NCBI RefSeq assembly: GCF_026151205.1
Contig: NC_087079.1
Span: 17,232,945 to 17,296,944 of the forward strand
DNA: 64,000 nucleotides
Origin: Bolinopsis microptera
Taxonomy: Eukaryota > Ctenophora > Tentaculata > Lobata > Bolinopsidae
Reading direction: 5' to 3'
Both the position numbers and the translations under genes were made by a program. Shown here in pieces: positions 1 to 64,000 of the stretch. Within the stretch, counting starts at the first letter, position 1; every line of letters begins with the position of its first letter. The notes beneath the pieces were generated by a model, which worked only from the letters and a program-made list of their open reading frames with translations, made no database searches and was not told where the DNA came from.

Positions 1-2519
1 CTCAGGAGGATTATTGAGAAAAAATTGGACCACCCTTACACCGGTTCTAGACATGCAGTGATTCCCAAACTTGGTTTGATTGGTCCAAGGACCAATATTA
101 ACTCTTTCCGACCAATTTTGAACCAAATATTAATTTTCGTTCATTTCCGTTCATTCCATGAAACTGGGTCATTTTGTGCGACTTTCGATGCCCCCTATAC
201 CTAGCTTGCAACTATCATTTACAATTATTTTTGGCACCATTCATGGCTTATTAGGGCAAATAAATTCCACTTTTGTTCCCATGTTCCAGTTTTGTTCATC
301 GGATTCATCAACTCAGTAATCCCTGGAATGTGGATTAGTGATTACTCCCTTAGTGATGTTAGGCCCCTATCTCCCTATTTAAGCTTCTCTGAGAATACAG
401 TTTATAACATGATAATTTCTTATGATCACTAGGGTATCTTCTCAGGTTTCTACTTTTTTCAAGAAAATTCCCGCATGTTCATGAAATGAACCTAATGAAC
501 AAACTTTACTGTGTGCCAGAACTGTCTCTTAATAAAGTTAAGACGACCAAAACACCAGAGTCATAGGATGTTTTTGAAATGACTGGTCGGAATATTGATT
601 GTACAGCAAATCGGGGACATCAATTTTGCCGCAAACTTGCACTGGGAGGTATGTATATAATCATATCTCAGAATGAAAAAAATTGATATAATGTTTAAAA
701 AATTAACATTTACGTGAAATGCCAAGATGTCCACTAACCATTTGAAATCTGTCTGTATCGATTTAAGAAGTAGTTCTAAAAAGCTTGAGTCCTCTAGTAT
801 GTAGTAACATATTTAAACAGCCCAACAGCATTGTTACAAGGATCAGCTAGACTTATTGCACAAGAAAAAACTATAAAATCAATTTCACTTTCTAATACGC
901 AGGGTTCGATATTAGAAGAGTGAAAACTACACTCTACAACTTTGGGGCAAACATTTGTCACACGAATCCCACAGTATTCGTAAAATTGAATGAAGGGTTG
1001 TCATGCCCAATGTGTCGAACTTCGAGATTGGGGACGGGTTCTATAAACAAACAAACAAAGAAACGCATAATGAATATATTAAGCTTCATGTCGCTAAAAA
1101 ACGGTTTATTATGTTATAATATTACAGTGATGGGAAGCATAATTTGATAATTAGTAACATTTTACTAGGTATTTGTACCTAGCATTATAATCTATCTTTA
1201 TTTATTAGTGCAGTGTGTAATATATCAATAAACCTTCCCATGAATCCGATATGATACTTTTGTAGTGTTTTCTGGTGGTTTATTGTTAATCGTTGTGTGG
1301 TAAATATCATATCCTATGATTACTATATGATATAATTAAAGTTTTAATATTTTCTGAATAGACTTGTTTTTGAGATGATTTAGTAGTTTGTTGCTGGATA
1401 TTTTCACCTCACCCTTTAGAACCGCTCTGTCATGGTTAGTACCTGACACTTGTGTCAGTTGCTAACCATATGGGTGGTATACAAGCACATTATTTCATTT
1501 CATAGTTTAATTTATCAATTTTTGTAGAAATGTTTACGATAACGTGTTATGATGTTTTAGGTATAATTATCTGATTTGATTCATATAGTTCTGCATCAAC
1601 TTTTAATTCAGTTTAAATTGATTAAAATTGGCATAGTTTATTGTTGCGAATACCCCCCCCCCTACCAATATAATGTTGACTACTGACTTACCTCTTCGAT
1701 GGATGAAAAGTTTCTTCTCAGGAGAATATGTCGACTGCTTCGCAGAGAATTTCGGCTCAGTAACCCAAACATTGCTAACAGATAGTAAACAGATAACGGA
1801 TCTGTGCAAAATAGTAATACTAACTCAAAATAATAATAATATGCTATCAATTAGTCCCTAGCGGGATGCGTACATGGTGAAATTAACAATTTACTTGAAC
1901 AGTTCAGCACCGCGCGCCAACAATTGTTTAATTCAGATTATCGCGCAAAATAACTTTGCGCAGGCAGAAACGTGGGCGATAACTGGGGGCGAGGGCACGT
2001 ACGGTCGCAAGCTACCATATACAAAAAAAACCTCGTTCGCTAACCCTTGTCCTTGAATCTTTTGTGCCTTCGGCACTTTGAGTCATGGATCGGGAAAAAA
2101 TGAATTTTAGAGATATGATAAATTACTCCTTTATTAATTAATTTTTATCGATTTAATATTTTCAAAATTCCCAAAAACTCCAAGCAATAACTAATAATTA
2201 GTTCATAAATATGATATATATATAATGATTTAATGATATTATCATATCGACAGAAAGCTATTTAGGCTCCGTAATGCCTAAACACATGATCGGCAAAATG
2301 TGACTTAGTCCCAATTAAGATTTTACTGATTCGATGACAACTTGTTTAAAAGAAACAAAAGGTTACATAAAATTATAATTGAAGTTTGAAAATCACATTT
2401 GAATTTCGATTTAAACGTATGTATCAATGTACATAATATTATTGAATAACGATTGACCGTAATTTTTCAACCCAATAGGAGCACAAGAAATGGAATTAAA
2501 ATTGAAACACCAATTACTC
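1..2519. other. AT-rich region without recognisable gene
   Basis: Only short open frames of 60-75 codons occur here, none with a protein family I recognise. A run of about 10 C begins at 1653. A slightly GC-richer patch lies at about 1900-2060. I see no terminal inverted repeats or intact RNA gene. Confidence 0.5.
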
Positions 2520-2539
2520 ACAACATAATACACAATATT

Positions 2540-3074
2540 ATGATAGCACTATAGCATGTATAGCACTATAGTACTATAGCATGTATAACAGTATAGCATG
2601 TATAGCATGTATAGCACTATAACATGTATTTTACTATAGTACTATAGCATGTATAGCAGTATATCATGTATAGTATGTATAGCATGTATAGCACTATAGC
2701 ATGTATATTGTATAGCACTATAGCATGTATAGCACTATAGCATGTATAGCACTATAGCATGTATAGCACTATAGCATTTATAGCACTATAGCATGTATAC
2801 TGTATAGCACTATAGCATGTATAGGTCTATAGCATGTATAGCACTATAGCATGTATAGTGCTATAGCATGTTTAGCACTATATCATATATAGCACTATAG
2901 CATGTATAGGTCTATAGCATGTATAGCACTATAGCATGTATAGTGCTATAGCATGTATATCACTATAGCATGTATAGCACTATAGCATGTATAGCATGTA
3001 TAGCACTATAGCATTTATAGCACTATAGCATGTATAGGTCTATAGCATGTATAGCACTATAGCATGTATAGTGC
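2540..3074. repeat. 17-bp minisatellite downstream of COMMD9
   Basis: The unit TATAGCACTATAGCATG is repeated about 30 times with variants (an inserted TATAGGTC form, GTGC instead of GCAC, and short deletions). It stops about 60 bp before the COMMD9 stop codon, so it lies in the presumed 3' UTR or immediate downstream flank of that minus-strand gene. Confidence 0.9.
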
Positions 3075-3133
3075 TTTGACTACCTTCAAATCTCGCGTAA
3101 AAACGACCAATTTGGATGTCAAAGTGTCAACTG

Positions 3134-3673
3134 TTATGATGTTAGTTGATTGATCTGGGATTTTATCTGTTTTAAACCCGACAGTAAAGAAGCGAGAGAA
3201 TCTTTAGAGAGGTGAGCGTTAACTGATTCAGTCCCAGAAGTGTCTTTGATGTTGAGGTTAAGAAAACAAAGTGGTGTGTTGGTGTCTTGTTCAGTACTCA
3301 CAGTCCAGGAGAAAGCTGCCAGTTTCGGCAACGAGACCTGATTTTCAGCTATCTGTTGCCTCCAAAACGGTAGCAGCTCCACGATAATCTTTGTAAGAAG
3401 ACTTGCTAAACTTTTATGGAAATCTTCTGGAAAAAGAGATATGATTTCCTCAGGGCTTGCAATGTTGTTCTGTACAATTTTAGAATTAAAACCACAGAGA
3501 GAGTTCAATAAAGTTTCAGTTTCTTGGCCAGAGCAGTCCAATGTAGTGGCGATTGCATCTAACGTCTCTCCCGAGTAACTATCATGCTCATTCATCGATT
3601 CATGGCATATTTTTTTGACAAAATCTTTACTCTTGGCTTTTAACAGTAAGTTGAATGAAGTAAACTCAGTCAT
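3134..3673 (-). CDS. COMMD9: COMM domain-containing protein 9 (COMMD9)
   Basis: An uninterrupted frame of 179 codons, close to the usual COMMD length (about 200). COMMD9 is a subunit of the COMMD/CCDC22/CCDC93 (Commander) complex, which works with retriever in endosomal recycling of membrane cargo. The N-terminal half is the helical HN domain. The diagnostic block FPEDFHKSLASLLTKII lies at residues 81-97, followed by a conserved W (104) and LPKLAAFSW (115-123), which open the C-terminal COMM domain (about 105-179). These blocks match the COMMD9 subfamily better than other COMMDs as I recall them. The ATG is the first in frame. No intron is needed, which is unusual, since animal COMMD genes are normally spliced; it could be an intronless retrocopy, though no frame damage is seen. 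Confidence 0.92.
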   Translation of the reverse strand: MTEFTSFNLLLKAKSKDFVKKICHESMNEHDSYSGETLDAIATTLDCSGQETETLLNSLCGFNSKIVQNNIASPEEIISLFPEDFHKSLASLLTKIIVELLPFWRQQIAENQVSLPKLAAFSWTVSTEQDTNTPLCFLNLNIKDTSGTESVNAHLSKDSLASLLSGLKQIKSQINQLTS

Positions 3674-3836
3674 CCTGAATGTTTATATTATTAGCAAAGC
3701 AGTTTAAGGAGATTCTCTAGATACACCCCACCACCCCTGGTCCCTTAAATTGCTACAGGGAGTCCCAAAGAAGGCCACCAAATGTCACTTGCCTTGACTT
3801 TAATATCAGGACTTGTAACTTCGTAGGCCACATGCT

Positions 3837-5091
3837 CAGGGTTGCCGGCATTTTTGAGAGTCATTTTTAAGGTTTTTTCACGTCTTTTAAGGCCCCTTTT
3901 GACCCATTTTTAAGGTCCAAAACAGTTAAATTCAAGGTTTTTTAAGGTCCACAGTGCGAAAGTTTGGACAAACGTAATGCAATAAAGGTGCAAATTTAAG
4001 GTTTTTAAGGTTTTCCGATACAGAAATTGCAATCATATCTAAAGGGGGAAGGTATAATTTCAGAAAACCCCAATCAGATCTACAACAAGCTAGGTATAAT
4101 TTCAGAAAAACCCAATTAGATCTACAACAAGCTAGGTATAATTTCAGAAAAACCCAATTAGATCTACACCGAGCTAGGTATAATTTCAGAAAATCTTATC
4201 AGGTCTACACAGAGCTAGGTATAACTTCAGAATATCCAATCTTATCTACATCAAGCTAGGTATAATTTCAGAAAATTTTACTAATCCGGAAAATCCATTT
4301 AGATCTACAACAAGCTAGGTATAATTTCAGAAACACCCAATTAGATCTACAACAAGCTAGGTATAATTAAAGAAAAACCCAATTAGATCTACACCGAGCT
4401 AGGTATAATTTCAGAAAACCCCAATTAGATCTACACCAAGCTAGGTATAATTTCAGAAAAACCCAATTAGATCTACACCGAGCTAGGTATAATTTCAGAA
4501 AATCTTATCAGGTCTACACAGTGCTAGGTATAATTTCAAAATATCCAATCAGATCTACACCGAGCTAGGTATAATTTCAGAAAATCTCATCAGATCTACA
4601 CCAAGCTAGGTATAATTTCAGAAAATTTTACTAATCCGGAAAATCCATTTAGATCTACAACAAGCTAGGTATAATTTCAGAAAAACCCAATTAGATCTAC
4701 ACCGAGCTAGGTATAATTTCAGAATATCCAATCAGATCTACACCAAGCTAGGTATAATTTCAGAACATCCAATCAGATCTACACCGAGCTAGTTATAATT
4801 TTAGAAAATCTTATGAGGTCTACACAGAGCTAGGTATAAATTCAGAAAATCTTATCAGATCTACATCAAGCTAGGTATAATTTCAAAAAATTTTACTAAT
4901 CCGGAAATCCATTTAGATCTAACATCAAGCTAGGTATAATTTAGGTATGGAACCTTAAAAAACCTTAAAAACCCGAAAATTTGCCCGTTTTTCACGTCTA
5001 TTTTAAGGTTTTTTGCCCAAAATTGCCGTTTTTAAGGTTTTTAAGGTTTTTTAAGGTTTTTTAAGGTTTTTAAGGTCCCCCGGCAACCCTG
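3837..5091. mobile_element. Non-autonomous hAT-like DNA transposon
   Basis: The ends form an inverted repeat: CAGGGTTGCCGG on the left, CCGGCAACCCTG on the right. An exact 8-bp target duplication CACATGCT flanks it (3829-3836 and 5092-5099). CAGGG-type termini with 8-bp duplications are the hAT signature. Subterminal DNA is full of TTTTTAAGG motifs in both orientations. The interior holds a 42-bp tandem array and no transposase. Confidence 0.85.
4048..4945. repeat. 42-bp minisatellite inside the hAT-like element
   Basis: About 21 copies of a unit of about 42 bp that begins CTAGGTATAATTTCAG and ends AGATCTACAACAAG. Variants differ by 1-5 bp and in the AACCC/ATCTTATC segment. The array fills almost the whole interior of the transposon. 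Confidence 0.9.
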
Positions 5092-5099
5092 CACATGCT

Positions 5100-5680
5100 A
5101 TGATGCTCCAGGATCTGTATTATAAGTTTTCAAGCAAATGAAATTTATATAAAGTAAAGCAGATAGCGCAAGAAATGAGCTAGATATTAGAAAATTTGTA
5201 AAAAACGTCACTAGGCTGCTGCGCCTTCCTCAAATGAACTAGAGGTCTGACGTTCTCAAGCCGTTCTGGAGTTATTAGGGCGTTGCCCCCCCCCCCCCCC
5301 CCCTTATTAACACTGATCACTTCACACTTGGTTGCCTCTTTTTGGGACCCCTGTATTAACGAGCCCTCATTAATAATGTACCACAACTTAGAGGATATTA
5401 GAATAATGATTATAATCAAATCTACACAGCAATTTAAGAATTTTGTATGAGTTGTCAAGGACACTCAAATCAGTTCTATGAAGTGCTAAGTGCTAGTTAC
5501 AGATATAGGCTCAGAAACCGATAAATGGAGGCACGGTTAATATTTAATAAGTATTTTAATGATAGACTATCTGCGCATTGGTCAAAATTTTAAAATAAAG
5601 CATCTGAATTGGGAATATGTTAACAATCAATTTGCAAAAAGATCAACACTAAATTCAGATTTCACATTCTACAGAATAAC
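5100..5680. other. Intergenic, no gene seen
   Basis: Contains a run of about 17 C near 5286-5302 and low-complexity AT-rich sequence. No coding signal is recognised. Confidence 0.4.
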
Positions 5681-5689
5681 ACATAGCAA

Positions 5690-5778
5690 CTAGTAACACC
5701 CTAGTAACACCCTAGTAACACCCTAGTAACACCTTAGTAACACCCAAGTAACACTGATTGCATTCTCACCTAGCTAAA
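5690..5778. repeat. Stray copy of the BLOC1S2 11-bp array with its splice-donor end
   Basis: Six or so copies of CCCTAGTAACA are followed by ACTGATTGCATTCTCACC and then CTAGCT. This is the same junction seen three times in BLOC1S2 intron 3 about 2 kb away, where it represents the first bases of the intron plus the last bases of exon 3 on the minus strand. Confidence 0.8.
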
Positions 5779-6065
5779 AAAGTATTGTCTTCTTTTGTTA
5801 ACATACAGATAGGAACAAGAACTTAGCATGCACGATACATTTTCCCTACATTGTAACAGTACTATTTTAATACTTTCAACACTGCCACATAACAAATAAT
5901 TTGAGATCATGAATACGATGTTGAGATGTTGTGACATTGAAAGTTGAAACGTAGAAAAATTCCATTTCCTGATAAGAGCTTTTTCCTTGTCGCAATAAAC
6001 AAATTTGGCCCCAGAAACATTACAAGTTTACAACTAATAAATAATGTTCCGATCCGGATATTATA

Positions 6066-6158
6066 TAACCATAACCATAACCATAACCATAACCATAACC
6101 ATAACCATAACCATAACCATAACCATAACCATAACCATAACCATAACCATAACCATTT
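6066..6158. repeat. (ATAACC)n microsatellite
   Basis: About 15 perfect copies of the hexamer. Open frames through it encode only dipeptide repeats and are not genes. The hexamer is not the metazoan telomere repeat. Confidence 0.95.
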
Positions 6159-7208
6159 TTTCTGGTATGACTTGCTATTATCACTCATTCGAGGAATACA
6201 TCAAATCAAAGAATATTCATGTTAATTCTTTTCGAATGAAGGTTCATTTTCGTATTTATTTGATAGTAACTTGGCAGTACTACCGGGCATTATATAAGGA
6301 CGACCGGGATATCTCAGATATGGAGCTAACAAGTTTATTCATTCAAATTTATATATTAAGTGTGATCAGGCGAATGGGTTGACACAAGATCTGCATTATG
6401 GGAATCGTGCAGAGAGCCTAATTACGGTGACCTATTGAAATATGTTACAATGAAGGTTCTACCATGTTCAGAAACACGAGTATAAGCAATTCAATTTTGA
6501 TTGGGTGTGGCCCCTAAAAATCGAATTTTCAAATTTTGGCGATGGAATCCTCGAATGAGTAGTTACAGTATTCCATCTGCAAAGTTACAGATCTCAAATA
6601 TGAAACACGGCGATGGTATAAGACCCAACGTATGTACACTGACTTTTGCCCGGGGGCATTAGCGTTACTGTTTCAATTTATCATTTCAAGTGAAAAGTCT
6701 AGTCGTAAGCCTGCAACCTAGAACGGCATACGTGACCAATGACCATTACGTTTTTGTTGTAATGCCGTATGGGGTAATCATTTTTGCTCCCTTTATGTAA
6801 ATGAACTTAAAAACCTAGATACTTTTAAAACCTTGGTTTATCTAAAAGCCATACAATATGGTAACAAGCCAATGACATCTAAGCCAAGGGCAAGGTAAAA
6901 AACAACATCTCGATCATTCGACTGAGTCAACTGAGGAGAAAGTTACACATATATCCAACGTAATCCTAAGCTCACTTCATAAACTAGGCGACGCTGGGAT
7001 TATAAAGATTCTAATAGAAACCCCCGATTAAAAGTTGAAGCTGCCATGCTAACCACTCGGCCACCTAGCCTAAAAAGCCGTGCAGTGTGCACATAAAATA
7101 TCTGATCTTTATCCACTTCTTATTAAATCTACTCATAATGAAACTAGTTTCTGTAGTCAAAGATCTTATATTTGAAAAGAACCTGTCATTATATTCACAA
7201 TAAATATA

Positions 7209-7382
7209 CCTTAGTTCGTTTAATTATGGCTGGTTAAATTTGGCGGTTTTTCGGAAGTTTCGCCTTATTTTTAGAGTTCTGTAAGGGTATATGGCATAAT
7301 AAATTTTGGAAAATCCGCAATATTTTAACCTGCCATATTTTACCTGCCACAATATTACCTGCCATAAATATACGAACTAAGG
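7209..7382. mobile_element. 174-bp MITE with TA target duplication
   Basis: The termini CCTTAGTTCG and CGAACTAAGG are exact inverted repeats, flanked on each side by TA. The first nine bases match the ends of the pogo-like element at 19150-20106, so this is probably a miniature relative of that family. Confidence 0.75.
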
Positions 7383-7479
7383 TATCAAAATTTAATGTGC
7401 TATGAATCTGTCCTTCAAATGACCCGAACCTCAAATGGAACGTCATCGGTCATTTTGATTTTTAACATTGTTAAGATAC

Positions 7480-10400
7480 TCATCTTTTCTCTAATTTCTT
7501 GAACTTTGATTCAAGAACTTTAGTGTAGGCATCTAGACGCAGGGTCGCTTGCTCGAGGGAGGCAACAGAAACATCTGCAGAAAGGAGCATGAAAAATATA
7601 ACTAGGATAGAGTTATTAATGCTGCAATATCTATTAATATATCAATAAGTATTAATAATTATTACCATTTGCTCGTCGCAAACATAATGTTAAATATATT
7701 ATCCGTGATCAGATCGATATTTTCACCTAGCTGATTGAGTTGCTCCAGGTAAGGCAAGAGTAATGAACACCCTAGTAACACCCTAGTAACACCCTAGTAA
7801 CACCTTAGTAACACCCTAGTAACACCCTAGTAACACCCTAGTAACACCTTAGTAACACCCTAGTAACACTGATTGCATTCTCACCTAGCTGATTGAGCTG
7901 CTCCAGGTAAGGCAAGAGTAATTAACAGCTTAGTAACACCCTAGTAACACCCTAGTAACACCTTAGTAACACCCTAGTAACACCCTAGTAACACCCTAGT
8001 AACACCTTAGTAACACCCTAGTAACACCCTAGTAACACCCTAGTAACACCTTAGTAACACCCTAGTAACACTGATTGCATTCTCACCTAGCTGATTGAGC
8101 TGCTCCAGGTAAGGCAAGAGTAATTAACAGCTTAGTAACACCCTAGTAACACCCTAGTAACACCTTAGTAACACCCTAGTAACACCTTAGTAACACCTTA
8201 GTAACACCCTAGTAACACCCTAGTAACACCCTAGTAACACTGATTGCATTCTCACCTAGCTGATTGAGTTGCTCCAGGTAAGGCAAGAGTAATTTATACT
8301 TGACATCAAGATCATGGAGACTGTCTTTAATCTGTGTTGTGGAGTGAGACAGGTTCGTATACTGATCAATAGCGATCGTGTTTAGTTCCTGAAAAAGTGA
8401 AAGTAAATGTTTTACAACACATTATTTATATTATAGGCCCAGTTTTACAATATATATATATACACACTCTGTTACAAAACATACATTGGGGGGGGGGGGG
8501 GGGGGGAGGGTAGGGTTGGGAAATACTGATGGTTGCGGACGGGAGGGGGGGGGGGGTGGGTCTGGGCCCAAATCTTTATTAATCAAATTGAGTAATTCGA
8601 TATATGATCGATATAAGTCGAGGCTTCCCCTTTTATTTGCGATCTCGGAAAACATGCCTCCCCTTTGTAATGTGAGCTCGAAAGCCTGCCTTCAGAGGTG
8701 GGTCCGGGACTCTAGGGCGTAAGACTCTAGGGCGTAAGACTCTAGGGCGGCGCCCTACAAAACAGGACTCTAGGGCGTGAAAAATCTTGGGCGTGAAAAA
8801 AACAGGACTCTAGGGCGTGAAATATTGTTTTTTTCTAATTTTCTGCGTCTATGAAGTCAGCTTCGTGGTTGTGTGGAATTGCAGGTGTCTCCGTGGACCG
8901 TGAGGCTCAAACCCTTGGTCCAGATTCACCCCTTACAGGATCCGGCTTTCTTCACACATCTCCAAGACTGTGACCCATCTTTTCTTAGTTTTCCATCTGG
9001 AGAGTACCGGAATCCTAGGTGCAGTGCGTTCTTACTCTTGGCCGTTCTTCCTCTGATTAAAGTAAACGAAAGATCGGACATAGTGTAGTAGGAAACGAAT
9101 GATAATGAATTAATGATGGGATAGATCACTAGATCATGTTTTTATTGTTATTGTTTTGATTATAAACATCTTTCTTTACTGTACAGGGTGTGTTGGTGAG
9201 CTTTTATAATTTGACAATAAAATGTTGGTGACTGACAGCTTCCCACGCTTCCCACCTCTAAGACACTAGCTATCAGTATTGTTTACATTTAAAGTTTATC
9301 ATTATGTATGGGACCGGGACTCTATTATATATGTATATAATATCAAATATGCATACTATAATAGTACAGTATTGTTTTGAAATAAGTTTAATCCGCTTTC
9401 GTTATGCTCAGTCAGTGTTACATTTCATTGGCTGTATCTTAGGTCGAGATAAATACTCCCTGTGAACCTGTGACAACGGACATCCTTATTAAAAATGAAA
9501 TTAGATTCATTTTGATCGAAAATATAAAAATTATATTTCACGCCCTAGAGTCCTGTTTTTTTCACGCTTTAGATATTTTCACGCCGTAGAGTCCTGTTTT
9601 GTAGGGCGCCGCCCTAGAGTCTTACGCCCTAGAGTCTTACGCCCTAGAGTCCGGACCCCTTCAGAGGTACGTATTGAGAATAACTCGGACCGAACATTTT
9701 CCCACAAACTTTCTCAGAATCAGAAACATTCTTGGTTTAAGGTCCTCCAAAGTAGATGAACGTTGGTAGTCCACAAAAACTAGAAACAGTCTGGATTGCC
9801 TGTCAATCAGGCAATCCAGACTGTTTGGAGGAGATAATGTCCTCTAGATAATTCTACAAAAGGAACTATAAAAATCCTAAAGTTTTCCAAAGCAACCTTT
9901 CTTTGTGACGGCCCCACAACAACAATATATTTCCTCAATGCACTTGTATCGGACACTAACAATCTAGAGATCCGATGGATAGCGGGGAAACTAAAAAGCA
10001 GATAAGCTGGCAAAGCTTGGCACAACCACTGAATCCAATTTGAATTTCGACGACGACAAAGTCACCAGACTGAATCAGGAAACCTGGTTACCTGATGGTC
10101 CCAGGCACACCAAAATGTCACTCGGCCACAAACATGGAACATGTAAACATCATGAAAAACCTTGACACTACATTCAGCTTCATGTCCTATATGTAATGTG
10201 TGGCGAAGAAGAGGAGACTGTCTTGCACTTTCTTGGACAGTACCCGGCTATTGCCCAAATAAGAGGGCAATATTTCCAGGACTGTTACCCCTCTGTCAAT
10301 GACATATTTGACAACCAACATTAGGAACCGACCGGATATCCGGCTGAATCCGGATTCGGCCGGATATCCGGCTTCAATATCCGGTTTCAGCTCCGGTTTC

Positions 10401-13173
10401 AAAAAATTTTGCCGGAATTTTTGCCGGATATTTCTTTTAAAAATGTATTTCTAAAATCTTGAAATGAATAGTTTTCGTCACATTTTAACTCAAATCTCTA
10501 AAAAATCAAAAATTCTTTGACTAGGTGCAAACTTTGAAAAACCGAAAAAATATTCTCGGCTAATAATGAACAGGGTAGCATGAAACGTGGAGAAAAGTGG
10601 TTTTCAGAAAAACTTTTGACTTCTGCCTTCCGAGATTGCATTACCAGGGGAAGCCTCGAGTCCAAAATTGTGTATCCTCCCTGCTATAAACGCGAACGCA
10701 ATGCAACATAATATTATGTAGTATAGAGGAAAACCGAACCTTCTTACGAACAGTAGCTCTAGTATTGCTCTTTCTCACGTTTTATTATTATGATTCAGTC
10801 TTGGCTCCGAGTCAACTATTGTGCAGGCAGCAGATTGTTGTCTTACTGTCTAGTAAAACGATCCAGTGATAAAATATTCTTGCATGCGAATCAGGGTACT
10901 ATTGTGCCCTGAAACGCTTGATTGGAACTAACTAGTGATTAAGTGCGCCTGCATGCTAAAAAGGTACAATTGTGCCCTGAATCGGGAACTATTGTGCTTT
11001 GATACTCAGACCTGCATGACAAAAAGGAAACAACTGTGTCTCACATGTGCAATCGCGCTCAAGGTGTCTGGTAGTATTATATGCGAATTGCATATAATTT
11101 AAGATAATAACTTGTCTACTCTTGTTCCATCGTTCTGCTTGTTGATTTGATATTTGAAGAACCTTGAACCATAAAACCTTTTCTCAAGGCATGTTCTTAA
11201 TTAACTGTACTATAGATTATTATATTTGTCTATATAATAAAAAAATTGCGGCCAGGTAGCGTAGTTGGTTAATCATCGGATTTGTAATCGTGAGATTGCG
11301 AGTTCGAAACCCACTGCCTGCCTAGTCGTGGGGTGAGTGTCGTCGACATTCAGCTAAAGATCCTGAGTGGTCTATGCAGCCCCCCGGTCTACTCAGCCGA
11401 ATATTCGAGAAATCGTGTGTGAGGGTTAAATGAGGAGCTGTCCATTGCAGCAAAGTCTCAGGCGAAGAAAGTATGGTACACACTACCTTAACCGTCACTG
11501 GCCTAATTAAATCCTTCGGCTTCCTGTAATTGGCTAGTTACACTTGTGTAACAATGTGGCTGTTGGAATACTCCGAAGTAAAATAAGTGTGAGATTTTAA
11601 AAAAAAATTTGTATAATAAGTATATTGACGTAGTGGATGGTTGAGGGGGATTCAAGCACAGGTCACTCTCAAATCCTAAAGATAAGCAGTGGCCTTCGGC
11701 ACTTGAAACCTCTTCAAACCTCCCCTGATTTATTTATTATTGTTATTGTTTGATTGTGCCGTAAAAATAAATATTTGTTTGATTAATATTTGTTTTATTA
11801 TAAGCTTGATATATTTAATTTCATCTGAATTTTGATAATATAATTTACTGTTACATAATATACGTATAATTTAAAAGAAAGTATCGACTTTCTAATTTCT
11901 GTCATTATAATCTATATCCAGGGCACTACAAAGGTTTCGCAAGTTGCACAGCATCTTCAAAATACTGCACTCCATGGAGAATGTGATAAAACTGAGGGGA
12001 TTTCAAAGTAACCATGGTAACGAGGATTGTGGAAGAAACCAAGTGGAAGAAACCAAGTGGTAAGATCCCAAAGCCGAACTATGGCCTTAACCCAACCCTC
12101 ATATGATTATAACATATAAAGCAGCTAAAACACCTCCAGAAGAGCGTAAGTGTCTTTGGTTCCAGACAGCTCAGCCTGCAAGTAAGTAGAGAGCTTGTCA
12201 AATAATTCATGGGAGACAACCTCCAGCTGTTCAGGACCTTTGTCTTCTTTTGACTGCGTTTGTTCTGCAGGGAGTGGCAAAGTCATTCAACAAGTTTTAA
12301 TTAAACAACTAGTTGAATTAGATTCAAAGTAAAGGGGGGAGGCAGGGAAGGGGGAGGGGCAAAAGTCAGTACACATACGTTGGGTCTTATTTAAACATAA
12401 AAGTGTGTTGGTCTTGGTCTATCATGCTTGTATTGGTTTTGGACCTCTTGCTTACTGTTTTCTAAAATTTATGTTCGGTTATATGAGCTATTAATATGTA
12501 CATGTGATATACTGATATGTAAACGTGTAAGCGAGCATATTTGATCATGATAATTATATAATGTATTACGACAATGCAACAAGCAAGCACTTTATCAGCT
12601 GGTATTTTATACCAGCGACCAGCATGCTAACTGCTTGCATGTACGCTTTTACTCAACTCAAGTATATTTATAATATGTAATAGTATGCTGTATGTTTGAT
12701 GTTACCACCTAGCGCCAAAATTTAGTTGGATATTACTGTATTTATTCGGTTATATATTTATTGATTGTGTAATAAATTGGTGATAAATAATAAAATTGTA
12801 TTTTCTCAAAAAAATTTAGAAATAACCCCAATGTATGTGTACTGACAATTTTATATACAGGGGGCGTGGGCCTTAACACTTAACAGGTTTAAGTCAGTGT
12901 GCAAACCTTTGGGCTTGCAAACCTAAGTCATTGAATGCCTAATTGAGACGAATTGTTTAATTTCTGTTTTCTTGATTTCAAATGTAGTGATTATTCTTTG
13001 TTTTATCAGCTTGGGACAGAGATAATGCCAAAAGTATCAATTTGTATATATATATATACGTATTATATATGCTCAATGAATGAAGTAAAATAGTATCTGT
13101 AGTAAATCATACTATACAAGTTACCTTGCTGTGAGGATGTAATTAAAGGAGCTGTTGATTGATCACTTTCCAT
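7480..13173 (-). CDS. BLOC1S2: BLOC-1 subunit 2 (BLOC1S2/BLOS2), four coding exons
   Basis: Coding exons on the minus strand are 13173-13125, 12264-12134, 8388-8256 and 7574-7480. Phases are continuous (1, 0, 1) and give 135 aa, near the family's usual 140 or so. BLOC1S2 is a small coiled-coil subunit of BLOC-1 and BORC, which act in biogenesis and positioning of lysosome-related organelles. Exon 2 carries the block with HELFDKLSTYLQAELSGTKD. Exon 3 carries the helix ending LLLPYLEQLNQL. Exon 4 ends LDAYTKVLESKFKKLEKR, a near-signature C-terminus of this family. Exon 1 is short and lacks the long acidic vertebrate N-terminus. The exon 2 donor (GAG/GTGTTT) is weak. Introns hold a Mutator-like element, LINE and SINE copies, and a tandem array made from the exon 3 donor region. 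Confidence 0.9.
7725..8256 (-). repeat. Composite 11-bp array with repeated exon-3 tail and splice donor
   Basis: Blocks of the 11-mer CCCTAGTAACA alternate with a segment of about 55 bp. That segment is the last 40 or so bases of BLOC1S2 exon 3, its GTGAGAATGC donor and the first intron bases. The true exon end is at 8256. Copies end at 8087, 7885 and 7727 (intervals 169, 202 and 158 bp). The outermost copy has donor GTGAAAAT instead. The array occupies most of BLOC1S2 intron 3. Confidence 0.9.
8485..8556. repeat. G-rich tract in BLOC1S2 intron 2
   Basis: A run of about 20 G, then a second run of about 10 G within 50 bp on the plus strand (C-rich in the transcript). It lies about 100 bp upstream of exon 3 in the sense of transcription. 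Confidence 0.9.
8700..9658. mobile_element. Mutator-like element with long inverted repeats
   Basis: Inverted repeats of about 120 bp start GGGTCCGGGACTCTAGGGCG and contain several iterations of GACTCTAGGGCGTAA plus CCCTACAAAACAGG. The right end mirrors this. A 10-bp target duplication CTTCAGAGGT flanks it (8690-8699, 9659-9668). Long repeats plus a 9-11 bp duplication fit the Mutator class. The interior of about 700 bp has no transposase; the stretch 8870-9060 is GC-richer and open in both directions but unrecognised. Confidence 0.75.
9670..10322 (+). pseudogene. Degenerate LINE 3' end (zinc-knuckle tail)
   Basis: A frame at about 10200-10320 reads CGEEEETVLHFLGQ, just after a frame-shifted CPIC. 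This matches the cysteine/histidine tail found C-terminal to reverse transcriptase in many LINEs. Frameshifts and stops break it, and the upstream 500 bp shows no intact frame. The Mutator-like element sits at its left edge. Confidence 0.55.
9784..9826. repeat. Perfect 19-bp hairpin
   Basis: AAACAGTCTGGATTGCCTG, a 5-base loop TCAAT, then the exact reverse complement. It lies in the LINE remnant in BLOC1S2 intron 2. Confidence 0.9.
10322..10432. repeat. CCGGATATCCGG palindrome cluster
   Basis: The 12-bp palindrome CCGGATATCCGG occurs twice within 40 bp. Partial forms (AATCCGGATT, ATATCCGG, GCCGGATAT) cover the next 70 bp. The origin is unknown; it may be a degenerate transposon end. Confidence 0.7.
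11249..11608 (+). mobile_element. tRNA-derived SINE
   Basis: The head has a polymerase III A box (GTAGCGTAGTTGGTTAATCA) and a B box (GAGTTCGAAACC) at tRNA spacing. A body of about 280 bp unrelated to tRNA follows, ending in an A-rich tail. It lies in BLOC1S2 intron 2 in antisense orientation. Confidence 0.8.
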
Positions 13174-13296
13174 AACAAAAGCTAGAAAAATATTTCAATA
13201 ATACAGGGTGGCCCATAAGTAACTGCCCACATACAACCCTTTAATAACTCACATAATTTTTCTTAGAATTGGACAGAAATTTCAGAGATTATAGAT

Positions 13297-13346
13297 ATTG
13301 ATTGAAATAAATTTTCGTGCACATACAGAATGAATGGTTAATAATA
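13297..13346 (-). mobile_element. Tiny 5'-truncated LINE 3' end
   Basis: A 49-bp segment beginning ATTGATTGAAATAAATTTTC is identical to 14628-14676, the distal end of the LINE inside the foldback element. It interrupts the outer TIR element, so it is best read as a dead-on-arrival insertion with an (ATTG)n-type tail. Confidence 0.6.
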
Positions 13347-14623
13347 TGGGTCAAACATAGATTTGGGTCAACATAGATTTCCTGAATGTTTCGTCAAATT
13401 TTATTGATTATAGTGGGTGTGGCACACCACTCCCTCTTTTTCACTATTGTCACAATAAAGTGAGAACGCATTCAACTAGGAACTTCAAAGTTTCTAGACA
13501 CATATACACCCCCCGCGCGTGAGGGCACGTTTTTGCTAGTAATTTGCGACATTACTTTATGGATATCGAATCTCGCGACTTCAACGAAGTGCTGGGGACA
13601 AGTTTTCAATAATTCATAAACTTTTCAGTTCCTATCGTTTTAAGCATCGTTAGGGCTTTCCCAGAAACTAACTCTCATCATCCTAGGATAATCATGTGTC
13701 GCACAGCACTTGTTTCAGTAGAGAGTGTACTCGCCTTTACGAGAGAATGACGTGTACGTTTCGGTCACCTGCGGAAAAAGGAAGTGAGATATCGAAAATC
13801 TGAGATAAACCCGATCGATAAAATCCTTTCAGGTAGGTGCTAGTCAAGGTTTCATCTCTTTAGACATTAAGATGGCTTCAAACACCTCACAAAAAGTTTT
13901 CAAAAGTAAAATTGACTCGCGACCTACAAATACCACCATAAAACTTGCCCTCATATATTTTTGAGGGCAAGTTTTTGAGCGCGCCGCGTGACTTTGTCTC
14001 AGCAACAGCGAGTATAGTTACAATCTCGCAACTATGAACAGACAAGGAAAATATTGTATTAATATCTGTCAAAGGAATTTAATGTATTTTAACAACTTGT
14101 TCTAATAATGCTAATAACTAATCGATGAACCACATAAATGGTCGGCCCGGTGTGAGTGTATAGTATGGATTGTGCTCTGAAATGGGGCGCTGTTATTGGT
14201 TAATACATCGGCCAATCAGGATCGAGCTGGTTTGTGGCTGCAGTCCAAATTTAGGATCATATCTGATTAGGTACCTAATTAGTGATTATGCACTTTAAAG
14301 TAAGATTAACTCGGTATTCACAATCCACATTAAATCGCTACATTTTGCAAATCAGCTGATATTTGTAACTTTAAAAAAATAATTGTAACTTATATATTTA
14401 TTCAGGTCCCCAGTTTAACAAGCATTCAGGATAGAAGAACCAGCAGCGGTTAATGACACTAAAACAGAAGTGGAGAACAGTAAGAACAGCAGAAAGAGTG
14501 GAGTGAGATAAATATCTTTTCTTTTTCTGCACTGGTTACTGATACTCAACAGTTATTCAAGAAAATTCTGGCCTGGGTTATGTTTTAAAATTAGATATAG
14601 CCCTGCCCATGTTAGTTTTGTTT

Positions 14624-16853
14624 ATTGATTGATTGAAATAAATTTTCGTGCACATACAGAATGAATGGTTAATAATTTAATATATATGTAGACCAAGCTC
14701 TGTGCACGGGATGCTTCCTGGAAGAATCCAGTTCTTTTAGCGGGGCACCCTACCTAAAGCCAAATTGAGATATAATAATCATATTCCTAGAGAAATAATC
14801 AGAAATCGAATACCAATCAAATAATATGATATATATGAGTAGTAACCATATTTACTATGCAAAATGCCCCAACCACATAGTGTAAATTTATATAGAATTC
14901 AAATTCCATATCATCATTAAACCTCAATACCTAGTCAATATAATAGCCCAAGCAAAATTAAATAACTTCTTATATACCTTACTGTCATACTACAAATTAA
15001 TTAAACATTTGAAATCTGTTGACCAGAGAATAAATTTCTAAGCCTAATGCAAGTGAAATAATTTAGATGCAATAATGAATGCCTAATGTGAGTATCATTT
15101 GTCAATGTCCTTGTAAACAAGTCTGTACAAGAGATATGAGTAACTAATATAGAAGAAAAAAACAGGAAGTTGTCGTCTGTTGTAAAATAAATAAAATATC
15201 TAGAATATAAATTAGAATATAAAATAACATTCAGTCAATGTGTCGTCAATAAACTGTACAATTATCAAATGTTAAAACTGGGTGATACAGTCACCAAAAA
15301 AAAATACTAAGTATGATAAGTTAATAAATTAAATGTGGTCTATAAAACTACCACTAAGTATAATAGGTCAATAAATTAAAAGTGGTTTATAAAACTACCA
15401 CTGTGGGAACCCCTTCTCCAGTTAAAACATGTCAGTCATGTGCAAAATCAATCAGAATGGTAAGGTGGTAAAAAAGGGAATATCTTTTCGATACATCAAT
15501 TATATATGCCTCAGATTTAAAAGAATTAGAAGTTACTTAGTTATCGGCGACTATGATTGCAGTGTAAAATTTGTCATATGAATTGTCGACGGTATAATTA
15601 GGGTCTGTTGTTATAGATGATAGTAGCTGTTTCTTATACGAATCACTATAGCTTTTAACATCGGGCAGATTTCGTAGATCTGTTGGAACATTATTCCAAC
15701 ATTTTGCCCCCAAGTATTGAAAGTTTTTATGTGATGTTGATCTATTGACATAAAGGTTGCAGCTTTCGCCGCTCCTACTACCTCCTGATATGTAACTAAA
15801 TTTGTTCATAAAGTTTGTAGGACAATTGTCATGGATGATTCTAAACATATAATTTGACAGATGGAGTTGTCGTCTAAGATGGAGTGGTAACCATTTCATG
15901 TCTCTATAAACATTAAGGCTGCTCTCTGTTTTTGGAACGTTGAGAGCTATTTTGGCTACCTTTTTGTACAGAGTGTCAAGTTCAGCAAGTTTTGTCTTGC
16001 CAGCTCTACAATAGATCGTGTCTAAATAATCGAATTGTGGCAACATGAGTGCATTGGCAAACATTTTCCTATATTTAATGGGTAGCAGTGCTTTACTTCT
16101 ATACATGGCACCAATTCTCTTCATGACCTTCCTAATAATATAATCTACATGGCTTTTGAAGTTTAATTTACTATCTAGAATGAGGCCAAGATATTTTGTC
16201 TCTTTGCACTCCTTGATTGTGAAAGTTACCTCATTACAATCAATGGTTATTTCATCATGTTGGTCAACAGAATCAAACAATAGGAATTCAGTCTTCTTTT
16301 CATTGAGTGATAATTTATTAACACTGAGCCATTTAAAGATTGTCATAAGTTCTATTTTCATGTTTATAAATGTGCTTCTGCAGGTTTGATCAAAGAATAG
16401 TGCACCATCATCTGCAAATAGAAAGGGCTTAGATAGGTTACAGGCATAAATGATGTCATTTATGAAGATACTAAATAATATAGGCCCAATGATGCTTCCT
16501 TGTGGTACACCACTCAGAACTTCTAAAAATGAGCTTAGATTGCCATTGATCCTAGTGCATTGATATCTACAAGATAAGAAGTTCTTAAACCAGGTTAAAG
16601 CAATGCCACCAATTCCATAATATGCCAATTTTTGAAGCAATATTTCATGATTCACTGTGTCAAAGGCCTTCTTAAGATCAAGAAAGATGATTCCTGGTTT
16701 ATAAGACTTAGATTTACTCATATATATTTCGTCCATCAGATCGTACATCAGATAAGTTGTGGAGTGATTTTTCCGAAAGCCATATTGATGCCGGATGAAA
16801 AGTTTGTTCTCTTCCATGTAATCAGTGAGTTGCTTATGTTCTATTTATCATGA
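14624..16853 (-). mobile_element. 5'-truncated LINE (non-LTR retrotransposon)
   Basis: Extends from the start of the open RT frame to a 3' end marked by the segment at 14628-14676, which recurs elsewhere in the window. The 3' UTR is about 0.9 kb. The endonuclease and N-terminal RT parts are missing. Confidence 0.75.
15537..16817 (-). CDS. Non-LTR reverse transcriptase, C-terminal 426 aa
   Basis: RT core blocks are visible in order: QYGFRKNHSTTYLMYD (about 11-26), LDLKKAFDTVNHEILL (about 46-61), SGVPQGSIIGPILFSIFIND (about 102-121), and the catalytic FADD box (about 134-137). FADD replaces the more common YADD. Downstream thumb and C-terminal helices run to the stop. The N-terminal RT segment and the endonuclease are absent, so the element is 5' truncated, but the remaining frame is free of stops and so young. 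It lies between the two arms of the foldback element. Confidence 0.9.
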   Translation of the reverse strand: MEENKLFIRHQYGFRKNHSTTYLMYDLMDEIYMSKSKSYKPGIIFLDLKKAFDTVNHEILLQKLAYYGIGGIALTWFKNFLSCRYQCTRINGNLSSFLEVLSGVPQGSIIGPILFSIFINDIIYACNLSKPFLFADDGALFFDQTCRSTFINMKIELMTIFKWLSVNKLSLNEKKTEFLLFDSVDQHDEITIDCNEVTFTIKECKETKYLGLILDSKLNFKSHVDYIIRKVMKRIGAMYRSKALLPIKYRKMFANALMLPQFDYLDTIYCRAGKTKLAELDTLYKKVAKIALNVPKTESSLNVYRDMKWLPLHLRRQLHLSNYMFRIIHDNCPTNFMNKFSYISGGSRSGESCNLYVNRSTSHKNFQYLGAKCWNNVPTDLRNLPDVKSYSDSYKKQLLSSITTDPNYTVDNSYDKFYTAIIVADN

Positions 16854-16899
16854 AAAATGATTGTGCTCGGAGTGATCTGGGCAAAAAATTAGCTCAATC

Positions 16900-16970
16900 C
16901 TCACGGGGCATCGTACACGCGACCTCTCCTTAAGGAGAGCGACGCTCTAACCTTCACGCCACTCGGGTGA
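16900..16970 (-). other. tRNA-like SINE fragment
   Basis: On the minus strand GAGTGGCGTGAAGGTTAGAG resembles a tRNA D-arm/A box and an anticodon-like stem CTCTCC/GGAGAG follows. The T-arm is degenerate. More likely a SINE or tRNA relic than a functional tRNA. Confidence 0.45.
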
Positions 16971-19149
16971 TATACTGATCAAAATTGTGATGTCTATATA
17001 GTGCTTATTTGGCAGAAATTAGTACCGCATACAATCCTCAATTTCGAGTTGGACATGATTGTAATTGGGAAGTGGGAACATTAAACAACTCTTCTGCATT
17101 TAATTGGAACTGTCTGTACAGTGAAATACATCGGGTAATTACAAAGATTGTGTACAGTGCATTCGGGGGCTTTGCTTTTGACTGATTTATCTTCCGGACA
17201 GTTCTTGGAAGTTCAATTAAAAACAGTGCAGTAGAAGAGTAAACTTGCATGAGAGGTAAAATGGTACTATTATAATTTGTGTTGTCAGGTAAGATTTCAG
17301 TTTTCACTTTGATACATTGGTATGTGATTTATATGCTGATTACAGATTACTGATAAAGATTGTTACATCTACAATTCAGAAAAATGTGTACATCAAATGA
17401 GAGTCTAACTGTCTTCTCATTTAACCTCTTAACTGACAAGTGACATGTCAGAAACATGAGTCGTCTTATAATGATACAAACACTATATAATATAATTTTC
17501 ACGTTAAGTAGTGAGTAGTCAGCTTGACCTTGATTGGTTGCAGACAATTGTTAATGTGGATTGTGAATACCGAGTTAATCTTACTTTAAAGTGCATAATC
17601 ACTAATTAGGTACCTAATCAGATATGATCCTAAATTTGGACTGCAGCCACAAACCAGCTCGATCCTGATTGGCCGATGTATTAACCAATAACAGCGCCCC
17701 ATTTCAGAGCACAATCCATACTATACACTCACACCGGGCCGACCATTTATGTGGTTCATCGATTAGTTATTAGCATTATTAGAACAAGTTGTTAAAATAC
17801 ATTAAATTCCTTTGACAGATATTAATACAATATTTTCCTTGTCTGTTCATAGTTGCGAGATTGTAACTATACTCGCTGTTGCTGAGACAAAGTCACGCGG
17901 CGCGCTCAAAAACTTGCCCTCAAAAATATATGAGGGCAAGTTTTATGGTGGTATTTGTAGGTCGCGAGTCAATTTTACTTTTGAAAACTTTTTGTGAGGT
18001 GTTTGAAGCCATCTTAATGTCTAAAGAGATGAAACCTTGACTAGCACCTACCTGAAAGGATTTTATCGATCGGGTTTATCTCAGATTTTCGATATCTCAC
18101 TTCCTTTTTCCGCAGGTGACCGAAACGTACACGTCATTCTCTCGTAAAGGCGAGTACACTCTCTACTGAAACAAGTGCTGTGCGACACATGATTATCCTA
18201 GGATGATGAGAGTTAGTTTCTGGGAAAGCCCTAACGATGCTTAAAACGATAGGAACTGAAAAGTTTATGAATTATTGAAAACTTGTCCCCAGCACTTCGT
18301 TGAAGTCGCGAGATTCGATATCCATAAAGTAATGTCGCAAATTACTAGCAAAAACGTGCCCTCACGCGCGGGGGGTGATATATGGCTTGATAATTGAAGT
18401 GCTTAAATCCCAAAATTTCAAGTTGGTTGTTCACAATTTAACCGAGTTATAACCCTTTTAAGATCTTGAAGATACGTGATCCAGCACTAACCAGTTATAC
18501 CTTCACTCAATCAATGCCCTGATTGGTTGGAAACTGCTTATAGGACAGCGACCGAAGTGCTACAACGCAAATTTCTTTGGTTTTAAGGAACGTCACTATC
18601 AGTATTCACTCAAAGTGATCAGATCGTCATTCACCAACATGCTCGTTACCGCCCAATGAGTCTCATTGTTGCTTGTTAGCGAATAGCTCCCGATGAGATT
18701 ACTGATTGGGTGATGAAATCACTGATTAAGTGCCAAGATCACGTATCTGCAATATCTTATCATAACTCTGTTAAATTGTAAACAACCAACTTGAAATTTT
18801 GGGAAAGCACTTCCATTATCAAGCCAAATTTGTCTAGAAACTTTGAAGTTCCTAGCTGAAAGCGTTCTCACTTTATGGTGACAATAGCGAAAAAGAGGGA
18901 TAGGCGTGCCACACCAACTGTAATTAATTAAATTTGACAAAACTTTCAGGAAATCTAAGTTAGTTTGACCCATATCTATAATCTCTGGAATTTCTGTGCA
19001 ATTCTAAGAAGAATCACGTGAGATATTAAAGGGTTGCATGTGGGCAGTTACTTTTGGGCCACCCTGTACATTTGAAATATAATTTGGAATATTCAATTCA
19101 ATAATTCAATTTTGCATCAAGAAAACAACAAATTCAAGAAAACAACATA

Positions 19150-20106
19150 CCTTAGTTCCCAAAAATTTGTGTGCCATTATATTGAGCACAATTTATTTGA
19201 GCCCGAAAAATTTGGGCAGAAAATTTGAACTCATTTGGGCGACCGAAAATTTGGGCACAAATTCTTCGAAAAATGAACGATTTTCCACTAAAATTTCAGT
19301 TAGATATTTGCCTTAGTTAATTATTATTCCTTTTTATTCCAGTCATTTTGCTTTCAATTTTAAGCATGTAGGTGGTAGTCTGAGTTGTTTCACATTATGA
19401 AATTTACGATCTGCCCAGTAACTACTAAAAAATACAGTGATGATGGCACAGTACAAAATGATAGATATACAATAGTGATATTTAGTCTCTCTTTAGCCCC
19501 TAGACTGGCTAAGAAATTAATGCGCAATAAGTACGAAGATTGGTACGCGAAAAACATAGTGTGTCAGCTCAATGGAGGAGTTTCATCAGACAATGTGAAA
19601 ATTGATACCCGCTTGACAGTGATCCGTGAAGTACGCGCTCGTTGGATCAACGAACTTTTTGTATATTTAAAAGGGAGGCCAGATGACATAAAGAAAGGCT
19701 TTGAGAAATCGGGTATAACTGATGCTTGTAGATCAGACTTTACGGTGGATGATAATCCATTTGCAGATCTTGTTTAAATCTCTAGCTATCTGTACCTCTA
19801 GCCATTTGTTTTATTAGTAGCTGTTAGCTATTCCAGTTATTTCTATTCATTTAAAATATAAGCCTTTTTACTTGGCCAAGCCATGAATGACAGATTAGAA
19901 AACTAAAATTTCAAATATTATTTCACTTGGATATGAAGAAAAAGCCATCTTTCTATAGATTTCAGGGCCACAGGCCAAATGCCAAAAGTTTGGTTAGCAA
20001 AAAATTTAGCAGACGGAAAAGATTTATGCAATAAATTTGGTCTGCAAAAAATTTGGCCGAGAGGCCCGCTCAAATTTTTGGTCGCCCAAATTTTTGGGAA
20101 TTAAGG
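19150..20106 (+). mobile_element. pogo/Tigger-like element, internally deleted
   Basis: Ends CCTTAGTTCCCAAAAATTTG and its inverted counterpart at 20106 are flanked by TA. Subterminal regions are rich in AAATTTGGGC-type motifs in both orientations. The 957-bp element retains only the C-terminal part of a transposase (19385-19777). Confidence 0.75.
19385..19777 (+). pseudogene. DDE transposase C-terminal fragment (pogo/Tigger-like)
   Basis: A 130-codon frame whose last 60 residues read ARWINELFVYLKGRP, then IKKGFEKSGITDA. That is the pattern of the helical C-terminus of pogo/Tigger DDE transposases (W...I..SF..CGI). The catalytic DDE core and the DNA-binding domain are missing. The upstream half of the frame is not recognised. 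It lies inside the TIR element. Confidence 0.55.
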
Positions 20107-20984
20107 TATTCAAGAAAACAACAAATTTGTATTTAAATCAATTATAGCAACAATTTGAAAATATTTAAAGTTATTCTATTACTAAAGAGAATACTATGGG
20201 TATGGTGACTTGGACTATTGAGTTGTTAAGTAGATTAAGATTATATCAGTTATTTAGAATATATATTCGCATGTATCCACACTATATTTACATTACACGT
20301 TCAACGTGATATCATTATCAGTGCAGTGTGTACAACACCAACTACACCGATCAATTGCCAATCTGCGAAACATTTAATTATTATTATCACTTCGAGATGG
20401 CCAGGCCTACTCTCATGCTGTCTATATGCGATGATTAATTCTGAAAAACTAGGGACAACTGGGGAATGATCCCAGAACCTCGAGATTTCGCGTCTCTTGC
20501 TCTACCAATTGAGCTACTGACCCTGATTCTCAGAGCGAAATCACCATTCATATACAGCACAATTTCATGCTTAAGATTAGTAAACATGCGCTTGCATTGT
20601 ATTTATAAAAACTAGAAATTAGGCTTCACGGTAAAATGGAAAAGCAGGCTGATCTTGGGGAGAGCAGACCGTAAAGTATACGCAACCCACCAGGTCTACG
20701 TTCTACCTACCCCACCTACCTACTGCCCCAACTTATATTTTTAACTGAATTATATGATAAACCAATATGATCATGATATCAATCCAGAAGATCCAAAGCA
20801 GTTGATAAACTGATAACACACTTGGTTATTAATAATATTTTGATTTCAAAACATTGGACAAATTAAGATTAAATTGCATAAATATTAAGAAACGATTTTG
20901 TTTGGTTTCAACTTGGCAGCAGCTTGCGGTAGTGCCAAGTACCTGGTCCCACAGATGAGCCGGGGACATTTTTTTGTTCATACT
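20107..20984. other. AT-rich spacer with one tRNA-like relic
   Basis: Apart from the tRNA-like sequence at 20452-20523 I see no gene or element boundary here. Confidence 0.4.
20452..20523 (-). other. Degenerate tRNA-like sequence
   Basis: The minus strand starts GGGTCAGTAGCTCAATTGGT with a good A box. The anticodon arm (GAGA/TCTC) and a 5-bp T stem CTGGG/CCCAG fold as in a tRNA. Position 33 is not T, the T loop lacks TTCRA and the acceptor stem has a mismatch. I read it as a tRNA pseudogene or SINE head. Confidence 0.5.
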
Positions 20985-21053
20985 TTACCTGGGGACCTCA
21001 GGTTATTATATTCATAAACATAAAGATTCGGCGGAATGACAGGCTGAGCGAGG
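20985..21053. mobile_element. Fragment of the CCTGGGGACC repeat family
   Basis: TTTACCTGGGGACC at one end and AATGACAGGCTGAGCG at the other match the two copies at 31530-32390, but the interior is deleted. Confidence 0.6.
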
Positions 21054-21239
21054 CCCAGTAATTCATTATATTCAGCTTAATATAAACACGATTAAAAATT
21101 ATTAAGAGGATTGGCATTAAATTTGCCATGCTGAACGACGCTCATGCAGTTGTAGCGCGATGCGTTACTGTGCTGCGCCGCGCACTCAATTATGCTTCTC
21201 GCAACGATTTGTATCACGTGGTGACCCCCACTGTCGCTT

Positions 21240-21500
21240 CACTATAGTTTACAATAGTGTATCGTCTTCGACGATACAGGAAGAGCCGCGCACTTCGTGC
21301 GCGGCGGGTCATACAACGTATGACTTAACGGGTGATACTCGTAAAATATCTGTTTCATATATTGGACCGTCGACGAGTCCAACTCGGCGCGCGTCCTGGT
21401 AGGTTGTAAACCTACAACGTATGACAAGCAACGATAGGCAAAATGCACTACTGTGCCTCGCCGAGCTGCGATGAATTGACATCGTCAATTAAACCCCGCT
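21240..21500. repeat. GC-rich cluster of short perfect hairpins
   Basis: Perfect stems with 3-base loops occur at 21259-21277 (8 bp), 21285-21305 (9 bp, GCCGCGCAC/GTGCGCGGC), 21399-21415 (7 bp) and 21474-21490 (7 bp). The segment 21322-21416 recurs in inverted orientation at 31852-31945. Confidence 0.75.
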
Positions 21501-22309
21501 TTAAAAATTAGAGGTTTCAATGTACAACATATAGTTTACATGGCCATGTGTATACGCGTAATGCGTGACGCGCATGTTTCACAAATAGAATATTTGCCTT
21601 CGGCGGTCGCGCGCTACTGCAAGCAAAAGGGCCCTGGTTAAAGCAAAACATATAATAATAAAGGATGCTCCTGGAGCAAAAAACAATAATACATTTTTCC
21701 TTCTGCGTGATTACTGTTTTTGTTAAAATAATATGTATAAAATGTAAAATTAAAATTAAAATAAAATTAAGTGCGCCGCGCATATTTGAATTGACGTGCC
21801 GCGCGCATATTTTGTATTTCAAGTGATATATACCGCAGATGACGATTAATCACTCTACACTCGACTGTCACGTAACTATTTCAATCTGTTCTCTAGCTGG
21901 TCTTGAAAGACTATTCGAATTCCTAACCCTCTAATGTGATCCCAACTTTAACCCTAACCCAATCCTTAACAAAAACATTTGCTGAAACCCTGACCCTAAC
22001 GAGAAATTAGATTAACTTTCTTATACGGCAATATCACGTGATCGAGACAGATTTTCGCCAATGTCTCATCCAGGGGAGCATTTTAACCCTATGTTCGGGT
22101 AAGGGGGTAATTCGGAATTAGTGTCCAAAAATACATTGATTGAAGTTGGTTTCAACTGTCGGAGGCCCTTTTAGAACAAACTCGAAGATTGACTGTACTG
22201 TAACATCGAGCGCTACATCATACATAAACAACTAGTTGTATTCAATGTTGAATCCCTTATATTTATTTTCCATGAATTTTCCTGAATATGAAGACGCAAC
22301 AGTGGTTGG

Positions 22310-22530
22310 AAGATCAAAGAAGTGCCCTCTAAATTTGCTTGCGGAAATGTAAACAGTGTCTACCACGCCCTTGATTGTAAAGGTGGATACGTTTCCATGC
22401 GCCATAATGCCATAAGAGACACTGCTGCTTTCTTCCTCCGAGAAGCAAAGTGTAAAGACGTAAGGATAGAACCAGCACCTGTGTATTGTGCTCTGCCAAT
22501 TGCGTCACTTGATTTAATTGAATCTTTGAA
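22310..22530 (+). pseudogene. Fragment of the RT element family
   Basis: A short frame reads CKGGYVSMRHNAIRD, matching CKKGGYVSMRHNNIRD in the reverse transcriptase at 27633-29456. The fragment then joins TGTGCTCTGCCAATTGCGTC, a motif repeated around the other RT copies. Confidence 0.75.
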
Positions 22531-22735
22531 TGCATATATATAATATAAATTTGAAAATCTTTCATTATCAAAAAATAATGAACAGTCTTGGGATGTATTG
22601 TCCTGCCCGATTTTTTTCGAAACTGCACTCCTAGCAGCTGTCCAACTGCTTCCGTTGACACAGAGAAGCTTGACGATGTCTACTCTCTTCTCGTTTGATA
22701 GGGCAAATTTTGAAATTTTATCTGCATTATCTTAA

Positions 22736-22842
22736 AAGGGTCATAACTCTGTTAAATTTTGGATGACCAACTTGAAATTTTGGGAAAGCACTTCAATTAT
22801 CAAACTTAATTTGTCTAGAAACTTTGAAGTTCCTAGCTGAAA
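22736..22842 (+). mobile_element. Second outer-TIR-element copy, left part
   Basis: Matches 18761-18870 of the outer TIR element (TTGAAATTTTGGGAAAGCAC and flanks). It breaks off after TCCTAGCTGAAAG, which is repeated at 30294-30306 where the homology resumes. Confidence 0.7.
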
Positions 22843-22845
22843 GAA

Positions 22846-22906
22846 AAAGTGTCAAACAGTATATATACAATAAAGTAGTGTAAGTGTTGCAATTGGCAGA
22901 GCACAA
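22846..22906. repeat. Terminal repeat of the RT element, inverted relative to 29880-29945
   Basis: GTTGCAATTGGCAGAGCACA and flanks are the reverse complement of 29880-29945. Related TGTGCTCTGC motifs occur at 22487, 29581 and 29640. Confidence 0.6.
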
Positions 22907-23444
22907 TACAGAGGTAACGGAAATTGTCCACTGCTACCAATATTATATAATAATTCAAAGAATTATTTCTGATGTAGAATGTATGTACGACCGCCCACGT
23001 GCAAATCAGACAAGAAATAGGAATTTAGGTAACAACCAAAAGGTTCCATAGCAACGGTGTTTTAATGCACACATGCACGTGCAAAGATTGTTTTAACGTC
23101 ATTTCGATCGGTTTTGTGGTAATTACGTTGTGTTTAAAGTGTTTTATATTTAAATCGGCTGTATCTTCGGTTGAGATGGATATTTTTTGATGCGATTAAA
23201 ACTTTCTTTCAAAGAATACTACTAGCTTCGTCCCTGTTACCACGGGCTTTCTAGTATTATATAATATGAAATATCAACAATCAGATATATACACATCTAC
23301 TCCATCATAGACAGTGACACTGAAGCAATACTACAGGTTGTAGAGGTTGGTGTTATACCGGGATCTTGAGGACTAGTTCAAGTACTTTTTTAGGTGTCTA
23401 ATACAAAGTGATACTCGTTATATTAGTTTGACTTCTTGAAAGGT

Positions 23445-23827
23445 AAAGTCAACAAAGGCTTTTTAGAATATGGGAACTTAACACAAGTTCATTCGTATCT
23501 CTCAAAACGGGTCAGACAGACTTATTTTACAATCGTAGCCACGGACGGCTATGGAGTTGAAAGTAGTGTTATGTGAGTCGTGTTTCTCAATTGTGATTGG
23601 CTGATGTTAAGATAGTGTTAAGACGGTGAAAGGTGAAGGTAGTTACTTAGTCTTAAGGTTTCTGAGAATGAATTCGTGAGGGAGGTATTACTAATAGGTG
23701 TGAACTTGAAGTGTTGAAACTTGTAGGCAATGCTTTGTGAAATTAGTATGAGTTAATTTGAAGCCGTCCGGGAATAAAACATGAAATATTAGAATTAAAA
23801 TTAAGAAATGAAATTATATGCTCTACA
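23445..23827 (-). repeat. 3' LTR (383 bp)
   Basis: Direct copy of 27260-27642. Near-identity implies recent insertion or gene conversion. Confidence 0.9.
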
Positions 23828-24574
23828 ATCTTCCGTTCAGAAATTTAGTAAAATTTAAGACCCTCCAATAATTTAGTAAAATGTATTAGGATTATAAAAT
23901 AACAGGTATTACAGTTGATGTTTTTGCAAAACATCAATTAATAAACATTTAAAAAAAATTTAAACGAGTAAAACATACGTAAATGTTAGTGTTTTACACT
24001 GTTAACTTATCCTTCGATATCGATTCGTTTCATTTCGTAAGTTAACTTTTACACTTATACTTCTATAAATCGTCTTTCGTTTTAAAATTCGTTCTTGTTA
24101 CACAAAAAAAAAAAATTCGTTACATTACATAATCAGGTGATTCGACTCACTGATCATCCAGGGTGCATTAGGCGCCCTTTCAGATTAAAAAGTTTAAATA
24201 GAAAAATTAATTTTAGTCCAAATCGGTATCCGTTTCAGAATCCGAGTCTAACACATTCATCTTGTAGGTGAAAGGTGATTGTTAGTTAATACTCATTGCG
24301 TTTTAGGAAGTAGGCTGATCAGTAGTTGCAATGAGTCTTTTGAGAGTTGGAATTCAAGGTTGATTAGGATATAATTTTAGAGGTACTGTGGGTACGGGAA
24401 ATCAGTAGTAAAGTTACAGAGCCATGTGCGTCTGGCGCGGGTTTACTGACCACTCAGGGCGCCAGCTCCTTGTGACAGCAAACCTCTACACATGGTGACT
24501 CCGCATTACTCGAGATCAGACTTATTTAGCCAGGTCACTGATTTCCCGATGGCCGGTACCGACATTTATCACAG

Positions 24575-25879
24575 TCATTTGGTGTATGAATAAGTCCATT
24601 GAGATAAGACTTTCTTGATGCACCACGGATCCCTGTAGTACTTTCTGAATTTACGGTAATGTTTGATGGAAGGAGATAAAGGTTTCAGGACCAATACCTT
24701 GTCACCTCTTTTGTCTGTTCTGCGGAACCTTCTCGTTTTATCGTGAAAAGTCTTGTGGCGTATTTGACTTACACTAATGTTGTTGCTTACGACATTGTAC
24801 AAGTCTTTTATATCGTGGTACGTGGCCGGAGCAAGATGAGCACCGGATTTATAATATACTGTGCTATCGGTTTTTAGGGATGCATGAGGATCAATAGGGG
24901 TATCAGAGTTCCTGATTGGAGTGGAGTCCTGTTTAGTGGATTCCTTTGATTCGGTATCCATTTTATCTTCGTTGTTAGTCTTCACTTTGTTCGCAACGCA
25001 TATAAAGTAAGTTTGTGTAGGGAGACTTTCAAAGGCAGTATGGTTCACCAAAGGTGACTTTGACAGGCTTTTCTCTCTCAAAGCCGGGTTATTTTCTACA
25101 GCATGTTGAGGGAGAGGTTCTTTCTTGAAGTTATTCTGTTTCTTTGTGTGCGTGTCTGCAGTATCATGCTCTTTTTGAGATTTAAGGTCAAACATTAATA
25201 TTAAATCTTTGACGCTGTATTGCGGCTTAGTTTCAAGGCTCGAGTCTCTTTGGACTCCTGGGGGAGGTGATTTTCCGACAGGAATAGGTGATTCTTTGAC
25301 AGGAGAGAATAATTCTTTGACAACAGAAGGTGGTTCTTTGACATGAGAGGGTGCTTCTTTGACAGGAGAGGGAGGTGGTTCTTTGACAGGAGAGAGTGGT
25401 TCTTTGACAGTAGAGGGTGGTTCTTTGACAGGAGAGAGTGGTTCTTTGACAGGAGAAGGTGGTTCTTTGACAGGAGAGAGTGGTTCTTGGGAGTTGGGTG
25501 GTCTTTCGCAAAGATTAGCAATGAAGGAATAGTTGCTCACCGTCTTATTATTAAAGTCTAGGATCATCCCGTACTTTTCGAAGAAGATTTGTCCTAGAAT
25601 ACACTCTTCTTTCATTTTAGATGTAACCACAAGATCTATTTCGAAAACAGTTCCCTTAATAATGACATGAGCATCCCGAATAACTCCTAGAACTTGTAAT
25701 GGCATACCCGTTATCCCCACTAGTTTGAAAGTGGCGTTTTTAACCAGGTATAAGAGATTATGTTTTTTGACGAAGTCTTCGCTTACTAAGTTCATAGAGG
25801 CTCCAGTATCTAGGAGAAAGGTTGTATGGATGTCAAATATGGAAGCATCTAGATATACATATCCATTGCACGAATTCAC
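24575..25879 (-). CDS. Retropepsin fused to an integrase C-terminus-like module
   Basis: 434 codons. Residues about 10-115 form an aspartic protease: the active-site motif LLDTGASMNLV (about 22-32) and the C-terminal EECILGQIFFEKYGMILDF region are clear. Next comes a proline-rich stretch with a 7-residue repeat of the type KEPLSPV, about 10 copies. The last 80 residues contain RGDKVLVLKPLSP and, further on, a tryptophan/tyrosine pattern like the GPY/F module at the end of gypsy integrases. Everything between protease and integrase tail in a normal pol is missing, suggesting a large in-frame deletion. The frame differs from gag, so a frameshift or separate initiation would be needed. Confidence 0.85.
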   Translation of the reverse strand: MNSCNGYVYLDASIFDIHTTFLLDTGASMNLVSEDFVKKHNLLYLVKNATFKLVGITGMPLQVLGVIRDAHVIIKGTVFEIDLVVTSKMKEECILGQIFFEKYGMILDFNNKTVSNYSFIANLCERPPNSQEPLSPVKEPPSPVKEPLSPVKEPPSTVKEPLSPVKEPPPSPVKEAPSHVKEPPSVVKELFSPVKESPIPVGKSPPPGVQRDSSLETKPQYSVKDLILMFDLKSQKEHDTADTHTKKQNNFKKEPLPQHAVENNPALREKSLSKSPLVNHTAFESLPTQTYFICVANKVKTNNEDKMDTESKESTKQDSTPIRNSDTPIDPHASLKTDSTVYYKSGAHLAPATYHDIKDLYNVVSNNISVSQIRHKTFHDKTRRFRRTDKRGDKVLVLKPLSPSIKHYRKFRKYYRDPWCIKKVLSQWTYSYTK

Positions 25880-25925
25880 AGATGTGTCATGTTTCAGCGT
25901 ATGTGGCGGTAGATCCTCCCTCCCT

Positions 25926-27245
25926 CTAGGGGAGGGGTAAATTAGTTTTTTGGGACTGTTGATGTAGTTTTGGAGTAGAATCTGCCGTTGCTAGCAGCAT
26001 CTTGAGTATTACAGTTCCATTCTTGCACTGGTCTTTGGTTGTAGGGTGCCGGTCCATATGGACTCCATAATCAGAATATGCATTTATTCCATTGTACGGG
26101 AGGGGTGGATTAGTACAGTGGTTGGTGGGTGAGTCTGGTGGGAGCTGTCCATGTAACTGAGCTTCATCGAAATGTACTCGAGCATCCTGGTTTGAGGCGT
26201 AATTTCTAACGTTCGTTTCAGATAGTTCTGGTCTGGTGTGGTTGCCTTTTCCCGGATACCCTCTAAATTCTGTTTCACTGTGGTATCCTCTCTGTGATTG
26301 AAACCTACTTAGGTCACTAACCCGGTTTCTGCAATTTCGGATTATGTGCCCAGCCATTCCGCAATAGTGACACGAGAACTTTCGATGGTTCCGGTTGGGT
26401 GGACTGGAGCGAGGATCTTTTAGTGGACAGTCGATGATATAATGCCCCGGTCTCTGACATCCATAACAGATAACTGTGGGTCTCCCAGAATGTCTGTTAT
26501 CTCTTAGATTGTCATTGTAAGAGTTCTGAGGCTGGTTACTTCGTATGGGATTCGGGTCGTAGTAGAAAGCGGGTTGATGTGCAGTAGGGTGTTGATAGGG
26601 GTGGTCAGAGTGTTCATCGTTTGCGTATAATTCAGGTCTTCGAATGGGGTGCTGGGGAAGGAATGAGTTGTTACTAGCGGTAATGGTATCTGCTGCAGTG
26701 GTTCTCTCGTTCTTTAGTACCGACACTGTAATATCATCGCCTTCTTTAAGAGTGGATCTGGCTCGATAAGCGCAGTCCAATTTCACTGCCACCTCGAGAT
26801 TTCTGGCAAACGTGTCGTCTGCGTTCCCTATTAGGACAATAGAGATTTCATCTCGGAGAACTCCACCCGAGAGTGCGTCAATCAGAGCTGATTCCATGGC
26901 TGCTTGGTTGTCAGAACGGTAACCGAGTCTTCCCAGGTCTCGTAGCCTCTCACCAAACTGGGCCACGGTCTCGTCAGCTCGTTGGTTTGCTTTCTTTAGT
27001 TCAAACCTTGCTTGTACGGCTTCACGAGGAGAGCTTAGAGCCCTGATTACTTCGTCTTTGAAGGTGTTCCAATCATCCTCGGTAGCAGAGTCCATAGCTT
27101 GAACTATAGCTAGAGACTTAGGGTCCAGATAAGTCTGAAATGATTGTACGGCGTTTGCGTCCTTTAGTCCAACGACTCGCCTAAAGGGTTCGAAACATTC
27201 GAAGTACGCAGTGATGGAGGTTTTAGCAGGGTCAAAAATCTCTGG
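25926..27245 (-). CDS. Gag-like protein with two zinc knuckles
   Basis: The first ATG is at 27095 (389 codons). The same frame stays open upstream to about 27245, near the LTR, and shows FDPAKTSITAYFECF, a typical gypsy gag start without an ATG. The capsid-like region is helical. Two CCHC knuckles follow, CYGCQRPGHYIIDC and CHYCGMAGHIIRNC, after a basic, asparagine-rich linker. These bind RNA during packaging in the family. The missing start codon and the absent leader between LTR and gag suggest a 5' deletion. Confidence 0.85.
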   Translation of the reverse strand, partial: PEIFDPAKTSITAYFECFEPFRRVVGLKDANAVQSFQTYLDPKSLAIVQAMDSATEDDWNTFKDEVIRALSSPREAVQARFELKKANQRADETVAQFGERLRDLGRLGYRSDNQAAMESALIDALSGGVLRDEISIVLIGNADDTFARNLEVAVKLDCAYRARSTLKEGDDITVSVLKNERTTAADTITASNNSFLPQHPIRRPELYANDEHSDHPYQHPTAHQPAFYYDPNPIRSNQPQNSYNDNLRDNRHSGRPTVICYGCQRPGHYIIDCPLKDPRSSPPNRNHRKFSCHYCGMAGHIIRNCRNRVSDLSRFQSQRGYHSETEFRGYPGKGNHTRPELSETNVRNYASNQDARVHFDEAQLHGQLPPDSPTNHCTNPPLPYNGINAYSDYGVHMDRHPTTKDQCKNGTVILKMLLATADSTPKLHQQSQKTNLPLP

Positions 27246-27259
27246 TCTTCGAGTTCAAC

Positions 27260-27642
27260 AAAGTCAACAAAGGCTTTTTAGAATATGGGAACTTAACACA
27301 AGTTCATTCGTATCTCTCAAAACGGGTCAGACAGACTTATTTTACAATCGTAGCCACGGACGGCTATGGAGTTGAAAGTAGTGTTATGTGAGTCGTGTTT
27401 CTCAATTGTGATTGGCTGATGTTAAGATAGTGTTAAGACGGTGAAAGGTGAAGGTAGTTACTTAGTCTTAAGGTTTCTGAGAATGAATTCGTGAGGGAGG
27501 TATTACTAATAGGTGTTAACTTGAAGTGTTGAAACTTGTAGGCAATGCTTTGTGAAATTAGTATGAGTTAATTTGAAGCCGTCCGGGAATAAAACATGAA
27601 ATATTAGAATTAAAATTAAGAAATGAAATTATATGCTCTACA
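27260..27642 (-). repeat. 5' LTR (383 bp)
   Basis: Direct copy of 23445-23827. Its outer edge supplies the first codons of the open frame that continues into the RT gene at 27643. Confidence 0.9.
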
Positions 27643-29456
27643 AGGTTGACGCTGATAATGCGTTCAATCGTCTTAATAGAGAAGCAGCCCTTCACAATGT
27701 TCATGAGATCTGTCCTCCGCTCTATCAGTATCTAAAGAACCACTACCAAAAGCCAGCAGACCTGATCATTAATACTACCGAGGACCACTACCAACTAAAG
27801 TCTGAGGAAGGTTCAACTCAGGGAGATGTAGCAGCAATGGCATTCTATGCGTTAGGGATCAAGCCTCTAGTAGATGACCTAGCCACAGCCTCCAAGCCCA
27901 GTGTTTGCAAACAGTCTTGGTATGCAGACGACAGTAGTGCTGGTGGAAAGATTGAAGGTATTAAGATATGGTGGGATACGCTGTTGGAGCAAGGACCAAA
28001 GTATGGATATTACCCAAAAGCCAGTAAGACCGTCCTGATTGTGAAGAATAGCGAGGACCTAGATCTTGCGCAGAAAGTATTCTCAGGCACTGGTATTAAA
28101 ATTGAGTCTGAAGGAGAACGCCATTTGGGTGCAGCAATTGGCAGCGAAGCTTTTAAGAACAAATATGTCTCAGATAAAGTCCATAAATGGTGTCAGGACA
28201 TCAAGCTGTTGTCATCAATTGCTGTTGAGGAGCCCCAAGCTGCTTTGACTGCATATACTAAGGGAATTTGTCACCGGTGGACGTTCATTCAGAGGACCAT
28301 CCCGGGTATAAGTCACTTGTTTCAACCATTGGAGGATTGCATCAGAACAGATTTTATTCCAGCAATCTTGGGTAAGAACGTATCAGACTTGGACCGCTCC
28401 ATATTTGCATTGCCAGTCAGACATGGTGGCCTAGGTATCTCCAACCCAGTTGAAAACTGCAATAGAGAATTCACAGCCTCAGTCACCATCACAAAAGACC
28501 TCACAGACCTGATTATCAACCAGCAATTTAACACCCTTGAACATTACAACATGTCAATTCAAAATGACACTATAAAAAGTCTCAAGGCAATCAAGGAGAA
28601 ACACTTATTTACGGTTAGCAAATCAATAGAGGACAGTGTAAGAGATCCCAACCTAAAGAGATCTCTCCAGTTCATCAAAGAGAAAGGTTCAGGATGTTGG
28701 CTTACTGCACTTCCATTGAAGAGATTTGGCTACTCCCTGAACAAGATTGAGTTCCGTGATGCTCTGTACTTGCGTTATGGTTGGGAGATCCCTAACACCC
28801 CATTTCACTGTGCTTGTGGAGAGAGAAATAATGTGAATCACACACTTATATGCAAGAAAGGTGGCTATGTTTCTATGAGACACAACAACATCCGCGATCT
28901 AAATGCAGAGCTGCAGCGTGAAGTATGCAGAGATGTAGTGACTGAGCCAGCATTGATACCCCTTGATAATGAAGAAATTGTTGGTACCAATGCTGATAGA
29001 GCTGCACCTGATGTATCCTCACGAGGTCTCTGGAGCACATTTGAACGAACATTCTTTGATGTCTGTGTTACCCACCCCAACTCACCCACATATGACAAAA
29101 AAGATATGGAACAGATCTATAAAGCTCATGAAATGAGGAAAATGAAAAAGTACAACAACAGAATCATCCAGGTGGAAAAAGGCACCTTTACCCCACTTAT
29201 ATACTCAACAAATGGCGGATGGGGTCCACAAGCCACAAGATACCACAAGAGACTCGCTGAAAAACTATCCCAGAAGAGAGGAGAAGACTATGCGGCTATT
29301 CAGTGTTACATGCGCACCAGGATTAGATTCTCAATCCTCAGGAGCACCCTGATAGCGGTCAGGGGTGAGAGAGGGAGACGGCAATCGTATACATTGCCAG
29401 TCAGTGTAACTTCGTTTAACTTGATACCTGCCACCATGGACTATGAATGTTTCTAG
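27633..29456 (+). CDS. Reverse transcriptase with possible C-terminal endonuclease region
   Basis: A 607-codon frame, intact to its stop. The first codons come from the LTR; the RT proper begins KVDADNAFNRLNR (motif A). STQGDVAAMAFYALG follows (motif B), then YADDSSAGG (catalytic box). A cysteine/histidine cluster CACGERNNVNHTLICKKGG lies at about residues 394-412. The C-terminal part contains APDVSSRGLWSTFERTFFDV, which resembles a PD-(D/E)XK nuclease arrangement. The N-terminus of RT is missing. I know this architecture from RT-like proteins common in invertebrate genomes but cannot place it firmly in a named retroelement class. Confidence 0.75.
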   Translation: MLYKVDADNAFNRLNREAALHNVHEICPPLYQYLKNHYQKPADLIINTTEDHYQLKSEEGSTQGDVAAMAFYALGIKPLVDDLATASKPSVCKQSWYADDSSAGGKIEGIKIWWDTLLEQGPKYGYYPKASKTVLIVKNSEDLDLAQKVFSGTGIKIESEGERHLGAAIGSEAFKNKYVSDKVHKWCQDIKLLSSIAVEEPQAALTAYTKGICHRWTFIQRTIPGISHLFQPLEDCIRTDFIPAILGKNVSDLDRSIFALPVRHGGLGISNPVENCNREFTASVTITKDLTDLIINQQFNTLEHYNMSIQNDTIKSLKAIKEKHLFTVSKSIEDSVRDPNLKRSLQFIKEKGSGCWLTALPLKRFGYSLNKIEFRDALYLRYGWEIPNTPFHCACGERNNVNHTLICKKGGYVSMRHNNIRDLNAELQREVCRDVVTEPALIPLDNEEIVGTNADRAAPDVSSRGLWSTFERTFFDVCVTHPNSPTYDKKDMEQIYKAHEMRKMKKYNNRIIQVEKGTFTPLIYSTNGGWGPQATRYHKRLAEKLSQKRGEDYAAIQCYMRTRIRFSILRSTLIAVRGERGRRQSYTLPVSVTSFNLIPATMDYECF

Positions 29457-29924
29457 ACACTATCCTTTTGATATTGAGATATTGGTATCTCAGATCACGT
29501 GTACATCGTTCCTTTTTTATGACACAGTAATTTATTGACACTCACAGCTATAATTTTAATCATTGAATCAGTATTTTTATCTGTGCTCTGCGTAATGCAT
29601 CACATGAATCAGTTTTTTAATCTATTAACTTATTACACATTTGTGCTCTGCTTTAGCATCACTTGACTATTTAATAAAATTGTTTGTTCAGGCCATGACC
29701 TTATAGTCAACCAATTGGCCATTGCTATATTATGTGTATATTGTTTGAATATTCTATCTACTCCATCATAGGGGCAGGGATGAGGTTATAAGAGACTTCT
29801 GATAGTGGTGTCTCCTTCAACCTGATACCTGAGGAGAAGAGCTACGAGGGATAGATGATATCTATTGCTCAGGATTTACGATTGTGCTCTGCCAATTGCA
29901 ACACTTGATTTAATTTATTGTATA
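29457..29924. other. 3' flank of the RT element with TGTGCTCTGC repeats
   Basis: TGTGCTCTGC occurs at 29581, 29640 and 29884, each followed by a related CAC(T/A)TGA motif. CTACTCCATCATAG at 29758 also occurs at 23299, on the other side of the LTR element. No host gene is seen. Confidence 0.5.
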
Positions 29925-30263
29925 CTATATTTTTTTGGGTGTCTCATATTTGCTGTCCATTTTTTTTCCTCTGTACCCTCGTAGAGCTATGAGTGTGGTT
30001 CTTAACATAGCGAATCTTATTCTTGTCCTTACATGTCTTACCACATCGCAATACCTCTCTTTTCTTTTCCTGGCGATGAGGTCTGCCACTCTATTTAGAA
30101 ACCGCTTACATTCTTTGGACATGCCTCCAGTTGTGAGAAATACGGCTGGGGTGAAAGTGGCCTTCTCTACGTTCAACACTCTCTCCAAGTACTCATCCTT
30201 CTTCTCCTTTTCGTTCTCTTCGTATACTTCTTGAAGAGTTTTGGTCCTGTTTGATCTAAGCAA
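29925..30263 (-). pseudogene. RT-element C-terminal fragment, opposite strand
   Basis: 112 codons containing VEKATFTPAVFLTTGGMSKE and RTRIRFAMLRTTLIALRG. This aligns with VEKGTFTPLIYSTNGG and RTRIRFSILRSTLIAVRG at the C-terminus of the RT at 27633-29456. It is a second, diverged and truncated member of the same family. Confidence 0.8.
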
Positions 30264-30293
30264 TTGGGGTGTGAAACCCTTATGTCAAGAAAG

Positions 30294-30411
30294 GTCCTAG
30301 CTGAAAGTGTTCTCACTTTATGGTGACAATAGCGAAAAAGAGGGATTGGCATGCCACACCCACTGTAATTAAGGGTTGCATGTGGGCAGTTACTTCTGGG
30401 CCACCCTGTAC
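30294..30411 (+). mobile_element. Second outer-TIR-element copy, right part
   Basis: Resumes at TCCTAGCTGAAAG and runs to the terminal GGGCCACCCTG, matching 18855-19066 with an internal deletion. Confidence 0.75.
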
Positions 30412-30641
30412 TATATGTTTTGATTCTTAGTCCTTAGAAGGGAACTCTATTAAGAGTTTTTGAATGATTTGAATGTCCTGCACAGCAGATCGTAGCATCT
30501 CTAAATTATTTACTATTTTATTGTATTGCTGTGTAAATTTGAATCTAATTCTAATTCTAAATCTAATTCTTACAAGGCTCAATAAATGTAATAGATTTGC
30601 AGTGTTGTAATTAGTTTAAAACTGATTATCCTATTTTAGTC

Positions 30642-33600
30642 ATGGCATCAGTTGTCCAGCCTGAATATGAAGAAGCAGAATCTCCCATGCAGGTTAATAA
30701 TTATTGATTATATGATTTATTTTGAACATTAAAAGAAAGCTTACAGTTGCAGTTGAATACATAAAATAGCTTTATCATATTATCATTCAGGCATGAGCCA
30801 TGATTAACATAGCACTATCACAACAAACTTATAAACCTTTGAGTACGAATGTAACTATGTAGGATAGGTTATAAATTTCATATTCCATAATTAGAATTGT
30901 GAAACAGTTAGTTGACAAACTTATCAATATCTGTTAATTAAATACAATCTACACTTTGCAGACAGATGAAGATTTTATTGCTAAAGCAAAGGGATTCTCA
31001 TATGACACAACTGCAACAAATTTAGCACAGTTCTTTGCTGGTTGTGATTTCAAAGATGGCAAGAACAAAGGCATTCACTTTCTTTTCAGCAGAGCCGGTA
31101 TATGTTGTTCACTGTGCATACAGGGGGGGGGGGGGGTATCACTGTCCATTTTATCCCTGCACAAAAAAAACTGAAAAAAGACAAAGACAAAAGGGACAAA
31201 AGGGACAAGAGGGACAAAAGGGACAAACAAAGATAATAGGGACAAAAAAGACAAAAAAAGGGGACAAAAAGGACAAAATGGACAAAAAGACAGGGACAAA
31301 ATGGACAAAATGGACAAAATGGACAAAAAGGACAGGGACAAATGAGACAAATAGACATGGACAAAATGGACAGTAAAGAAAATAAGGTCAATTATCCGAT
31401 GAAATGCAAAAAATGAGTTCAGGCACAGTTCCAACAAGCTAATAAGTTGGGTAAATTCAGAAAGAACAGTAAAGTCAATTTTGGTTATATATCAGCCTTA
31501 GTGTACTCACTGTTCAAGACAACTTGGTCTAGTTTACCTGGGGACCCCAGGCTATTATGTTCATAAACATAGCCTGGCGTAATTGAACCCTCTAAAACGC
31601 GCAAATAGGCGCGTTTATGCAATTTTACAATCAAATGATCAGATTTTACAATCTAACTCAGGCGCGGCTCTTGTAGCGCATACGCCACTTCTTTCTTATT
31701 AGTAGTTGGCGTGCCCGTGATCTTTTGCGCGGCTGTTATTGGTTCTGAACGATCACGTGAATGCGAGTCACGTGCGCTTTAACATCCAATAAGCATTCGC
31801 ACTTTTTTTCAGGGCAATGGAGGTCGTAATTCACTCAGCCCGAATAAAGATTTGTAGGTTTACAACCTACCAGGACGCGCGCCGAGTTGGACTCGTCGAC
31901 GGTCCAATATATGGAACAGATATTTTACGAGTATCACCCGTTAAATAAAGATTCGGCCGAATGACAGGCTGAGCGCCGCCCAGTAAGGTCTAGTCCGATA
32001 TTGTTAATGGAAAAGTAATTGTGTGGGTCTTTGCTTCTGGCCGCTTTACCTGGGGACCCCAGGCTATTATGTTCATAAACATAGCCTGGCGTAATTGAAC
32101 CCTCTAAAACACGCAAATAGGCGCGTTTATGCGATTTTACAAACAAATAGTCAGATCTAACTCAGCACGCAGCTTTTGTAGCACATACGTCACTTCTTTC
32201 CAATTGGTAGTTGGCGTGCACATGATCTTTTGCGCGGCTGTAATTGGTTCTGAACGATCACGTGAATGCTAGTCACGGGCGCGTTAACATCCAATGAGAA
32301 TTCCCACTTTTTTCAGGGCGATGAAGATCGTAATTCACTCAGCCCAAATAGAGATTCGGCGGAATGACAGGCTGAGCGCCGCCCAGTAACTGGCTGCTTT
32401 GAGCGTTATGATATTAAAAGATGATGACTTTTTTGATATCACCACTTGATTAATGGGATTAATGAAATATTGACTGAACCGTGTACAGTAAAACAAAATT
32501 TTTTAGTAAAACAAAATTTTTATTGACGACAAAACAATCAATACTTGACATACGTTGCATGCCACTTTTCGCCCGCCTGCCGAAGGCGGAAAATATCTCT
32601 GATATTTGGATACGAAACATGTATCAAATCAATACATATTTAATATCATTATACATTTACAAATAAATTTAAATTTAAATTCAGCTATATACACAATACA
32701 CAGCCTGCCGCGCAGACAGCCACACATTGCTGAGAGATTCTCAGGTGCAGATGTAAGCGCTGCGCCTGAGGTTTGTTACCTTACAATTACATGTCACGAT
32801 ATATTATTAATTATCAGAGAATTTTAGAAGCAAAATAATTATTGCATATTGGGAAAATTTCGGTCGTTAACGCAGTACAGGGCGTGGACACTGCTGACTG
32901 CAATGCTAATAACGGAAAATTCTGAGGCACATTTATTTATGTGATGCCGTTGATGAATTTTGCTTATTTCAGACCCTTCAGTGGTTTCAGTTGATTCTAA
33001 GTGCAGCAAAACACTGACATGAAAATCTAAATTGTTGATGTCGAGTAGAATATAATATACATTCTCTAAATTTGAGCTTGTCTAATTTTTTGTCCAAAAT
33101 TTTTGTCCCTTTTGTCCCTAGTATTGTCCATTTTGTCCCCAAAACACTGTCCTTCACAAAAAAATGTAAAAAAAGACAAAGACAAAATGGACAAAATGGA
33201 CAGTGGCACCCCCCCCCCCCTACAGGGCATGATTTGTTTATTTCAGTTTTCATAGGTATGAATTTGTACACCTATAATGTAATAATCTTATTAATAATAA
33301 TAATAAATTGAAATTTAATAACACCACTTTTAAGATAAAACTTATACTCAGCAGTGTTTAAACTAGTCATCCCAGAAATTAACATGAATACTAAGTTAAG
33401 AAAGTAAATTATGCTTGAAAATATGTCGTCAATACTAAAGCATTAAGGTACTTAAACATATTATGCAAAGATCAAACACCAGATATGACCAAAATAGTTA
33501 TCGATAAAGTTTTTCAAGTTCATCTAGGGACAGTATAAAAAGGTAGGTTTTTAGAAGAGCTTTAAAAGATTCCAGGGATTGAGCTAAGGAGATGGTAACA

Positions 33601-36600
33601 ACCAGACGATTGTAGATCTTTGGATGTACAATCTTTACCTACATATTCCTCTCCAGTAGAGCTAGACCACTTTGTGGCAGTTTTTACAGCAGTTTGCTTG
33701 GCCATAAGTGCTTCAAGTTCAGACATCAACTTTTCATGTTGGACACTCTTGTTCTGAACAAAATTTTAATGCAACTCCAAGAAGTCCTCGCATTTAACAG
33801 AATCCCTCTTAAGTTGCGTGAAACTCTCAACACTGGCCTTAAGAGCTTTCAGCCCCTTCAATGAGAACAAGTTTAAAACATTGGTAACAAGAGTTCAGAT
33901 CCATAGTGATGGGTGGAAGAAGGAGGAGAAAATGGCGGTGAAGTTAATACTGGCATGGGGGGGGGGGGGGGGGGGGGCTAAAGTATACTAAGGTATATCC
34001 CCGCCCCTAAATCGGGAATAAAAATTATAACTCGTGCAAGTCCGAAATGGGCCGTGTGCTGCTTCTAGGAAGTACATATGACAGTGCATATCAGCACACT
34101 GTTGGCTTTCTTAGAGACCTGATGAGTACCAAGCGGAAATCATGATTGCCTGGTAAGCAAGTTCACACTCATTCCGAATGGCGGTAGACTATTACAGCTA
34201 CACTGCAGCTTACACTGTAGTGGGAATCGCGTCACTGATATCCTCCGAGCATAATTACCAGGATAAATCCTGTACCAATCACAGCTTGGTGACCTGGCCT
34301 GCCTGCCTCAGACGGGGTTTGAACCCCGGTCTTCCGCTTGGGAGGCGAGTGAAATACCACTACACCACCCGGCCGACGGGAATAACCTACATTTTATGAT
34401 CCTTATATAACCTACATTTTATGATCCTTATATAATACCCAAAATTAGCTATATTCTTCGTTTAGATTTGCAAGATTAGCGTGTTTTTGGACTAGTACAT
34501 GAATTTACACCCAGTTTGGTCAAAAACTTTCGCCCAAAATTCGATCAAATTTCAATATTTTTGAATGAGACTAACTTTATGTGAAAGATATAGCTCAATA
34601 TCTGTTGAATAGTGGATACTAAGTATATCTCGGTTCAAAATGAAATAACTCCATTACATCAGTTTTCAATATTTTTTCATGAAATGTTCGGAATCAATTA
34701 AGAATTGCATTTCAAGCTTATTGTGGGCAGCCATTTTTGATTTATGCCTCCAAAGAACCTACATTTTAATATACTTTAATATGGTCAGCCCCCCCCCCCA
34801 ATACTGTAGCTAGGGAAGTGATGCGTTGCTAGTATTATAGTAGATCTACATACGGTCACGTCATCGTCTCTTCTATTGCTTTGACATTGGGACCTAAAAT
34901 TATTTGTTATTTAGTACTAATTAAGATCCCTGATGCTCGGAAAAGCTTAACAAGGTTTCGTATTAGCTGCCACAATCTTTACATTGAGAGGGGCCGTTAC
35001 GAAACCCCCCTAGTACCAAGAGAACATCGATGGTGCACTTTCTGCTTTTTCAGTAAGGGGCTTAAGCTTATTGAGGACGAAATTCATGTTCTAACTCACT
35101 GTTTACTCTACTCCTCAGTTAGAGAAAAATTTAACTTCCATCCCAAAAATATTACTGACCTAGCCGGTTTGCTATCCGATAAAACACTAGACCCTACAAA
35201 ATTTACTGCCACAGCAAGAGCAATCAATTCAATTCTCTCTGTGAACGAACATTTTACAGCCTACTATAAGAGCCCAGACCGCAAAATAAGATCGAAATCT
35301 ACAAATCCGATCTATTCTTAGAAAAATAGTATTATAAAACATTTCTATTTTATCCCTACACATTTGTAAATAACTAGAATTGTGTAACCTTAAATTATTT
35401 CAGAATTATAACTATTGTGAATTCAATAAAATAATTATCACTTTTGTATCCTTGTATCCTTGTATCCTTGTATCCTAGTACTAGTGTTGAATGTATTGAA
35501 TTTGTAAACTGTATTCTCAGGGAAATCAAGTGAAGCATACATTGAATTTCTGGAAAGTAGTGATTTGAAACGAGCTTTAGATTTCAATAAGAAGTACTTG
35601 GGGGACAGATATGTAGATGTAAGGAATTTCTCTTGAGTAATTGTTATATATCTGATTACTTGTCACTTTAAGGAACCATCTTTTATACTCAGCCCTGTCC
35701 AGTTCCTCCCTTCGGGGAAATAATCTATATTATATATTATTGATAGGGCAATCAAGGAACGAATGAAAGTAACTGAAAACAGTGTTACATTCCATGTTAC
35801 TTTACGCTAGCCACTGTATGTATCATGTATTTGTATGTGCACTGACATTATCCATGTTACTTTACGCTAGCCACTGTATGTATCATGTATTTGTATGTGC
35901 ACTGACATTATCCATGTTACTTTACCCTAGCCACTGTATGTATCATGTATTTGTATGTGCACTGACATTATCCATGTTACTTTACGCTAGCCACTGTATG
36001 TATCATGTATTTGTATGTATCATGTATTTGTATGTGCACTGACATTATTAATCTCAGGTATCCATTGCAACTAGAGAAATTATGGAAGCTGCACTAGCAG
36101 AAAATGAGACTGGTGCAGGTATGTTGTGTTGGTGTGCTCTCCAAAATTCAAATACCTTATGAATCCTCTCATTGTCATCGCAGTGGTGTTAATTCAGGAA
36201 ATGAGTAGATTCAATGACACACGTTGAGTAAGGTAGAGATCAATAGATATACAAGTCGTTATACAAAGACCCCACGGCTACTGCAGACATCTTAAATATA
36301 GCATACTCCTGAAATGTAAAGGAGTTAACTCAAAGTCGAATACATATAATACAAACACATGAAATATAATAGAAAGATATATAAAGTTCACAGTGGTTGT
36401 GTGTTAATATAGTAGTAGTATGTAGTGTATGTGCCACTGCTAGGCCTCTGTTGCCCAATCTTCAAAATAAATCTGCTAGGCTGCTGTTTATACCTATACT
36501 GTTATTAAAATAACGTTGTGAATTTAGATCCAGAAGATTCCCATCACATCATAAAGCTGACTGGAATGCCTTTTGCTGCTTTACACGAGGAGATAGCTAT

Positions 36601-39600
36601 CTTCTTCGCTGGTTGTGATATCAAGGGAGGCAAGAAAAAGTATGTGAAATTTCTTTATCCCTATTAATAACCGGAAATTTTAAAAGTTATTAAAAATTTA
36701 CAGAAAAAACCAATAAGTAGTCAAGGGTTTTATAATTTGTTTGAATTTCGCTACTGTATTTCTAGTTCCATCACTCATCAGGGGTATACATTTCCTACGT
36801 AACCAAGACGGATCAGCGTCTGGGGGATGTTTTGTAGAATTTCTAGCTTCTGAGGACATGAAAATAGCTCTGTCTAAAGACAAGGAGTACATGGGTAGTA
36901 GGTTCTGCCATGTCACCAAGTCAACTGCAGAAGAGAGGGAATATACGCTAGCTAAACAAAATGAAGGTATTTTCTCTTTCTCTGTCTGTGCCGAATTTAT
37001 CTGAAATTCTTTCTAAGGAGAAGTAAAGAGTCAGAATTTTAAAGAAATAATTGAAAGTAATTTTTCTTACAATTCTTCGTTTTTTAGCACTGCAAAACAT
37101 GAAAGAACCTATCCTGAAACTTAAAGGGCTGCCCTTCAAAGCAACAGAAAACGACATCAAGAACTTCTTCCCTGATTTGGAAATCGTTTCTGTTGAAGTG
37201 AGTGAGTCTGCGTTTAATACAGGCATCCTATGATGGGGGGGGGGGTGCCACGTGTCACCCCTCCCCCTATAATGTCACCGAAGATTGTCTAGTGCACGTG
37301 GCTACTTATTTCAAATTTAAATGAGCTTGGATATAGTAATCTGCTAATTTTTCAAGTTTACAGTAACAATATGACCTTCAATTAGTGATTAAATTGAATT
37401 AAAATTTACCAAACAGATGGTGCTCAATGAACATGGGAACTGTAGAGGGGAATCATTCTTAGATTTCGCCACATTGGACGAAGCAAAAGAAGCCATCAAG
37501 TCATACAAGCTCAAATTGTTACACAGGTAATTCATTTCAGAGTCTTAAATTGTCGATTAGATGTGATGGTATTTTCCTTAGCTTGAGAATTGTGAAAAAT
37601 TACGCAAATAAAAATAACAATTTAAATATTAAGTGAATGTGCTTTAGGCATATCAAACAATTGGAGACGCAGAACATTTTGTCTGATATGTAATATGCTT
37701 GACTTCGTAGATTCGTTGATGTGACTAAGGGCAGCAGAACAGAGTGGATGCAAATGATTCCATCCTCCGAGAAGATTAAGAAAACAGCAGAGGATCTGGA
37801 GGAGCCTATTGTAAAGTAAGACAGTTCATCATAATGTCATAATACACGTGGTTTTGTAATGTGATGTCACGTGTTTATTAATTAGATACAACTATTTGTC
37901 ATGTTTGTCAGTAAATCAATAACATACGATTAAATAATGTTCAGACTAAACAACCTACCACTGAAAGTAACAAAAGGTGAGATAGAAGACTTCATGTTTG
38001 GTATAGAGTGTAGAGCAGTTCAGATAGTGCGGTTACCACGCGGTGACTGTAACGGAGAGGCTTTTATAGAGTTTACTAATGTCGAGGACGCTGCTAAGGC
38101 CTTGAAAAAACACAAACAGCCACTCAATGGAGAATCAGGGTAAGCTTTGTTAACATCTTGTAGTTCTTATTCATAGCCAGTTCTCAGAATTATCTTGTTT
38201 GCTATTTTAGCAGTCACACAAGCTACAAGCTAAAACCTCACACAAGCTACAAGCTAAAACCTCACACAAGCGCAGCTACTTGAAGCTAAAACCTCACACA
38301 AGCTACAAGCTAAAACCTCACACAAGCTACTTGAAGCTAAAACCTCACACAAGCTACAAGCTAAAACCTCACACAAGCTACTTGAAGCTAAAACCTCACA
38401 CAAGCTACAAGCTAAAACCTCACACAAGCTACTTGAAGCTAAAACCTCACACAAGCTACAAGCCAAAACCTCACACAAGCTACTTGAAGCTAAAACCTCA
38501 CACAAGCTACAAGCTAAAACCTCACACAAGCTACTTGAAGCTAAAACCTCACACAAGCTACAAGCTAAAACCTCACACAAGCTACAAGCTAAAACCTCAC
38601 ACAAGCTACAAGCTAAAACCTCACACAAGCTACAAGCTAAAACCTCACACAAGCTACTTGAAGCTAAAACCTCACACAAGCTACTTGAAGCTAAAACCTC
38701 ACACAAGCTACAAGCTAAAACCTCACACAAGCTACAAGCTAAAACCTCACACAAGCTACTTGAAGCTAAAACCTCACACAAGCTACAAGCTAAAACCTCA
38801 CACAAGCTACAAGCTAAAACCTCACACAAGCTACTTGAAGCTAAAACCTCACACAAGCTACAAGCTAAAACCTCACACAAGCTACAAGCTAAAACCTCAC
38901 ACAAGCTACTTGAAGCTAAAACCTCACACAAGCTACAAGCTAAAACCTCACACAAGCTACAAGCTAAAACCTCACACAAGCTACTTGAAGCTAAAACCTC
39001 ACACAAGCTACAAGCTAAAACCTCACACAAGCTACAAGCTAAAACCTCACACAAGCTACTTGAAGCTAAAACCTCACACAAGCTACAAGCTAAAACCTCA
39101 CACAAGCTACAAGCTAAAACCTCACACAAGCTACTTGAAGCTAAAACCTCACACAAGCTACAAGCTAAAACCTCACACAAGCTACAAGCTAAAACCTCAC
39201 ACAAGCTACAAGCTAAAACCTCACACAAGCTACAAGCTAAAACCTCACACAAGCTACAAGCTAAAACCTCACACAAGCTACAAGCTAAAACCTCACACAA
39301 GCTACAAGCTAAAACCTCACACAAGCTACTTGAAGCTAAAACCTCACACAAGCTACAAGCTAAAACCTCACACAAGCTACAAGCTAAAACCTCACACAAG
39401 CTACTTGAAGCTAAAACCTCACACAAGCTACAAGCTAAAACCTCACACAAGCTACAAGCTAAAACCTCACACAAGCTACAAGCTAAAACCTCACACAAGC
39501 TACAAGCTAAAACCTCACACAAGCTACTTGAAGCTAAAACCTCACACAAGCTACAAGCTAAAACCTCACACAAGCTACAAGCTAAAACCTCACACAAGCT

Positions 39601-42271
39601 ACTTGAAGCTAAAACCTCACACAAGCTACAAGCTAAAACCTCACACAAGCTAAAACCTCACTACACAGGCGAGATAGACAGGTAGATGTCACACCATCAA
39701 GTCGCTGTGACTGGAGAAAAGCGCCCCTCCCCAAGACTGCCACAACTACTTCCAAGCCAGTGCCCGCCCGCTCGCGCAGCCCTCCATCCAGGAAGCGCCC
39801 CCTCAGCATGGACCACTCCGCAAACACTGACAGAGACAGACACGGCTCTCATCCCAGGATTAGTGCTCCCACTCCTGTGGGATATCCTTCTTATGGAACT
39901 TACAACAACATGCCGTAAGTGGCAGGGGGATCCTAGAGTTTGTTGTTCTAGTGACCTGGTATTGTTGCTTAGTTAATACGTGGTTTATTCTGTCTGGCAT
40001 TATATAAAATAGTGCGTTATTAAAACTTGATAGCTTTGTGTCTTAGTACAGATGTTGAAACAGGGATAAGGAAACTTAATGCCTTGATAAGCTCTCAAGT
40101 TTTGATAGGATTGTGTTTATTGTTTGATTTCTAATTACTTGATGCATTTCAGATAATTTCTGTTAATGTGGGCTGGCGATGAATGAGTTGTGAACTGCTG
40201 AAATTTATGAGAGTAAAATAAACTTGTTGGGCGGTCCCTTAAATGAGTAATATGGGATTTGTTGTAAAGCGTAGAAGTTGAACCTGCAGTTATTCAAGTT
40301 TAACTTCAAGTTGAGCCCCAGTGACGAACTACATATTTGGAAATAATCTCTCGACTTTGAGACTCTATATATATATATATAATGATGCAATACAGTGGGG
40401 TGTATTTCAATAATAAAAAGGTTTTTTTAGACTTATGTAATTTTTTATGTAGGTATTAAATGTCATTTGAAGTTATTTAAGGTTACTTGAGGTGATTTGA
40501 GTTTATTTGAAGATATATCTTGTCGACCAAGCGCAGGTGTAAAAGTAACAGTTGGGCAGAAAGAACTTTGAATTCGTCACTGGGACTCTCCCTAACAGCT
40601 GGTGACTGTTAAGGTTAACTTCTAAGCTGTGGTTATACGATTGATTTGATTTCCTCTCCTCTGCAGTGTGTATGGAGATAGAGGGAATCTGAGGGAATAT
40701 CTTGTTAATATGATCGGACTACCCTTCTCTGCAAGCGAAGAAGACATCAAGCAGTTCTTCCATCCCATTAGAATGTCTCAAGTTGAGTTTTTAAAGAATA
40801 ATCGGGGGTTGCCACGCGGTATTGCTGTTGTTGGGTTTCATTCGGAGGAAGATCGTAGCAATGCAATGCTGAGGAATAAGAATACAATTGGTTAGCGACG
40901 GTTTTAAATAATTTCAAGATAATTTGTTGGTTTTTATTTCTGTTCCGTATTGTTTGACAATAGGTTATGTGCTACGTTGTTGTGCTCCATAATTCAAGTT
41001 TTATATCAGCTTGATTGGATCCTACTGGAAGATATGGCCACGTTTCTTTATTTGAAAGTTTTCTGGCTCGCGGCCAGGAACCATTGAAGAGATAACATCT
41101 TTATCTCGATGCCTTGAAAATACGAATGCCGGTTATCCCTTATAACTTTATAAGGATATTGGCAAAATGCCAACAATTGCGACAACAGTATAAACCACAA
41201 GAAATATGTATTGAATGAAAATAAAGGTTGGGAAAGACAAAAATGTCGCAGCTTCTTTCAGTTTCTGAAAATAGTGATAGAATAAAAATGATACAATTTT
41301 GAAAGGTTGGACTGTCAGTAATTTTGCTTTGGATGTATTTATTTAATATCAAGCTACTAGATACTTCTGATAGATCTGTTTGAACTCTAAATAGTGAGTA
41401 CACTGGGTTGTAAGACGGTTTTATGAGAGGAAACCATCATGGGCTCGTTGTTAGCATAAGATTTTCAGTACGTCATAAGCTTGAAATTTAATTTCAGTGC
41501 ATTTATGGTGGCCACAGCGGATTCCAAAAGGGCTTCAAGGTGTGTGTAGTGAAACAATTATCACATATTCTATATGTAACGTGTTATGATGATCGGTGAA
41601 AGAATGAGAAGTTTAATTATGATGAACCAATAATTAGTGCTTGATGAATCTCCAGTACTATTCCGTTCGAGGTCGATTGTCGAGCTAGCTAGCAAAGCTT
41701 GGACGGGTTTATCTTTACCTGAACTACTTAAAATAAAAGAGAAACATTTGACTACAACAAAAAGAACACAAATGTACATGCTCCATGTTTTAAACTGTGC
41801 GATCTCTTTCTCGGATTTATCTTAGAAACGTTGTAAGATCAGGTGTTATAAGATAAGGTGTTGTAAGATCACGTAGAAATAGGCTTCAGCTCTCAGTTTA
41901 ACTGGTTGTTGTTTCCCAGTTCTAAGTTCTGATTGCTTCCCAGGAAGCCGTTACGTTAATCTGCATGTGAGAAACGAACCTCGTGAATACGACTTTGACT
42001 TCACTAAAGGCGGTGGTTAGTAATCTCGTTTTCATCAAGGCTCTAGCTGATTTTCTATCTACTAGAGCTGATATGTACCAACATTAAACTATCGTATCAT
42101 TTATATGTTTCAACCTCCAGTTCGATTAAAATAATTTGTATCAAGCTCATTCTCATCATTAATAAATGATTTACAGGTAAAGTACACGAAGACAAGCGGG
42201 ACGACTTCAGTAGGTCTCGAGAGGTGACCTACAGAGATAATCGTAATAGAGACCCTTACAGTAGATACTGA
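30642..42271 (+). CDS. Five-RRM protein of the hnRNP F/H-GRSF1-ESRP type, 14 exons
   Basis: Exons: 30642-30692, 30962-31097, 35521-35618, 36058-36118, 36528-36639, 36782-36966, 37088-37197, 37417-37526, 37711-37815, 37945-38139, 39669-39914, 40667-40890, 41944-42015, 42177-42271. All junctions are GT-AG and phases add up to 599 aa. The RRMs fall at about 20-105, 117-200, 218-290, 322-392 and 475-553. Their RNP1-like strands read SSEAYIEF, SGGCFVEF, RGESFLDF, NGEAFIEF and RGIAVVGF. They lack the aromatic residues of canonical RRMs, as quasi-RRMs that bind G-rich RNA do. An SR/proline-rich linker (RSRSPPSRKRP) precedes RRM5. The N-terminus is only 19 residues. Vertebrate hnRNP F/H and GRSF1 have three such domains, so five is unusual; RBM12-type proteins are the alternative. 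Introns carry minisatellites and transposon debris. Confidence 0.85.
31118..31380 (+). repeat. G-run plus GGACAAAA array
   Basis: Thirteen G are followed by TATCACTGTCCATTTT and then by about 20 degenerate copies of GGACAAAA. It starts 20 bp after the exon 2 donor of the RRM gene. The same arrangement, inverted, is at 33085-33220. Confidence 0.8.
31530..32390 (+). mobile_element. Two tandem copies of a CCTGGGGACC-type element
   Basis: Both copies (31533-31988 and 32043-32390) start TTTACCTGGGGACCCCAGGC, run through AATTGAACCCTCTAAAAC, and end AATGACAGGCTGAGCGCCGC. The first carries an extra 100-bp segment (31852-31945) whose inverted copy is at 21322-21416. No transposase is seen. Located in intron 2 of the RRM gene. 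Confidence 0.75.
33085..33220 (-). repeat. Inverted copy of the G-run/GGACAAAA element
   Basis: Read on the minus strand: a G-run, then TGCCACTGTCCATTTTGTCC, a loop, and GGACAAAA-type units. The two halves are complementary and could fold into a hairpin. Confidence 0.75.
33558..33870 (-). pseudogene. Coding remnant, coiled-coil-like
   Basis: About 100 codons open on the minus strand with one internal TAA. The sequence includes KGLKALKASVESFTQLKRD and SVQHEKLMSELEALMAKQ, which look like a coiled coil. The source gene is not recognised. It lies in intron 2 of the RRM gene, so it is probably a transposon-borne or processed remnant. Confidence 0.4.
34020..34377 (-). mobile_element. tRNA-Gly-derived SINE
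   Basis: On the minus strand the head reads GGCCGGGTGGTGTAGTGGTA (A box), then an anticodon loop CTCCCAA (Gly-CCC type) and a B box GGGTTCAAACCCC. Acceptor-stem pairing is broken, so it is not a tRNA gene. About 280 bp of unrelated body follows. Confidence 0.7.
34881..35485 (+). pseudogene. 5'-truncated LINE 3' end with (TTGTATCC)n tail
   Basis: A 146-codon frame contains SLTRFRISCHNLYIERGRYE, then CTFC and an EDEIHVLTHC cluster, the cysteine/histidine tail of a LINE ORF2. The 3' UTR ends in four copies of TTGTATCC, the tail that LINEs of this kind extend. It ends about 35 bp upstream of RRM-gene exon 3. Confidence 0.8.
35791..36049 (+). repeat. 60-bp minisatellite adjoining a 3' splice site
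   Basis: Just over four copies of a 60-bp unit starting TCCATGTTACTTTACGCTAG and ending GCACTGACATTA. The last copy runs to within 10 bp of the acceptor of RRM-gene exon 4 (AG at 36056-36057). Confidence 0.95.
38214..39655 (+). repeat. 24/27-bp minisatellite filling RRM-gene intron 10
   Basis: About 57 copies of a 24-bp (AAGCTACAAGCTAAAACCTC plus ACAC) or 27-bp (with ACTTGAAGC) unit. All units are multiples of three, so both strands stay open for about 1.4 kb; neither frame looks like a real protein. The array starts after a good acceptor-like tract (38200-38213) and ends 13 bp before the acceptor used for exon 11. Confidence 0.95.
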
Positions 42272-42642
42272 CAAACAGGTTATTTGTTGTTACCTTTTAT
42301 GGGCATCACGTGATAAATAATACCTTATATGGGCATTTCATCAGTCATCTCAAAGATAACTCCCTTGTCTCATTCAAGGAACAAATGAATATGAAATTGG
42401 ACTGGTACAGGGGATAGGAGCCTGTCCTCGCGCTAGACCCATGTTTATCTACCGATCATGTCACAGCCTACCCCACACTCAAAAACAGTCACTCCAAGTT
42501 AATTTTCGAAAGAAACCCGAGTATCACAAAACCACCAAAAGAGGACTTTCTTATTCACAACGGTTTCAAGAAACGAATTCCTCCGCAATCAACACAACCC
42601 ATCGCGTTGCGTCGGGAGTAAAATATTCACACCCCACGTCAT

Positions 42643-42791
42643 CAGAGACAAAAGGAAATCGAGGCATGTACGGAATCGCGATTTTTCCCATTATTTGCGA
42701 CAAATTTTATGTAAAGTTTAATGTATAGTGTGTTAAAAATCGCGGTATCGCGATTTTTGGCCAAAATAATCGCGAAATCCTTTTGCCCCTG
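42643..42791. mobile_element. 149-bp hAT-like MITE
   Basis: Ends CAGAGACAAAAGGA and TCCTTTTGCCCCTG are inverted repeats. The 8-bp duplication CACGTCAT flanks it (42635-42642, 42792-42799). The interior is rich in AATCGCGATTT palindromes. A copy of identical length is at 63410-63558. Confidence 0.85.
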
Positions 42792-42929
42792 CACGTCATT
42801 ATTAAAAGTTTGAAATGTAGCTTTAGAGAATATTGGGGGTCCTGTATCAACACTTCTCGGAAATTAGAATTCTATCGTGACCTAAAATCCAAATTAAACT
42901 AAGAATATTACCTAGACAGTGAGTGTCAT

Positions 42930-43140
42930 TAAATATGCAGACCATGCGAATATCACAAGACTACTGATCAGTACACATCGACTCGAAATTGAACTTGGCC
43001 GATATAATCAAACTCCTCGCGATGGGCGAATATGCTCCTGGTGCAATATTTATTATAATAGTCTTAGGTTCTGGTATTATTGAGAATGAAGATCACTTCC
43101 TTAACCATTGTGATCTTAACGCTGCATCTAGTTACTATTA
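42930..43140 (+). pseudogene. Degenerate LINE tail
   Basis: Frames read LEIELGRYNQTPRDGRICSW and, after a frameshift, IENEDHFLNHCDLN. This is the same cysteine/histidine tail as in the LINE at 34881, more decayed. Confidence 0.6.
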
Positions 43141-44142
43141 CTACTATTAATATTACTATTGTAACTTAAGATTTTAAATTTATATTCCTTGTATTCCTTG
43201 TTATGTGATCCACAGGTTTCCTTCCCTTATTTTAATTCTTAGTATTGATATTGCCATAGATCTAGGCAAGGCTTTAAAGATTGGAAACTAGAAGTTCAAA
43301 TATTAGGCCCGTTAGTTTAAGAACTATTTTTTAAAAGAGGCCCAACACTTTTAACGTGCAAGTTCTATGTGATGTTTAAATAAATCTTTATCTATTTCAA
43401 GGTTCGATAAGAAGACAGAGAAGCTCCTAGGCACATAGGCGGAATACTTGCTGGACTATCACTGACATCACCACTTATTTTTGCATCACTGGATAAGAAA
43501 TTATATTTGATTAGCCAGATGTGCAATATTTATTTCCTTATTTGTCCCAATAACTGGAATGCAGTTAACATTATCAACAATTTATGTTTTTAATCACTAT
43601 AACTTTTCTCACAGTTTTGTTTTTCATTTATTTATCAATTAGTGTTGTTTTAAAACTATCAAGATCAGTATTTCCCGCAACCAAATGTAACGAATGAGTT
43701 TAAAAAAATTCCAGCAAAATCATTCTAACATCGGTAGAATATTTTAGGAACAAATCTAATTCACAAAAGGATGGAAAGCACTCGGCGCGGGTGTGGGGGT
43801 TGTGAGGCCCCAACTAGTAGTGAATATACTAGTCCTATATACTATCCCTGCATAACTGCATAGAGGAAAGAATAATTTAAGGAATGTACTAGTTCCTGCA
43901 TAAAACTACCTATTGAATTCATCTGATTTCTGTGTTTAGTTTTTGCCATAATAATTATTTACGAATTGAACGTTGATGATCAAATCATATAAAACGGGTG
44001 CTTATTTTTAACTGGCCTCCTTATACGAAGAAAATGTTTGGGTTTTATCGTGGGTATTTTGGGTTTCTTTTCAGCTGATTTATGAAATACACAGCTTTAA
44101 TTTCAATTTTATTAATTGATAAGAAGAATTCCAATTCAATAG

Positions 44143-47100
44143 ATGGACAACAGTAACATATGTTCTGTAGAGAAACTAACAGAGACAATAAAGCTTGTGG
44201 AAAACTTGAGGTCCACAGTTTACGTAGTGTTTGATGAGCTGGTGGGTGGTAAAACTATCAACGATGGGATTAAAGATCACAGAACTATCAACGACAAAGA
44301 AAAAGGTACTTTTCCTCCCAGATATCTGCTGGGTTTGCCAACTTTGTGGATATGGGTACTTACCTTCACTATAATACTCTCAATCTCCATAATTTCTTAT
44401 ACAAAACCACCAGATAAGGGATCATAACCTGACTTTAGGTAAAAAAATGGTGGCGAACTTGCATCTGAACCTACAAAACGGGGTGAACAAAGCTCTTAAC
44501 ATGTTGGAGACCAGCATGGCAAGTCTTGGACGATATCCTCTGAGTACCCTGCCTCACAACCCCGGCTTTCATCTGCTGTCCTTGGAAACTAACGATATAA
44601 GGGGACAAGAGGTATATTGTATAATGTATATATATAGGCTGTATATTTTTAAGTGGGGTGGTTTTAATTTTAGGAGGCTAAAAATGAAATAATAATCTTT
44701 ATTGAAAGTTACCTCAATTTCCAAGACGCCTTTTTTCTTGTCTCAATTACAGACGTTGAGTTTTAGCGGTAACATTATGAAATGAATATTAATATTATAA
44801 TTTACCTTAAAGAGTTCACTAAATCACCTCAGCTATATGAGACACTACATAACGACTATCTTCACGTGTATAAAATCTGCGACAATAGCGGACTGATGTT
44901 CAAATCTCTGACAAGGAATATGAAGATTCCTAACACACAGGACATCGAGCCAGTACCTCAGAGCAACATCTACCACTCCATCCAGGCTCCCAGGTTAGTT
45001 CTACATCTACCACTCCATCCAGGCTCCAAGGTTAGTTCTACATCTACCAGTCCATCCAGGCTCCCAGGTTAGTTCTACATCTACCACTCCATCCAGGCTC
45101 CCAGGTTAGTTCTACATCTACCACTCCATCCAGGCTCCCAGGTTAGTTCTACATCTACCAGTCCATTCAGGCTCCCAGGTTTGTTCTACATCTACCAGTC
45201 CATCCAGGCTCCCAGGTTAGTTCTACATCTACCACTCCATCCAGGCTCCCAGGTTAGTTCTACATCTGACACTCCATCCAGGCTCCCAGGTTAGTTCTAC
45301 ATCTACCACTCCATCCAGGCTCCCAGGTTAGTTCTACATCTACCAGTCCATCCAAGCTCCCAGGTTAGTTCTACATCTACCACTCCATCCAGGCTCCCAG
45401 GTTAGTTCTACATCTACCACTCCATCCAGGCTCCCAGGTTAGTTCTACATCTACCAGTCCATCCAGGCTCCCAGGTTAGTTCTACATCTACCAGTCCATC
45501 CAGGCTCCCAGGTTAGTTCTACATCTACCACTCCATCCAGGCTCCCAGGTTTGTTCTACACCTGACACTTCATTCAGGCTCCCAGCCCCCAGGTTTGTTC
45601 TACATCTACCAGTACATCCAGGCTCCCAGGTTTGTTCTACACCTGACACTCCATCCAGGCTCCCAGCCCCCAGGTTTGTTCTACATCTACCAGTACATCC
45701 AGGCTCCCAGGTTAGTTCTACATCTACCACTCCATCCAGGCTCCCAGGTTTGTTCTACATCTACCAGTACATCCAGGCTCCCAGGTTTGTTCTACATCTA
45801 CCACTCCATCCAGGCTCCCAGGTTTGTTCTACATCTACCACTCCATTCAGGCTCCCAGGTTAGTTCTACATCTACCAGTCCATCCAGGCTCCCAGGTTAG
45901 TTCTACATCTACCAGTCCATCCAGGCTCCCAGGTTAGTTCTACATCTACCAGTCCATCCAGGCTCCCAGGTTAGTTCTACATCTACCAGTCCATCCAGGC
46001 TCCCAGGTTTGTTCTACATCTACCAGTCCATCCAGGCTCCCATGTTAGTTCTACATCTACCAGTCCATCCAGGCTCCCAGGTTAGTTCTACATCTACCAG
46101 TCCATCCAGGCTCCCAGGCCAGGTTAGTTCTACATCTACCACTCCATCCAGGCTCCCAGGTTAGTTCTACATCTACCAGTCCATCCAGGCTCCCAGGTTA
46201 GTTCTACATCTACCAGTCCATCCAGGCTCCCAGGTTAGTTCTACATCTACCACTCCATCCAGGCTCCCAGGTTAGTTCTACATCTACCAGTCCATCCAGG
46301 CTCCCAGGTTTGTTCTACATCTACCAGTCCATCCAGGCTCCCAGGTTAGTTCTACATCTACCACTCCATCCAGGCTCCCAGGTTAGTTCTACATCTACCA
46401 CTCCATCCAGGCTCCCAGGTTTGTTCTACACCTGACACTCCATCCACTACTCCGCAAGCAATTCACTACCACTTATATGTGAGTAGTGATAATTATTCAA
46501 TTGTCTCTGTGAACGAACAATTTACAGCCTACTATAAGAGCCCAGATTTCCACTCAAACACTGGCCAGTGCATAATGCTATAGGACCTCAAAATAAGATC
46601 GAACTCTACGAATTCGATCTATTCAAAGACAATAGTATTATAAACATTTCTATCTTATCCCTATACATTTGTAGATAACTAGAACTGTGTAACTTTAAAT
46701 TATTTCAGAATTATAACTATTGTGAATTCAATAAAATAATTATCACTCTTGTATCCTTGTATCCTGTGAGTACCAAAATTTTATTTTCCTCTCTAAAAGT
46801 ACAATTTAAATGAATCGAGGAAACAATGGGAGGACGGTATGCATATACAAATTTATCACTACCTCAGGTCCCACCTGGAAAGTTTCGTAGCGAACATGAA
46901 CCAGCGATTCAGCAGCTCAGGTGGGAGTCAGGTCCTGAAGCTGAACCTGATGAAGACCAGCAGTGGTAACATGCTGAAAGCGATCGTGGGCACTGTGTTG
47001 AAAGCTAATATCATGATGCAAGGACTGCTAGTGGACCGAGTTGTCGTGCATTCCTTCAATGAGGAGACTACCAACGATAACATCTGGCCTCCATCTAAGT

Positions 47101-47369
47101 TTATAGTATTTCAGAGACTGACCGAGATAGCAAACTCAGCTGCACTTTACTATGGAAGTAGTTCTAAGTTTTTTGTGTGGTTAAGTTATTACCAGAACTT
47201 GTACTCTCAGCCTTGTAAAGGTTGTGGGAAAATTCTTATGGACGAAAACAATAGGGACAGATACCTTCCCCCAGTCAGAAGGGACTTTGTGCATTTGGAA
47301 CTGGTTTATCATCTGTCTTGTTACCAGAGCAGTGACGAGATTATGTTATCAGGGCTGTTTAGAAGTTGA
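44143..47369 (+). CDS. MED27: Mediator complex subunit 27 (MED27), five exons
   Basis: Exons 44143-44305, 44439-44611, 44753-44768, 44813-44993 and 46868-47369 join in frame to 344 aa (vertebrate MED27 is about 310). MED27 is a subunit of the Mediator tail/upper region, bridging activators and RNA polymerase II. The N-terminal helices carry ENLRSTVYVVFDEL. The C-terminal domain carries FQRLTEIANSAALYY, the zinc-binding pair QPCKGCGKIL and the closing HLELVYHLSCYQ, diagnostic for the family. The third exon is only 16 nt and the intron after it only 44 nt, both inferred from phase, and are the weakest part of the model. Intron 4 (44994-46867) consists mostly of an array built from the end of exon 4 and its donor, followed by a LINE tail. 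Confidence 0.9.
44967..46440 (+). repeat. 37-bp array of MED27 exon 4 tail plus splice donor
   Basis: About 40 copies. The unit is the last 27 nt of exon 4 (ATCTACCACTCCATCCAGGC plus TCCCAG) joined to the first 10 nt of the intron (GTTAGTTCTA). The first copy is the genuine exon end (donor at 44994). Some units have GTTTGT donors, ACCTGACACT variants or an extra CCCCCAG. The unit is not a multiple of three, and reading through stops at 45070-45072. Confidence 0.95.
46490..46766 (+). mobile_element. LINE 3' tail copy in MED27 intron 4
   Basis: CTCTGTGAACGAACAATTTA through TTGTATCCTTGTATCC matches 35235-35485, with one insertion near 46545-46590. The same (TTGTATCC)n tail is present. It lies directly after the 37-bp array. 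Confidence 0.85.
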
Positions 47370-47998
47370 AGGCATGTCATATGTCCTAGTACTAGAGGGA
47401 TCAGAATTTAAATAAGTTGAAAAATTTGTTCAGAGCTTTAAGAAGAGTGTGAAATTTAGAGGAAAAGTTTTTGAATAGATGCACGCTGTTTCACTTTGCC
47501 GTCATTGATTGTAGATGTAAAGCTTTATTGGATGCATTCACCAATTATCTATTCAATCTTCTGTATTATTTATAGCTTAAATCTTAGTTAATTTATATTT
47601 TTCTGAATACCAATCATACTTAAGAATAAATTTTGTCAATTTATTGTGCCCAAATTAATATAAAATTATTTAAAATTAGGATGGAACTGACTTTATATTT
47701 GATTTTTAAAGTTTGAAGATGTATTATTTGATCAGTCACTGTGATAACAAGTTTATCTCACACACAGCTCTCAGATTTATATCTACTGAACTTACATTCT
47801 CAATAATATTCTACATTTGCCATATTGTTTGGAAATTAACAATTTATTTCACTGAAATGCTGGTACTATTTACAGTACACATATATATATTATAAATATA
47901 CTATATAGTATAATATATAGTATATATAGTATATATATTATATATAGTATATATAGTATATATATATATATATATCAACTAAACTTAAATCCACTTAG
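47370..47998. other. MED27-RNMT intergenic region with AT repeat
   Basis: AT-rich. 47878-47976 is a (TATATAGTA)n/(AT)n tract able to form hairpins. It ends in CACTTAG immediately before the ATG at 47999, an acceptor-like sequence that could be a 5' UTR intron or trans-splice site. Confidence 0.6.
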
Positions 47999-48436
47999 AT
48001 GAAACGAACTCCAACAGTAGCTGATTTGTCGGGTTCTACCGAAGAAATCCCCAAAAAGAAGACCTTCCTGGAACAAGTGTCTGACAAACTTCCCCGATTC
48101 AAGATTCCCAAGAAAAGTTGCAAATCCCCTTTAAAATGCAATAGTGCAGAAAAACCTGCCGCGATTGTTCCTATTTCCGATCATGAACCCTCTCAGGAAA
48201 CTGATAAAACTATTTCCCCGTCTTCTGATCAGAATATCCTTTCCCAACCTAGTGATCAAAGTATTAGTTCTTCTGATCAGTTCATCAGTTCTCAGCCTTC
48301 TGATCAGTTCATCAGTTCTCAGCCTTCTGATCAGTACATCAGTTCTTCTTTACCTCAGCCTATCAGCACAGACCATGATGATCAGTTAATCAGTGAAACT
48401 AAAAGTCAGTCTGATAACCCCGTAGATAATGCCTGA
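47999..48436 (+). CDS. RNMT N-terminal region, separate overlapping frame
   Basis: 145 codons. It starts with a basic segment (EEIPKKKTFLEQ, PRFKIPKKSCKS) and continues into a serine/glutamine-rich stretch with repeats of SDQFISSQP. This is the kind of low-complexity, nuclear-signal-bearing N-terminus that precedes the catalytic domain in vertebrate RNMT. Here it ends with TGA at 48434-48436, inside the start of the catalytic frame (ATG at 48429), in the +1 frame. It may be the true N-terminus split by a sequence error or real frameshift, or an upstream cistron. The length fits the vertebrate N-terminal domain of about 120 aa. Confidence 0.6.
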   Translation: MKRTPTVADLSGSTEEIPKKKTFLEQVSDKLPRFKIPKKSCKSPLKCNSAEKPAAIVPISDHEPSQETDKTISPSSDQNILSQPSDQSISSSDQFISSQPSDQFISSQPSDQYISSSLPQPISTDHDDQLISETKSQSDNPVDNA

Positions 48437-49403
48437 GTTGGCGCGCCAGCACTACAACCAACTGAAACAAGTCTCCATGGATAAGCGCCACGAGAGTAGG
48501 ATCTTCAACTTGCGGGGGTTTAACAACTACGTCAAGAGCTTGACAATGAATGATTTCTTGGCGCGGTTAGGTCCGCTGGGTAAACGCGGCGCTAAAATCC
48601 TGGACCTAGGGTGTGGTAAAGGAGGGGATCTGAGGAAGTGGGGTCTTGCTAAACCTGCCCACGTGGTATGTGTGGATATAGCTGATGTGAGTGTAGAACA
48701 GTGTAGGAGCAGGTACAGGGAGCGACCTAACGAGCTGACTTTCAAAGCTAATTTCATTGTGGCAGATTGTACACGTGTAGATTTAGATGAGAAGTATGTG
48801 GAGGAGAATATTCCTGATATAGAATTTGATTTGGTTAGTTGTCAGTTTGCGCTACACTACGGATTTGAAAGTCAAGCGCAAGCAAAACGAATGATAAAAA
48901 ACGCCGTCTCTCATTTAAAACCAGGGTGTTTTTTTACAGGAACTATTCCTAATTCGAACTATCTCGTTAAAAAGTATTTGTCTCTATCAGAAGGATCCCG
49001 GTTTGGGAATGATGTATATTATGTAGATTTTCAGGAAGAGAACAGGAATTTATTTCCCTTGTTCGGTGCTAAGTATGTGTTCTATCTTCACGGTGCGGTT
49101 GAAGAGCTGCCAGAGTTTCTAATCCACTTCCCACTCCTTAAATCAATGTTAGAAGATGAAGGATGTGAGTGTGTGCTCGCGGAACCCTTCACAGACTTTG
49201 TTTACAAAACAGACCCTAAGACGGGGGAGCGAGTAATGAAGGAGGTGGAGGTGGTGTCCCGCACGCGGGGACTAAACGACCAGGGTACCCTGCCACGCAG
49301 TGAGTGGGAAGTGGTGGCCTGCTACATGGCCTTCGGGTTCCGGAAACTTACTGAAGCTGAGCGGGAGGAGCGGAGAGACAAGAAAAGAAGGAAACTTGAG
49401 TAG
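48429..49403 (+). CDS. RNMT: mRNA cap guanine-N7 methyltransferase (RNMT), catalytic domain
   Basis: 324 codons in a single exon. RNMT transfers a methyl group from S-adenosylmethionine to N7 of the cap guanosine in the nucleus. The frame opens with the conserved HYNQLKQVSMDKRHESRIF. The SAM-binding motif LDLGCGKGGD lies at 58-67, VDIADVSVEQC at about 82-92, CQFALHYGFES at 138-148, IPNS at 173-176, and EFLIHFPLL and GTLPRSEWEV near the end. All are signatures of the cap N7-methyltransferase family. The C-terminus is basic (RRDKKRRKLE). The start ATG is chosen because it is the first in this frame, although initiation may lie in the overlapping upstream frame. Confidence 0.94.
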   Translation: MPELARQHYNQLKQVSMDKRHESRIFNLRGFNNYVKSLTMNDFLARLGPLGKRGAKILDLGCGKGGDLRKWGLAKPAHVVCVDIADVSVEQCRSRYRERPNELTFKANFIVADCTRVDLDEKYVEENIPDIEFDLVSCQFALHYGFESQAQAKRMIKNAVSHLKPGCFFTGTIPNSNYLVKKYLSLSEGSRFGNDVYYVDFQEENRNLFPLFGAKYVFYLHGAVEELPEFLIHFPLLKSMLEDEGCECVLAEPFTDFVYKTDPKTGERVMKEVEVVSRTRGLNDQGTLPRSEWEVVACYMAFGFRKLTEAEREERRDKKRRKLE

Positions 49404-50033
49404 TTACCATGGTTACAGTTAGTTACCTAGTTACCATTACAGTTAGTTACCTAGTTACCATTATAGAATATAGATGTGTGGTGGTGGATTTAAAAATTTA
49501 AAAGTTTTAAGAGGAAACATGTAAATTTCTGAACACTGTACTTGGTGTTTTAAGCTATTCTGTCGGAATGTTTTTTAACAATTAACTGAGAATCGGTATA
49601 GTTGTTACTATATTAAACATATCTTTTGAGGGATTTGAATCTAAGATTTAAAGATCGTTTTAAATCCTTATAAACAATTTTAAGTGACATCTGCATTCAT
49701 TTTCGTCAGCTGAATTCATTTTAACCGTTATTTTTGATACATTCTTCCAATAATGATTTGGTTATTAGTTTCAACAACCGCTGATCTCAAATCACAAATG
49801 ATCGTCATATTATGTGGGATTTTCACATATTATTTCGTAACACTCCTTCAAAATTGTCCAACCATCACATAAATTCCATATAACAGTAACACGCTCCGAT
49901 AACATACAATATTTAGTTGTTAACCCATTAATGTAACAAGGCAAGATGAAATGAATGCCTGAACACATATTTGAGACAAGATGGAGACCTAACAAACCCA
50001 CACTCACCGCGTGTTGGCAGTCACAACATCACA
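49404..50033. other. RNMT-HUWE1 intergenic region
   Basis: Contains a short direct duplication (GTTACCTAGTTACCATTA, about 49423-49462). No further gene is recognised. It presumably holds the RNMT 3' UTR and the HUWE1 promoter. Confidence 0.5.
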
Positions 50034-53000
50034 ATGAGGATAGACAAAGCAAAGTGCAAGAAGATTCTCACTGAAGTGGTCTGTACTATTCTCCCCTTCT
50101 GTCTTCAAATCAAAATAGTTTATAATAGTTTATAATAGTTTATAATTTTATACATCATAATGACGTATTATTATTCGGCCGCATTTGTACAGTGCCACGA
50201 ATGCGTGCTAGAGTAAAACCCAGATTTACCGCGGTTGTTTCCTCTTCCCAAACTCAGCGGTAAATACAAGCACTTTTCAGTGTTCACTACAAACACAAAG
50301 TGTTTATAACACCCATACCATCTAGCCGGCTAGCTGTCGAGGACTGATAACAAAGTTAAAGACGTGCCCTGAAAGCGAACTTGTGAATACTCTCAAGGAG
50401 ATTACTGTTTGGGAATATGGCAAGGTAAGTGTTGTCTCAATCATTATAGCAAATATCATTATAGCAAATATCATTATAGCAAATATCTTACCTCCTCACG
50501 GAGTAGTTTGCTAGTGTAACATCATTATCACACTCATCTTACCTCAAGTTGTCATTATTGCAAAAGTTACATTTAGATATATTAAAATCGCTACAATTTT
50601 AATGTTCACTAAGTTCCGTATCATGATCCCCCCCCCCTCCGTATCATACAGATAACAAACATTAACCCTCAGTGTGAGCTGTATCACTGGATCGATGTGC
50701 TGGACAGATTTGATGCTATTTTGGAGCGTGTCGCTAAGCCTGAAGCTGCGCCGCCTAACGAGATGATGATTTACCTGTGTAGGAAACTGGAGGAGAAGCA
50801 GGTTCGTGGGCTGAGTGAGCATTTACTATTATACTATATAGTCCTGCTAATAAAGTTCATGATAGTTATAAAACCTGTTTTTTTCAGTCAAAACACTTAG
50901 TTTACTACGTCCTTTACTTCACGGCGCTGCTGATGGAGCATGCATACGCCAGACATCTCTACAGCTCTATTGAGGTACAACTTATTCCTGACCACTTATT
51001 CCTGACGACTTTTTTCCTTTGTTAAAGTAAACAGAAATTATTAAACCTCATATTCTATTATTAAAGTTCATTTTGTGTTACCCTCTCTTTCTTTCAGCAT
51101 CTGACGAATCTGTTGGCAGCTAGTGATATGGACATTGTACTAGCAGTTCTCAATCTACTCTATGTATTTAGGTAACTCTTCATCCATTGTCAGAAGTGAA
51201 CCAGAATACGAAATTAAATGACCACTCCATGACCGCATCTTTCAGTACTAGCCTAATTTTGCACTTTTCATGGAGCTGTCCGCGCGAAAGTCCTAATTTA
51301 TATGCACTTTTTCGCGCGCATAACGCGCCATCAAATCTACCTTTGGCTGGAATTTACGTATAACTGGCGATTATTGGGACGGTTGAGACCACTGAAACAA
51401 GCACGTGAAACGATCTTAATATAATATTATGAAAATTCCGGGTTAGGCCACAAAAATTTCAGGTGGAACTGATTTATTTACGAAGATAACAGAACAATTG
51501 TTTCAGTAAGCGATCAAACTTCATCTCTAGACTGACTCCAGAAAGAAGATCGTCGTTAAAACTTCGCCTGAATCACTTGGCTGAGGTATTTATTTCGTTA
51601 TTTATTCGTTTATTTCCTTTTGCAGCCAATTGTGTGCTGAAATACATAGCTTTGAGATAATTACTTCTCTGATTAGAAGAATCATCGGCTTTTTATTTTA
51701 ATGGGATAAAAGAGTTCAGGATTTCCACAGCATTAAAATCTAGCCTCTTTTTGGCAAGCTATCCAGAATAACCAATAAATAATGCAGCAATATATTCCGT
51801 ACTAGCCTCTTTTTGGCAAGCTATCCAGAATAACCAATAAATAATGCAGCAATATATTCCGTACTAGCCTCTTTTTGGCAAGCTATCCAGAATACCCGAT
51901 AAATAATGCAGCAATATATTCCGTACTAGCCTCTTTTTGGCAAGCTATCCAGAATAACCAATAAATAATGCAGCAATATATTCCGTACTAGCCTCTTTTT
52001 GGCAAGCTATCCAGAATTACCAATAAATAATGCAGCAATATATTCCGTACTAGCCTCTTTTTGGCAAGCTATCCAGAATAACCAATAAATAATGCAGCAA
52101 TATATTCCGTACTAGCCTCTTTTTGGCAAGCTATCCAGAATAACCAATAAATAATGCAGCTATATATTCCGTACTAGCCTCTTTTTGGCAAGCTATCCAG
52201 AATAACCAATAAATAATGCAGCAATATATTCCGTACTAGCCTCTTTTTGGCAAGCTATCCAGAATAACCAATAAATAATGCAGCAATATATTCCGTACTA
52301 GCCTCTTTTTGGCAAGCTATCCAGAATAACCAATAAATAATGCAGCAATATATTCCGTACTAGCCTCTTTTTGGCAAGCTATCCAGAATAACCAATAAAT
52401 AATGCAGCTATATATTCCGTACTAGCCTCTTTTTGGCAAGCTATCCAGAATAACCAATAAATAATGCAGCAATATATTCCGTACTAGCCTCTTTTTGGCA
52501 AGCTATCCAGAATTACCAATAAATAATGCAGCAATATATTCCGTACTAGCCTCTTTTTGGCAAGCTATCCAGAATTACCAATAAATAATGCAGCAATATA
52601 TTCCGTACTAGCCTCTTTCTGGCAAGCGATCCAGAATAACCAATAAATAATGCAGCAATATATTCCGTACTAGCCTCTTTTTGGCAAGCTATCCAGAATT
52701 ACCAATAAATAATGCAGCAATATATTCCGTACTAGCCTCTTTTTGGCAAGCTATCCAGAATAACCAATAAATAATGCAGCAATATATTCCGTACTAGCCT
52801 CTTTTTGGCAAGCTATCCAGAATAACCAATAAATAACGCAACAATATATTCCGTACTAGCCTCTTTTTGGCAAGCTATCCAGAATAACCAATAAATAATG
52901 CAGCAATATATTCCGTACTAGCCTCTTTTTGGCAAGCTATCCAGAATAACCAATAAATAATGCAGCAATATATTCCGTACTAGCCTCTTTTTGGCAAGCT

Positions 53001-56000
53001 ATCCAGAATAACCAATAAATAATGCAGCAATATATTCCGTACTAGCCTCTTTTTGGCAAGCTATCCAGAATAACCAATAAATAATGCAGCAATATATTCC
53101 GTACTAGCCTCTTTTTGGCAAGCTATCCAGAATTACCAATAAATAATGCAGCTATATATTCCGTACTAGCCTCTTTTTGGCAAGCTATCCAGAATAACCA
53201 ATAAATAATGCAGCAATATATTCCGTACTAGCCTCTTTCTGGCAAGCTATCCAGAATTACCAATAAATAATGCAGCTATATATTCCGTACTAGCCTCTTT
53301 TTGGCAAGCTATCCAGAATAACCAATAAATAATGCAGCAATATATTCCGTACTAGCCTCTTTTTGGCAAGCTATCCAGAATACCCGATAAATAATGCAGC
53401 AATATATTCCGTACTAGCCTCTTTTTGGCAAGCTATCCAGAATAACCAATAAATAATGCAGCTATATATTCCGTACTAGCCTCTTTTTGGCAAGCTATCC
53501 AGAATTACCAATAAATAATGCAGCAATATATTCCGTACTAGCCTCTTTTTGGCAAGCTATCCAGAATTACCAATAAATAATGCAGCAATATATTCCGTAC
53601 TAGCCTCTTTTTGGCAAGCTATCCAGAATTACCAATAAATAATGCAGCAATATATTCCGTACTAGCCTCTTTTTGGCAAGCTATCCAGAATAACCAATAA
53701 ATAATGCAGCAATATATTCCGTACTAGCCTCTTTCTGGCAAGCTATCCAGAATACCCGATAAATAATGCAGCAATATATTCCGTACTAGCCTCTTTTTGG
53801 CAAGCTATCCAGAATACCCGATAAATAATGCAGCAATATATTCCGTACTAGCCTCTTTTTGGCAAGCTATCCAGAATAACCAATAAATAATGCAGCTATA
53901 TATTCCGTACTAGCCTCTTTTTGGCAAGCTATCCAGAATTACCAATAAATAATGCAGCAATATATTCCGTACTAGCCTCTTTTTGGCAAGCTATCCAGAA
54001 TTACCAATAAATAATGCAGCAATATATTCCGTACTAGCCTCTTTTTGGCAAGCTATCCAGAATTACCAATAAATAATGCAGCAATATATTCCGTACTAGC
54101 CTCTTTTTGGCAAGCTATCCAGAATAACCAATAAATAATGCAGCAATATATTCCGTACTAGCCTCTTTTTGGCAAGCTATCCAGAATAACCAATAAATAA
54201 TGCAGCAATATATTCCGTACTAGCCTCTTTTTGGCAAGCTATCCAGAATTACCAATAAATAATGCAGCTATATATTCCGTACTAGCCTCTTTTTGGCAAG
54301 CTATCCAGAATAACCAATAAATAATGCAGCAATATATTCCGTACTAGCCTCTTTTTGGCAAGCTATCCAGAATAACCAATAAATAATGCAGCAATATATT
54401 CCGTACTAGCCTCTTTTTGGCAAGCTATCCAGAATAACCAATAAATAATGCAGCAATATATTCCGTACTAGCCTCTTTTTGGCAAGCTATCCAGAATACC
54501 CGATAAATAATGCAGCAATATATTCCGTACTAGCCTCTTTTTGGCAAGCTATCCAGAATAACCAATAAATAATGCAGCTATATATTCCGTACTAGCCTCT
54601 TTTTGGCAAGCTATCCAGAATTACCAATAAATAATGCAGCAATATATTCCGTACTAGCCTCTTTTTGGCAAGCTATCCAGAATTACCAATAAATAATGCA
54701 GCAATATATTCCGTACTAGCCTCTTTTTGGCAAGCTATCCAGAATAACCAATAAATAATGCAGCAATATATTCCGTACTAGCCTCTTTTTGGCAAGCTAT
54801 CCAGAATAACCAATAAATAATGCAGCAATATATTCCGTACTAGCCTCTTTTTGGCAAGCTATCCAGAATACCCGATAAATAATGCAGCAATATATTCCGT
54901 ACTAGCCTCTTTTTGGCAAGCTATCCAGAATAACCAATAAATAATGCAGCTATATATTCCGTACTAGCCTCTTTTTGGCAAGCTATCCAGAATACCCGAT
55001 AAATAATGCAGCAATATATTCCGTACTAGCCTCTTTTTGGCAAGCTATCCAGAATACCCGATAAATAATGCAGCAATATATTCCGTACTAGCCTCTTTTT
55101 GGCAAGCTATCCAGAATAACCAATAAATAATGCAGCTATATATTCCGTACTAGCCTCTTTTTGGCAAGCTATCCAGAATTACCAATAAATAATGCAGCAA
55201 TATATTCCGTACTAGCCTCTTTTTGGCAAGCTATCCAGAATTACCAATAAATAATGCAGCAATATATTCCGTACTAGCCTCTTTTTGGCAAGCTATCCAG
55301 AATAACCAATAAATAATGCAGCAATATACTAGCCTCTTAGAAGCTACTCTGATTATTTGTCAATCTAACGTGTTATTAAGAGGAGGCTTCATGTATTTTA
55401 ATATAACACCTGCCCTCTAGTCATGGGGAGGAAAAGATAACGGGTTTGGTCTAGCTGCTTGTTGTGAAGATAAGCCATTGTCTGAGTTTCCACCTACGGC
55501 AACCACACTGCACTACGAGTTTTACATCTTGGGAAGCAACGGGGCCAGCTCACACAAGGTCATACACAAGGAGCATCTGGACACATACTCAGACAGGTAT
55601 GTAGACCCCATATGTCGAAATATGGATCAATGATCCTCAGACTTGTGCTACAATTTTTAATTTATTGTTAATGTTTTTATCGTGATATATGCTTAAGAAC
55701 TGAGGTTGTTCACATAGTTGTAAGTGTTAGCAACATATCATTACTATGTTACTTTTTCAGTTCCGCGAGAATAATGGAGGACCTGGTGACGAGTTTCCAG
55801 GTTCCTACTGGTAAACAAATGGGACTGCTCACTCACATCAGACTGGCACAAGCTTTTTCTAACTACACTCGCAGACTGCAGTGTGTACAGGTCGGTTTTT
55901 TAATCATAAGATAAAAATGTAATGTCATTTTCTTTGCTAAATCCATTCTTCCATCTACATTATACTCACTATCAATGTTACATCTACATTATACTCACTA

Positions 56001-59000
56001 TCAATATTACATCTACATTATACTCACTATCAATGTTACATCTACATTATACTCACTATCAATATTACATCTACATTATACTCACTATCAATGTTACATC
56101 TACATTATACTCACTATCAATATTACATCTACATTATACTCACTATCAATGTTACATCTACATCATACTCACTATCAATATTACATCTACATCATACTCA
56201 CTATCAATATTACATCTACATTATACTCACTATCAATATTACATCTACATTATACTCACTATCAATATTACATCTACATTATACTCACTATCAATATTAC
56301 ATCTACATTATACTCACTATCAATATTACATCTACATTATACTCACTATCAATATTACATCTACATTATACTCACTATCAATATTACATCTACATTATAC
56401 TCACTATCAATATTACATCTACATTATACTCACTATCAATATTACATCTACATTATACTCACTATCAATATTACATCTACATTATACTCACTATCAATAT
56501 TACATCTACATTATACTTACTATCAATATTACATCTACATTATACTCACTATCAATATTACATCTACATTATACTCACTATCAATATTACATCTACATTA
56601 TACTCACTATCAATATTACATCTACATTATACTCACTATCAATATTACATCTACATTATACTCACTAAGAGTTATATTGATATTAGGGAATGATGGGTGA
56701 TAAGTAGGGCGGGGATATAGGTAGGTTTAAGGGCAAGCTAAGTTGTTATCAGTGTAAACTAGTAGTATAGACTACTTAAACTGTCATCTTCTTTGAAAGA
56801 CAGGATATTTGTAATATCGAGATTTGTTCATTTCAGGCTCGACTACAAGCGATATCTATACTGGTATACAGTAACGCGGGAAATGACATTCTGCAGAACC
56901 TGCTATATGATGGTCTGATAGAGGAGCTAGTGGACGTGCTGGGGGTTTCTGATCACAGACTAACTGTAAGACTTTTATTTGATGAACTTTTTATTTGATA
57001 AGCTTACCTTAGGACTTTCAATATCATTTTGAAAATTAATTAATTAAGAACTTTGATGATCGTCGATTTTAATTATTTTGGTATTTAGTAGTATGAGACC
57101 CCACCCCCACATTACCAAAACTCATTATGTCAGGACATCAAAGCAGCGGCACTGCGCACTCTAACTGCAATAATACACCTGGAGAGGACGCCACGTATAA
57201 ACGCTATAATAGACGCCACGGGAATGTCCTCCTATCACGGCTTCTTCCCTTCCCTCTTTAGATCCTGTGTCTTAGCTATGATTGGTAGAGTGACTCTTTC
57301 TTCTCAGCTATGATTAATTCATTACCCTTATATTTGATATAATTCTATTAATTTATTTGACTATAATAATATCCATCGCTGACCCTATTACATAATAGTA
57401 AATTAACATTTCTACAGGAGAAAGCAAAGAAACACCCCTGCCCCAGACCCTTTCCACAGCCCTCTTCTCCTTCCTCTATCACCTGGCCAGCTACGAGTCG
57501 GGGGGCGAGGCACTTGTCTCGTGTGGCATTATGGAAACCCTCCTCCGTATTGTACAGTGGAAGAGTCTAGATAATTCCCAGGTCCGTTATTGCTGGAAAA
57601 GTTTAAATCTTTTCGTCATTTAATGGCTGACATTGTTTTCTTATGTTCCTGTTGGCTACGCTTAGATGAGACACTATTGACGGCGTATTCACAAAGCATT
57701 TCAAATAGAGATGATCATATTCAGCATAATATCAATGACCTAATTAATTGAATGTGATTTAGTTGCCACGTATTTTACTTTTACACACTTAAATCTCAGT
57801 TAACATTTGTAACGAGGGCGGTGCGGCTGGTAGATCTGATAACTAACATGGACATCACAACTTTCACCAACTTCAGTGGACTCTCCTGCCTTATAGCCAG
57901 ACTGGACGTGAGTTTTAAAAGCTGAACTTTAAAGAGGCTAAGAGTTTTGGGGTGTTTAATAGGGGGGGGGGGGGTTATAAATTGTAACGAAGGAGTAATC
58001 TAGCTAATTAATTGCAGCACGAGGTGAACAAGTGTAGAGATGATCTGGGTGAAGAACGTGTCCTCCACGAGTCTCCCACACTTGAAGAAATTGAAGGTGG
58101 AGAGGACAACTCTCCTTCCAGGGTTAGGGGCTATAGTTTATACAACTTTACATATAATAGCTAAAGTTGGTTTCAGCTTTTATTAGGTTATGATGGACAC
58201 ATGTTTTGACACATAACGATTCTTAACCTCCCAAAAGTATGGAATAACTTGTATCATCATGTTTTTAATATCTTCTTTGCAGGACATACTGTCAGTTTTT
58301 CAATGAAATAAAATCTTCATTTCCCCTCCAGGATGGTGAATCCAGTTCAGACCCTGTTTCTCTTGACGTTATAGAAGTGGCCATGACAGCGGAACCTGCC
58401 GTGCCTGCTCAAGACGTTGATATGACGGACAGTGAACGAGCCTCTTCTTCTAAAAGTGGCAAGGGTGAGTAATGAAGAGGACTTCTTAGTTTGTCCTAAC
58501 TTGAGATCAACTTCAATATGTTTTTTCCTTGCTTTAAATGAACTTGTTATTTAACTATTCAATATGTGAACTTTGCATAATATGTATCGAATGGCAGGTT
58601 TTAATGATTCTGTAACCTCTGTAATTTATTAGCTGTAACGTTATAATATGCTCCCTAGTATTAACTATTACAAAACCTTCAGGTGCTGCTAAGTCATGCA
58701 GATCTATGTGTATTCCTCAGCGAGCAGCCCTACTTAAGAGCGTCCTCAACTTCCTCAAAAAATCCATCCCCGACCCCCTTTTCTCAGACTACATTAGAAA
58801 CGGTTAGTTTTTACTTAGTAGTGCCCGTAGTGGCCGTTCTTTCTTAATCACGATTCATTTATTTAACTGAAATTTGGAAATTTAACAATAGTAAGTTTGT
58901 ATTATAAGTTGCTGAGCTGTATTTTAAATTTAACAATCGTAAGATTGTATTATAAGTTGCTGAGCTGTATTTTCAGTGATGGATGGCTCCTTACCGAGCT

Positions 59001-62000
59001 CTCTAAAGCACATCATCAGTAAGGCTGAGTACTACGGACCCTCTCTTTTCCTTTTAGGTCAGTTTTACTTCATTTCTCGTAATTTCTCTAAGTATTATTC
59101 ATTTATACTTTATTCAGGTTTTTTTGTTACTCGTATGCTGCTTTCCAAAGAACCGGTAGAAATTTCCTGTTATGCGAAATATATTAAATAAATCAAGCCT
59201 TGATCTTGTCAGTTTTTTTATGTCAAACAGGTTCTTTTTTATTTTGTTTAAGCTGTGAAAAGATATTAACTATTGAATTAACATTTGGTTCTTGTTGCTA
59301 TAGCTACGGAGGTAGTAACACTTTACGTGTTCCACGAACCTTCCCTCCTGTCAAGTTTACAAGACAGGAAATTAACTGACGTTATACTTGAAGCTCTTGT
59401 TGTCAAAGAGGTGGGTTTTCTTTACTTTTCCCAGCTTTTAGCTCCGGATTAACAAAACCCAAAAGTTGGCCCGATTTATTTTATAGGCAGATTTTACCGT
59501 CAATTTTTTCCGCCGTTCTTGCCCTATTTTGAAGCAATTATCAAAACAATGATAAAGTGAGCTGAACAAGCAAAATACCGAACTTGAAGAGTGTCAGTAA
59601 AATAAATGTCCCCTTTCTTGCAGGTACCCCCAACTAGAGAAGTGATAGCTTCCTTACCCAACATCCTCAGTGCACTGTGCCTCAACCAGCGAGGTCTGGA
59701 GGCCTTTATTCAGTGCAAACCTTTCGACAGGCTGTTCCACGTCCTGCTGTCTCCGCAATACCTTCCCGCTATGAGACGCCGGAGCAGTGATAGCTTAGGT
59801 AAGTTCCACGTCCTGCTGTCTCCACAATACCTTCCCGCTATGAGACGCCGGAGCAGTGATAGCTTAGGTAAGTTCCACGTCCTGCTGTCTCCACAATACC
59901 TTCCCGCTATGAGACGCCGGAGCAGTGATAGCTTAGGTAAGTTCCACGTCCTGCTGTCTCCACAATACCTTCCCGCTATGAGACGCCGGAGCAGTGATAG
60001 CTTAGGTAAGTTCCACGTCCTGCTGTCTCCACAATACCTTCCCGCTATGAGACGCCGGAGCAGTGATAGCTTAGGTAAGTTCCACGTCCTGCTGTCTCCG
60101 CAATACCTTCCCGCTATGAGACGCCGGAGCAGTGATAGCTTAGGTAAGTTCCACGTCCTGCTGTCTCCGCAATACCTTCCCGCTATGAGACGCCGGAGCA
60201 GTGATAGCTTAGGTAAGTTCCACGTCCTGCTGTCTCCGCAATACCTTCCCGCTATGAGACGCCGGAGCAGTGATAGCTTAGGTAAGTTCCACGTCCTGCT
60301 GTCTCCGCAATACCTTCCCGCTATGAGACGCCGGAGCAGTGATAGCTTAGGTAAGTTCCACGTCCTGCTGTCTCCGCAATACCTTCCCGCTATGAGACGC
60401 CGGAGCAGTGATAGCTTAGGTAAGTTCCACGTCCTGCTGTCTCCGCAATACCTTCCCGCTATGAGACGCCGGAGCAGTGATAGCTTAGGTAAGTTCCACG
60501 TCCTGCTGTCTCCACAATACCTTCCCGCTATGAGACGCCGGAGCAGTGATAGCTTAGGTAAGTTCCACGTCCTGCTGTCTCCGCAATACCTTCCCGCTAT
60601 GAGACGCCGGAGCAGTGATAGCTTAGGTAAGTTCCACGTCCTGCTGTCTCCACAATACCTTCCCGCTATGAGACGCCGGAGCAGTGATAGCTTAGGTAAG
60701 TTCCACGTCCTGCTGTCTCCACAATACTTCCCGCTATGAGACGCCGGAGCAGTGATAGCTTAGGTAAGTTCCACGTCCTGCTGTCTCCACAATACCTTCC
60801 CGCTATGAGACGCCGGAGCAGTGATAGCTTAGGTAAGTTCCACGTCCTGCTGTCTCCGCAATACCTTCCCGCTATGAGACGCCGGAGCAGTGATAGCTTA
60901 GGTAAGTTCCACGTCCTGCTGTCTCCACAATACCTTCCCGCTATGAGACGCCGGAGCAGTGATAGCTTAGGTAAGTTCCACGTCCTGCTGTCTCCACAAT
61001 ACCTTCCCGCTATGAGACGCCGGAGCAGTGATAGCTTAGGTAAGTTCCACGTCCTGCTGTCTCCACAATACCTTCCCGCTATGAGACGCCGGAGCAGTGA
61101 TAGCTTAGGTAAGTTCCACGTCCTGCTGTCTCCGCAATACCTTCCCGCTATGAGACGCCGGAGCAGTGATAGCTTAGGTAAGTTACTATACTATATTCCA
61201 CGTCCTGCTGTCTCCGCAATACCTTCCCGCTATGAGACGCCGGAGCAGTGATAGCTTAGGTAAGATACTTTACTATATTCCACGTCCTGCTGTCTCCGCA
61301 ATACCTTCCCGCTATGAGACGCCGGAGCAGTGATAGCTTAGGTAAGATACTATACTATATTCCACGTCCTGCTGTCTCCGCAATACCTTCCCGCTATGAG
61401 ACGCCGGAGCAGTGATAGCTTAGGTAAGTTCCACGTCCTGCTGTCTCCACAATACCTTCCCGCTATGAGACGCCGGAGCAGTGATAGCTTAGGTAAGATA
61501 CTTTACTATATTCCACGTTCTGCTGTCTCCGCAATACCTTCCCGCTATGAGACGCCGGAGCAGTGATAGCTTAGGTAAGATACTTTACTATATTCCACGT
61601 CCTGCTGTCTCCGCAATACCTTCCCGCTATGAGACGCCGGAGCAGTGATAGCTTAGGTAAGTTCCACGTCCTGCTGTCTCCACAATACCTTCCCGCTATG
61701 AGACGCCGGAGCAGTGATAGCTTAGGTAAGTTCCACGTCCTGCTGTCTCCACAATACCTTCCCGCTATGAGACGCCGGAGCAGTGATAGCTTAGGTAAGT
61801 TCCACGTCCTGCTGTCTCCGCAATACCTTCCCGCTATGAGACGCCGGAGCAGTGATAGCTTAGGTAAGTTCCACGTCCTGCTGTCTCCACAATACCTTCC
61901 CGCTATGAGACGCCGGAGCAGTGATAGCTTAGGTAAGTTCCACGTCCTGCTGTCTCCGCAATACCTTCCCGCTATGAGACGCCGGAGCAGTGATAGCTTA

Positions 62001-63758
62001 GGTAAGTTCCACGTCCTGCTGTCTCCGCAATACCTTCCCGCTATGAGACGCCGGAGCAGTGATAGCTTAGGTAAGTTCCACGTCCTGCTGTCTCCGCAAT
62101 ACCTTCCCGCTATGAGACGCCGGAGCAGTGATAGCTTAGGTAAGTTCCACGTCCTGCTGTCTCCACAATACCTTCCCGCTATGAGACGCCGGAGCAGTGA
62201 TAGCTTAGGTAAGTTCCACGTCCTGCTGTCTCCACAATACTTTCCCGCTATGAGACGCCGGAGCAGTGATAGCTTAGGTAAGTTCCACGTCCTGCTGTCT
62301 CCACAATACCTTCCCGCTATGAGACGCCGGAGCAGTGATAGCTTAGGTAAGTTCCACGTCCTGCTGTCTCCGCAATACCTTCCCGCTATGAGACGCCGGA
62401 GCAGTGATAGCTTAGGTAAGTTCCACGTCCTGCTGTCTCCACAATACCTTCCCGCTATGAGACGCCGGAGCAGTGATAGCTTAGGTAAGTTCCACGTCCT
62501 GCTGTCTCCGCAATACCTTCCCGCTATGAGACGCCGGAGCAGTGATAGCTTAGGTAAGTTCCACGTCCTGCTGTCTCCGCAATACCTTCCCGCTATGAGA
62601 CGCCGGAGCAGTGATAGCTTAGGTAAGTTCCACGTCCTGCTGTCTCCGCAATACCTTCCCGCTATGAGACGCCGGAGCAGTGATAGCTTAGGTAAGTTCC
62701 ACGTCCTGCTGTCTCCGCAATACCTTCCCGCTATGAGACGCCGGAGCAGTGATAGCTTAGGTAAGTACCACGTCCTGCTGTCTCCACAATACCTTCCCGC
62801 TATGAGACGCCGGAGCAGTGATAGCTTAGGTAAGTTCCACGTCCTGCTGTCTCCGCAATACCTTCCCGCTATGAGACGCCGGAGCAGTGATAGCTTAGGT
62901 AAGTTCCACGTCCTGCTGTCTCCGCAATACCTTCCCGCTATGAGACGCCGGAGCAGTGATAGCTTAGGTAAGTTCCACGTCCTGCTGTCTCCACAATACC
63001 TTCCCGCTATGAGACGCCGGAGCAGTGATAGCTTAGGTAAGTTCCACGTCCTGCTGTCTCCGCAATACCTTCCCGCTATGAGACGCCGGAGCAGTGATAG
63101 CTTAGGTAAGTTCCACGTCCTGCTGTCTCCACAATACCTTCCCGCTATGAGACGCCGGAGCAGTGATAGCTTAGGTAAGTTCCACGTCCTGCTGTCTCCA
63201 CAATACCTTCCCGCTATGAGACGCCGGAGCAGTGATAGCTTAGGTAAGTTCCACGTCCTTCTGTCTCCACAATACCTTCGCGCTATGAGACGCCGGAGCA
63301 GTGATAGCTTAGGTTAGATACTTCTTATTCCTTATTTCCTGTCACATGGTCCAGACATTTTGCGCTCATTGAGCATTGTGCATTTTTTGGTGTAATAGTG
63401 GGGGGGGGGCAGGGACAAAAGGATTTCGCGATCATTTTGGTCAAAAATCGCGGTACCGCGAAATTTAACAGGCTATACATTAAACTATACATAAAATTTG
63501 TCACGGAGAATGGGAAATTTCGCGATTTCGTACATGCCGCGAAATCCTTTTGTCTCTGGGGGGGGGGGGGGGGGGGGGGCAATAGTCCATTTGGAACTCC
63601 ATTTTTCTTATCATTTATTAAAAAGACTAAAGTTTCGACCTCTGGTTTTTTTAAAACACTTTTCAGGAGACACGGCTACGAACCTAGGAACAGCTATGGA
63701 TGAGTTGATGAGGCATCAACCTACACTGAGACACGATGCAATGACTGCAATCATCAAG
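50034..63758 (+). CDS. HUWE1: HUWE1 E3 ubiquitin ligase, N-terminal 19 exons (continues past window)
   Basis: Exons: 50034-50075, 50326-50424, 50652-50801, 50888-50974, 51098-51171, 51507-51585, 55421-55596, 55761-55890, 56837-56965, 57134-57284, 57418-57581, 57800-57907, 58018-58122, 58332-58464, 58683-58802, 58977-59057, 59304-59410, 59624-59798, 63667-63758. They give 734 codons, in frame throughout. HUWE1 is a giant HECT ligase acting on many nuclear and cytoplasmic substrates. Conserved blocks: [102 protein letters not shown]. These correspond to the N-terminal armadillo-like DUF908 and the start of DUF913. The HECT domain lies beyond the window. The exon 1 donor (GAA/GTGGTC) is non-consensus and uncertain. 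Three introns contain large tandem arrays; the one after exon 18 repeats the exon's own end. Confidence 0.95.
51739..55334 (+). repeat. 62-bp satellite-like array in HUWE1 intron 6
   Basis: 58 copies of a 62-bp unit starting ACTAGCCTCTTTTTGGCAAG. Spacing is almost perfectly regular; the last unit lacks ATTCCGT. Variants are limited to a few positions (AATAACCAAT, AATTACCAAT or AATACCCGAT; GCAGCAAT or GCAGCTAT; TTTTTGG or TTTCTGG). The array is unrelated to HUWE1 exons as far as I can see. Confidence 0.97.
55953..56666 (+). repeat. 29-bp minisatellite in HUWE1 intron 8
   Basis: About 24.6 copies of ATCTACATTATACTCACTAT plus CAATATTAC, with a few GTT/ATT and CATCAT variants. It begins 62 bp after the exon 8 donor. 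All three forward frames are open through it because no frame contains a stop, but this is low-complexity sequence, not a gene. Confidence 0.97.
59735..63317 (+). repeat. HUWE1: 69-bp array of HUWE1 exon 18 tail plus splice donor, 51 copies
   Basis: The unit is the last 64 nt of exon 18 (starting TTCCACGTCCTGCTGTCTCC, ending GATAGCTTAG) plus the first 5 nt of the intron (GTAAG), i.e. 69 bp or 23 codons. Copy 1 is the genuine exon end (59735-59798). Fifty further copies run to 63312. Five junctions carry 13 extra bases (GTAAGATACTTTACTATA-type, at about 61180, 61258, 61343, 61493 and 61573). Copy 15 lacks one base (near 60727). The last copy has GTTAGA in place of GTAAGT. Units are otherwise nearly identical, with a G/A variant at CTCC(G/A)CAATA. 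Confidence 0.98.
63410..63558. mobile_element. 149-bp hAT-like MITE inserted in a G tract, HUWE1 intron 18
   Basis: Ends CAGGGACAAAAGGATTTCGC and CCTTTTGTCTCTG. Both flanks are runs of G, consistent with an 8-bp GGGGGGGG target duplication. Same length and internal AATCGCGGTA/CGCGAAAT palindromes as the copy at 42643-42791. Confidence 0.8.
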
Positions 63759-64000
63759 GTAACATACTCCCTGGAACAATATTATTGAACCATTATCAAA
63801 CCTTATTGAAATAAACTGTCTTTGGGCACTTTCAGAATAATCAGCAGTTGACAATGATCTCACTGAGTAAGATCAGTGCTACTAAACAGAACGTTATCCC
63901 CCCCCCCCCTACTAAACAGTATTAGAAGTATCGGTGGATATAATGCAGATATAGGGTATCCTCAGAAGTATCAGAAGTATATAGGTGTACTTATGCTAAA

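Follow-up and report, generated by a model that had tools for sequence, protein, structure and literature searches.

The intron behind a DUF913-region exon of HUWE1 in the ctenophore Bolinopsis microptera opens with 51 head-to-tail units (59735-63320), each consisting of that exon's final 64 nt plus the donor GTAAG. The best explanation, which we consider probable, is that tandem duplication built this array and that the donor closest to the exon is the one used. Similar arrays of exon end and donor, with 2 to about 67 copies, open nine introns in the 83.7 kb of the gene that were covered. Coordinates up to 64000 are those of the window, the whole 64,000-nt stretch analysed here; beyond it, the numbering of joined coordinates continues through the adjoining loci L004-L007 and L020-L022, and arrays are named by the last base of their exon.

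The identity of the gene is well supported. The exon in question (59624..59798, + strand) matches Pfam DUF913 with E=5e-21 and PDB chains named HUWE1 with E=2.2e-23, and spliced alignment places it in a series of exons from 50326 to 63761 that is collinear with human HUWE1. Collinear exons continue through 70 kb past the window to a HECT-domain exon, and the aligned part runs without a stop from the N-terminal region through DUF913 to that exon, which bears out the assignment to HUWE1 made in an earlier note on this DNA. The repeated exon, numbered 18 in the earlier note, is the 16th of 86 listed here, or the 17th if a dropped exon of 31 nt is counted, in a list that may lack one or more initial exons. 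A genome search for DUF913 gave three matches, all HUWE1, and revealed no second gene with this domain, in a search that may miss matches. Negatives from such profile searches carry little weight, because the DUF908 profile found no match despite the presence of the N-terminal HUWE1 exons. The 83.7 kb are a lower bound for the gene, since some 60 residues at its end lie beyond them, and the 16.7 kb between joined coordinates 112596 and 129330 may contain further exons.

The first copy of the unit is the 3′ end of the exon itself (59735-59798, + strand), followed by donor 1 (59799..59803, + strand). Joining donor 1 to the acceptor of the following exon (63667..63758, + strand, placed by spliced alignment) restores the canonical HUWE1 reading and yields a peptide colinear with human SSDPLG-DTASNLG. 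Along the array (59735..63320, + strand) most units are 69 bp long: there are 42 exact 69-mers and two others of that length, each bearing a single substitution, besides a 68-mer, five 82-mers and a diverged last copy. This agrees with the 51 copies counted in the earlier note, and TRF reports period 69 with 52.0 copies. The exact 69-mers fall into two types, A with 23 and B with 19 units, which differ by one synonymous CCG/CCA change. Every repeat holds AG|GT in a fixed place; the consensus donor that the earlier note saw in all copies is present as AG|GTAAG in 50 of the 51 units, the last one reading AG|GTTAG. The 82-bp units occupy 61114-61359 and 61429-61592 on the + strand (stretch 61114..61592) and carry 13 extra nt, either ATACTWTACTATA or TTACTATACTATA. 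They probably keep some of the original intron start, because these nucleotides are similar to what follows the final copy (GATACTT). From the final diverged donor (63313..63666, + strand) intron sequence unlike the unit continues up to the separate acceptor at 63667. The array includes sequence from both sides of a single exon-intron boundary, and no new intron was created inside the exon. Chance is excluded as an origin of the 51 units. With the exon and first copies as query, a search of the 264.65-Mb assembly that skipped very common words returned 46 matches, all within the array or its exon. Donor 1 scores above 94% of 66 HUWE1 donors in a simple position matrix made for this analysis.

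The array is not unique, as the remainder of the gene shows, and other genes as well. Besides the 51 copies of 69 bp at 59798, donor arrays are found at 68431 (60 bp, about 67 copies), 74245 (8 copies at irregular spacings of 24, 128 and 195), 78747 (2 copies with a real spacing of 122 bp, given by TRF as 129), 94375 (66 bp, 54 copies), 99554 (48 bp, 5 copies), 100697 (43 bp, 21 copies), 101900 (48 bp, 9 copies) and 110636 (32 bp, about 15 copies). The automatic exon set supports seven donor arrays, including the one at 59798. Mirror arrays, in which an acceptor and the start of an exon are repeated, are clear at 83524, 84888, 102518 and 112442; the one at 84888 was found by TRF overlap only, its exon part being 11 nt, and the unit length of 60 at 83524 was set by hand against a TRF value of 180. 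Two more are doubtful, namely 87992, whose 33-bp unit is open in frame and could be a coding repeat, and 105899, which depends on a doubtful exon.

What the later donors would encode is informative on how these introns are spliced. Reading past donor 1 stays open and in frame in three of the nine donor arrays (59798, 99554 and 101900). In five others a stop follows within 2-22 nt (68431, 74245, 78747, 94375 and 110636); at 110636 the frame was picked by judgement, and its 32-bp unit shifts the frame regardless. The 43-bp unit of 100697 leads to a frameshift. The six arrays with a stop or frameshift range from 2 to about 67 copies. Since arrays with ruinous later donors are thus as large as the one at 59798, the simplest reading of the sequences is that splicing seldom employs the later donors, which supports the alternative offered in the earlier note that the first donor may dominate. 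The acceptor end points in the same direction: where the acceptor unit is 56 or 28 bp long, a change of copy would break the reading frame, suggesting that here, too, the exon-proximal copy is used. A rule favouring the shortest exon would fit both intron ends, whereas a rule favouring the shortest intron would choose wrongly at each of them.

We observe no clear sign of selection on the unit frame of the donor arrays. Unit lengths divisible by three occur in 10 of 15 splice-spanning arrays against 13 of 35 others, and although these numbers lean towards frame selection we do not accept it, because 74245 is irregular, 78747 has a spacing of 122 instead of 129, the length at 83524 was hand-set, 68431 and 94375 contain in-frame stops, and the exon of 105899 is doubtful. 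As a later donor gives a stop or frameshift in six of nine arrays, the open, in-frame unit at 59798 looks like chance. The observation that disruptive changes appear there only after unit 14 was rejected as evidence, being circular, as the first frameshift defines the number 14.

Taken as a mechanism, a tandem duplication blind to exon boundaries would have covered the 3′ end of the exon and the start of the intron, and ordinary minisatellite expansion with homogenisation would have added 50 further copies of exon end and donor within the intron. Under exon definition the spliceosome would take the donor that lies closest, across the exon, to the upstream acceptor; donor 1 would for this reason be used, the HUWE1 protein would be unaltered, and copies 2-51 would be spliced out as intron. 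Boundary-blind duplication would act at further donors and acceptors of the genome as well, and the arrays would be tolerated because the site next to the exon would prevail at each intron end. While the positions of the arrays and the coding content of the later donors are observed directly, we infer how the arrays arose by mutation, that donor 1 dominates and why it does so.

The earlier note had suggested as its main idea that the array could generate isoforms: donors 1-14 would compete, and use of donor n would lengthen the DUF913 region by (n-1) x 23 residues to give a length-variable HUWE1. The premises of this idea hold, since 69 equals 3 x 23, the donors are identical and the frame is open through unit 14, where it breaks at the 68-bp unit 15; moreover, an isoform ladder of repeat units is documented in human cells for UBC (PMC10809524). 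We nevertheless judge it unlikely. Stops or frameshifts in six of the nine donor arrays leave a role as isoform generator unsupported, and the three open arrays compare with about two of nine expected by chance, by a rough, uncomputed estimate. Each extra unit would also set a partly hydrophobic 23-mer beside a conserved region and lengthen the exon from 175 nt by 69. Low-level isoforms, with a small share of transcripts using donors 2-14, may still arise at 59798.

Very unlikely in our view is a recursive or dual-specific use of the units, where AG|GT serves as a 3′ site for the preceding donor and the intron is removed stepwise, leaving the mRNA unchanged if donor 1 is used first. The motif AG|GTAAG recurs in nearly all units as counted above, and dual-specific AGGT sites are described as enriched in introns of tandem-repeat genes (PMC10809524). 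Scored with a simple matrix, however, the in-array TTAG|G acceptor reaches 0.28 and the true acceptor 2.17; among 66 HUWE1 acceptors the former value falls near the 15th percentile, low yet inside the range of real acceptors. A false expansion introduced by assembly is highly improbable: by eye, the unit types are mixed in irregular order, with single-copy variants among them, and form no long repeated block, a pattern that argues against simple assembly duplication, and arrays of the same style are built from other sequences elsewhere. Duplication with use of the exon-proximal donor remains the reading we prefer.

Boundary arrays are not confined to HUWE1. On the contig of the window, C8, two other genes carry donor-type arrays. 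One is a presumed gene in which a 37-bp unit, repeated 39.5 times (44966..46446, + strand), joins the end of an open reading frame, ...CAGGCTCCCAG, to the donor GTTAGTTCT; this presumed exon matched no Pfam family at E<=1, and its best PDB match had E=0.9. The other is BLOC1S2 (7719..8294, - strand), where the exon end ...CTCAATCAGCTAG and the donor GTGAGAATG recur about four times, as counted by eye, with an 11-bp satellite interspersed; the peptide of two exons joined by hand matches Pfam BLOC1_2 with E=1.3e-15. Among six comparison loci, boundary arrays were seen by eye in two of four dynein loci, both with exons matching DHC_N1. The locus on contig C12 has a donor-type array of three copies and acceptor-type arrays of 19 and four copies, with frames read by eye, and the one on contig C1 has three copies of an exon start, of which the second and third include their acceptor. 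The dynein loci are not a random sample, as they were chosen from a list showing long introns. The PRP8 and clathrin loci, 10 kb each, contain no array with a period of at least 20 and at least two copies. Twelve random loci (L008-L019), scanned for arrays and unannotated, are left out of all counts.

Whether boundary-blind duplication accounts for the placement of the arrays can be evaluated within HUWE1. Merging 56 TRF rows by hand gave 50 array loci with a period of at least 20, distributed as nine donor-spanning, six acceptor-spanning (including the doubtful 87992 and 105899), one exon-internal and 34 intron-only. If the founding unit were placed uniformly on the collapsed gene, 3.2 donor-spanning, 3.2 acceptor-spanning and 7.5 exon-internal arrays would be expected. 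The excess of donor-spanning arrays, nine against 3.2 (p about 0.005, or 0.014 without the 59798 array), hints at more than blind duplication. It is to be taken as showing that donor arrays are not depleted and perhaps enriched, because several boundaries were corrected or added post hoc: 101900, 102518, 110636 and 112442 were fixed after the arrays had been seen, and 99554 was shifted within its array. Six acceptor-spanning arrays against 3.2 is not significant (p about 0.10), the deficit of exon-internal arrays, one against 7.5, has p about 0.005, and nine donor against six acceptor arrays do not differ (p=0.61). Targeting of donors only was considered as the main claim and dropped, because acceptor-type arrays occur too, six in HUWE1 and three in the dynein loci. 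A bolder proposal, which we find doubtful, is that in this lineage exon-intron boundaries and donors above all are preferred birthplaces of satellites, for example through duplication coupled to transcription or splicing, that the ladders persist by a strict shortest-exon rule, and that an open-frame minority, the array at 59798 included, leaks length-variable proteins.

Related systems are known. Internal tandem repeats at exon-intron boundaries were described in 2009 for human segmental-duplication genes (PMC2812944), and like the HUWE1 array they are minisatellite units able to alter splicing. The human units average 30 bp in four copies, half of them inside coding exons, with boundary cases forming novel introns, whereas HUWE1 has up to about 67 copies at many boundaries of one gene, donors and acceptors alike, and its introns look older than their arrays. 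The UBC polyubiquitin array resembles that of HUWE1 in its regularly spaced AG|GT, its in-frame unit and its possible isoform ladder. Its units are whole coding modules within coding sequence with isoforms seen in RNA (PMC10809524), unlike the HUWE1 unit of exon tail and intron start, which reads weakly as an acceptor and is a candidate site of alternative splicing at most. Among the papers listed in searches of the open-licence literature, no title or abstract deals with arrays of this type in either HUWE1 or ctenophores. Intron gain by tandem genomic duplication was reportedly treated by Hellsten in 2011. In that process, as outlined in a review (PMC3443670), a segment bearing AGGT is duplicated, as in HUWE1; the outcome there is a new intron within an exon, whereas HUWE1 gains further copies of a donor or acceptor that it already had, and its intron merely becomes longer. 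Tandem repeats at exon-intron boundaries were already known; the scale of those in HUWE1, their number in one gene and their presence at both intron ends appear new.

The nine HUWE1 introns that carry near-identical donors, and the four or more whose acceptors are repeated, offer a natural test. Exon definition predicts use of the exon-proximal copy at both ends and intron definition the opposite copy at both, so that the two could be distinguished in a ctenophore, a member of a lineage that some place as the sister group of all other animals. In this context, a 2018 study that includes M. leidyi ties exon skipping to exon definition (PMC6142364). Provided that HUWE1 is functional in this animal, a widely conserved gene tolerates dozens of good decoy sites.

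Some minor observations concern the boundaries themselves. Before curation, 21-mers at the boundary were repeated for 11 of 86 donors and 5 of 86 acceptors. Donors 65450 and 110806 proved to be wrong automatic exon ends, the latter being replaced by 110636; acceptor 110733 belonged to a wrong exon, and 112392 was revised to 112442. Donor 131275, with one close match at most 35 nt upstream of its own 21-mer, was set aside, and a single 48-nt copy lies 1.4 kb from donor 107250. Eight junction comparisons in seven arrays revealed microhomology between the exon and intron breakpoints in two cases, 5 bp at 68431 and 4 bp at 101900, which counts in favour of the duplication origin, and none in the other six, at least one of which (94375) owes this to a shifted reference position. 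Finally, a second copy within 6 kb was present for 210 of 400 random 21-mers sampled from introns and for 35 of 400 from exons, and the HUWE1 introns are therefore repeat-rich.

Duplication of an exon end together with its donor can also be recognized away from the source exon. In L020, a stretch beyond the window that carries part of the rest of HUWE1, the last 48 nt of an exon at 3135-3250 (107135-107250 in coordinates joined onto the window) recur 1.4 kb downstream of that exon, at 4663-4710 (joined 108663-108710), with 97.9% identity and followed by a GT. This copy is an exon-end/donor duplicate that is non-adjacent to its source exon.

At the start of another HUWE1 exon, a 33-bp unit is repeated 29 times (L006, a further such stretch, 3046-4005). 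The array is open in frame, the unit reading ATEPINNNTAG, and represents either a protein-coding repeat or 29 copies of an acceptor. At the dynein locus on contig C1 (L026, 5880-6171), the exon start EQRIKTYVQRLNQ occurs three times, with a short satellite between the copies, the first of which is degenerate and without an acceptor.

Within the window, an array of 58 copies of a 62-bp unit, 97% alike, lies between two HUWE1 exons (51740-55328) and overlaps no exon of our HUWE1 model. Another, at 38211-39685, comprises 57 copies of a 24-bp unit; two of its forward frames and one of its reverse frames stay open for about 1.4 kb. Intergenic retroelement reading frames (15537-16844, 24575-27254 and 27627-29456) encode reverse transcriptase, gag/zinc-knuckle and aspartyl-protease domains according to Pfam, the last of these matches scoring below the curated cut-off.
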